From a virus, in the IMG/VR virus record IMGVR_UViG_3300009537_000085, positions 1 to 34,931 of that record: DNA of 34,931 nt; one strand, written 5' to 3'. Under the pieces are notes generated by a model that saw only the letters and a list, made by a program, of their open reading frames with translations, made no database searches and was not told where the DNA came from. A program made the translations under genes and the position numbers. Below are positions 1 through 34,931 of this stretch, one piece after another (position 1 is the stretch's first letter; each line of letters starts with the position of its first letter).

Positions 1-476
1 AGCGCTGCGCCCGCCGCCGCACCAACGCCTGTATGGAGGAACGGGCGAGGCTTCTTCTCGGCAGCCGTCTTTTCCTTGACCGCAACTTTGGTGTTGCGCA
101 TCTCGATGGCGTTGACCAGCTCTTGGTGGCGACTGGTCGACGCCTCGTCCCTTGCGGGCTTCCAGTCCGGATTGTCAGCCCGCCACTCGGCGAACGAGGC
201 CTCGAGGTCAGCGGTCTTGGTACGGAACTGCGCTTCCTGTGCGTACTGCTTCTCACGCTCGGCTTCTCGCCGGGCGCGGACTGCATCCAGCTTTGCATCC
301 TCGCGCTGCAGCTGCAGCGCCTGCTTGTGAAAGGGTGTGCTCTTGAACTGGTCTGCCCACGAACGTTCGTCCGCGCTGGGCGTACACGTGGCATACAGGC
401 GTGCAACCTTCTCCAAGCCCTGGTCCTGGATGGACCGGAGCTCTGCGTGGAAGGCCAGTTCCGAAACCGCATTCAT
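1..476 (-). CDS. Hypothetical virion-type protein, partial (C-terminus off the window)
   Basis: An open frame runs leftward from an ATG at 476 and leaves the window at base 1 without a stop, giving at least 158 residues. The start is preceded by a strong ribosome binding site (TAGGGGG) that overlaps the stop codon of the gene upstream, nine bases away. The protein is helical and charged. A middle stretch rich in Arg, Glu, Gln and Ala (about residues 55-85) looks like a coiled coil. It then has a basic segment followed by Gly/Ala-rich residues where the window ends, which could begin a membrane or glycine-rich segment. It carries the recurring K-x-A motif twice (LEKVAR, KEKTAA), as its neighbours do. 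I do not recognise a family. Its place at the end of the head-gene operon suggests a virion component, which is inference. Confidence 0.85.
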   Translation of the reverse strand, partial: MNAVSELAFHAELRSIQDQGLEKVARLYATCTPSADERSWADQFKSTPFHKQALQLQREDAKLDAVRARREAEREKQYAQEAQFRTKTADLEASFAEWRADNPDWKPARDEASTSRHQELVNAIEMRNTKVAVKEKTAAEKKPRPFLHTGVGAAAGAA

Positions 477-485
477 CTCGACCCC

Positions 486-878
486 CTAGGCCGAGAGGCG
501 CCGTTGGAGCTCCGCAAGGATGGCCTGCTGTCCGTTCGTGAGTTCCTGGTCTGCAGATTCCTCGTCGACCAGGTCGGAGAAGAACGTGACCAGGGGCTCG
601 ACGTTGCCTTCGGCAGCCATCTTCTCGATGTTGGAGAACTCCTGCTGGGCGCTTGCACGCCCAGCGTAGTCGAACTGAACGAGCTGGTTGAGCACCTGGC
701 TGTGAAGACCGGCAATCTTCTCCAAGGTCTCTGTGCTCGCTTCCTTCTCCAGGTCTTGGTCCAACGAGTCGAGGACGAGGCCGAGAGCAAGGTCCGAGAG
801 CGTCGGCCGCTCGTCCCCAGCGGACGCCTGCTTCTCGACCCCGAAGGTGCCGTAGATTTCAGCCAGAATGTCGGTCAT
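486..878 (-). CDS. Hypothetical small acidic virion-type protein
   Basis: 130 residues, ATG start with AGGAG eight bases upstream. The protein is acidic and predicted helical throughout. It has four copies of the recurring K-x-A motif (VEKQAS, LEKEAS, LEKIAG, IEKMAA), one about every 30 residues in its first 90 residues. No catalytic signature, signal peptide or membrane segment is visible. It sits between two other motif-rich proteins in the leftward head operon, so a structural or assembly role is likely, but this rests on context only. Confidence 0.85.
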   Translation of the reverse strand: MTDILAEIYGTFGVEKQASAGDERPTLSDLALGLVLDSLDQDLEKEASTETLEKIAGLHSQVLNQLVQFDYAGRASAQQEFSNIEKMAAEGNVEPLVTFFSDLVDEESADQELTNGQQAILAELQRRLSA

Positions 879-902
879 GGCGGGAACTCCTGGGCCAGAG
901 GC

Positions 903-1733
903 CTACTTCTTCATCTTCTTGCTCTTCATCTTCTTGCGTAGCTTGGCAGCCCCATACCCAGCGGCACCGGTTGCGCCTAGTGCGCCGTATGCGAGGCCTG
1001 TGGCCTTGGCGCCTTCACGCAGGTGCTCCTTGCCGTAGCGCTTGGTCACTTCTTTGGCCTGACCGTGAAGCCCTCTTGCCTTGACGAGCTGTCCGATACC
1101 CTTGCGGGCTCGCTTGGCTGTGAACGCGTCGATAGCCTTGCGGACAGCTCCCTTGGCAGCGTCCATCTTCGCGCCAGCAACCTTCTCACCGGCGCTTGTG
1201 CCAAAAGGGCTGGCGGTCTTCGCCTGCTCCTCTTCCTGTGTCTCGTTGACGAGCTCGTACTCACCGGACTCGAGCAGCTGCGCGAGCTGGGCACCCGTGA
1301 TGTTGTCCAGGTCGAGCTCTTCCTCGGCCGCCGGCTGCTCGCTGGCGAGCTTGTTGAACTCGTCCCAGAACGCGTGGGCCATGACCCTGCCCGAGAGGTC
1401 GAGCGAGTCGAGCTCGCCAGACTCGGCGAGCTTGCTGAGCGTGGCCGCAGCCTGCTTCTCCTGCTGAACCTCCTCTTCCCGAGCGTAGAGCTCGAGGAGC
1501 TCACGCCCGGTCATGTTCTCGAGGTCCTCGGGCTTGAGCTCACTGGAGGTCTTCTCCTGCTGCTGCTCATCTTCACCGTAGACGATGGACCCGTCTTCGA
1601 TGCCCTTGAGGAAGTCGGCGGCGGTCATGTTCTCGAGGTCGACAGCCTGAGGCTGCTCTTCCTCCTCGGAAGCGACCTTGTCGTGCCCATAGAGCTGGGC
1701 GATGGCCTGAGCCAGATTCTTGTTCACGCTCAT
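903..1733 (-). CDS. Modular acidic protein with three repeats, MAHAF motif and basic hydrophobic tail
   Basis: 276 residues, ATG start with GGAG six bases upstream. The N-terminal two thirds is very acidic and contains three diverged repeats starting DLENMT (residue 32), DLENMT (70) and DLDNIT (141). Each is followed by a short helix (FL, LL or LAQLL) and then, after 20-30 residues, by a K-x-[AS] motif. Between repeats two and three lies GRVMAHAF (115-122), shared with the protein at 5865-6266. The C-terminal third is basic, with a Gly/Ala-rich hydrophobic stretch (about 246-263) and a Lys-rich end. It could anchor in a membrane or bind DNA. Nearly all codons end in G or C, suggesting high expression. 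No known family recognised. Confidence 0.9.
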   Translation of the reverse strand: MSVNKNLAQAIAQLYGHDKVASEEEEQPQAVDLENMTAADFLKGIEDGSIVYGEDEQQQEKTSSELKPEDLENMTGRELLELYAREEEVQQEKQAAATLSKLAESGELDSLDLSGRVMAHAFWDEFNKLASEQPAAEEELDLDNITGAQLAQLLESGEYELVNETQEEEQAKTASPFGTSAGEKVAGAKMDAAKGAVRKAIDAFTAKRARKGIGQLVKARGLHGQAKEVTKRYGKEHLREGAKATGLAYGALGATGAAGYGAAKLRKKMKSKKMKK

Positions 1734-1779
1734 GGTGCTCTCCAGAAGAGTTCCTCGTAAGGGTATGAAGTTGCGAAGC

Positions 1780-2250
1780 CTAGGTCAACCCGTACCAGCC
1801 GTTGATGATCCCATACTCCGAGCCCACGCCCGCTCCCCAGCCTCCCGCGATGTTGAGGGTGACCTTCAGTCGCAGAATCGCAGGGTCGACTTGAGAACGC
1901 AACAGCTGAATCCAGGCCTTGTAGTCGTCGGCCTGTTCCTCGGTCCGGACGCTGAAGCCGCCGTCGTTGTACGTGAACCGGTTTCTGCTCTTGAGCAGAC
2001 CAACAGACTGAAGAATCCAGACGATGGTCAGGCGCAAGAGAATGTTCCTGGACGGGAAGTCCTGTACCTGATGTGAAGACAGGGGAGGCGTGGTGTTCCA
2101 CTCGTCGAGAGCGAGGTACACACAGTACTCCACCATTCGAGGAGAGGTTTCTTCCCCAGAAATGAGCCTGTTGAGCTCGGGGAAGTCGCGAATGTACGAT
2201 CGCACTTCTTGTGCGAACGCAGACGCGGTCGTCAGCGGTTGGGCCCCCAC
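1780..2250 (-). CDS. Putative neck / head-completion protein
   Basis: 156 residues from a GTG directly following the TGA of the gene upstream, so the frame cannot extend further. The protein starts with a helical segment, then a conserved-looking stretch EYCVYLALDEWNTTPP (about residues 42-57), hydrophobic helices (LLRLTIVWILQSVGLL) and a Gly/Tyr-rich end. The pattern of a helical protein with an Asn-Thr-Thr-Pro-Pro turn, encoded two genes after the capsid gene, resembles head-tail connector or neck proteins of tailed phages. The assignment is by context and general appearance and is tentative. An overlapping 179-residue frame on the same strand is Arg/Ser-rich and was judged a shadow. Confidence 0.8.
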   Translation of the reverse strand: MGAQPLTTASAFAQEVRSYIRDFPELNRLISGEETSPRMVEYCVYLALDEWNTTPPLSSHQVQDFPSRNILLRLTIVWILQSVGLLKSRNRFTYNDGGFSVRTEEQADDYKAWIQLLRSQVDPAILRLKVTLNIAGGWGAGVGSEYGIINGWYGLT

Positions 2251-2448
2251 TCATCGACCCATCACGCATGTGATTTGGACCTGGCCGTTCTTCAGGTCGC
2301 GAATCTTGATTTTCTTCTGCGCTTCCTGCTTCAACTCACGTGGGCCAACCGCAGTGCTCGCGACCTTGATGGTCTGCCCCACCCGAAGCATCTTGCCGCA
2401 CACGGAAACCGAATCGGCCTGTGCACTACGCAAAGGTGAACGACGCAT
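2251..2448 (-). CDS. Hypothetical small basic protein
   Basis: 65 residues. The ATG overlaps the TAA stop of the preceding gene by one base (TAATG), and its own TGA touches the GTG start of the next gene, so translation is probably coupled. The protein is basic, probably beta-rich (VGQTIKVAST, LKNGQVQITCV), and has one copy of the K-x-A motif (IKVAST). No family recognised. The tight packing within the head operon supports it as a real gene. Confidence 0.75.
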   Translation of the reverse strand: MRRSPLRSAQADSVSVCGKMLRVGQTIKVASTAVGPRELKQEAQKKIKIRDLKNGQVQITCVMGR

Positions 2449-2912
2449 TACTCCTCCCCCTGGTCGTCCAGAATTCGCTGGATGATCTGGTCTTCCTTAC
2501 CATTGGCCTTCAAGCCCAAGGACTTTGCCACAGACCGAACTTCCTGGTAGGGCAGAGCCTTCAACTCGTCAAAGCTCCACGTCTTTACACCCTCCGAAGA
2601 GGGTGTCGCCGGAGGCTCCTCCACCTCAGGTGGGGGGGTTTCTTCTGAGGAAGGAGACAAGGGCTCCAGTGAAGGAGCCTCCGGCGACAGGTCCTGGGTC
2701 AGGACCTCGGGGGGAGCTTCCTCGGGTTGACGAGCAACCTCGATGTGCGAGAGATCAAGCCTACGCTGAACCTGGTCCGAGAAGAACTCCTCCTCGGTCA
2801 GGTCCATCTCGGACTTACCTCCCTTGATGCGGGGGGCGAGTGGACGTCCGAACAACATTACGAGCTTGCGCGGTCTGATGTTGCGGACGGTGTAGGGCTT
2901 ATTCTCTGCCAT
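2448..2912 (-). CDS. Protein with proline-rich linker and C-terminal SAP-like domain
   Basis: 154 residues, ATG start, AGGT about seven bases upstream. Three parts are visible: a basic N-terminal segment (1-60) containing YTVRNIRPRKLVMLFGRPL; a Pro/Glu/Ser-rich linker (61-109); and a short helix-extended-helix domain (111-150, WSFDELKALPYQEVRSVAK then LGLKANGKEDQIIQRIL). This matches the SAP/HeH type of small DNA- or protein-binding fold. It follows the major capsid gene directly. Known SAP-like domains in phages are found in transcription terminators (Rho-like) and in some head proteins, so this may be a capsid-associated DNA-binding protein. The domain call is by pattern, and the role is inferred. 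Confidence 0.85.
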   Translation of the reverse strand: MAENKPYTVRNIRPRKLVMLFGRPLAPRIKGGKSEMDLTEEEFFSDQVQRRLDLSHIEVARQPEEAPPEVLTQDLSPEAPSLEPLSPSSEETPPPEVEEPPATPSSEGVKTWSFDELKALPYQEVRSVAKSLGLKANGKEDQIIQRILDDQGEE

Positions 2913-2927
2913 GTTGCTACCTGGCGA

Positions 2928-3977
2928 CTAGTACTGGACCACCGCCGGGAAGGTGACGCCATCGTCGACCTGGTTGTAGACCTGGGTTCCGACCTGGTCC
3001 TCGCTGATGAGCGCATCAGACGAGTCGTCGCCGCCACCCTGACCGTTGTACAGCTCGAGCTTGGCGATGGAGGCTACGTTGCCGAAGCCCATCCCGATGT
3101 CTTCCCACGCCTGCCACATGACCAGGTTGGCAACCTTGTCGATGTAGAACTTGGTGTTGTTCAGGATGATGAACTTGCCCAGCCAGTCCGGTGCCGTGAA
3201 CCCGTAGACGTTTCCTGTCTGCAGAATGTCGGTCTTCACCGTTCGGATGAACTGACGACCCATCACGGTGTTGCCCGCGAAGCCTTCGACGACCACAGAC
3301 GACTGCTTGGTGTCACCGAAGTCCTCGATGGTCCACCGGAGCATGTCGTTCCAGTCGACCTCGTTGAGCAACACACGTCCGAGACGACGACGGGTACCGT
3401 CCAGCTCGTTGAAGAGCGAGACTAGGTCGCCGCGCTGGATGCGTCCACGGAAGCCCGTACCTGCACCATTGGCGGTCGCATCGTCCGTGGCCTGCTCACC
3501 GCGGACGATTTGGCCCGTAGCCTGAACCGCGGCCTCGGTGTAGACCAGTCCACGGTAGTCCTCGATCTCCTGGATGTCCTTCACCGAGTTGTCCTCGATG
3601 ACCTTGGTGATGGGCATCTTGTAGACCATCAGCTCCTGTTCGAACTTCTCGAACTTCTCAGAGCTGATGGTGAAGATCGGGATGGCGTAGCGCGGCGCCC
3701 TGATGAGCCGCGCATTGGGCTGACCGCGGAAGGTCATGGACATCGCGCGCGAGTTGGGCTCGACCTCGTCGATGTAGATCATGGTGTCGTGCTCGAGACT
3801 GACCTGCAGCTCGGGACGAGTGACCATCTGCGGGGGCAGGATCTTCCGGAAGAACGAGTTCTCGCGGAGCTTGTCACGAATGAACGACTGCGAGGTCGCA
3901 GCTACCTTCTGAGTCCCTTCCTCGGTATCGAGGTGGGTCAGGAAGAGCCTGGTGAGGGTGCTGTGTGCTTCGGGCAT
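2928..3977 (-). CDS. Major capsid protein (HK97 fold, predicted)
   Basis: 349 residues, ATG start with AGGAG eight bases upstream. The protein has the outline of an HK97-type shell protein: a short helical N-terminal arm (1-45), a beta-rich E-loop-like region (about 60-100), a long helix around SSEKFEKFEQELMVYKMP (about 104-121), an alternating alpha/beta core, and a C-terminal region with repeated aromatic and small residues (VYGFTAPDWLGKFIILNN). It lies just downstream of decoration-like and scaffold-like genes, the usual order scaffold, decoration, capsid. Codons mostly end in G or C, fitting very high expression. No other gene in the window fits as the shell protein. The N-terminal arm holds one K-x-A motif (TQKVAA). 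Confidence 0.82.
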   Translation of the reverse strand: MPEAHSTLTRLFLTHLDTEEGTQKVAATSQSFIRDKLRENSFFRKILPPQMVTRPELQVSLEHDTMIYIDEVEPNSRAMSMTFRGQPNARLIRAPRYAIPIFTISSEKFEKFEQELMVYKMPITKVIEDNSVKDIQEIEDYRGLVYTEAAVQATGQIVRGEQATDDATANGAGTGFRGRIQRGDLVSLFNELDGTRRRLGRVLLNEVDWNDMLRWTIEDFGDTKQSSVVVEGFAGNTVMGRQFIRTVKTDILQTGNVYGFTAPDWLGKFIILNNTKFYIDKVANLVMWQAWEDIGMGFGNVASIAKLELYNGQGGGDDSSDALISEDQVGTQVYNQVDDGVTFPAVVQY

Positions 3978-4028
3978 CGCGAGGACTCCTTCAGGAGGAT
4001 TTGGTCTGTCAGGAAGAAGAGGGTTGGA

Positions 4029-4496
4029 CTAGTCAGCCGCCCACCAGAAGGGAGAGACGCGACGGAATCCGATCATTCCGTCGTTGGTCGTCGGGTCCTT
4101 CTCGCAGATGGCGTAGACGTGGTCGGTACCCTGAACCGCCTGGGTCAGACCCGAGCGCGTCACGGTGTCGACCGTGATGGACTTCACAGTCAGGTAGTCG
4201 CCTTCAGAGAAGCCACCACCTGCATCCTCGAACATATCGGTTTCTCCGATGTAGTCGTGGAGCTCGAGAATCGCGGTCTTGCCGATGGCCTGGGCCGCGT
4301 AGTCGCCCTTCTCTGAAATGACGACGGCAGCGCTTGTGACCGAACTCGCACCGACCCTGGCGTAGGCTCCAGAAGAACGAGTGAGCCACTCACCCTGCTC
4401 GAGCGCATCTGCCTGACTCGGGTCCAGAAGGGTCGGGTCCGCAAGCTCGACGGAGCGACGGTAGTTGTCATTGACCGAGGTTTCGAGAATGAGCAT
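4029..4496 (-). CDS. Putative head decoration or cement protein
   Basis: 155 residues, ATG with GGAGGAG five bases upstream. The sequence is rich in Gly, Thr, Val, Asp and Ser and predicted mainly beta (SSVTSAAVVISEKGDY, GGFSEGDYLTVKSITVDTV), with no membrane segment or catalytic signature. It lies immediately upstream of the major capsid gene. Decoration proteins of the lambda gpD type are commonly found in that slot and have this small beta-rich composition. The function is inferred from position and composition. Confidence 0.8.
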   Translation of the reverse strand: MLILETSVNDNYRRSVELADPTLLDPSQADALEQGEWLTRSSGAYARVGASSVTSAAVVISEKGDYAAQAIGKTAILELHDYIGETDMFEDAGGGFSEGDYLTVKSITVDTVTRSGLTQAVQGTDHVYAICEKDPTTNDGMIGFRRVSPFWWAAD

Positions 4497-4525
4497 TTCG
4501 CTCCTCCGGCAGGAAAAGGGCGCGA

Positions 4526-4903
4526 CTAATCGTCACTGGAAAGAAGGGCGGTCTCGAATCGTTCCTCTGCGGACTCTACCCCATCTTCGACGACAGAGGC
4601 AGACTTCAGCAAAGATTCTCCAAGGGGTAGGCCACTCACGGCACTGGCCTTGTTCATGAAGGACTCCACTTGGTCGAGGTCTTCGTCTCCTGTAGTCAGG
4701 GACTCGGCGTACTCGTCAGCTTGAGTGGGGTCCATGATTCCACGTTCGACCGCGGTGGACGCAATTTTTTCGGCGCGGGCCTTTCGTTCATGCCCAGCGA
4801 CCTGGGCCTGAAGCCGAGCAATCTCCGCTCCCTGGGAACGGATAGTCGACGCGCACTTGAGAAAGACGCGATCGATGTCTTCGGCGCTGATCTTCTCAAG
4901 CAT
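4526..4903 (-). CDS. Putative scaffold-like coiled-coil protein
   Basis: 125 residues from the ATG at 4903, chosen over an upstream in-frame ATG (4924) because GGGAGGTGG lies five bases before it. The start overlaps the previous gene by eight bases. A central helix (about 22-55) has heptad-like Ile/Leu/Val spacing (EIARLQAQVAGHERKARAEK), and the C-terminal half is acidic. Five K-x-[AS]-type sites occur (LEKISA, LKCAST, AEKIAS, NKASAV, LKSASV). A small acidic coiled-coil protein two genes before the capsid gene fits a scaffolding or capsid-core protein. This is inference from position and composition. If the head protease cleaves scaffold, the K-x-A sites would be candidates. Confidence 0.8.
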   Translation of the reverse strand: MLEKISAEDIDRVFLKCASTIRSQGAEIARLQAQVAGHERKARAEKIASTAVERGIMDPTQADEYAESLTTGDEDLDQVESFMNKASAVSGLPLGESLLKSASVVEDGVESAEERFETALLSSDD

Positions 4904-5555
4904 TGGCCACCTCCCGCTTGGCATTCAGTCGCCGAACGACCTCGGCCTTGATGGCCTCCGAATCATGCTCGCTCGCCGACTTCGAATGGATGTTCTTGTC
5001 ACTCTCGGTGTGCGAGAGCATTTCCTTGAGCTTCGGGTCTGCGAACGGAGTGGTGTCCAGAACCGCTGCGAGCGAGGGGCTGACACGCTGAGCCTTGAGC
5101 TTCTTGTTGAAGTCGATAGCGGCTTGATTGCTGCCCAGAGCGGATACGTGTGTACCCTGTTCCTTGCCTTGGGTACTGACACTACCAGCACCGCCGCCAG
5201 GCTTTGAGCTCTCGTTGTTGGGAATCTTCCCATCAGGGGGAGGCTTCATTGGAGGCGCCCCTCCGTGCGGGCCAACCTGCTTCTTCGCCGTGTTCTTGGG
5301 GTTGGGCCCATCATTGACTTCGGTAGGTCCTGTTCCTTGACTGGACGCCCGCTTCAGGAACGAGGCGACCCCGCGTCGACCGATGAACTCCGCGACCTGG
5401 GCGACCTTCTCCGCACTCTCGAGGTCGAAATTCGCGACCTGGGCGACCTTCTCCTGGGTCCGGGTCTCGGCACTGGGCTCCAGGTCCAAGTCATCTTCCT
5501 CGCTGCCTTGGATGGCGGAGGCGATCATGTCACTGAGTGTCGGCAAGCGATTCAT
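4896..5555 (-). CDS. Hypothetical virion-type protein with tandem 14-residue repeat
   Basis: 219 residues from the ATG at 5555. A GTG one codon upstream is possible, but GAGGAA is better spaced for the ATG. The N-terminus is acidic. Around residues 34-56 it carries EKVAQVANF then EKVAQVAEF, encoded by a perfect direct repeat. A low-complexity Gly/Pro/Asn/Lys-rich linker (about 72-125) follows, and then a charged helical C-terminal half. Further K-x-[AS] sites are LKRASS and SKSASE. No known domain was recognised. Its location just before the scaffold-like and capsid genes suggests a capsid assembly or inner-capsid role. Confidence 0.85.
   Translation of the reverse strand: MNRLPTLSDMIASAIQGSEEDDLDLEPSAETRTQEKVAQVANFDLESAEKVAQVAEFIGRRGVASFLKRASSQGTGPTEVNDGPNPKNTAKKQVGPHGGAPPMKPPPDGKIPNNESSKPGGGAGSVSTQGKEQGTHVSALGSNQAAIDFNKKLKAQRVSPSLAAVLDTTPFADPKLKEMLSHTESDKNIHSKSASEHDSEAIKAEVVRRLNAKREVANA
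5391..5454. repeat. Perfect 22-bp direct repeat, 42-bp period, inside a coding region
   Basis: Two identical 22-base copies at 5391-5412 and 5433-5454, offset by 42 bases (14 codons). They encode the duplicated EKVAQVA segment of the leftward gene at 4896-5555. The identity covers wobble positions, which points to a recent tandem duplication. Confidence 0.9.
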
Positions 5556-5570
5556 CACTTCCTCTTGTGG

Positions 5571-5852
5571 TCATCGTACCAGAGTTCCACCCGACAGAGC
5601 GTTGGGAACAGTGTTTGGTCTGGGAACAACCTTCGTACCGAGATTCTTGCCGCCGGAGGTCGGTACCAATTTCTTGGTACTGGGAAGAGCTGTCAAGGGC
5701 TTCACTGCAGGCTTTGCCGCCTTCACTACCTTCATAGACGTACCGCTCTTGGCGGTGATGCCCAACAGGCTTTTGGTGATGGGTGGAATGCCCTGCATGG
5801 AAACCTTTATCAACTCTTCGGCAAAGTATCGGTAGAGCACGGCTGGAGTCAA
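5571..5852 (-). CDS. Hypothetical small basic protein
   Basis: Up to 93 residues from a TTG at 5852. A GTG four codons in (5840) is an alternative start, and no clear ribosome binding site decides between them. The short N-terminus (LYRYFAEELIKVSMQ) is helical. The rest is Lys/Pro/Thr/Val-rich, low-complexity and strongly basic, so it may bind DNA or act as an extended linker on the capsid interior. It fills the space between two well-supported genes with gaps of only 12 bases on each side, which is the main reason for calling it real. Confidence 0.6.
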   Translation of the reverse strand: MTPAVLYRYFAEELIKVSMQGIPPITKSLLGITAKSGTSMKVVKAAKPAVKPLTALPSTKKLVPTSGGKNLGTKVVPRPNTVPNALSGGTLVR

Positions 5853-5864
5853 CTACTTGTAGGG

Positions 5865-6266
5865 CTACTCTTGTTCCTCTCCCAAGGAAGAACAGGACTC
5901 ACAGATGGTGGAGACCTCGGGGTCTGCCGCATTCTCCTTGCAGACGCGACAGATGCCATTGGCGACTGCGATCTTGATGAACTCGAGTTCCTGGTTGAAC
6001 GCATGCGCCATGATCTGACCGCCCAGCATGTCGAACGAGAGCTTTTCGAGCTCAGGGTCCTGTTCGGCCGTCTTCTCCCCCTCCTTCCCCAGAACCTCGG
6101 ACTGATAGAGCTGCGCAAGCTCCTCATCCGAAAGCTTGGAGTACGGATTCTCCTCGACATGTCCTTCGTCCCGCAGCAGGTCGAGCATGGCCGACTCTGC
6201 GCTCTTCTCTAGACTGCTGAGGTCAGCTTCGGGCTTCGCGTAGAGCGCTTCGAGCAGTGTGTTCAT
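5865..6266 (-). CDS. Acidic protein with MAHAF module and C-terminal zinc ribbon
   Basis: 133 residues, ATG with AGGAAA about six bases upstream. It is acidic, with K-x-[AS] sites LEKSAE, GEKTAE, LEKLSF and IKIAVA. Residues 43-100 (KLSDEELAQLYQSE, then LGGQIMAHAF and FIKIA) align well with residues 72-130 of the protein at 903-1733, so the two are partial paralogues. The C-terminus adds two Cys pairs, C106-x2-C109 and C122-x2-C125, a small zinc ribbon. It sits directly after the protease-like gene. The role is unknown. A capsid-internal or assembly function is inferred from the context. Confidence 0.88.
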   Translation of the reverse strand: MNTLLEALYAKPEADLSSLEKSAESAMLDLLRDEGHVEENPYSKLSDEELAQLYQSEVLGKEGEKTAEQDPELEKLSFDMLGGQIMAHAFNQELEFIKIAVANGICRVCKENAADPEVSTICESCSSLGEEQE

Positions 6267-6285
6267 CTGTTTCCTCGCGTGGAAG

Positions 6286-7920
6286 CTACTGTAGCAAAGC
6301 TGCAGCAGAAGAAGTGGGGGAGACCTGCGAGCACCAACCAGACGGCAGCTCTACGCAGCTCGGTTGGTATGCGTTGTAAAGGTACAACGACGAGAGCCGA
6401 CCAGACAAGACGTCTCGGTCTGTGACCGCGATCTTTGCCATTTCGTCTGTCAACAACTCACCGAAGAAGTGTTCCTGGTAGTACTCCGGATTCTGCTCTA
6501 CGACAAGGTTCAGTACCGGCGCCAGTTGCCCGAATGCCCCGCGATACCGTGAGTACGCGTTCGCTACCTTCTGCAACAACTCGTCGTCTTCTTCTCCGAG
6601 CTCGGCAGCGGTCTTGATGACCACTACTCGTACCCGTCCTCCTACATGAGGAGAGAATCCAGAGCGTGAGCGGATGAGATGTGACAACGCCTCAGCCAAT
6701 CCAGGAGAGAAGTCGTCCTCTGAGAACGCGGTATGCCCCGTCGGTGAACAGGGTGTAAAGCATCGACCCTCTGACTGAAGCTTTTCGGCTTGGTCGCCCT
6801 TGCCCATGCGGTGCAACATCGCGTACTGGAATTCCCGCGGCTTGGTCACGATACCCATCATGGCCAATGTGGTCAGCAACTTCGAGAGATCACCGCCACG
6901 AAGCACACTGGAAGGTAGGTCCGGTTCGTGCTTCGTGGCTTCATCGAATGAATTTCCCCCCGTGTTCGGGAGTAGTTCCTTGTCGATGTCCGCCTTCTTG
7001 TCCGACGCGGCAGCCTTGCTCGAGCTCGCCATCTTCTCGAGGATTGTCCCTCGGTCCATCTCGACCGGGACAGCACCAGTAGGGAGCTTCTTGCCCGCAA
7101 AGAAGCTGCTGGGAACGAAATAGGAGAGGCTTGGGTCCGAGGCGACCTTCATCAGCACCCCGGATTCCTTGGCAGCTGGGATGAACACATCCGAGATTTC
7201 GAAGAATCTCGGAAAGAAGTTGACGGCCCCCACGATCGTTCCGTCATCGAGAATCGAGCCCATCTGCAAGCGCAAGTGGTCGCAGTAGTCACCCGGTGTC
7301 CTTGAGATGTGCCCACACACGGTGCAGACATCGAACGGGACTTTACATCCCATGCTGATTTGCCTGGACTTGCCCTCATCCAGGTCCTCGAGGATGTCTT
7401 CAGCACCAACAGCCTTGGCCTTCTCTCGATCGTGTCGGACCACGACCTCGACACGATGCATCAACGGGTTCCAGACCGAAAGCACGACCTGACCATAGGA
7501 GAGGCGCGGGTCCTTGTTCACGTGATGGCGGTAGCGCTCGGCACCCTCGAACGTCCGATACCCAAACGTCGTGTAATTTCCGGGCGGGATCTTTTTGCCA
7601 AAAGGCGCTAGCCATCGATCTTCCAGAGCTTTCGCCACCCTCAATGCGTTTCCGTGCTCGAACATGTCGTAGGAGAGCGAAAGAACAGGGAAGATGTCAC
7701 CGTTGACGTTCATCCCCCAGTACTCGAAGGCGCCCATGGGAGTCATCAACACGTACTGGTACCGTGAGTCTGGCCGGAGACTCTTCAGGTAGGACTCGAT
7801 TTTGGGATGCCTGACGCCGGCAATCTTCTCCAAGCCCCCGCCCTTGCGCGTAATGTGCACGGCTTCGGCGAAGCACTGTCCCAGGGTTCCCTGGGTCGAG
7901 AACTGGATGTCCTTCCTCAA
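6286..7920 (-). CDS. Putative prohead (capsid maturation) protease with embedded zinc-binding motif
   Basis: 544 residues from a TTG at 7920 that overlaps the TGA of the gene upstream. No strong ribosome binding site is seen, and no ATG occurs before residue 59. Residues about 55-195 match the pattern of herpesvirus-assemblin-type phage proteases: NVNGDIFP, then HHVNKDPRLSYGQVVLSVWN with candidate catalytic His132 or 133, then QISMGC with candidate catalytic Ser189. Directly after the serine comes C199-x2-C202 with C213-x-H215, a likely zinc site. The C-terminal half is unassigned and carries K-x-A sites (LMKVAS, LEKMAS, VIKTAA, LQKVAN, MAKIAV). Its location upstream of scaffold-like and capsid genes fits head maturation. 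The fold call is by pattern, and the catalytic residues need testing. Confidence 0.8.
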   Translation of the reverse strand: MRKDIQFSTQGTLGQCFAEAVHITRKGGGLEKIAGVRHPKIESYLKSLRPDSRYQYVLMTPMGAFEYWGMNVNGDIFPVLSLSYDMFEHGNALRVAKALEDRWLAPFGKKIPPGNYTTFGYRTFEGAERYRHHVNKDPRLSYGQVVLSVWNPLMHRVEVVVRHDREKAKAVGAEDILEDLDEGKSRQISMGCKVPFDVCTVCGHISRTPGDYCDHLRLQMGSILDDGTIVGAVNFFPRFFEISDVFIPAAKESGVLMKVASDPSLSYFVPSSFFAGKKLPTGAVPVEMDRGTILEKMASSSKAAASDKKADIDKELLPNTGGNSFDEATKHEPDLPSSVLRGGDLSKLLTTLAMMGIVTKPREFQYAMLHRMGKGDQAEKLQSEGRCFTPCSPTGHTAFSEDDFSPGLAEALSHLIRSRSGFSPHVGGRVRVVVIKTAAELGEEDDELLQKVANAYSRYRGAFGQLAPVLNLVVEQNPEYYQEHFFGELLTDEMAKIAVTDRDVLSGRLSSLYLYNAYQPSCVELPSGWCSQVSPTSSAAALLQ

Positions 7921-8873
7921 CCAGTCACCAGCTCAGAAAAGGACGGGAGACTCACGTTCTTGGCTGCAGACACCGAAGGGTGCAGCGGGCCGTGCTTGGA
8001 CTTCCCTCGAGTCTCCTGAATCTGGAGAATTTTCTGGATAAGGTCTGGGTGGATGTTGGGCATTCCGCCCTCAACATACGATGGCTGCTCGAGCATGGTC
8101 CTCACAGTCGCGGCCGCCAGTACCGGTTCCTTCGCGATGTAGGGACTTGCCCGGTGCAGGACCTCGAACATCTGCTTGGCCCTGGGCTCGTGTTCAAGCG
8201 TGGGATCAGCCTTCACCATCCGTTTGTACTGCGGATTCTTGGTGACTCTGTGTGCGACATCCGCTCCACGACCAGCCAACCAGCCAATCCCATGAACTCC
8301 GGCTCCGGCTGCAGCTCCACCGGCTACCAGCGCCGCGCCCAAAAGCAGGGCTCTCTTTGGATCGGCGAGCAAGTGTGCCAACGTCGATGACGATTGTGGA
8401 ATCTGTGAGGTGAGTCTGGCAACAACTCCAGGGCCTCGAGGAGCGGGAGGCGGGACCAGGTTCCTCAACCGCTGGATGCGCCCCGGAGCCCGGCCGTTCG
8501 CAGCCTGCTTCTCCAAGATGCTGGCCTGCTTGCGCATGACCTCAAGCTCTTGACGGGCGTAGGATACCTTTACGGGCGAGAGCTGGGATGCCATTGCTCG
8601 TGTGTAGGATGCTCCTTGCTGCCGTGCCATGCTTTTCCCCGGCCAAGAGAAGTAGAGAAGAGGCAGCCCCATCGCTGCGGCTCCAGGTGTGCGTTTTACG
8701 ATACCAGCAGCCCCTTGTCCAAGGCTCTTCAAAGCCTGAGCACCGCTACCAAGTAGCCCAGGTCCTTTGGGCGCGGCATGTCGAGCAAGCAGTTTCTTCG
8801 CGGCCCAGGACATGCCAGCACCTGCGCGTTCTCCGATATCGGCCGAGGCGTAATACGGCACCTGGCCAGCCAT
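7917..8873 (-). CDS. Hypothetical virion-type protein with Gly/Ala-rich hydrophobic segment
   Basis: 318 residues, ATG with GGAG seven bases upstream. The start overlaps the preceding stop (TGATG). The N-terminal half is basic and Gly/Ala-rich with a short hydrophobic patch (MGLPLLYFSW). A clear Ala/Gly-rich hydrophobic segment (LLLGAALVAGGAAAGAGV, roughly residues 170-195) could span a membrane. The remainder is charged and helical. Two K-x-A sites lie close together (RKQASI, LEKQAA). Such a mix of basic and membrane-active segments occurs in internal virion or DNA-ejection proteins, but no family is recognised. Confidence 0.85.
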   Translation of the reverse strand: MAGQVPYYASADIGERAGAGMSWAAKKLLARHAAPKGPGLLGSGAQALKSLGQGAAGIVKRTPGAAAMGLPLLYFSWPGKSMARQQGASYTRAMASQLSPVKVSYARQELEVMRKQASILEKQAANGRAPGRIQRLRNLVPPPAPRGPGVVARLTSQIPQSSSTLAHLLADPKRALLLGAALVAGGAAAGAGVHGIGWLAGRGADVAHRVTKNPQYKRMVKADPTLEHEPRAKQMFEVLHRASPYIAKEPVLAAATVRTMLEQPSYVEGGMPNIHPDLIQKILQIQETRGKSKHGPLHPSVSAAKNVSLPSFSELVTG

Positions 8874-9754
8874 CAGAGGCTCCGTAACTTGTCATGCAGG
8901 TACGTACTCGTCTTGGAGTGCGCGTTCTCAAGCTTGGCCTTTGCGTTCGTGACCTTGGCGTAGGCCCGGGCAGCCTGTTCGTACTGGGCTGCCAGCTTCA
9001 GCATCGGATGGTCGGTATCTACGACTACAGGCTGAGCGAGTTTCTCCAGCTCGACGCGGGTGTCAATCTGCACGCCCTCCGACATCAGACGCTCTGCCGC
9101 TTCTTTCACGATTCCTTCCGCAAAGGCGGGTGAGTCCAGGACCGCGGACAGGGCCTTGGCAATCTGAAGCACTCCGTGACCGTACTTCAGATGCGCCTGC
9201 TTGAACATCTGGTAGAAGCGCTCGCGCGACTCCTCGAACACGGGCTTGATTCGGTCAACCGAGTAGCGCAAGGTCTCGGCCGCGGCCTTGGCCGTCTCCT
9301 CAAGTCGGTCAGCCTCTGCCAGAGGATTCAACCTTGGGTATTCCTCGGATTCTTCGCTGACACCGAAAGCCTCTCCCAGGTCGATGTCCGGAAGTGGTTC
9401 CTTGGGTGGGTCAACGAACCAATCAGTAGAAGGGTCTCGTACCTGTTCGGCCTTGGTCGCCAACGAGTCTAGGACCCGGTCACTGTCTGCGGGAATGAAC
9501 GAGGCCTCGTGGTCTCCTCCATCCCTGAACATCGAGTTCCATGTAGCCTGGTTTGCAGTCTCGGAGACGCGGCGAACCTCTTCTCTGGATAGCCCTTCTT
9601 CGGAAGCGACCTTACTGACCGCGGCGTTGAGGTTCGAGACCCTACCTTCTACGTAGAGTGCAGCTGCCTGTTTCCCCAAGAGCTTGAGCTTCTCGGCCGA
9701 GCCTGCACTTCGGGGGACACCGCTCGCAAGCTTCTCGAAGAACGATTCCATCAT
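8873..9754 (-). CDS. Hypothetical helical virion-type protein, first gene of the left leftward block
   Basis: 293 residues. It starts with two consecutive ATGs (9754 and 9751), and GAGG is better spaced for the second. It is strongly helical, with an acidic middle and a long C-terminal coiled-coil-like segment (about 240-293). It is very rich in the K-x-A motif: FEKLAS, GKQAAA, SKVASE, VKEAAE, LEKLAQ, LKLAAQ. It heads the leftward block that ends with the capsid genes, with the divergent regulator gene on its other side. No family recognised. Confidence 0.88.
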   Translation of the reverse strand: MMESFFEKLASGVPRSAGSAEKLKLLGKQAAALYVEGRVSNLNAAVSKVASEEGLSREEVRRVSETANQATWNSMFRDGGDHEASFIPADSDRVLDSLATKAEQVRDPSTDWFVDPPKEPLPDIDLGEAFGVSEESEEYPRLNPLAEADRLEETAKAAAETLRYSVDRIKPVFEESRERFYQMFKQAHLKYGHGVLQIAKALSAVLDSPAFAEGIVKEAAERLMSEGVQIDTRVELEKLAQPVVVDTDHPMLKLAAQYEQAARAYAKVTNAKAKLENAHSKTSTYLHDKLRSL

Positions 9755-9773
9755 GTCCTCACTGTACGACCTG

Positions 9774-9785
9774 TTTTAGCATGTT
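9774..9785 (+). promoter_or_regulatory. Candidate plus-strand promoter element (CATGTT variant)
   Basis: TTTTAGCATGTT lies so that its hexamer ends 47 bases before the ATG at 9832. Three other leading plus-strand genes have TTTC-like then CATAAG at 46-49 bases from the start. This copy is the most diverged, and the call depends on the shared spacing. Confidence 0.35.
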
Positions 9786-9802
9786 GGTCGCGGTCTTGGA
9801 TG

Positions 9803-9821
9803 ACACGTTAATTGTGTTAAT
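9803..9821. promoter_or_regulatory. Candidate operator: AT-rich repeat in the divergent intergenic region
   Basis: The 77-base region between the divergent genes at 9754 and 9832 contains GTTAAT twice (9807-9812 and 9816-9821), making TTAA-N5-TTAA, flanked by ACAC and GTGT arms. The stretch is strikingly AT-rich for this genome and lies 10-30 bases before the start of a DNA-binding regulator, so autoregulation is plausible but unproven. Confidence 0.4.
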
Positions 9822-9831
9822 CTCCACCTCG

Positions 9832-10533
9832 ATGCAGGGATTCTACACCAAGGCCGAAGCCGCCAACATCCTGGGATGCTCGATACGGACGATCGGCAAC
9901 CATCTTCGGTCTGGCAAGCTACGTCGACTCGAGGGTGAACATCGAATCTACATTCCAAGAGAGGACGTAGAAAACCTCTACAACTACAAGGTCAGCACCG
10001 TACCTCCTTCTCGTCAGGAGTTCGAGGCCCTGCAAAAGGAAGTTCGGTCTCTTCGCAACGACGTCGAAGTGCTGAAATCTGGGCTGGGTTTCGGTGCAAG
10101 AAGGCCTGTTCGTTCCGAAGCCGACCTACTTCTACTCCGAAGCGAGCTCCTTCAAGACCTTGCCAGACCGGGTTGGACGCAACGCAGGATGATGGAAGTA
10201 GCCGACCTGATGACCTCTCTACGAGAGGAAGAGGTTGAGCTCCTGTGTAAGCACAAGGGTGACCGCGCCTGGTCCCCGTTGTTCGACCTTGTACGCAGGA
10301 TGATTTCTCACGTCGAAGAACACGAGACCTACCCGGCGAACGGGTTGGACATCCTAGGCCATCGTCTGGTTCAGGCACAAGAACGCCTGTATGGCCTGAT
10401 CAACGCGTCGATCAAGATCCGTACTCCGCTCGGAAACGTGCGCGCCAAGCGCATTCTAGAGTCCGTGAACGTAAAACCCGGGGCTCTAGAGGCGTTCATA
10501 GCCCGATATATCGTCCGAAATGCCCAAAAGTGA
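9832..10533 (+). CDS. MerR/excisionase-type helix-turn-helix DNA-binding protein
   Basis: 233 residues from the ATG at 9832. This start puts the domain at the very N-terminus, as is usual for the family. An upstream ATG (9781) would add 17 residues across the candidate operator. Residues 4-50 (YTKAEAANILGCS, IRTIGNHLRSGKL, RIYIPREDVENLY) form a winged helix-turn-helix of the excisionase/HTH_17 type. A coiled-coil segment follows (about 60-82, QEFEALQKEVRSLRNDVEVL), probably for dimerisation, and then a long helical C-terminal part without a known match. It is transcribed divergently from the left virion block, so it may control that block, its own gene, or both. No Shine-Dalgarno site is visible, so the start is uncertain. 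Confidence 0.85.
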   Translation: MQGFYTKAEAANILGCSIRTIGNHLRSGKLRRLEGEHRIYIPREDVENLYNYKVSTVPPSRQEFEALQKEVRSLRNDVEVLKSGLGFGARRPVRSEADLLLLRSELLQDLARPGWTQRRMMEVADLMTSLREEEVELLCKHKGDRAWSPLFDLVRRMISHVEEHETYPANGLDILGHRLVQAQERLYGLINASIKIRTPLGNVRAKRILESVNVKPGALEAFIARYIVRNAQK

Positions 10534-10535
10534 AT

Positions 10536-10566
10536 AAAGCACTAGGTTTTCCTTCATAAGTGCTTT
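10536..10566. promoter_or_regulatory. Inverted repeat between two plus-strand genes
   Basis: AAAGCACT (10536-10543) and AGTGCTTT (10559-10566) form a perfect 8-bp stem around a 15-base loop, starting three bases after a stop codon. No T-run follows, so it is not a classic terminator. The right arm overlaps the CATAAG promoter-like element, so it could be an operator or an attenuating hairpin. Confidence 0.45.
10547..10562 (+). promoter_or_regulatory. Candidate plus-strand promoter element (CATAAG)
   Basis: TTTTCCTTCATAAGTG. The CATAAG ends 49 bases before the GTG at 10609. Similar elements precede the genes at 26967 and 31235 at nearly equal distance. No TTGACA-like -35 box is present. Confidence 0.45.
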
Positions 10567-10608
10567 GAGGTGGAGAACACGTCTTCGCCTCTGTTTTCGG
10601 AGGGCATC

Positions 10609-11268
10609 GTGGAAAAAGAAACGGCCGCGAAAGCGGCCGAGGAGTCGTCTGCTCCTGCAGGTCAGACGACCAAGAAGAAGTCCCGGCCGCCTAGGGATAG
10701 GCGCGCCGAGGTCCTGACCAAGCTCGCTGCAGCTTGGTCAGACGGAAGCCTGGAAAAAGGCTTTCACGATGCGTTGACCGTTGGAGTCAGGGATGGCTTC
10801 AGCGAATACACGCGACTCGTCGTCGAAGGCGACGAGGAACTCGCAGAGTCCCTTGAGTTCGTGGGCGCGCTGATCGCCCACGGATTCGTTGGTCAGGCCA
10901 CTCATGACCTGACCAAACTCAACCTCGGCCTCCGTGTAGGAGGACGAACCTTCCCAGTGGAGATCAAAGCAATGGCCGACAAGAAGAACGACGAGACCTC
11001 GAAGGTCATCACCCTCAAGGACATCAAGACGGGCGACCTCGTCGAGGTCACCGACGAGAACATCCACCTCTTCAAGGATGGATGGCTCCCGGACGTCAGG
11101 CGGCCCCGCCGCCTGGCCGTCACCCTGACCCTGGGCGCCGGGGTCGGCGCCCTGGGGACCCTCGGGGTCCAGGGCATCATGTCCTGGCGGAAGGGCCGCA
11201 AGGCCCAGCAGACCTCGATGCCCTCGGCGGAGGACATCGAGCTGCGCGTCCTGGAGGGCCAGCGCTAG
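10609..11268 (+). CDS. Hypothetical protein with MAHAF-like motif and C-terminal membrane segment
   Basis: 219 residues from the GTG at 10609, chosen over a GTG at 10570 because GGAGGG lies about five bases upstream of it. The Lys/Ala-rich N-terminus holds K-x-A sites (EKETAA, LTKLAA). A middle helical region contains VGALIAHGFVGQA, which resembles the MAHAF motif in two leftward proteins. The C-terminal part begins near the codon at 10972. It contains an Ala/Gly/Leu hydrophobic segment (LAVTLTLGAGVGALGTLGV) flanked by Arg, likely a membrane span. From 10972 on, almost every codon ends in G or C, unlike the first half, which suggests a joined module or selection for expression. It is followed by a strong terminator. 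Despite its strand, its motifs suggest a virion-associated protein. Confidence 0.85.
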   Translation: MEKETAAKAAEESSAPAGQTTKKKSRPPRDRRAEVLTKLAAAWSDGSLEKGFHDALTVGVRDGFSEYTRLVVEGDEELAESLEFVGALIAHGFVGQATHDLTKLNLGLRVGGRTFPVEIKAMADKKNDETSKVITLKDIKTGDLVEVTDENIHLFKDGWLPDVRRPRRLAVTLTLGAGVGALGTLGVQGIMSWRKGRKAQQTSMPSAEDIELRVLEGQR

Positions 11269-11279
11269 GCTGGCTCCCG

Positions 11280-11307
11280 AACCCCCCGCCCTTCGGGGCG
11301 GGGGGTT
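11280..11307. terminator. Strong hairpin terminator between convergent genes
   Basis: A perfect 12-bp stem (11280-11291 with 11296-11307, GC-rich with AA/TT ends) is closed by a TTCG tetraloop. It lies 12 bases after the stop of the plus-strand gene and 7 bases beyond the stop of the leftward terminase gene, so it can serve both directions. No T-run follows on either strand. Confidence 0.85.
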
Positions 11308-11314
11308 CCCTCGA

Positions 11315-13003
11315 CTACTTGCTTTTCTTTCCACTACCCGGAGCGTGTAGGTCCGGACGTCGGTGCTCCCATTGGCTGGCCAAGAGCGCGTAGCAGACCG
11401 TGTGCAAAAAGTCGTCGGGCCGACCTCGAGGGTGGTCGAACTTGAGCTCGTTCATGCGCTCCGAATACTCGGAGTACACGACCAAGATGTCACGTATGAA
11501 CGGCTCCATCTCCTCCCAGTTAGCAAACGCAATACCCAACGCCCTGGGTCCGCGCTTGATGAGCGTGAACACGTCCTGCAGGACACGCGTACGATGGGTT
11601 GTGAAGTGTCCGCCCTCCTTGTTCCAACGCACCTTGTCCTTTTGCTTGCCCGCATGCATGTACAGCATGACCTTGTCGGCACCAAATGCCTTCTGAAGCT
11701 TCGAGTTCGGATAGAAGCCAAAGCCCCAGTCCGCGCCAATGCGGGTGACGTTGAAGACCCGACACCACTTGATGATGTCCATCACCGAGTAGTCGGGGTC
11801 TGACTCCAAGCCTTCATAGCGCTTGGCGAACAAGCAACGGAAGCGGCCCTTGATGTCGTAAGTCCAGATGGAGAGTACGGTATAGCTTTCATCCCCCGTT
11901 CCCCAATCAACTCCCGCCCACGTGTATGTGGACTTCATGTGCCGTGTGGGCTCGTAGACCAACGAGTAGTCCTGCAGGCAGCAACGCCTGACCTCGGCCA
12001 GGGAAACGGGCTTGGTACCCAGGTCGTAAGACCTGGCCATGACCTCGTTCAGGAACTTCGCACGCGAGTATCGGCCTTGCTTGACGAGCAAGGCTGACCA
12101 CTGGCGCCTGAAGACCAAGGGCTTGTCCATGCGCGCGTAGATCGCGATAGGCTGTGGGAGCCTGAACCCCTCCCACTCTGCATCGGCCTTCCCGGTTCTC
12201 ACCCACTGACCATTCCGAATCGGGTCGAGCAAACCACCACAACGCGTTTCATTGTGGAACTTGTACATGCAGACCAGGCCGACCGGTCCGATGTTCTCTT
12301 CTTCGATAATGGACCAATGACCACAGCGCTCGCACCGGACCGCCCACTCGTTCTGCGTAGAGTGCAGAGACCAGTAGAGCTCAAGCGGATTCTCGAAGGT
12401 CTTGGGTGTGCCCGAGTAAATGGAGAACGGTCCATCCTCGATTTCACAAGCGAACAGCGTCTCTTCGATGACGGGGAGGAAGTCCAGGATGATGTCCTGG
12501 AGCTCGTCTACTCCAAGCAGGTCTGAGGCGATGCCTCGAACACGGTCTGGGCTCTTGTAGACTGAGCGAAGCACGATCTTCGCCTGCGTGACCCAACGCT
12601 TGGTCTGCACATTCTGGGTCTGTCGGTCAGCCGCTCCGACTACGCCAATCATCTTGAGCAGGATAGGGCTGTCGGCAATGACCGCGCGCAGCCGTTCATC
12701 CGAGAACTCTCGCATCTGCTCGTGAGAAGCCGTGACGTACAGCGAGCGCAAGTACTCGATGGTGTTGCACAGCGCGATGAACAGGTTCGCAATCGTCGTG
12801 CTCTTCTCACACTGACGACCGAAAATCAAGAGCATCTTCCGTCGCACAGACCCGTCATGCCTGCGAATGACCGGCATGTCGTAGATGTGACTGAGCCACG
12901 GCCGCATGTGCAAGTTCAGGTCCTTGCCCTTGTGCCGGATGGCAAATTCGGCATACTCCCTAGGAGTGAAGTCAATTGTCTGAGGCAGTGCTCGTGCAGT
13001 CAT
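11315..13003 (-). CDS. terL: Terminase large subunit (ATPase and nuclease)
   Basis: 562 residues from the ATG at 13003. A longer frame starting at 13165 is rejected because its N-terminal extension is Arg/Ser-rich and covers a plus-strand gene. The ATPase has Walker A GRQCEKST (62-69, with Glu where many P-loops have Gly, common in TerL) and Walker B LGVDEL (163-168). The RNase-H-like nuclease has its acidic residues at D366 (GVDWGTG), D425 (GADWGFG) and D530/D531 (GRPDDFLH). Between the two domains lies a zinc-finger-like insert with C224, C227, C245 and C255. The enzyme would pump DNA into proheads through the portal and cut the concatemer. It is the last gene of the right leftward block and ends at a strong hairpin. 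No small subunit was identified. Confidence 0.97.
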   Translation of the reverse strand: MTARALPQTIDFTPREYAEFAIRHKGKDLNLHMRPWLSHIYDMPVIRRHDGSVRRKMLLIFGRQCEKSTTIANLFIALCNTIEYLRSLYVTASHEQMREFSDERLRAVIADSPILLKMIGVVGAADRQTQNVQTKRWVTQAKIVLRSVYKSPDRVRGIASDLLGVDELQDIILDFLPVIEETLFACEIEDGPFSIYSGTPKTFENPLELYWSLHSTQNEWAVRCERCGHWSIIEEENIGPVGLVCMYKFHNETRCGGLLDPIRNGQWVRTGKADAEWEGFRLPQPIAIYARMDKPLVFRRQWSALLVKQGRYSRAKFLNEVMARSYDLGTKPVSLAEVRRCCLQDYSLVYEPTRHMKSTYTWAGVDWGTGDESYTVLSIWTYDIKGRFRCLFAKRYEGLESDPDYSVMDIIKWCRVFNVTRIGADWGFGFYPNSKLQKAFGADKVMLYMHAGKQKDKVRWNKEGGHFTTHRTRVLQDVFTLIKRGPRALGIAFANWEEMEPFIRDILVVYSEYSERMNELKFDHPRGRPDDFLHTVCYALLASQWEHRRPDLHAPGSGKKSK

Positions 13004-13389
13004 TGAACCTTCAACCCTTGCTCGAGACCTTGAGCCGCGTTTCTGATGGACGCGTCCTGAGCGTAGCGGAGGAGATTGCGGAGGGAGACTTCCATTCCGC
13101 AAAGATCCCGGTTCGAGAGGTATTGCCGAGTGACTTGCAGGAAACCGCACTTCGGCGCTTTGCACGAGACTGGGTAAGGCGCAAGCTCAAAGACGTAGGC
13201 GTCGATGCCAGACTTGAGAAGCTACCAGCCGGAGCGGGTTGGGAAGACGATGAGGGCAAGGTCACCCCCGTACAGGCCGCGATCATACTCTCCTGGTGGC
13301 CGCGGCCTCCGGAACCGTTGTTCGACCGGTGGAAGCGAGAGGTAGCGAACAAGAAACGAAATCAAGGCCCGAACGTCGACGAGTCGTAG
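12976..13389 (+). CDS. Hypothetical protein on the plus strand, wedged between virion genes
   Basis: 137 residues from a TTG at 12976, with AGGAG nine bases upstream. GTGs at 12988 and 12994 are alternatives. It overlaps the start of the divergent terminase gene by 28 bases and the end of the convergent gene at 13362 by 28 bases. Residue composition is protein-like: an acidic-helical first part, RRFARDWVRRKLKDVG, and a Trp/Pro-rich segment LSWWPRPPEPLFDRWKREV. The opposite strand over the same stretch is Ser/Arg-rich and looks non-coding. No known family. The position next to the terminase would suit a packaging partner such as a small subunit, but no helix-turn-helix was seen. Confidence 0.65.
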   Translation: MSEAVLVQSLNLQPLLETLSRVSDGRVLSVAEEIAEGDFHSAKIPVREVLPSDLQETALRRFARDWVRRKLKDVGVDARLEKLPAGAGWEDDEGKVTPVQAAIILSWWPRPPEPLFDRWKREVANKKRNQGPNVDES

Positions 13390-13757
13390 ACCACGGCAAA
13401 CGTGTCATTGTCCCCATTCAGGGCGATGGGGTCGAACTCGAGGAGATTGGGGTCAAACCCGTCATCCTTGTGCACTCTCCAAACGGCAGTACCTGTGTGT
13501 GCCGCGATGATGTCGTTGTCCAGAACCACGTTGTTGTTGTCGGTCTTGGTCTGAATCAAGAATACGGTCAGCGGGTTCTCGCCCGAGATGTAGACACGGT
13601 CTCCGACCGTGGCGTCGGCAAACCCGCCCGTTCCCGTAGAATCCTGAAGATTGGGGCTACTCGCAGTATTGGTGCCAGCTACGCCCGAAGCTACGGGCGT
13701 TCCGCGGAAGAAGTCGGCGAGGCCCTGAACCCCGGTAAGCTTCCTGGCGACGATCAT
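13362..13757 (-). CDS. Hypothetical beta-rich virion-type protein
   Basis: 131 residues, ATG with AAGGA about six bases upstream, overlapping the previous stop (ATGA). The sequence is rich in Gly, Thr, Asn, Asp and Val and predicted mostly beta, without long helices (DRVYISGENPLTVFLIQTK, TGTAVWRVHKDD). This composition is typical of small structural proteins such as tail or head-surface subunits. It lacks the K-x-A motif. It lies in the leftward operon two genes downstream of a helical protein and ends convergent with the wedged plus-strand gene. Confidence 0.83.
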   Translation of the reverse strand: MIVARKLTGVQGLADFFRGTPVASGVAGTNTASSPNLQDSTGTGGFADATVGDRVYISGENPLTVFLIQTKTDNNNVVLDNDIIAAHTGTAVWRVHKDDGFDPNLLEFDPIALNGDNDTFAVVYDSSTFGP

Positions 13758-14221
13758 GTTGCGTCCTTCACTTCACGGTCAAGCCGTTCGAAGACCTCTT
13801 GCTTGAGGAAACGGTCAACCATCGGGTTGTTGGCCCAGCCTACCACGCGCACGTAGTAGGTCTCTCGGGGCTTTGCCTCGCTATCGGGGTTCTCGCCGAA
13901 TCGAAGTAGGAACAGCGACTCCTGCGGACTTGTGTAGTCTGCTCGGACATCTGCGCGTTCCGGAAGCAGGCTACGGAACGCGCGCTCGAGAGCCAATCCA
14001 AATACCGATGGGTCCCGACCTGGCAGGAACCAGGGAGTGTCCCCCTTTGGCCAGAAGTGGTAGAGCAGGTCGGTCCCCTGCTCGACGTACTCGACATCGA
14101 AGAACTCAAACTCCTTGACCTCGAACTTGAGTGCCAGGTCCGAGAGGCCAAGTCCGGGCTTGACCCCGAGCTTCCCGTTCTCGAGGTCAGCTCGCAGGGA
14201 ACTCGTGGACGTTGTCTGCAT
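13754..14221 (-). CDS. Hypothetical virion-type protein, possible tail or baseplate component
   Basis: 155 residues from the ATG at 14221, preferred to a TTG two codons upstream because AGGAGG lies six bases before the ATG. It overlaps the end of the preceding gene by 35 bases. It has an alpha/beta pattern with VFGLALERAFRSLLPERADVRADY in the middle and a beta-rich end (YYVRVVGWA). A small alpha/beta protein of this length in a tail operon recalls baseplate wedge proteins of the gp25/W family, but the similarity is too weak to claim. Confidence 0.82.
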   Translation of the reverse strand: MQTTSTSSLRADLENGKLGVKPGLGLSDLALKFEVKEFEFFDVEYVEQGTDLLYHFWPKGDTPWFLPGRDPSVFGLALERAFRSLLPERADVRADYTSPQESLFLLRFGENPDSEAKPRETYYVRVVGWANNPMVDRFLKQEVFERLDREVKDAT

Positions 14222-15083
14222 TCTCAACCTCCTCGTAGTCTACGTCGATAGGCTCGCTTGCCACGACCTCTTCGATGGAGGGAATCTCCATCCTATTCTC
14301 TTGCTGCTCAATCATACGTAGCTTCCACTGCTGCGCACGACGAGTAAGGTCGCCATCCTCTCCATCCTCGGCAAGAAGCAGGTCGCGGTCTTTCACCAGT
14401 TCGGCGCCAACACGTGCCATGGTCGCAACGGCCTGAATCTTCGAAGCGCTGGGTCGGTCTGCTCGAGCAAGGTCCTGGATGAGCTTGTACCCCAAGGCAA
14501 TGCCTGCCTCGTAATAGTCCATGGCCTGTACACGTCGACGGATACCCAAAAGCGCATAGGTCTTGGTCAGGTCTCCTTCGTTCGCAGCCTGAATGTCCTT
14601 GGCTTCCTGCTGGGTGAGCAGCTGGAAAAAATCCCAACGGCCTTGCTGTGACATTCCGCCCAGGTCCCAGAAGTACGTACTGAAGGTCTCCAGGACCTGG
14701 ACCTCCGGAACAACGTGTTCCCCATACTTGGTCACCAACTCGGTACGTGCACGGAGCAGGTCCCCGTGCGCGAGCATCAAGACCTGGAAGTCCTGACGAA
14801 GTCGCCCTGCATACAAGAAGGCTTCAGCCGCACGGTAAGAAGGTACGTTCTTCCAAACATCGTGCAGCCCCTGATTTCGGAGCCACCTCCTAAAGCCTGT
14901 GTTTGTCGACTTGTAAACCGGTTGCCAGTTCGAGGGCAGAGGCCCGAGCTCGTGCTCCAAGGCCTCGAGCTCGTCTTCCTGTGGAGCGACCAACCCTCTG
15001 AGTGAGCACTCCGAAGCGACTTCGATCCAAGACCGCTTTCGGCTGACCAGAAAGCGTAGATACTGGCGGTGTGGGTATTCCAC
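14187..15083 (-). CDS. Hypothetical helical protein
   Basis: 298 residues, GTG start preceded by AGGCGG. It is almost wholly helical, with Arg/Leu-rich segments (RAAEAFLYAGRLRQDFQVLM, LLRARTELVTKYG) and an acidic C-terminal tail. It has no K-x-[AS] sites of the neighbour type and no Cys pairs. It is encoded three genes before the terminase, so a small-terminase or tail-assembly role was considered, but I see no DNA-binding motif. Its 3' end overlaps the next gene by 35 bases. Confidence 0.85.
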   Translation of the reverse strand: MEYPHRQYLRFLVSRKRSWIEVASECSLRGLVAPQEDELEALEHELGPLPSNWQPVYKSTNTGFRRWLRNQGLHDVWKNVPSYRAAEAFLYAGRLRQDFQVLMLAHGDLLRARTELVTKYGEHVVPEVQVLETFSTYFWDLGGMSQQGRWDFFQLLTQQEAKDIQAANEGDLTKTYALLGIRRRVQAMDYYEAGIALGYKLIQDLARADRPSASKIQAVATMARVGAELVKDRDLLLAEDGEDGDLTRRAQQWKLRMIEQQENRMEIPSIEEVVASEPIDVDYEEVENADNVHEFPAS

Positions 15084-15095
15084 GCTGCCGCCTGT

Positions 15096-17069
15096 CTAGT
15101 GGATTTTCGCTTCGAGTCCTTGAAGACCTCGAATGACCGTATTGAGTTGCGTCATCGCGTTCTTGGCTGCGACCTCTCGAACATCGTCCATGCCCAGGCG
15201 ACTTGCCAACAGGATCTCAGCCAGCTTCGAACTCACCTTCTCCAGGTCCGGCAGGTAGTCGACATACACAGACACGTTCTCTGGAGTCATGAATCCCAGA
15301 GACAGGATGGCATCGGCGGTCTCCTTGTCGGTGATGACGCTGGCCTCCTTCACCAGGTCGACCCGTAGGTTGGGCAACGACCGATGAATGCTCGCGACCT
15401 TGAGGAGCTCTCGAATCTTGACGTCGCCCTCCAGCTGAACCTTGCGTGTATGAACCGCACGCGCCGAACCCCGCTCATCTGCCGTCTTCATCAGGTTCAC
15501 AGATTGCTCGTAGGTCAGTCCCAAGGCGCCGAGAGCGAATTCGGCATCGATAGGGGAGAGCATCTGGTCCTTGAACGCAAGTACGTTCTCTCCTCGTAGC
15601 ATGTAGGTCGCACCGTCCGAAATCAGCTCTGTGCTGCTCGAGCTCGCGACCTTGATGGCCTCTCGTTCTTGTGCATCCTCAACCGATTCTGGTACGGCCG
15701 TGTGCTTGCCTCGAAGGGGGAGCCACTTGAATGTGGAGGGAATGATGTAGTCATGGTCTCCCAATGAAGCAATCTTCTGGATGCCCTCGACGAAGGTGAG
15801 AAGCGCCCGCGTACCCGTCGACAAGCGCTCGACATGAACACTCGAGGTCTTCACTCCATCCTCTCCGGCGATACTGGACCTGCCCCTGATTTTCAGGGGT
15901 TCGGTCGCAAACGCGAGCGGACCTTCCTGGTACACAAAGACGCCGACTTCGCCCGTACCCGGCGTAGTCCGAGGCAAGGTCACGTTCTCAACCCGAACCC
16001 CCGCAATCTTCTCTTGTAGAGCATGACCCTCGGGGCTTGAGTAGACAGCCAGACCCAACGGCTTCTCATCCAAGGTCACGCTCTTGGGAATGACCACACC
16101 TCGAACCTGCTTGCCACCCAACCATACATCGTAGATGCCCAGAGAGCCCGCAACCTCCGCACGCTTCTCGATGACTTGGTCACGAACCACCGGGTCGATG
16201 ACGAAGGTGACAGACCCGCGCTTCTGCAAGGCCTCCCAGTTCTGGGGTAGGGACACAGCCTGCCGAGCCTCGTGGGGGTTAAGGGCCTGTTCCTGGATGT
16301 TGAAACACGCGTGGTTGGCGTATCGCGCCTTGTACGCGGTTGCGGTCTTTACGAGCTGGATGACCGTTGGCTTTGTTGAAGCATGGCGGTAAGCCTCGAG
16401 CTCGGATGCAGTCTTCTCCCTCGAGTTCAGGAGCGTGAGCGTTGCCCTGTGCATGGCGTCGTTGTTCAAACATGCCTGACGTAGCGGTCCATCGTTCTTG
16501 AGCCGCTCACGGAAGGCCTGAAGGTCCTGGTCATGGAACCCAACCGAAGCTGCCTTCAACAACGAAGGGCGCGCTCCGGAAGTCTTGCTCAGGGCGCCCC
16601 CCATGTAGCGTTGGTCTGCTGACGGTGGCTTGGTCTGAGCTGCAAGGCTCGTAGCCGGCCCAAACTGCCCCTTTCGCGCCGGCCCCAAGAAAAGCGTGGG
16701 ACGGAAGAGGATACCTTGAATCTCCTCATCGTCGACGGGGAAGGCCTGCTTCTCGTGCATGTAGATGTCAAGAGGAGCCATCTCCCGTTCCCGCACGATG
16801 ATGGGAATGGCAATCAGCTTCTTCTCGTCTGCCGCAGCTTCCTTGGTCATCTTCGCAGGAAAGATCAAGACCCGCCCTACCGCATAGCCTCTCGACGAGT
16901 CTACGCGTTCGAGCTCGACCTCGTTCTCTGTGTTGTACATCCACGGAAGCTGCTTGTACGCGTGCTTGAGGATTTCGGCCGGCCACTCTTCGGGTTCCTC
17001 CTCAAGCGCGGTGGTTGCGGCCGTCTTCTCAAACGAGATCGTGGACTTTCGGAAGAGTGGCTGTTCCAT
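15096..17069 (-). CDS. Large virion-type protein very rich in the K-x-A motif
   Basis: 657 residues from the ATG at 17069, preferred to a GTG two codons upstream because AGGA is eight bases before the ATG. Mixed alpha/beta; no membrane segment or known enzyme motif. About thirteen K-x-[AS]-type sites are spread over its length (FEKTAA, TKEAAA, LKAASV, EKTASE, VKTATA, EKRAEV, EKIAGV, QKIASL, IKVASS, MKTADE, LKVASI, VKEASV, EKVSSK). It is the densest user of the motif in the window. Its position between spike-proximal genes and the terminase suggests a tail, baseplate or internal virion protein. Confidence 0.9.
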   Translation of the reverse strand: MEQPLFRKSTISFEKTAATTALEEEPEEWPAEILKHAYKQLPWMYNTENEVELERVDSSRGYAVGRVLIFPAKMTKEAAADEKKLIAIPIIVREREMAPLDIYMHEKQAFPVDDEEIQGILFRPTLFLGPARKGQFGPATSLAAQTKPPSADQRYMGGALSKTSGARPSLLKAASVGFHDQDLQAFRERLKNDGPLRQACLNNDAMHRATLTLLNSREKTASELEAYRHASTKPTVIQLVKTATAYKARYANHACFNIQEQALNPHEARQAVSLPQNWEALQKRGSVTFVIDPVVRDQVIEKRAEVAGSLGIYDVWLGGKQVRGVVIPKSVTLDEKPLGLAVYSSPEGHALQEKIAGVRVENVTLPRTTPGTGEVGVFVYQEGPLAFATEPLKIRGRSSIAGEDGVKTSSVHVERLSTGTRALLTFVEGIQKIASLGDHDYIIPSTFKWLPLRGKHTAVPESVEDAQEREAIKVASSSSTELISDGATYMLRGENVLAFKDQMLSPIDAEFALGALGLTYEQSVNLMKTADERGSARAVHTRKVQLEGDVKIRELLKVASIHRSLPNLRVDLVKEASVITDKETADAILSLGFMTPENVSVYVDYLPDLEKVSSKLAEILLASRLGMDDVREVAAKNAMTQLNTVIRGLQGLEAKIH

Positions 17070-17079
17070 GAACACGTTC

Positions 17080-18249
17080 CTATGGGAAGAGGTCGTTGTA
17101 CTGGTCTTGTAGGTTTCTCTGCCGGACCGTCAAGTTGCTCGTAATCTGCTCCACCTGCAGACCGAGCAACGACAGGAAAGCGTCTACGTGATTGGAAGGG
17201 TCATCGGCGGTTACAACCAACGCTGCTCCAGCAACGATACCACGAGCCCCGTACACAGGCACGTTCGACGCGTTCTGGGCTCTGGTCACGAAGTTCTCCA
17301 GGCCGCCAGTCTCCGGAGTCAGGTAGATGACGTGAGTATTGTTGAAGAATGTGGCGATGCTTGCAAGCTGCTCAATTACGCCCTCTGCTCTCTCAGCTGC
17401 CCCATACAAGATGGAAGCCCTGCGACCAAGCAGCTCTACCAGTTGCTGAAGAACCTCGGAAGAACCCGCCGACATCCGAAGGTTGTCGTGGATACGGGCA
17501 ATCACGTCCACGAGTTCTCGCGCAGGGGGGACCAAGCTTGCGACCGGCACGACCAACCATTTGGGGTAGGCGCCTCGCACGGGCACGAAGTCGGTAGGGA
17601 CCTGTCCGAGGCCCTGGAGTACGGTTTCGGGCACGGCGTTGACCTCCTCCATGAACGAGCTGAACGACGCGGGCCCAAGACGGGTAGCGGCTCGGACATA
17701 CTCACTTGCTTCCTCGAGTCGGTTGACTTCGAACATCTCATCGAAGTCGTCGAAGTCTGTGAAGACACCAAACAGGGAGCGTAGTTGGCTGATATCTCCG
17801 CCTTCTGAGACTCCGTTGAGGAAGATGAACCCGCCAACAGACGTGTCCCTGTCGGTTAACGGACGGTATGGGTCGCTCGAGTCACGTGCCGAGGCTGCCA
17901 GGTCCAGGAGCCAACCACTGGTACCCGACCCCTGCCACGGGAGAAGGCCTTCCTGTTCGAAGTCCTCGAAGACCCAGTCCGGGTCCCACCGAAGATTCGT
18001 GTGTACAGCCACTCCTGCCGTGGTCTGGAGGATATCCTCGGTCGCCTTTTCAACCGTGGCTGTTGCTGAAGTCAGCGTCCCCCTGATGGCACTGATATCG
18101 TCTTGTACCAAGCTAGCGAGCACCTGGAGTCCCAGAGAGACGATCTCGAAGAACTGTCCAACCTGCTCGGCCAGTCCTGCAACGTCGGCGAGCGCCTCGA
18201 GTTGGTCGAACTCGGGAGTCGATGTCAGCTGGACCCAAGAATCAGGCAC
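17080..18249 (-). CDS. Hypothetical virion-type protein
   Basis: 389 residues, GTG start with AGGAG about seven bases upstream. The N-terminal 70 residues form hydrophobic helices (VGQFFEIVSLGLQVLASLV) and a Thr/Ala stretch. A Gly/Ser/Asp-rich middle and a helical C-terminal region ending in a polar Gln/Asn-rich segment follow. There is a single weak K-x-A site (VEKATE). It is encoded between two unknown proteins downstream of the spike gene, so a tail or baseplate role is inferred. No domain is recognised. Confidence 0.87.
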   Translation of the reverse strand: MPDSWVQLTSTPEFDQLEALADVAGLAEQVGQFFEIVSLGLQVLASLVQDDISAIRGTLTSATATVEKATEDILQTTAGVAVHTNLRWDPDWVFEDFEQEGLLPWQGSGTSGWLLDLAASARDSSDPYRPLTDRDTSVGGFIFLNGVSEGGDISQLRSLFGVFTDFDDFDEMFEVNRLEEASEYVRAATRLGPASFSSFMEEVNAVPETVLQGLGQVPTDFVPVRGAYPKWLVVPVASLVPPARELVDVIARIHDNLRMSAGSSEVLQQLVELLGRRASILYGAAERAEGVIEQLASIATFFNNTHVIYLTPETGGLENFVTRAQNASNVPVYGARGIVAGAALVVTADDPSNHVDAFLSLLGLQVEQITSNLTVRQRNLQDQYNDLFP

Positions 18250-18258
18250 CTGAAGCTC

Positions 18259-18939
18259 CTAGATGAACGCCCCGGTATTGACAATACCGCTTACTGGGCT
18301 CCCTCCCCCAGTGCCCGTGTAGGTGACGATCGCGACCACACTGCCCAAGGCCGTTGCCCAAGCTTGGGCAATTCCGTCTAGGTGACTGGCAAGCTGCGCA
18401 TTGATGGGCGCACCAAATACATCCCCAGAGCCAAAATGTCCGTTCGCGAGGACAGCTGCAGGTAGCGTAGCCCGCAGCTGCAATAGTGCCTTGGCCGCCA
18501 AGTCTGGATTAACAGCGGGCGAGACCACTCCTTGCCCTGTTCCTAGACCAGGGTTTGGAATCATCTGGATGAGGCCTATCCCCGTCAACCGGTCGAGCGG
18601 CGCTTGCACCAGAGAACCCACCGCCTTGTTCGTTAGGGGCCCGTTCCACCCTTTGGAGTTGATGAACGTGCTAACCGCGGCCGCTGTACCCGGGAAGCTG
18701 AAGTTTGCGGGCGCGGGGATGCCAGTCACGTCGCTCGTACCACTTCCAAGGTCTTGTACAACCAGGTTCTTGACCGCGTTGACCAAGCCCGCGCACAGAG
18801 CACGTACTAGCTCTGTCGCCGGGTTGTGCGCAGGCATCCCGGTCTCCGGGTTCCTGCGTACCACTGCACTGGACTGCGGGAATACCGAGAGATGGTCTGC
18901 CAGAACCAAGGAGAACAAGGTTTCGGAAGTGATGGCCAT
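18259..18939 (-). CDS. Hypothetical virion-type protein, Ala/Gly-rich
   Basis: 226 residues. The ATG overlaps the stop of the spike gene (TGATG), indicating coupled translation. The protein is rich in Ala, Gly, Val, Pro and Asn, with few charges (SFPGTAAAVSTFINSKGWNG, VTYTGTGGGSPVSGIVNTG), as in structural proteins forming repeated assemblies. No Cys pairs and no K-x-A motif. Tight coupling to the spike suggests a tail-tip or baseplate component, which remains an inference. Confidence 0.87.
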   Translation of the reverse strand: MAITSETLFSLVLADHLSVFPQSSAVVRRNPETGMPAHNPATELVRALCAGLVNAVKNLVVQDLGSGTSDVTGIPAPANFSFPGTAAAVSTFINSKGWNGPLTNKAVGSLVQAPLDRLTGIGLIQMIPNPGLGTGQGVVSPAVNPDLAAKALLQLRATLPAAVLANGHFGSGDVFGAPINAQLASHLDGIAQAWATALGSVVAIVTYTGTGGGSPVSGIVNTGAFI

Positions 18940-20498
18940 CAGCTCGAGTCCGGAGTGAACGTGCTCGCGAGTTTCACGGCCTGAATGCCTGGTAGGCCTC
19001 CGGCTGCCACTGAAATCGATCCCAAGATGGGGGCGCCGGTCACGAAGTCGACTGGGTGAGTGAGTGTGGTAACCACCAATCCTCGTCCAGGCGGGCCCAG
19101 GTTGACGGTACCTGCGTTGTCCAAGCTGATTTCTCCGGCCGCAGTCTTTATCCGAACGCCTGTGTTGTTGACTTCAACTACCGCCACCCCCTGAGTGGAA
19201 ATGACCTTGATGGCCCCGCTGGGCTTGACTCGAATTTCCGCCAAGGGCTTGTCCTGGGTGAGGCCCGACGAAATCCGGAGCTCTCCAAGAATGTTGTGAA
19301 CGACGTAGTCTCCGATGGCGACCGTAATGCCTCCTGCCTCGTCCTCTTTCTGTGAGTTGGCAATGAATAAGGTCGACCGGCCGCCAACCTTGACGTGGGA
19401 ACCCGTACCCACACCTCGATGGTACTCGTCCCCAATAAATTCGTTCTTCGAACCCACTACCTGCTCAACAACCGTACCTTCGACGACTCGGTCTAGGCCT
19501 CCTTGTACTTCCTCTGTGATGTGCGCAGCCACGCGCTTCACCGACCCGGTCACAGTTTCCTGCAGGTCTCCTCCGACCGCGACTACACGGTCCCGCCTGA
19601 CCGTAAGCTGGTCACTCTGCTTGGTCTCGACCACGCGATTTCCCGCGACTGTACGATACACGCCTCGAATTTTCTCGAAGAACGAGCCTTGCGTGAACTC
19701 CGACCTCGAGCTGTTGTAGGAATGCGTTGACCTTCCGTGAACATAGCTCTGAACATTCCCGTCGCGGTCGACCCAGTAGCGAAACCGGTTGTTGATCAAG
19801 ATTCGGGCTATCACCCCTCCGAGCTTGCCATTGACAACCCGTTCGTCGTCCTCTTCAGCGATTCGACCCAACCCCAAATCAATGATGGGGTCGTCTTGTG
19901 CGAACTCTTTGAGCTGAAGCCGCAATTCCACGGGCGTGCGAAGCTGTCCGTGGGACTCGTCCTCTCTCCTGCTACGAAAAGAGAGCTTGCCTCCGGTTGT
20001 AAGCAGCTCGTAGTTCTCACACAGGTCTCGGATGACGTTGCTCAACGGGATGTACACCCGCTGTGCAACCTGGGTCGCACCTACTTCAATGACCCCGCCC
20101 CTTCGCATAATCAGGAAATTACCATCCTTCGAAGAGAGCTCCATGTCTCCTTCGTTTAGAACCGGACGGTTCATACGGAAGTCGTTCGGGTCGGACTCGT
20201 CATCTTGGCCGAGTTGCGCAGGCTGGGCGCACCCGCCGAGAATCATCGGAACCCGGTCAACGGAAGGGAACAACAGCCAGACGATGCTGTTGACCTCTGG
20301 CATCCAGAATATCCCTCCCCCCTCCGTGTTCACGTAGACGGGCATGACCTGGATGCCTTCGTAAGTCCCTCCCGTCTCGTCGATGACCGTGCACCTGTAC
20401 TTGCTCGTATCCACGTATACAACCCGAGCTCTGACGAGCTTGACCGGTCCGATTTCGTCGTAGATGGGGGCGCGGGTGGGGCGATGAGGGAAGTTCAT
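18939..20498 (-). CDS. Baseplate or tail-tip spike protein (OB-fold plus beta-helix, gpV/gp5-like)
   Basis: 519 residues, ATG start, no strong ribosome binding site. Residues about 17-92 show the beta-barrel pattern of spike OB-fold domains (VRARVVYVDTSKYRCTVID, FWMPEVNSIVWLLFPSVDR, MILGG). A connecting region follows. From about 260 on there are short repeating beta-strands with Val/Thr/Gly alternation (VVETKQSDQLTVRRDRVVAV, GGDLQETVTGSV, AAGEISLDNAGTVNLG), consistent with a trimeric beta-helix. Proteins of this form pierce the host envelope in contractile-tailed phages and related systems. No sheath or tube gene is in the window, so tail type is not proven. One K-x-A site lies near the end (VKLAST). 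Confidence 0.85.
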   Translation of the reverse strand: MNFPHRPTRAPIYDEIGPVKLVRARVVYVDTSKYRCTVIDETGGTYEGIQVMPVYVNTEGGGIFWMPEVNSIVWLLFPSVDRVPMILGGCAQPAQLGQDDESDPNDFRMNRPVLNEGDMELSSKDGNFLIMRRGGVIEVGATQVAQRVYIPLSNVIRDLCENYELLTTGGKLSFRSRREDESHGQLRTPVELRLQLKEFAQDDPIIDLGLGRIAEEDDERVVNGKLGGVIARILINNRFRYWVDRDGNVQSYVHGRSTHSYNSSRSEFTQGSFFEKIRGVYRTVAGNRVVETKQSDQLTVRRDRVVAVGGDLQETVTGSVKRVAAHITEEVQGGLDRVVEGTVVEQVVGSKNEFIGDEYHRGVGTGSHVKVGGRSTLFIANSQKEDEAGGITVAIGDYVVHNILGELRISSGLTQDKPLAEIRVKPSGAIKVISTQGVAVVEVNNTGVRIKTAAGEISLDNAGTVNLGPPGRGLVVTTLTHPVDFVTGAPILGSISVAAGGLPGIQAVKLASTFTPDSS

Positions 20499-20500
20499 GG

Positions 20501-20743
20501 TCAGGGCTGAACGTCGTAGACGGTGTCCCCTATATTCAGGGCTCTAGGGACCGGTGTATCGAAGTCCCATCGAGAGCATAGACCACAACCAACACACTGG
20601 TAGTAGACGCCCGTTTCTACATCCCAGAGAAAGGACCGGTCATCTCCATTCAAGTCCCATGAACAACGAGGACACCAGGCGTAGGAGGTCCTATGCGTAC
20701 CTTGCCAAAGCGCAGACCACCGCGCCAACAACCTTGCGAGCAA
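20501..20743 (-). CDS. Small zinc-ribbon protein directly downstream of the RNA polymerase gene
   Basis: 80 residues from a TTG at 20743, with AGGAG six bases upstream. Longer versions of the frame run back into the polymerase gene and have no good start. The N-terminus is a short amphipathic helix (LARLLARWSALWQG). Two Cys pairs follow, C24-x2-C27 (WCPRCSW) and C50-x2-C53 (QCVGCGLC, with an extra Cys at 56), separated by aromatic beta-strands: a zinc ribbon. It begins 20 bases after the polymerase stop and touches the spike gene. The ribbon and location allow a transcription-partner role, but a structural zinc protein is equally possible. Confidence 0.8.
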   Translation of the reverse strand: MLARLLARWSALWQGTHRTSYAWCPRCSWDLNGDDRSFLWDVETGVYYQCVGCGLCSRWDFDTPVPRALNIGDTVYDVQP

Positions 20744-20762
20744 TGTTGTCTCCTCTAGAAGG

Positions 20763-23700
20763 TCAATACTGACCCTTCCACTCGTCCCCAAGCACTTTCC
20801 TGCCCTTGCCGAACTCGGTCGCCTGAGCAGCAGCAGGAATCGGGTGGAAGCCGTGGATGTTCGTTGCCCAACCCTCACGAGCAGCCTGGGTCAGAGTCTT
20901 GTTGAGCTTCTGGAAATTGAGCCTGGCCATCCAATCCTCCTGCATCTCCAATGGCAGGATGTCCACGCCCTTTAGAATCGGCGTGTGAAGGACCGGCTTC
21001 TTCGCCTTCTTGTTCCAAGCACGGACGACCGACGTAGGCCTGAGGTCCCCAGGCAGCCAGTCAGGATGCTCGCCCGGGTCGTCCACGCGCGTCACGTTCG
21101 TCAAGGCCTTGGACAAGACCTCGGCATTGCGTCGACGCACAGGCACGGCCGTCATCAGCACACGCTGCAGCTCGGACGCGATGTAGTCCTGAACAGCCTG
21201 AATCCCTCGGAGATGAAGCAACTCGCGCGGGTCGACCGACCCGTCGGACAATGCCTCTCCCTTCTGTACGATGCCCCTGAGCTTGACTGTCCTAGTCTGG
21301 TCTTCTGGGATGTAGTGCTCCTTGCTGCCGATGTATACAAGCTCACCGCCCTGCGGCGCCTTGACGACCTTGGTGACCCGTCCTGTAGTCTTGGCTAGAG
21401 GGGCAGCACCGGGCAGGTTCTTTGGCATCCTGAGGACATGCTGGAGTCTGACAAACATGTCCTTGGATTCCGCTCCCTTCCCTCGAGCTAGGCCTCCGGT
21501 GTGGAAGACCCGAAGTGACAGCTGGGTTGCCGGTTCTCCGATGGCTTGACCCGCCATTACGCCCACGTTGTCTCCTACGTCGTAGGACTTGGAGCCCGCA
21601 GCCAAGCCCATGCACTTTTGGCAGACTCCGTGCTTGGCCTCACACCGCATGGGTGAACGAACATACAACGCCTTCTTGTTCATCTTCCTGGCTGCTGCTA
21701 CGAGGACAGGAGTGACCAACACACTCGCGCTACCGGCCGTATACCGGTCAAGGATGTCTGGGTCATCCAGGTCGAGCCAAATCCCTTGATTGGTACCGCA
21801 ATCCTTCTCTGTAACAAGCAGGTTCATGGTCGAGTTGATGACCTGCTTGGACATGTAGCCCGGGTCTCGCACACCCTGAACCTTCTGCAAGGTCCCCTTC
21901 CTGGCCCCGTGGAGGGTTGTCCAGTACGATGCCAGGTCCATTCCCTCAGAATAGGACTTGGGAATCAGGTACGGCACTACACGGCTCTTCGCGTCCATGA
22001 CCAGAGCGGGGGTCGAAACAATTTGCTTCAACTGTTCCCTGCTCCCTCTTGACCCGGAGTCAACCATCATCGAGATGTTGGTAGGCGCCCGGTCAAAGGA
22101 CATGGCATTGATACGGTCCAACTCTTCGTTGATGACCTGGTAGATTTCTACGATTTTCTTGTCTTGTGCCTTGCGTCCCAACGAAGACTGACGAATCTTC
22201 GCGGCCTTTCGCTCAGCTCCGTGAATCAGCAGGTCTCGATTCTTCTTCCCTACGACCGAGAAGTCATCGAGGCCGATGGAAAAGCCCACGGATGTGCTGT
22301 ACTCGTTGCCGAGGTTGAGCAACGCGTTCGCGACTTCCCCGTACCGGTTCTCGTAGTGCTTAGCGACGTGCGTGAGCACCTTTTTGGTCATGCCCTTGTC
22401 GAACACACGCATCTGGGACAAGGGCTTCTTCCCAATCTCCCGCAACTTCTCGGGGAGCGCAGCCTCGATGCGCAGCCGCCCCAACGTGGTTTCGTGCCCG
22501 CCCACGGTGATGATGTCCGTGGCTTTGATATCCCCTCGACGCTCAGCCGAAATCGCATCAGCCACATGTCGGTACTTCTTGTCTGTCTTCTTCCCGGGCT
22601 GTGAGAGCAGGTACAACCCCAACAGGGCCTCGTGACCCGGCGTGTACATGACTGCCCCGGTCGTAGAGCTGAATAGGTTGTTGCTTGGGAAGAGATTGTT
22701 GGCTTCCTTCACCGAAGCCTCACGAATCGGCAAATACACGGACATGGCGTCCCCATCGAAATCCGCGTTGTAGCCCGAGGTCACGAGCGGGTGGATTTCG
22801 ATGGCTTTGCCTCCGATGAGTCGAGGCTTGAAGGCCAGTACATTGAACTTGTGAAGGGCTGGGTCCCTCTTCAGGAACACGGGCCTGGACTCCATGGCGC
22901 GCTCAAGCGCCTTCTCCGCGGCCGGGGTTCTCGAGGTTACTGCGTCCGACGCGTCCATGGTTTTGTAGCCCTGGCGTACAAGCTCGCGCTCGATGAACGG
23001 CCGATACATCTCCCAGGCAATATCTTCCGGAAGTCCCAGCTCATCCAAACCCATTCTGGGCTCGGGTGTGATGATTGAACGACCAGAGAAGTCCTGTCGA
23101 CGCTTGAGCAGCCGCTTTTGGAAGTACCCGGTCTTCGCCGAACCCGAGTCACCACCAGTAGGCTTGCGAATCTTGCCTGAAATCAGGTCCAGCACGCCAC
23201 GCCATTCCCTGGTCAAGGAACCACCCGTTCCGGTAAAGGCCTTGAGCCCGTCGTAGAGTTCTTCGCGGAGCTCTCTCAACTGCTCATCTGGCATTCCAAT
23301 GTGCTTGTTTGCACCAAGCGCCTCGTTCGTCGCCGCAATCTCTTTGTAGAGCCCATTCAAGTCATCGGTCGAGAGCCGTCCATCATCCCTGACGACCACA
23401 GGGCGAAAGACCGGGGGAATCACGGGTACGGACTTCATCATGTAGACCGTAGGGGACAGGCCTTGGTCGTCGAGTGCCCGCAGGATTCGGAGTTGCGCAT
23501 GCAGCTTCGCTCGCGTGGACTTACCCACCCGTTTGATTTTCTCCTCGAGCGCTGCTCTCTGCTTCTTGACGTCGACTTGCTTGAGCAGCTCTTGAAGGGC
23601 AGCACCGCCGGCCTTGCCATTGACCTTCTTGTCGCCACGGATGTACGCGTCGTATTCCCGTTGAGTAATGCCCAAGAGTTTCTTGATCGCACTCTCGAAC

Positions 23701-26700
23701 AACGGGTTCGGCATGGGCTCAGACAACGTGAAATGGGCCCAACGCATACCTTCCTTCCCTCCGGTAATTGTCGGGTCGAAAAGGCCCCCCTTCTCGGGAA
23801 TCTTGTCCTTGCCTCGATAGATTAGTCCGGGTTCCTTGAGTTCTCCACTCGAGAGCGAGCGGACCTGCTCTTCGGTGAATGGAACGAGAACCAGGTTGTT
23901 GCCTTCCTTCTTGACGTTCACCCGCAACGCGTTCAGGTATTTGAGAAACTTGTCGTACGCAAAGGGGACCTTCGGCGTAGGGATAGGCGTTCCCTCCCGA
24001 ATCGCATCCCAGAGCTCCTCGTTTTTGTTGCTCTTGTAAGCAAACATCTCATGCAGGTTCTCGCGCGCTCCGTGCGCGAGCATGGCATACATGCCGAGCT
24101 CGCCCAAGGTCTGCCCACCATGAGGAGCTCCGCCCGAGGGGGCATGATTGATGTCGTAGTGAGCTCCTGGACCGCCCGTACCCGACCTGGCGGACAACTT
24201 CTTTCCTACCTGATGCTTCAGCTTGAGGATGTACTGGTTGCCTACCAAGCCCTTTTGGTCGAAGGGCTTGCCTGTATCAGGGTTGACCAGCTCAACCTTG
24301 TCCTCGATCCCTTGCTCCTTCATCTCCTTCTTCAAAGACTCCAGGTAGTCTTTGCCTGGGACAAAGTTACGGACCAGATAGGGCTTTCCTCGTTCTTCTG
24401 CGATTTTTCCTGCTACGGTCTCGAGGATTTGCCCGAGGTTGATTCGGCCAGGCACGCCCAGGGGATTCAGCGCAACATCCAGGTGCTCCTTCTCTCCTTG
24501 TTCATCCTCGGTGTAGGGCATTTGCGCATTCGGGATAATGCGGGTGATAACGCCCTTGTTCCCGTGCCGACCGACAATCTTGTCCCCGACCTGTGCAGGT
24601 TCTTCGGTCTTGATGTTGACGACCAGGTCCTTACCCGACCTGGAAATGTCAGTCACCGCTCCCTTGTAGGGCAGGTCCCAGGTCAAGGACGCGTCACGCA
24701 TCTTCAACGGTCGACCACGCCTAAACTTGCGAATCTGCTTTCTATAGATGGAGTCCTTGGGTTTCCGAACAGCCAGAATCAGCGGGTCACCTTCTTCGAC
24801 GGTTGCGCCCACTTGGATGATGCCGTCAGGTCCAATCTTCTCCAGCTGCTGTCGAATGTACGCATGTGGATGTTGTGCCAAGAACTTGGAGCGACCCACC
24901 TTCGTGTCCGGGTCCCTGGTCAGGCTCTTGTTGTACATGTGCAGCGAAGTCAGTTTCTTCGCTGCCTTCTCCGAAATGACGATTCCATCTTCGAAGTTGT
25001 ACCCGTGGAAGGGCAGGTAGCCCACTCGTAGGTTCGTACCCAACGCGAGCTTGCCGTCGCGCGTAAACGTACTGTCCACGAGTAGCTGACCTTTCTTGAC
25101 CTTGTCGCCCTCCTTGACCAGCACCTCGGAGTCGTAGAGAGAGTGCCCCTTAAGTGGAAAGTCCTTGTAGAACTGCACCTCGTACTTCTTCGACCCGGAG
25201 CGGATGACTACAGCATCGGACTTGACCTGGTCGACCACGCCGTTCACGGGAGAGCGTCTTGAGGCATAAGTACCCAACAGTTCCTCGAAAGACTGGTCTC
25301 GGTCTGTTTGTACCTGAACAAGAGGCGCCTCTCGTTCCTTCAACGGAACAGCCTGTTCCTGTTGCCTGGCCGCAACCATCGTTCGGTTGCCTTGATTGTT
25401 CTGCAGGAACGGAATGAGGTTGGAGGCTACTCCAAAGACCGAGCGAGGGCTGGGGATGATGTAGTCGACCTTCGAGGGCTGGACGTGAACAATCTCTCCT
25501 TCATGCGTGGCCTTCACCAAGTCCCCTCGAGGTACGAGTTTTCCGTGCTTCCGCTCGTACTGGTCTGGGAAGGCCACTACCGACTTCACGGCCTTTCCGG
25601 GGTCAATGCGTTCGGCCCGATTGGTCTTGGCATTGACGACCAGGCTACGGAGCTGATTACCCTCCTTCTTGGTACCCAACGCCAGGACCAAGGAGATACC
25701 GGTCTTGTCTCCCTCGGGGGTGTGAATGGGGTCAAGGAACCCCAAATGCGAGGGGTTGATGAGCTTGGCCTCCTCGCTGACCTGGAAGGGGGACTTGATA
25801 CCTCCCTGCTCCCCCATGATGGTGGTCTTCATCCGCCCGGCCAGCATCTCCAACGGATTGACTTGCTCAGGGGTGTCAACCAGTGACGTGCCAAAGAACC
25901 CACGGATGACTCGGTCGAAGTCATCTGCGTTGATGACGTTCTTGAGATTGCGCTTACGTCGAAGTTTCTGAACCAGCCTGCGCTTCACCTTCGACGCCGC
26001 GCGCTTGAGCTGCCCATCCAACAGGTCTTCGAACGAATGGATGGTCTGGAAGCCCAGACTGGTCTTGTCATCTACCTCTTCGTCTCCTCGAGAGATGTCG
26101 AGGAGCTTCTTGGTCGAGCGGACGAGCGTATCAGGTTCGACCGCCTTGTACTCCTTGTCCAAGGTTTGCCAGGTTGTCTCAGGCAGGAGTTTGGTGTGCT
26201 TGAGAAGCGTGCTGAACAATGCCGCATGCTCGTCCGGATTGGTCGGCTTCGTGCCGTGCACAGCACGGTAGAACCTGGAGTACACGTCCTTGGCTGACGT
26301 CCGCTCCTGGTTCTTCTTTAGGATTTCCCGGCCCCACGCTTTCTCTAGCGTCTGGTCATCAACGCCTGCTCCTCGAAGGAGGTGGTAGAGGGGGATTTCG
26401 CTCGTCTTGTGCGAGAGGTAGAACACGCCCTCCGAGGGCGTGAAGTTGATTTTGAAGTCCCGCCCGTTCACAAGCTGTTCAGGGTTCCCGAGGTTGAACT
26501 CGGAACGGAGAACCCCATTCCTGGCAAGCGTGTGGTAGACCCCGGGCTTGAGCCGGAATTGGTTGAGTGTCTGGTACTCAGTCCCGTTGACAATGTACCC
26601 AAAGCGCTGAGTGGTCTTCGGGAGATGCATGAGCAAGATGCGTCGCCTGTCAATCTCCTTGTCGTTCCGCTTGAGTGACAGGTTCGCATAGACTGGAACG

Positions 26701-26891
26701 GCCCAGGTCGATCCCGTTTTCAGCGCCTTCATCTGGCTCCGCAGATCCTCTGAGTCCGTGCGGTCTTCGATGTCTACGCTGTTGAGAACGATTTCTACAT
26801 TCTGACCCTCGATAGGGAAATACCCACGGATGGTTTCTTTGATTTTGGTCTTCAGAGCATCGAACTGCTCTTCTGGGGTCAGGAGGGCCAT
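20763..26891 (-). CDS. Single-chain multisubunit-type RNA polymerase (beta fused to beta-prime)
   Basis: 2042 residues from the ATG at 26891. An in-frame ATG at 26918 is possible, and neither has a clear ribosome binding site. The first half is RpoB-like: NPLEMLAGR (345-353), INPSHLGFLDPIHTPEG (378-394), LPFHGYNFEDGIVISE (626-641), GDKIVGRHGNKGVI (769-782), LNPLGVPGRINLGQILET (809-826). The chain crosses without a break at about 1030-1055 into RpoC: PVIPPVFRPVV, RRQDFSGRSIITPEPRMG (about 1264-1281), the Mg-binding NADFDGD (1375-1381), bridge-helix and trigger-loop regions (SGSRGS, LHGARKG), the second zinc site (C1698, C1750, C1757, C1760) and the C-terminal LRGIQAVQDYI region. The N-terminal RpoC zinc finger is absent. 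No alpha, omega or sigma is seen. It sits between portal and spike genes. Confidence 0.98.
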   Translation of the reverse strand: MALLTPEEQFDALKTKIKETIRGYFPIEGQNVEIVLNSVDIEDRTDSEDLRSQMKALKTGSTWAVPVYANLSLKRNDKEIDRRRILLMHLPKTTQRFGYIVNGTEYQTLNQFRLKPGVYHTLARNGVLRSEFNLGNPEQLVNGRDFKINFTPSEGVFYLSHKTSEIPLYHLLRGAGVDDQTLEKAWGREILKKNQERTSAKDVYSRFYRAVHGTKPTNPDEHAALFSTLLKHTKLLPETTWQTLDKEYKAVEPDTLVRSTKKLLDISRGDEEVDDKTSLGFQTIHSFEDLLDGQLKRAASKVKRRLVQKLRRKRNLKNVINADDFDRVIRGFFGTSLVDTPEQVNPLEMLAGRMKTTIMGEQGGIKSPFQVSEEAKLINPSHLGFLDPIHTPEGDKTGISLVLALGTKKEGNQLRSLVVNAKTNRAERIDPGKAVKSVVAFPDQYERKHGKLVPRGDLVKATHEGEIVHVQPSKVDYIIPSPRSVFGVASNLIPFLQNNQGNRTMVAARQQEQAVPLKEREAPLVQVQTDRDQSFEELLGTYASRRSPVNGVVDQVKSDAVVIRSGSKKYEVQFYKDFPLKGHSLYDSEVLVKEGDKVKKGQLLVDSTFTRDGKLALGTNLRVGYLPFHGYNFEDGIVISEKAAKKLTSLHMYNKSLTRDPDTKVGRSKFLAQHPHAYIRQQLEKIGPDGIIQVGATVEEGDPLILAVRKPKDSIYRKQIRKFRRGRPLKMRDASLTWDLPYKGAVTDISRSGKDLVVNIKTEEPAQVGDKIVGRHGNKGVITRIIPNAQMPYTEDEQGEKEHLDVALNPLGVPGRINLGQILETVAGKIAEERGKPYLVRNFVPGKDYLESLKKEMKEQGIEDKVELVNPDTGKPFDQKGLVGNQYILKLKHQVGKKLSARSGTGGPGAHYDINHAPSGGAPHGGQTLGELGMYAMLAHGARENLHEMFAYKSNKNEELWDAIREGTPIPTPKVPFAYDKFLKYLNALRVNVKKEGNNLVLVPFTEEQVRSLSSGELKEPGLIYRGKDKIPEKGGLFDPTITGGKEGMRWAHFTLSEPMPNPLFESAIKKLLGITQREYDAYIRGDKKVNGKAGGAALQELLKQVDVKKQRAALEEKIKRVGKSTRAKLHAQLRILRALDDQGLSPTVYMMKSVPVIPPVFRPVVVRDDGRLSTDDLNGLYKEIAATNEALGANKHIGMPDEQLRELREELYDGLKAFTGTGGSLTREWRGVLDLISGKIRKPTGGDSGSAKTGYFQKRLLKRRQDFSGRSIITPEPRMGLDELGLPEDIAWEMYRPFIERELVRQGYKTMDASDAVTSRTPAAEKALERAMESRPVFLKRDPALHKFNVLAFKPRLIGGKAIEIHPLVTSGYNADFDGDAMSVYLPIREASVKEANNLFPSNNLFSSTTGAVMYTPGHEALLGLYLLSQPGKKTDKKYRHVADAISAERRGDIKATDIITVGGHETTLGRLRIEAALPEKLREIGKKPLSQMRVFDKGMTKKVLTHVAKHYENRYGEVANALLNLGNEYSTSVGFSIGLDDFSVVGKKNRDLLIHGAERKAAKIRQSSLGRKAQDKKIVEIYQVINEELDRINAMSFDRAPTNISMMVDSGSRGSREQLKQIVSTPALVMDAKSRVVPYLIPKSYSEGMDLASYWTTLHGARKGTLQKVQGVRDPGYMSKQVINSTMNLLVTEKDCGTNQGIWLDLDDPDILDRYTAGSASVLVTPVLVAAARKMNKKALYVRSPMRCEAKHGVCQKCMGLAAGSKSYDVGDNVGVMAGQAIGEPATQLSLRVFHTGGLARGKGAESKDMFVRLQHVLRMPKNLPGAAPLAKTTGRVTKVVKAPQGGELVYIGSKEHYIPEDQTRTVKLRGIVQKGEALSDGSVDPRELLHLRGIQAVQDYIASELQRVLMTAVPVRRRNAEVLSKALTNVTRVDDPGEHPDWLPGDLRPTSVVRAWNKKAKKPVLHTPILKGVDILPLEMQEDWMARLNFQKLNKTLTQAAREGWATNIHGFHPIPAAAQATEFGKGRKVLGDEWKGQY

Positions 26892-26906
26892 GCGTTTAGA
26901 CTGCCA

Positions 26907-26923
26907 TATTTCCCGCATAAGTG
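26907..26923 (+). promoter_or_regulatory. Candidate promoter element (CATAAG) between RNA polymerase and mini-operon
   Basis: TATTTCCCGCATAAGTG. CATAAG (26916-26921) ends 46 bases before the plus-strand start at 26967. Read on the minus strand it is CTTATGCG, 25 bases before the polymerase ATG, so either direction is possible. Confidence 0.45.
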
Positions 26924-26927
26924 GAAT

Positions 26928-26945
26928 GACCGGACAACCCCGGTC
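26928..26945. promoter_or_regulatory. Short inverted repeat
   Basis: GACCGG (26928-26933) and CCGGTC (26940-26945) form a 6-bp GC stem with a six-base loop, placed between the CATAAG element and the plus-strand start at 26967, in the untranslated leaders of both directions. Its role is unknown. Confidence 0.3.
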
Positions 26946-26966
26946 GGGTCAGTTGGAGAAGGTACG

Positions 26967-27134
26967 TTGGCTGCTTGCGACTCTATCGACCAGTTGCTCG
27001 AGAATTGCCTCTTCCCTGTGGACGCGAAGGAGCGCGAACGGGAGGAAGAGGAAGAACGACGACAACGCGAACTCGATGAACAGAGGAGAGAGGAAGAGGA
27101 GAGGAGATGGTCGTCATCTTCATCCTGGCGTTGA
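26967..27134 (+). CDS. Small highly charged helical protein, plus strand
   Basis: 55 residues from a TTG at 26967 with GGAGAAGG four bases upstream and a CATAAG element 46 bases upstream. The first 20 residues are ordinary (MAACDSIDQLLENCLFPVDA). Residues 21-46 are almost only Glu, Arg and Gln in a pattern that would form a single charged helix. A Trp, five Ser, Trp and Arg finish it. It lies in the 274-base gap between the portal stop and the polymerase start, on the opposite strand. The minus strand here has only a short Pro/Arg/Val frame that looks non-coding. No function recognised. Confidence 0.5.
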   Translation: MAACDSIDQLLENCLFPVDAKEREREEEEERRQRELDEQRREEEERRWSSSSSWR

Positions 27135-27169
27135 TCTACGGAGGCTTGGTCGGCCTGTCGTTGATCTAG
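27107..27169 (+). CDS. 20-residue single-span membrane peptide, plus strand
   Basis: An ATG at 27107 lies inside the 3' end of the preceding small gene in another frame, directly after a purine-rich ribosome binding stretch (GAGGAGAGGAG). The peptide, MVVIFILALIYGGLVGLSLI, is hydrophobic from end to end and long enough for one membrane span. Its TAG stop and the TAG of the convergent portal gene share the palindrome CTAG (27166-27169). Paired with the charged protein before it, it could be a tiny membrane effector, but nothing more can be said. Confidence 0.42.
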   Translation: MVVIFILALIYGGLVGLSLI

Positions 27170-29064
27170 ATCACCTGATTCTCACGTCTTGGAGGCCGTT
27201 GCTCGGGTAGCGGTTGCTGCCCGAGCGCCTTCTCCACCGATATCTTCTGTTGAATCAGGGCCTTGAGCTGTGGGTTGGAGCCACCAATCCGCTCAAGAGC
27301 GACAGCTTGTTCCTCCGGAGCCATGCGTGCGATTTTTTTCGCCCAAGCTTCGGCCATGTCAATGACGTTCATGTGCTGAACCCCGCCAACTTCTTGGGTT
27401 GGCATGTTCTCCCCCGGCTGTGCTTCCGAACCCATAGGCTGCTGACCTTGCATCATCCGCTGTTGCGCAGCCTGCATCTGCTCCTGGATGCGCAGTTGGA
27501 ACTTGGCTCCGACCTGCTGGGCCTCCCCTTCGATGCCCGCCCGGTAGAGCGCATCCAGCTTCTCGACCTCGAGGCGCTGGCGGAGCTCCTTCTCGATGAG
27601 TCTGAGCTCGTCAACAGAGTCAAGGTCGAACTCAGCAAGCAGGGTCTTGTCGCTGACCTTCTTAAGTTGGTTGAGCGACAGCAGGAGTTGGCGTGCCTGC
27701 ATATCGTCTGCCATCTTGAAGGCCTTCATGTGCACACTCACGGGCTTCCACCCCATAAACCGAGAAACCCGAGGAATTAGAAAGTGCGTGAGGAAGTGGA
27801 TGTGCCGATTCCGGTAGGTGAGAAACTCGTTTTCGAGCATGCGGAGCGACACGCTCGAGCCTGTCCAAGACAAGCCCCCGAATACAAACTCTTGCGGCAC
27901 GTCCATGCCCGCCACGATGTGTTCGGACCAGGTTCGGATTTCCTGTGTGAGCATCAACGCCCGGCCATCCCCACCCACGCGTTGTACACCCACAGGTAGG
28001 GGCAAGATGGGCTTGTAGTTCGGGTCCCACTTCCACTTGACGAGCTCGGCCTCGATTCTGCGCTTCCAGTCTGCGAGGTTCACACCCAAATACGGGTTCG
28101 CCATGTCTGAGCCGCTCGCCGGATAGAAGATGTCGAGCGGTACCAGGTGCTCGAGCATTACAGCTTCCTGCGCCTTCTTCATGATTTGCAGGTAGAACGA
28201 GTCCTTCAACGCCGGAAGGATGGGTGGGTAGCCCCACCCAGCATCATTTGCGGCCAGTGAGGGCGTAGGGGCCTTGAAGTGGTAGATATTGTTCGGGTGA
28301 AGAACGACCGGGCGCTTGGTCTTCATGGCCTGGACGAACTCGTGAGGTGTCTCCTCCAGGTACCGTTGCTTCTTCTGCAGGATTTTCTTCCGGATGACAG
28401 ACGGAACGTTGTACGCGTATTCCTTCCGCTGAGTCAGAGGGTTGAAGTCGATGTCGATGTCTTGCGGATTCCACCGAACGAGCTTGATTTCCTTGTAGGA
28501 CCGGTAGTACTCGTCCTTGACCTCTGCAGGGGCTGTGACCCCGCAGAAGGGGCATGACAGGATGTACTTGAAGTCGCGGAAGTCCCAGTCCTTGCGGAAC
28601 CGAAGCTTCTTGATTTTTTCTCTTCTCTTACACGCCTGACAGCGGAGGAACTTGTGGAACGGGAAGAGGATGGAGACCAAACAGTTCCCGTACCCGTAGT
28701 AGTCAAGTCCAACCTCGACCTGGAACTCTTGGATGTTCAAGGTCGTAAACAGGCAGTCTTCCCATCGCTCCCTGTTCTTGTTAAAACCCTCGGCTCCGTC
28801 GTCATCGATGATGACCTTGGTGACGGGGTAGGCCGACATCTTCTTCGTGACCGAGCTGACCAACGGATTGAGCAGCACATGGTACCGACATTCATTGAAC
28901 AGGTGCTTGACCGTTGACGGTAACGACATGTGCGCCACGTCCCACCAGGGGGACGGATAGCGGAAACCGTTGTTGCGCGCGTCGAGTGACCCGTAGCGGA
29001 AACCTGAGAAGCGGTAATCAGAAGGTCCGAACCCGCCCGTTTGTAGCCCAGTGAATCCAGCCAT
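27166..29064 (-). CDS. Portal protein with inserted zinc ribbon
   Basis: 632 residues. The ATG follows the TAG of the previous gene without a gap. The layout fits a phage portal: an N-terminal region with WWDVAHMSL and HLFNECRYHVLLNPLVSS, an alpha/beta core, the stretch IPHFKAP-like NNIYHFKAPTPSLAAND, a long helical stem (PQEFVFGGLSWTGSSVSLRM), and a Gln/Met-rich C-terminal coiled region. A zinc ribbon with C142-x2-C145 and C171-x2-C174 is inserted at about 140-175 and is unusual for portals. It would form the dodecameric ring through which the terminase packs DNA. It is followed by the RNA polymerase gene rather than by protease and capsid genes. I am confident of the call on overall pattern and context. 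Confidence 0.88.
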   Translation of the reverse strand: MAGFTGLQTGGFGPSDYRFSGFRYGSLDARNNGFRYPSPWWDVAHMSLPSTVKHLFNECRYHVLLNPLVSSVTKKMSAYPVTKVIIDDDGAEGFNKNRERWEDCLFTTLNIQEFQVEVGLDYYGYGNCLVSILFPFHKFLRCQACKRREKIKKLRFRKDWDFRDFKYILSCPFCGVTAPAEVKDEYYRSYKEIKLVRWNPQDIDIDFNPLTQRKEYAYNVPSVIRKKILQKKQRYLEETPHEFVQAMKTKRPVVLHPNNIYHFKAPTPSLAANDAGWGYPPILPALKDSFYLQIMKKAQEAVMLEHLVPLDIFYPASGSDMANPYLGVNLADWKRRIEAELVKWKWDPNYKPILPLPVGVQRVGGDGRALMLTQEIRTWSEHIVAGMDVPQEFVFGGLSWTGSSVSLRMLENEFLTYRNRHIHFLTHFLIPRVSRFMGWKPVSVHMKAFKMADDMQARQLLLSLNQLKKVSDKTLLAEFDLDSVDELRLIEKELRQRLEVEKLDALYRAGIEGEAQQVGAKFQLRIQEQMQAAQQRMMQGQQPMGSEAQPGENMPTQEVGGVQHMNVIDMAEAWAKKIARMAPEEQAVALERIGGSNPQLKALIQQKISVEKALGQQPLPEQRPPRRENQVI

Positions 29065-29475
29065 CTACTTCGCCACCTCGTAGAATGAACCCTTCATCTT
29101 CGGAAGCTTCGGGGTCTTGACCGGCTTCGCGTACACGGAAGGGGCCTTCGTGGGCTTGAGTGCCGATACTGCAGTATTCCACGAGACCGGCATCCGCATA
29201 GGGGACGGGAGCCCTGGCTTGAAGACCTGACGACCTCCTACCATCCCCAAGCGTGCAACCTTGGGCATGGGCATGAACAGACGCTTCCACAACGGCTTCT
29301 TCTGGTATTCGAGCATGGCCTGATAGTTCTTCAAGGCCTCGACCGCCCTGGACCGCAGAGGATGACCGGTTGGGAGGGCTCCGGCCTTGCGCGCGATGTC
29401 CATGATCTCCTTGCCGCTCGAAATCTTTTCGATCTCGGCCCAAAACGCGGTCACGGCCTCAGGCTTGAGATTCAC
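29065..29475 (-). CDS. Hypothetical small basic virion-type protein
   Basis: 136 residues. The GTG start overlaps the previous stop (GTGA) and has AGGAG about seven bases upstream. The N-terminal part is helical (VTAFWAEIEKISSGKEIMDIARKAG) with one K-x-S site. The C-terminal half is basic, Pro/Lys/Met-rich and low-complexity. It lies immediately before the portal gene with no gap. It may be a portal- or DNA-associated protein, but no family is recognised. Confidence 0.85.
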   Translation of the reverse strand: MNLKPEAVTAFWAEIEKISSGKEIMDIARKAGALPTGHPLRSRAVEALKNYQAMLEYQKKPLWKRLFMPMPKVARLGMVGGRQVFKPGLPSPMRMPVSWNTAVSALKPTKAPSVYAKPVKTPKLPKMKGSFYEVAK

Positions 29476-30113
29476 AAAAGCTCCTGCAGCTGCTTGTTCA
29501 GGCTCTCATTGTACTCCACGAGCGCCTTGCGCACGGAGAGCACGTTGTTGACCTGAACGTCGGCCGCGGTCTCAGGTTCTTGGATATAGTCCGATACCTG
29601 TTGGAGTCTGAGGGCTACACTCTGTGTATCTCGAGAGATGCCTTTCCTTGCATCGAAGGCGTCGAGTGTTGGCTGGGCCACGTTCAGTGGAGGTTCCAGG
29701 TACCACGTCCCGTCATGGAGCAGGGCTGCGACCATGTAGGACAGCACGTCGGGTGAGAACTCATAGCTGTCAAACCTGGCAGCGGTCGTCAACGCAATGG
29801 CTACGTCCTCTGCTTCAGGGGGCTGAACGTAGCTGAAGACCGGAGGTGCACCCACGACCGCGGCTGTCACCTTCTCGAAGACCTCCCACTCGGTCCAGAA
29901 CGAATGGGTATGCAGAACCCTGACGGCCTGGACACGCTCCCAAGTCAGGATACCGATCGAGCCGAAGTCTTCCTCGAGCTGTTCGCGAAAGGCCTCGTAA
30001 GGCCAGAGCAGGTATTCTGGGCCGTACTTGCGAAGCATGAGCATACTGAGCGTGACCACATGCAGGCCTCGCTCGTCCTCCAACAACTGCGGGTCTCGAA
30101 GCAAAGGAGGCAT
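29472..30113 (-). CDS. Hypothetical virion-type protein
   Basis: 213 residues from the ATG at 30113, one base after the stop of the gene upstream. A longer frame back to 30380 is rejected because the extension is Arg/Ser-rich and covers the coding end of that gene. The protein is mostly helical with acidic patches and aromatic clusters (YGPEYLLWPYEAFREQLEED, LHTHSFWTEWEVFEKVTAAV). One K-x-T/A site (FEKVTA). It is second in the operon that leads into the portal gene. No domain recognised. Confidence 0.87.
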   Translation of the reverse strand: MPPLLRDPQLLEDERGLHVVTLSMLMLRKYGPEYLLWPYEAFREQLEEDFGSIGILTWERVQAVRVLHTHSFWTEWEVFEKVTAAVVGAPPVFSYVQPPEAEDVAIALTTAARFDSYEFSPDVLSYMVAALLHDGTWYLEPPLNVAQPTLDAFDARKGISRDTQSVALRLQQVSDYIQEPETAADVQVNNVLSVRKALVEYNESLNKQLQELL

Positions 30114-30114
30114 G

Positions 30115-31146
30115 TCAGCTTCCAGAAGCCAGACTCGCGAGAATCTTCTTGGCCGGGAGGGGGGCTGCCTCGAACTGAGTAGCCGGGTCTTGTGCGAACG
30201 CGTGCGCGAATGCCTCGCCAAAGTGAGCGCTGACCCGCTCAATCGCCTCATCCGAGACATCCCATGCCTGTGCGCGCTTCTCTGGGAGTCCGACCGTGCT
30301 GTACCAGGGGTCTGGCACCTCCTGGTCCCACAACGCGTCCAAGCCCGTTGCCCGGTCGAAATCCGCCAGCTCATCAGCAAACGCGTCGGGTGCCAGCTTC
30401 GAGGTCTTGGCAGCGAGTTTCTGCAAGGCAGCTCGGCGCACCACCTGGTCGTCCATGTCCATCAGGAATGAATCGCGCACGGTCAGGTATCCCCAGAGCT
30501 TCGGGTTGTACTCCTGACTGGCATAGTGCTCGAGCTCTTCGGAGAGCGGGAACTTGGCTTTAGCCGCAATCCCAGCGACCTTGACTGCGAATTCCCGACG
30601 TTCCCTTGGGACGAACTCTCCCACATGGCGCTGGAAGTACTGGTCCGCTGCCTTGACGGATTCCGCAGTCTCCTCGAGGGGGAAGTACCTGCTTCCGTCT
30701 GCGCGTTCGATTGCGTAGTGAACCGGTTCCCTGTCCTTGATCTTGACGGGTTCGGGGCGCAGGTCCGTGATGTCGACGATGTTGCTGTCTGGTGAGTCGC
30801 CCGCGAGTTCATGCATCAGGTCCGTAGGCTCAATCTGGTGATGCTCACAGGCCTTCACCAGATTGGCAGCCGCCACCTTCTGTGCGACCGCAGGCAGGTC
30901 CCGGTATGTGTTCAAGAAGTAGAGCGAGGACAGGAATGTGTGCCCCGGGTCGACGGTTGCGAACTTCTTCATGACCGTGTCTCCGTCGATCAACACGAGC
31001 GCGAAGTCCTGATTGGGGTTGTTCTGGCTGACCTTGTTCGACGCGGCCTTCACCAGGTCAGGAACCTGGTTGTAGTCAGGGTAGTACTGCTTGAACAGCT
31101 TGCCCCGGTCATCGAAGAAATCGTAGACGTTTGTACGAAAATTCAT
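30115..31146 (-). CDS. Hypothetical virion-type protein, first gene of the right leftward block
   Basis: 343 residues, ATG with GAGGAAG about eight bases upstream. The N-terminus is alpha/beta (YDFFDDRGKLFKQYYPDY, FALVLIDGD). The rest is helical and contains many K-x-A sites (LVKAAS, KKFATV, QKVAAA, VKACEH, VKVAGI, QKLAAK). The C-terminus ends in LPAKKILASLASGS. It opens the right virion block, divergent from the plus-strand operon at 31235. Function unknown. Motif density and operon position suggest a virion component. Confidence 0.88.
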   Translation of the reverse strand: MNFRTNVYDFFDDRGKLFKQYYPDYNQVPDLVKAASNKVSQNNPNQDFALVLIDGDTVMKKFATVDPGHTFLSSLYFLNTYRDLPAVAQKVAAANLVKACEHHQIEPTDLMHELAGDSPDSNIVDITDLRPEPVKIKDREPVHYAIERADGSRYFPLEETAESVKAADQYFQRHVGEFVPRERREFAVKVAGIAAKAKFPLSEELEHYASQEYNPKLWGYLTVRDSFLMDMDDQVVRRAALQKLAAKTSKLAPDAFADELADFDRATGLDALWDQEVPDPWYSTVGLPEKRAQAWDVSDEAIERVSAHFGEAFAHAFAQDPATQFEAAPLPAKKILASLASGS

Positions 31147-31170
31147 GTGCTGCTTCCTCGATGGAATCTG

Positions 31171-31189
31171 GATTTCTCTCGCATAAGCA
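31171..31189 (+). promoter_or_regulatory. Candidate promoter element (CATAAG) in the divergent region
   Basis: GATTTCTCTCGCATAAGCA. CATAAG (31182-31187) ends 48 bases before the plus-strand ATG at 31235. On the minus strand it reads CTTATGCG, 36 bases before the ATG at 31146. It lies in the only divergent promoter region at this end of the window. Confidence 0.45.
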
Positions 31190-31234
31190 AGATGAACCCC
31201 CGACCATGTATCATGTCAACAGGAGTTCCTTGTC

Positions 31235-31681
31235 ATGAGTCTTTACGACGCCCTACGCGAGGGGAGTTCTAGACATGAGAGTAGCAAGCGCGGGTCCTCG
31301 AAGTACAACTTCGTTGGCAGTAGTGGCAGCTCCTCGCGTCTGCGCGTTCCCTCTCGCACAAGGGCGGATGATGATGACGACAGGCGTGTTGTCCGCATCC
31401 GCGGCACCTCAACCCCCAAGAAGAAGGCAAAAACTCTTGCACCAGAACAGGTTGTAGAAGTCGACCGCGAAGAGGACCTCGATCGGCCGTGGGCTTACCC
31501 TCCTCCACGTCATGGGCAGGATACGCACGAACACTACCGCCGACCCACGATCGGAGAAATCCTCATCGATCTGCTGCTTAGGATGCTGGAGATGGCAATC
31601 GCGGCCGCAGCTCAAGAGATCGTCTACTACTTTGCCTCCCGGCGCTTCACCCCCCGGCACGGGGGCTACGTCAGGAGTTGA
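31235..31681 (+). CDS. Hypothetical protein with low-complexity N-terminus
   Basis: 148 residues, ATG with GGAG nine bases upstream. The first half is Ser/Arg-rich, with a run of five Asp, then basic and Pro-rich linkers, and is probably disordered. Residues about 104-133 form a hydrophobic helix (IGEILIDLLLRMLEMAIAAA, then QEIVYYFAS) that could be amphipathic or membrane-associated. It is the first gene of the rightward operon at the right end and is followed after nine bases by a hairpin. No family recognised. Confidence 0.82.
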   Translation: MSLYDALREGSSRHESSKRGSSKYNFVGSSGSSSRLRVPSRTRADDDDDRRVVRIRGTSTPKKKAKTLAPEQVVEVDREEDLDRPWAYPPPRHGQDTHEHYRRPTIGEILIDLLLRMLEMAIAAAAQEIVYYFASRRFTPRHGGYVRS

Positions 31682-31689
31682 CAACCAGT

Positions 31690-31729
31690 GCTTGGCCACG
31701 CCAGTCCTATGGGTTGGTTGTGGCCAAGC
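31690..31729 (+). terminator. Hairpin after the first rightward gene, possible terminator or attenuator
   Basis: GCTTGGCCAC (31690-31699) and GTGGCCAAGC (31720-31729) form a perfect 10-bp stem with a 20-base loop, starting nine bases after a stop codon. No T-run follows, so it may attenuate transcription or protect the transcript end. The rest of the 132-base intergenic stretch (31682-31813) shows only a CAATAAG sequence at 31771-31777. Confidence 0.55.
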
Positions 31730-31813
31730 GTTGATCATGTGGGCAGTCTAAGATACCTCCTGGTATCACTCAATAAGACCTGCTATCTCTTTCTCTCCCA
31801 ACCGGGAGGGGTC

Positions 31814-31993
31814 GTGCCTGGACAAGAAGATCCTGTAGACGAATGGGTGCAGATTCCTCTACGGGTCAGGCCTGATAAAAAGGCCAAGCTCGACCTCCTC
31901 CACGAACGCACTCGAGTACCCAGAGCCGTGCTTTTGCGCGAAGCGCTGGACGACCTCCTGCACAAGTACGACCTCCTGTCTGGGGGGGAGTAA
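31814..31993 (+). CDS. Ribbon-helix-helix (Arc/CopG-type) DNA-binding protein
   Basis: 59 residues from a GTG at 31814, with GGAGG four bases upstream. A longer frame to 31688 runs through the hairpin and has no ribosome binding site. The pattern is a short beta-strand (VQIPLRVRP), a helix (DKKAKLDLLHERTR), a turn (VP) and a second helix (RAVLLREALDDLLHKY), as in small ribbon-helix-helix repressors. Its stop overlaps the ATG of the next gene (TAATG). With the XRE protein after it, it probably forms a transcription-control pair for this operon or for the divergent virion block. Targets are unknown. Confidence 0.85.
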   Translation: MPGQEDPVDEWVQIPLRVRPDKKAKLDLLHERTRVPRAVLLREALDDLLHKYDLLSGGE

Positions 31994-32391
31994 TGCGCAA
32001 GAGCTTGGGTGAGATCATCCATGAAGAACGGACGGGGAACCCGTTGTTCCGCACGAAGAAGTCTCTGGCCGACGCCGTGGGCGTGAGCCTCGAGTACATC
32101 CGCAGGATCGAAAACGGGAGCTCTGTTCCCTCGGGAGAGGTACTGGATAAGATTGTGACTGCCTTGGACATGTCGGGGCAGATTGCTCAACGGTGTTGGC
32201 GCAGACTGGCCGAGCATCAACTCGACGACCAGGTATTGATGCACGTCTCACTCAAAGACAGAGGGCTGACCAACGGACAGGTCGAACGGGTAGCACACAA
32301 GGTCGCGGAGTGGATGAGTCTCTACTACGCGTTGGACGAAGAAGAGGGGCACAACCTGGAACAGGAAGTCACTCAACTACTGAGGGGGTAG
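31993..32391 (+). CDS. XRE-family helix-turn-helix regulator
   Basis: 132 residues. The ATG overlaps the preceding stop and has GGGGAG just upstream. Residues about 22-60 (KKSLADAVGVSLEYIRRIEN, then GSSVPSGEVLDKIVTALDM) are a typical Cro/C1-type helix-turn-helix. The C-terminal 70 residues are helical and acidic, probably for oligomerisation. Such proteins act as repressors in phage switches. No integrase or antirepressor is seen here, so lysogeny is not implied. It is translated with the ribbon-helix-helix gene and followed by the helicase. Confidence 0.9.
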   Translation: MRKSLGEIIHEERTGNPLFRTKKSLADAVGVSLEYIRRIENGSSVPSGEVLDKIVTALDMSGQIAQRCWRRLAEHQLDDQVLMHVSLKDRGLTNGQVERVAHKVAEWMSLYYALDEEEGHNLEQEVTQLLRG

Positions 32392-32393
32392 CA

Positions 32394-33746
32394 TTGGCCT
32401 TCCGCGGTTTTCTTCAGCCCAACCAGGGCTATCGACGGGAGTATCTCTGGCTCCCGCGTAGTTACGTAAAAAACGATTCAGGCATCAAAGCGTCTCTCAC
32501 TTTCCCTCTAGGGGACCAGTCCAAGCTCCGTGCTTGGGAGGAGACGAACAATCACCTGATCGTTCCCCGAGAGTACATTCCCTTCGAAGAGTACGAAGAC
32601 CTGCCTTTCCCAATCGAGGACCGGACACCCCGGGAGTTCCCTTCGATTGGCAACATCCAGCTTGTCTACGACCTCCGGGACGTGCCACAACGCGTTGGGT
32701 ACAAGCATCTGCTCGAGAGCGGAAACGGAGTACTCTCCCTTGCCTGCGGGAAGGGAAAGACGGTCGTTGCCCTTCATGCTTGGGCAGCAACCGGTGTACC
32801 TGCGCTAGTTGTCGTCGACAGCAAGAACATCCTCTACCAGTGGGTCGACCGCATCGTTGAACACACGAATGTTGCGCGCGAAGACATTGGAGTCGTAGGC
32901 GATGGTCAAGACAACTGGGAACACCCCATCACCGTCGCATTGATTCAGACACTCGCTCGCAGGGTCTCTGACTTCGAGCTTCCCGACGAGTATGGCTCGC
33001 ACTTTGGACTCGCGGTCTACGACGAAGCTCACATCCTCGGAGCTCCACTCTTCAACACAACGGCCTCCATTTGCCACGGCCTACGTTGGGGGTTGTCTGC
33101 CACGCACGAGCGCTCTGATGGACTAGACATCCTGTACAAGTACCACCTCGGGGACGTGGTCTACGAGAACCTCGAGCAAGACGTCATCCCTGAGTGCTTC
33201 TTCGTGAACACAGGAATCTACGCCTCTGGGGCTACCCTCCAGAAATGTCGTGTGCGCGGTACCATCAACTTCGCACGACTCTGCACATGGTTGGCCGGGA
33301 ACCAGCGCAGGAATCGGCTCATACAACACTACATCGATGATGCACTAGCTGAAGGCAGGAAGATCCTCGCACTTTCGCACATCGTCGACCACCTCAAGTA
33401 CTTCTATGATCAGAACCCAGGTTCTGGTTTGATCATTGGAGAGGTCAAGGGGACAGAGCGCTCTTCCGAGCTCTACGACCACGACCTGGTATTTGCCACG
33501 ACCAAGATTGCGCAGAAGGCTTTGGACCGAAAGGACCTGGACACGGTTTTCGTGCTCTTGCCCTTCAAGGACAAAGGGCTACTCCAACAAGTCATTGGGC
33601 GCATACAACGCAAGTTGGAAGGGAAGAATGTCCCGATCGTAGTGATCTTCGAAGATGAGCGTATAAGAACCACGCACCAGCAATGTCGGGAGCTCAGAAC
33701 TCACCTGACCGAGTTCCGCTACCCGTTCAGCATTACCCGGGACTAG
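32394..33746 (+). CDS. SF2 DNA/RNA helicase (DEAH, XPB/UvsW-like)
   Basis: 450 residues from a TTG at 32394, two bases after the stop of the regulator, with GAGGGGG upstream. The longer frame from 32193 is an out-of-frame overlap with that regulator. Helicase motifs are clear: Walker A LACGKGKT (116-123), motif II DEAH (210-213), motif III SAT (235-237) and motif VI QVIGRIQR (399-406). The protein is compact, with a beta-rich N-terminal part (1-95) as in UvsW/RAD25-like helicases that act in recombination, replication restart and repair. It is followed by a uracil-DNA glycosylase gene, so a repair or replication module is likely. Confidence 0.95.
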   Translation: MAFRGFLQPNQGYRREYLWLPRSYVKNDSGIKASLTFPLGDQSKLRAWEETNNHLIVPREYIPFEEYEDLPFPIEDRTPREFPSIGNIQLVYDLRDVPQRVGYKHLLESGNGVLSLACGKGKTVVALHAWAATGVPALVVVDSKNILYQWVDRIVEHTNVAREDIGVVGDGQDNWEHPITVALIQTLARRVSDFELPDEYGSHFGLAVYDEAHILGAPLFNTTASICHGLRWGLSATHERSDGLDILYKYHLGDVVYENLEQDVIPECFFVNTGIYASGATLQKCRVRGTINFARLCTWLAGNQRRNRLIQHYIDDALAEGRKILALSHIVDHLKYFYDQNPGSGLIIGEVKGTERSSELYDHDLVFATTKIAQKALDRKDLDTVFVLLPFKDKGLLQQVIGRIQRKLEGKNVPIVVIFEDERIRTTHQQCRELRTHLTEFRYPFSITRD

Positions 33747-33749
33747 GCG

Positions 33750-34451
33750 ATGGATGCGGACATCAAGTACGAGCGCATGGTCGCTCTAAGAGAGAAGTGG
33801 ACAGAGTGTGAACGATGCACACTCTGTGACCCTCCGGGGCGAACGCGGCTCAACGTGGTCTTCGGCAGTGGGAACGTGGATGCAGACCTGGTCATCATCG
33901 GCGAAGCCGCCGGCGACAAGGAAGACCGAACCGGAGAGCCATTTGCGGGTAGAGCCGGAGAGCTCTTCGATAAGTTCATGGAGACCTTCAACATTCATCG
34001 TAGCGAGGTCTTCATCTTGAATCTGGTGGGCTGTCGTCCGACCAAGGCCGATGACCCGAACAAGAACCGCGCGCCCCTCAAGGACGAGATTGCAGCCTGT
34101 CTGCCCAGGGTCCACGCCATCCTAGACATCGTAGACCCGCTGGTCATCCTCCTTCTAGGCAACTACGCGATGAAGGCCCTGACCAAAGAGAAACGCGGTA
34201 TCACCACCATCGCCAGGCATCCACACAAGCCTCGACTGGAGGTAACGACCCCGGGCAGGTTCATTCCCGTTACTCGCGTTGGGTACGCGACCTTCCATCC
34301 CTCCTATCTCCTACGCAACGGAGACATGCACGAGGGCTCGGACATGCACCACGCGTTCCTGTGCTGGCAAAAGGCGATCAAGACCGTAGACACGTACAAG
34401 CAACTGTACTTTGGAGAACCCTTGCCACTCCGCGGAGACACCAATGAGTAG
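33750..34451 (+). CDS. Iron-sulfur uracil-DNA glycosylase (family 4-like)
   Basis: 233 residues, ATG four bases after the helicase stop. The N-terminal Cys pair C20-x2-C23 together with C95 (GCRPT) and C117 (IAACLP) matches the four ligands of the 4Fe-4S cluster in family 4/5 glycosylases. Motif A is GEAAGDKEDRTGEPFAG (51-67), with the Glu-rich spacing typical of family 4, and the uracil-binding motif is HPSYLLR (183-189). It would remove uracil from DNA. Phage and host versions exist, and the phage role is usually genome repair. Its end overlaps the next start (ATGAGTAG). Confidence 0.93.
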   Translation: MDADIKYERMVALREKWTECERCTLCDPPGRTRLNVVFGSGNVDADLVIIGEAAGDKEDRTGEPFAGRAGELFDKFMETFNIHRSEVFILNLVGCRPTKADDPNKNRAPLKDEIAACLPRVHAILDIVDPLVILLLGNYAMKALTKEKRGITTIARHPHKPRLEVTTPGRFIPVTRVGYATFHPSYLLRNGDMHEGSDMHHAFLCWQKAIKTVDTYKQLYFGEPLPLRGDTNE

Positions 34452-34931
34452 AGAAGAAGTCGATGCCTTGATCGAGGACCTCAGTGAGTTGTTCGAGACG
34501 CGCCACGAGGTCCACGCCCTCTTGTATGAAGAGGCGACTGACATCTACGGGCAGATAGAACAGGCCCACCAAAACATCGAGAGCGAGAACACGCGGATCA
34601 ACGAGCTCCACATTGAGCTCCGAGAGAAGCATCAAGAGCTGATGGACGCCTACGATGACGTAGAAACACGCATCAAGCGCCTCGAGCACGAAATCAAGGC
34701 CAAGTGCTACGACCTTTCCATCGAGGAGCTGAAGACCGGATTGACCTTTGCCGACGAGCAAGGTCGACTCTCTGTCCACGTGAACCGGGTAACGCCTCAT
34801 GTCGTGTATAGCGCCGACATCCTGAACGAGCTCCCAGGCCTACGTGACATGGAAGTCGACGGTGACCCGGTCATCACCGAGCAGGTCAACCCCACCATCC
34901 TCGAGCGCTTGATTACGCGGGGAGTCATCAG
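34444..34931 (+). CDS. Hypothetical coiled-coil protein, partial (C-terminus off the window)
   Basis: At least 162 residues from an ATG overlapping the glycosylase stop, open to the window end. Residues about 5-85 are acidic and helical with heptad-like Leu/Ile spacing (LIEDLSELFETRHEVHALLY, IEQAHQNIESENTRINELHI), a likely coiled coil. The following part (ELKTGLTFADEQGRLSVHVN) is more alpha/beta. A host-nuclease-inhibitor or Gam-like role was considered from the small charged coiled-coil shape, but there is no motif to support it. Confidence 0.85.
   Translation, partial: MSREEVDALIEDLSELFETRHEVHALLYEEATDIYGQIEQAHQNIESENTRINELHIELREKHQELMDAYDDVETRIKRLEHEIKAKCYDLSIEELKTGLTFADEQGRLSVHVNRVTPHVVYSADILNELPGLRDMEVDGDPVITEQVNPTILERLITRGVI

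What the first reader, a model, noticed from the sequence alone, without database searches (positions are those of the whole stretch)
20763..26891. Canonical beta and beta-prime RNA polymerase in one chain, encoded among virion genes
Seen: one frame of 2042 residues carries nearly all RpoB landmarks followed by RpoC landmarks, including NADFDGD, with no internal stop. Known: phiKZ-like phages split these subunits and package one polymerase; crAss-like phages and SPbeta YonO have single chains but with diverged, minimal cores; Helicobacter and Wolbachia have fused rpoBC. A phage chain this close to the bacterial type is unusual. Inference: lying between portal and spike genes, with no sigma, alpha or omega in the window, it may be packaged and injected to transcribe early genes.
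Basis: partly seen in the sequence, partly recalled or inferred. Interest (0 to 1): 0.9.

Follow-up and report, generated by a model that had tools for sequence, protein, structure and literature searches.

The report
Single-chain phage RNA polymerase, probably packaged
This phage carries a full-size bacterial-type RNA polymerase with its two big subunits joined in one protein and encoded among its capsid and tail genes; the same enzyme, together with a dedicated promoter-recognition factor, was found in purified particles of a related Salmonella phage, so these phages probably bring their own transcription machine into the cell.

Summary
It is not rare. At least 101 non-redundant viral contigs carry the same full-length single chain, nearly always with the portal gene upstream and the terminase gene downstream on the same strand. 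It is not a recent host capture: with a split-gene sister lineage (Salmonella phage Arash, Vibrio phages D69/D148/D181) it forms one clade far outside the bacteria sampled. It probably falls in, or close to, the published mReC group (not directly tested). Packaging is supported by a relative: published mass spectrometry of Arash particles found its RNAP pieces Gp206 (most spectra of any protein) and Gp216, plus sigma factor Gp10. Gp10 belongs to a divergent sigma family that I find in 24 of 29 relatives of at least 100 kb, while no alpha or omega homologue is detected. The residues by which bacterial RNAP grips sigma are replaced. Best reading: a virion RNAP made of a single-chain core plus its own co-packaged sigma, injected to transcribe early genes. 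Injection, promoters and activity are untested. New variant of a known kind.

The parts
20763..26918 (-). Single-chain beta-beta' RNA polymerase gene (2,051 aa from 26918; preferred start 26891 = 2,042 aa)
   Evidence: start supported by relatives' alignments
23910..26891 (-). Beta (RpoB-like) part, residues 10-1003; no SI1, no SI2
   Evidence: residue map to E. coli RpoB; AF2 pLDDT 84.6, Foldseek best TM 0.80 to a bacterial RpoB model, then solved bacterial beta chains
23871..23909 (-). Junction beta/beta' (about residues 1004-1016), practically no linker; never broken in the loci examined, including the split lineage
20766..23909 (-). Beta' (RpoC-like) part, residues 1004-2051; N-terminal Zn1 domain and SI3 absent
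   Evidence: AF2 pLDDT 87.9, Foldseek best TM 0.86 to bacterial beta'
22749..22769 (-). NADFDGD Mg-binding motif, residues 1384-1390
   Evidence: three Asp in 22/22 single chains, 3/3 Arash-type, 8/8 bacteria
24984..25004 (-). Beta GYNFEDG motif (E813/D814 of E. coli), residues 639-645
24552..24590 (-). Beta VGDKIVGRHGNKG motif (K1065/K1073 of E. coli), residues 777-789
21492..21539 (-). Trigger loop, residues 1794-1809 (Q1799, H1806 conserved)
21612..21800 (-). Second zinc site, cysteines 1707, 1759, 1766, 1769 (E. coli beta' C814, C888, C895, C898)
23244..23351 (-). Beta' clamp helices (sigma2 dock), residues 1190-1225; bacterial sigma-contact residues replaced
27166..29064 (-). Portal protein gene, directly upstream
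   Evidence: 27-30% to Arash portal Gp204 and Vibrio D69; portal upstream on same strand in 169 of 197 loci, 10 lacked it despite >4 kb upstream
18939..20498 (-). Spike/gp5-like protein gene, downstream
   Evidence: weak Pfam gp5/Phage_base_V; conserved in L002-L005
11315..13165 (-). Large terminase subunit
   Evidence: PF05876 / phrog_675; 30% to Arash gp1
2928..3977 (-). Major capsid protein (HK97 fold)
   Evidence: phrog_2522; NCBIfam capsid_Caudo_2 below cut-off; 31% to Arash Gp226
6286..7920 (-). Probable prohead protease-containing protein
   Evidence: weak phrog_18299; 36% over 237 aa to Arash gp222

Best explanation
The gene encodes a one-polypeptide core RNA polymerase: complete beta and beta' joined end to end, with no detectable phage alpha or omega partner. 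It is made late with the virion proteins, packaged, and delivered with the DNA. In the cell it pairs with a phage sigma factor of the Gp10 family, also packaged, and transcribes the first phage genes independently of host sigma factors. Joining the two large subunits would remove the need for the alpha dimer that normally assembles them. Shown here: the fused ORF, conserved catalytic site, predicted fold, phylogeny, gene order, absence of detectable alpha/omega, and the conserved sigma family in relatives. Shown by others in a relative: RNAP pieces and Gp10 sigma in purified particles. Inferred: packaging in this phage, injection, pairing of core and sigma, early transcription, rifampicin resistance.
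For: Domains and bit scores. The 17 catalytic and second-zinc-site residues checked are the E. coli ones: beta R678, E813, D814, K1065, K1073, R1106, H1237; beta' R425, D460, D462, D464, Q929, H936 and four Zn2 cysteines. AF2 halves match bacterial beta and beta', TM 0.80 and 0.86. Portal upstream on the same strand in 169 loci, TerL downstream on the same strand in 87/87 (not deduplicated). Arash particles: Gp206 128 unique peptides, 100% coverage, 3,516 spectra (most of any protein); Gp216 40 peptides; sigma Gp10 24 peptides, 100% coverage; the second Arash sigma Gp196 is not listed (PMC10585845). Window and Arash share RNAP, portal, TerL, MCP and protease homologues. Gp10-family sigma in 24/29 records of at least 100 kb, sigma70 regions 3/4 by Pfam, SigA in the PDB at 6e-16; its gene lies beside homologues of Arash tail-module genes gp8 (G017) and gp12/gp13 (G014). 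Alpha 0/32 (13/14 controls), omega 0/32 (14/14 controls). One RNAP locus per genome in 32/32. Sigma-contact residues invariant in the 8 bacteria (R271, R275, R278, E295; beta F906, G907) are replaced.
Against: Packaging was measured in Arash, whose RNAP is split and only about 30% identical, not in any single-chain member. Its authors note that abundant enzymes may carry over, and their list of 116 proteins includes replication and metabolic enzymes. The sigma gene is not in this window and was not found in 5 of 29 long relatives (some may be fragments). With one polymerase per genome, it could equally do middle or late transcription. Very diverged alpha or omega, or host alpha, cannot be excluded by profile search. 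No promoter motif was found.
Confidence: 0.75

Rival explanations
1. Non-virion polymerase: the chain is made during infection to transcribe middle or late genes, with host RNAP doing early transcription; its presence in Arash particles is carry-over.
For: Only one RNAP per genome; the Arash authors raise carry-over; the Arash list contains replication enzymes such as primase and ribonucleotide reductase.
Against: It is encoded amid head/tail genes on the same strand in nearly all relatives; Gp206 has 128 unique peptides and more spectra than the major capsid protein, while a second phage sigma (Gp196) is not listed.
Confidence: 0.2
2. It works as a host-like enzyme that borrows host sigma and host alpha/omega, i.e. 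a decoy or replacement large subunit in a hybrid polymerase.
For: The overall fold is bacterial; clamp helices are present; no phage alpha/omega found.
Against: Residues that bind host sigma at the clamp helices and flap tip are replaced across the clade, and the beta' Zn1 domain is lost; the phages carry a dedicated sigma; all of beta and beta' is present in one chain.
Confidence: 0.05
3. Recent capture of a bacterial rpoB-rpoC fusion (Helicobacter- or Wolbachia-type) from the host.
For: Fused bacterial rpoBC exists; NCBIfam fused beta/beta' models are the top hits by bits.
Against: Scores are far below those models' cut-offs (626 vs 5,372 and 542 vs 4,632 bits); about 30% identity to sampled bacterial RNAPs; the tree puts the phage clade on a long, fully supported branch outside the sampled bacteria. 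Helicobacter and Wolbachia themselves were not in the tree.
Confidence: 0.02

Closest known systems
Salmonella phage Arash RNAP Gp206/Gp216 with sigma Gp10 (and Vibrio phages D69, D148, D181)
   Same: Same clade in the RNAP tree; portal-small protein-RNAP order in Arash and D69; homologous portal, TerL, MCP, protease; same sigma family in Arash and D69. Particle mass spectrometry in Arash.
   Different: RNAP split into two or three ORFs inside beta' (about residue 1475 and, in relatives, about 1100); some with homing endonucleases in the gaps; the window's is one chain.
mReC, multi-subunit-RNAP-encoding Caudovirales (Weinheimer and Aylward 2020, PMC7481178)
   Same: Caudovirales contigs with beta and beta' close enough to cells to align, branching outside bacteria; one member of this clade (L247) comes from the sample of two mReC representatives (3300017989).
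   Different: The passages I read treat beta and beta' as subunits and mention fusion only for crAssphage; sigma and alpha do not occur in the text. Detected mReC capsids were PF07068, which the window MCP does not match. Sequence identity with mReC contigs could not be tested.
phiKZ/AR9-type virion and non-virion RNAPs
   Same: Multisubunit-type phage RNAP, one of the two packaged; no alpha/omega (background knowledge).
   Different: Those are split into 4-5 or more polypeptides and come as two enzymes (PMC7598289); here there is one chain and one enzyme. AR9 matches this chain only over 11% at 25% identity.
crAss-like virion RNAP and P23-45 gp96 tail-tape vRNAP
   Same: Single-chain two-barrel virion RNAP; P23-45 gp96 transcribes pre-early genes (PMC10770324, and references therein).
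   Different: Highly diverged minimal cores (mReC authors found no COG0085/COG0086 match for crAss); here both subunits are nearly complete and a sigma family accompanies them.
Helicobacter/Wolbachia fused RpoBC
   Same: Beta-beta' fusion.
   Different: About 2,840-2,890 aa, cellular and with alpha/omega (background knowledge); the window scores about 12% of the curated cut-offs of those models.

Membership tests
Two-barrel (beta/beta'-type) RNA polymerase | NADFDGD motif and conserved catalytic residues in both barrels | tested here: met
Two-barrel (beta/beta'-type) RNA polymerase | Fold of both halves | tested here: met
   predicted models only:
Bacterial core RNAP (RpoB/RpoC equivalog) | Score over curated rpoB and rpoC cut-offs | tested here: not met
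   397 vs 801 bits and 515 vs 963 bits
Bacterial core RNAP (RpoB/RpoC equivalog) | Beta' N-terminal zinc-binding domain (C70, C72, C85, C88) | tested here: not met
   absent in 22/22 single chains and 3/3 Arash-type
mReC Caudovirales RNAP | COG0085 and COG0086 matches with score at least 80, length at least 800 aa, NADxDGD | tested here: met
   met with the equivalent NCBIfam/Pfam models, COG models not run; criteria
mReC Caudovirales RNAP | Falls outside cellular RNAPs in a clade with phage hallmark genes | tested here: met
   only bacteria, no archaea or eukaryotes, in my tree
mReC Caudovirales RNAP | Direct grouping with the published mReC sequences | not testable with these tools
   sequences not identifiable by name in the collections; only a shared sample id (L247)
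mReC Caudovirales RNAP | MCP PF07068 and TerL PF03237 (seen in the 8 and 17 mReC contigs with a Pfam hit; not definitional) | tested here: not met
   window MCP no Pfam hit, TerL PF05876; Arash TerL hits both PF05876 and PF03237
Virion RNA polymerase (vRNAP) | Present in purified virions | not testable with these tools
   reported for relative Arash; not measured for this phage
Virion RNA polymerase (vRNAP) | Encoded with virion genes | tested here: met
Virion RNA polymerase (vRNAP) | Transcribes early genes after injection | not testable with these tools
   experiment needed
phiKZ-type RNAP | Beta and beta' split into several polypeptides; separate vRNAP and nvRNAP | tested here: not met

The most novel reading that the evidence does not exclude
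A widespread phage lineage packages a complete two-piece holoenzyme, a single-chain beta-beta' core plus its own dedicated sigma70-family factor and no alpha or omega, and injects it to start infection independently of the host polymerase. This would be a separate plan of virion transcription from N4, phiKZ/AR9, crAss-like and P23-45 phages, with the beta-beta' fusion ancestral to the lineage and later re-split inside beta' in the Arash branch.
Probability: 0.55. Interest if true: 0.78.

Novelty: new variant of a known kind. Interest (0 to 1): 0.62.

Why it matters
It joins two published but unconnected observations, a deep-branching Caudovirales RNAP lineage known from metagenomes and abundant RNAP plus sigma in particles of an orphan Salmonella phage, into one testable model, and names isolated phages (Arash, Vibrio D69) in which to test it. 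If right, it gives a natural one-chain, alpha-free, full-size bacterial-type core enzyme with its own sigma: useful for asking why alpha and omega exist, and a candidate rifampicin-insensitive transcription tool. It also bears on how old and how frequent the acquisition of cellular polymerases by phages was.

Tried and rejected
Recent host capture: rejected by tree and bit scores. A second (non-virion) polymerase in relatives: none detected at this sensitivity. Alpha and omega: none detected, controls positive. Sigma by Pfam region 2 alone: only 8/32; region 4 led to the divergent family, which an alignment then found in 28/45 records. Sigma homologue inside the window: none (best E = 0.24). 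Promoter motif by k-mer enrichment upstream of crude gene calls in the 110-kb relative G003: nothing convincing. Branch order of the Arash lineage against the single chains: FastTree 0.89, IQ-TREE SH-aLRT 50, left unresolved. tRNAs in the window: none. Earlier description of fused beta-beta' phage chains of this type: none found in the open-access library searched, which is incomplete.
Full report
WHAT IS THERE. The frame is on the minus strand at 20763-26918 (2,051 aa). Pfam and NCBIfam show beta domains followed by beta' domains. It scores below the equivalog cut-offs for bacterial rpoB and rpoC, but far above the archaeal rpoB model (142 bits), so 'canonical' should read 'bacterial-type, about 30% identical'. 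The window is a linear 34,931-base IMG/VR record, evidently a fragment, since relatives run to about 200 kb.

ANATOMY. Aligned to E. coli with 22 single-chain phages, 3 split-type phages and 8 bacteria, the window keeps all 17 catalytic and second-zinc-site residues checked, including beta E813/D814, K1065, K1073, R1106 and H1237, beta' R425, D460/462/464, and trigger-loop Q929 and H936. The first zinc-binding domain of beta' is gone in all 25 phage sequences. Inserts SI1, SI2 and SI3 are absent. Clamp helices are present, but the residues by which they hold sigma in bacteria (R271, R275, R278, E295) are replaced, as are beta flap-tip residues F906 and G907. In the rifampicin pocket the window has D516E, S522E, H526G, R529K, S531T and I572S, from which I infer resistance (untested). 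Beta runs into beta' with practically no linker. AlphaFold2 models of the two halves (pLDDT 84.6 and 87.9) match bacterial beta and beta' with query TM-scores up to 0.80 and 0.86.

HOW COMMON. Scans of viral contigs returned hundreds of relatives. After removing duplicates, the single-chain set holds 101 full-length single chains, 11 partial single chains consistent with contig ends and 3 with a broken frame. One of the three is crossed by TGA codons, several aligned to tryptophan, so that phage probably reads TGA as Trp. The Arash-type set is split in 25 of 32 loci, the other 7 being partial; the breaks lie only inside beta' (about residues 1100 and 1475), and the beta/beta' junction is intact in every locus that covers it. 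The simplest reading is that the fusion is ancestral and the splits derived, although the branching order between the two lineages is not resolved.

PHYLOGENY. The window is sister to L010 (68% identity) inside the single-chain phages. All of these plus the Arash type form one clade separated from eight (FastTree) or seven (IQ-TREE) bacterial rows and two fused MAG sequences by a long branch (support 1.00 in FastTree, 100 SH-aLRT in IQ-TREE). Archaea, eukaryotes and Helicobacter/Wolbachia fusions were not included, and long-branch effects are possible.

NEIGHBOURS. Portal lies upstream on the same strand in 169 of 197 loci; 10 of the rest lacked a detectable portal despite more than 4 kb of upstream sequence, and the others have less upstream sequence than that. 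TerL lies downstream on the same strand in all 87 loci where it was found (loci not deduplicated). Window and Arash share homologous RNAP, portal (27%), TerL (30%), capsid (31%) and a protease-containing protein (36% over 237 aa). Portal similarity in annotated phage records is confined to Arash and three Vibrio phages.

PARTNERS. One RNAP locus per genome in 32 of 32 records; no alpha and no omega, with positive controls. Pfam sigma region 2 finds few, but region 4 led to a divergent family of about 240 aa with sigma70 regions 3 and 4 that matches SigA structures at 6e-16. An alignment of six members, Arash Gp10 included, finds it in 28 of 45 records and in 24 of the 29 viral records of at least 100 kb. 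In G017 its gene lies beside a homologue of Arash gp8 and in G014 beside homologues of gp12 and gp13, tail-module genes next to Gp10 in Arash. Because Gp10 and four of the relatives' proteins were rows of the alignment, their own matches are by construction; the other matches are not.

PACKAGING. In purified Arash particles (PMC10585845) Gp206 has 128 unique peptides, 100% coverage and the most spectra (3,516), Gp216 has 40 peptides, Gp10 sigma 24 peptides and 100% coverage; the other sigma, Gp196, is not listed. The authors themselves allow carry-over of abundant enzymes, and the list of 116 proteins contains obvious non-structural ones.

MECHANISM. Committed reading (0.75): late-made, packaged, injected single-chain core that starts early transcription with its own sigma; the fusion replaces the assembly role of alpha. 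Shown here: ORF, residues, model fold, clade, gene order, sigma family. Shown in a relative by others: presence in particles. Inferred: everything about injection, pairing and timing.

KNOWN OR NEW. The mReC paper (PMC7481178) described a deep-branching Caudovirales RNAP lineage; by its operational criteria this gene would qualify, and one member of my clade comes from the sample of two of its representatives (L247), but direct identity was not testable and the capsid family differs. The passages read there mention fusion only for crAssphage, and the words sigma and alpha do not occur. Hence new variant of a known kind.

Noticed in passing
L075:9990-16060 (IMGVR_UViG_3300025602_000002): RNAP frame interrupted by in-frame TGA codons, several aligned to Trp of the window protein; its sigma-like match also holds one TGA. 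This phage probably reads TGA as Trp.
   Followed up: partly
L013, L078, L079, L083, L084, L193, L200, L213, L253: RNAP ORFs of about 2,340-3,010 aa, longer than the usual 2,016-2,160; probable inteins or insertions.
   Followed up: no
L133:2962-10944, L007:17962-25013, L006:14962-26130: In the Arash/Vibrio lineage the RNAP gene is split by homing endonuclease or unknown genes; the main break near window residue 1475 lies where cyanobacterial rpoC1/rpoC2 part.
   Followed up: partly
L100:6897-13814, L101:1560-7688, L108:7452-13883: Single-ORF RpoBC-like genes (2,043-2,306 aa) in Nitrospirae, Jettenia and UBP16 MAG contigs; L100/L101 branch between bacteria and the phage clade. Nature of these contigs not determined.
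   Followed up: partly
window 20501-20878 minus: Small ORF overlapping the end of the RNAP gene with a CxxC...CxxC zinc-ribbon-like pattern (WCPRC...CVGC); not present at this place in L004.
   Followed up: no
L002 and L005, about 5-9 kb in the locus: Between portal and RNAP, opposite-strand genes that look like a MoxR-type ATPase and a vWA-domain protein interrupt the module (judged by eye from translations).
   Followed up: no
L005:22860-25751: Terminase ORF of 964 aa with an insert and a weak LAGLIDADG match: probable intein.
   Followed up: no
window 31235-34929 plus: Divergent genes: HTH protein, ResIII/DEAD helicase, uracil-DNA glycosylase family protein; arrangement conserved in L004.
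   Followed up: no
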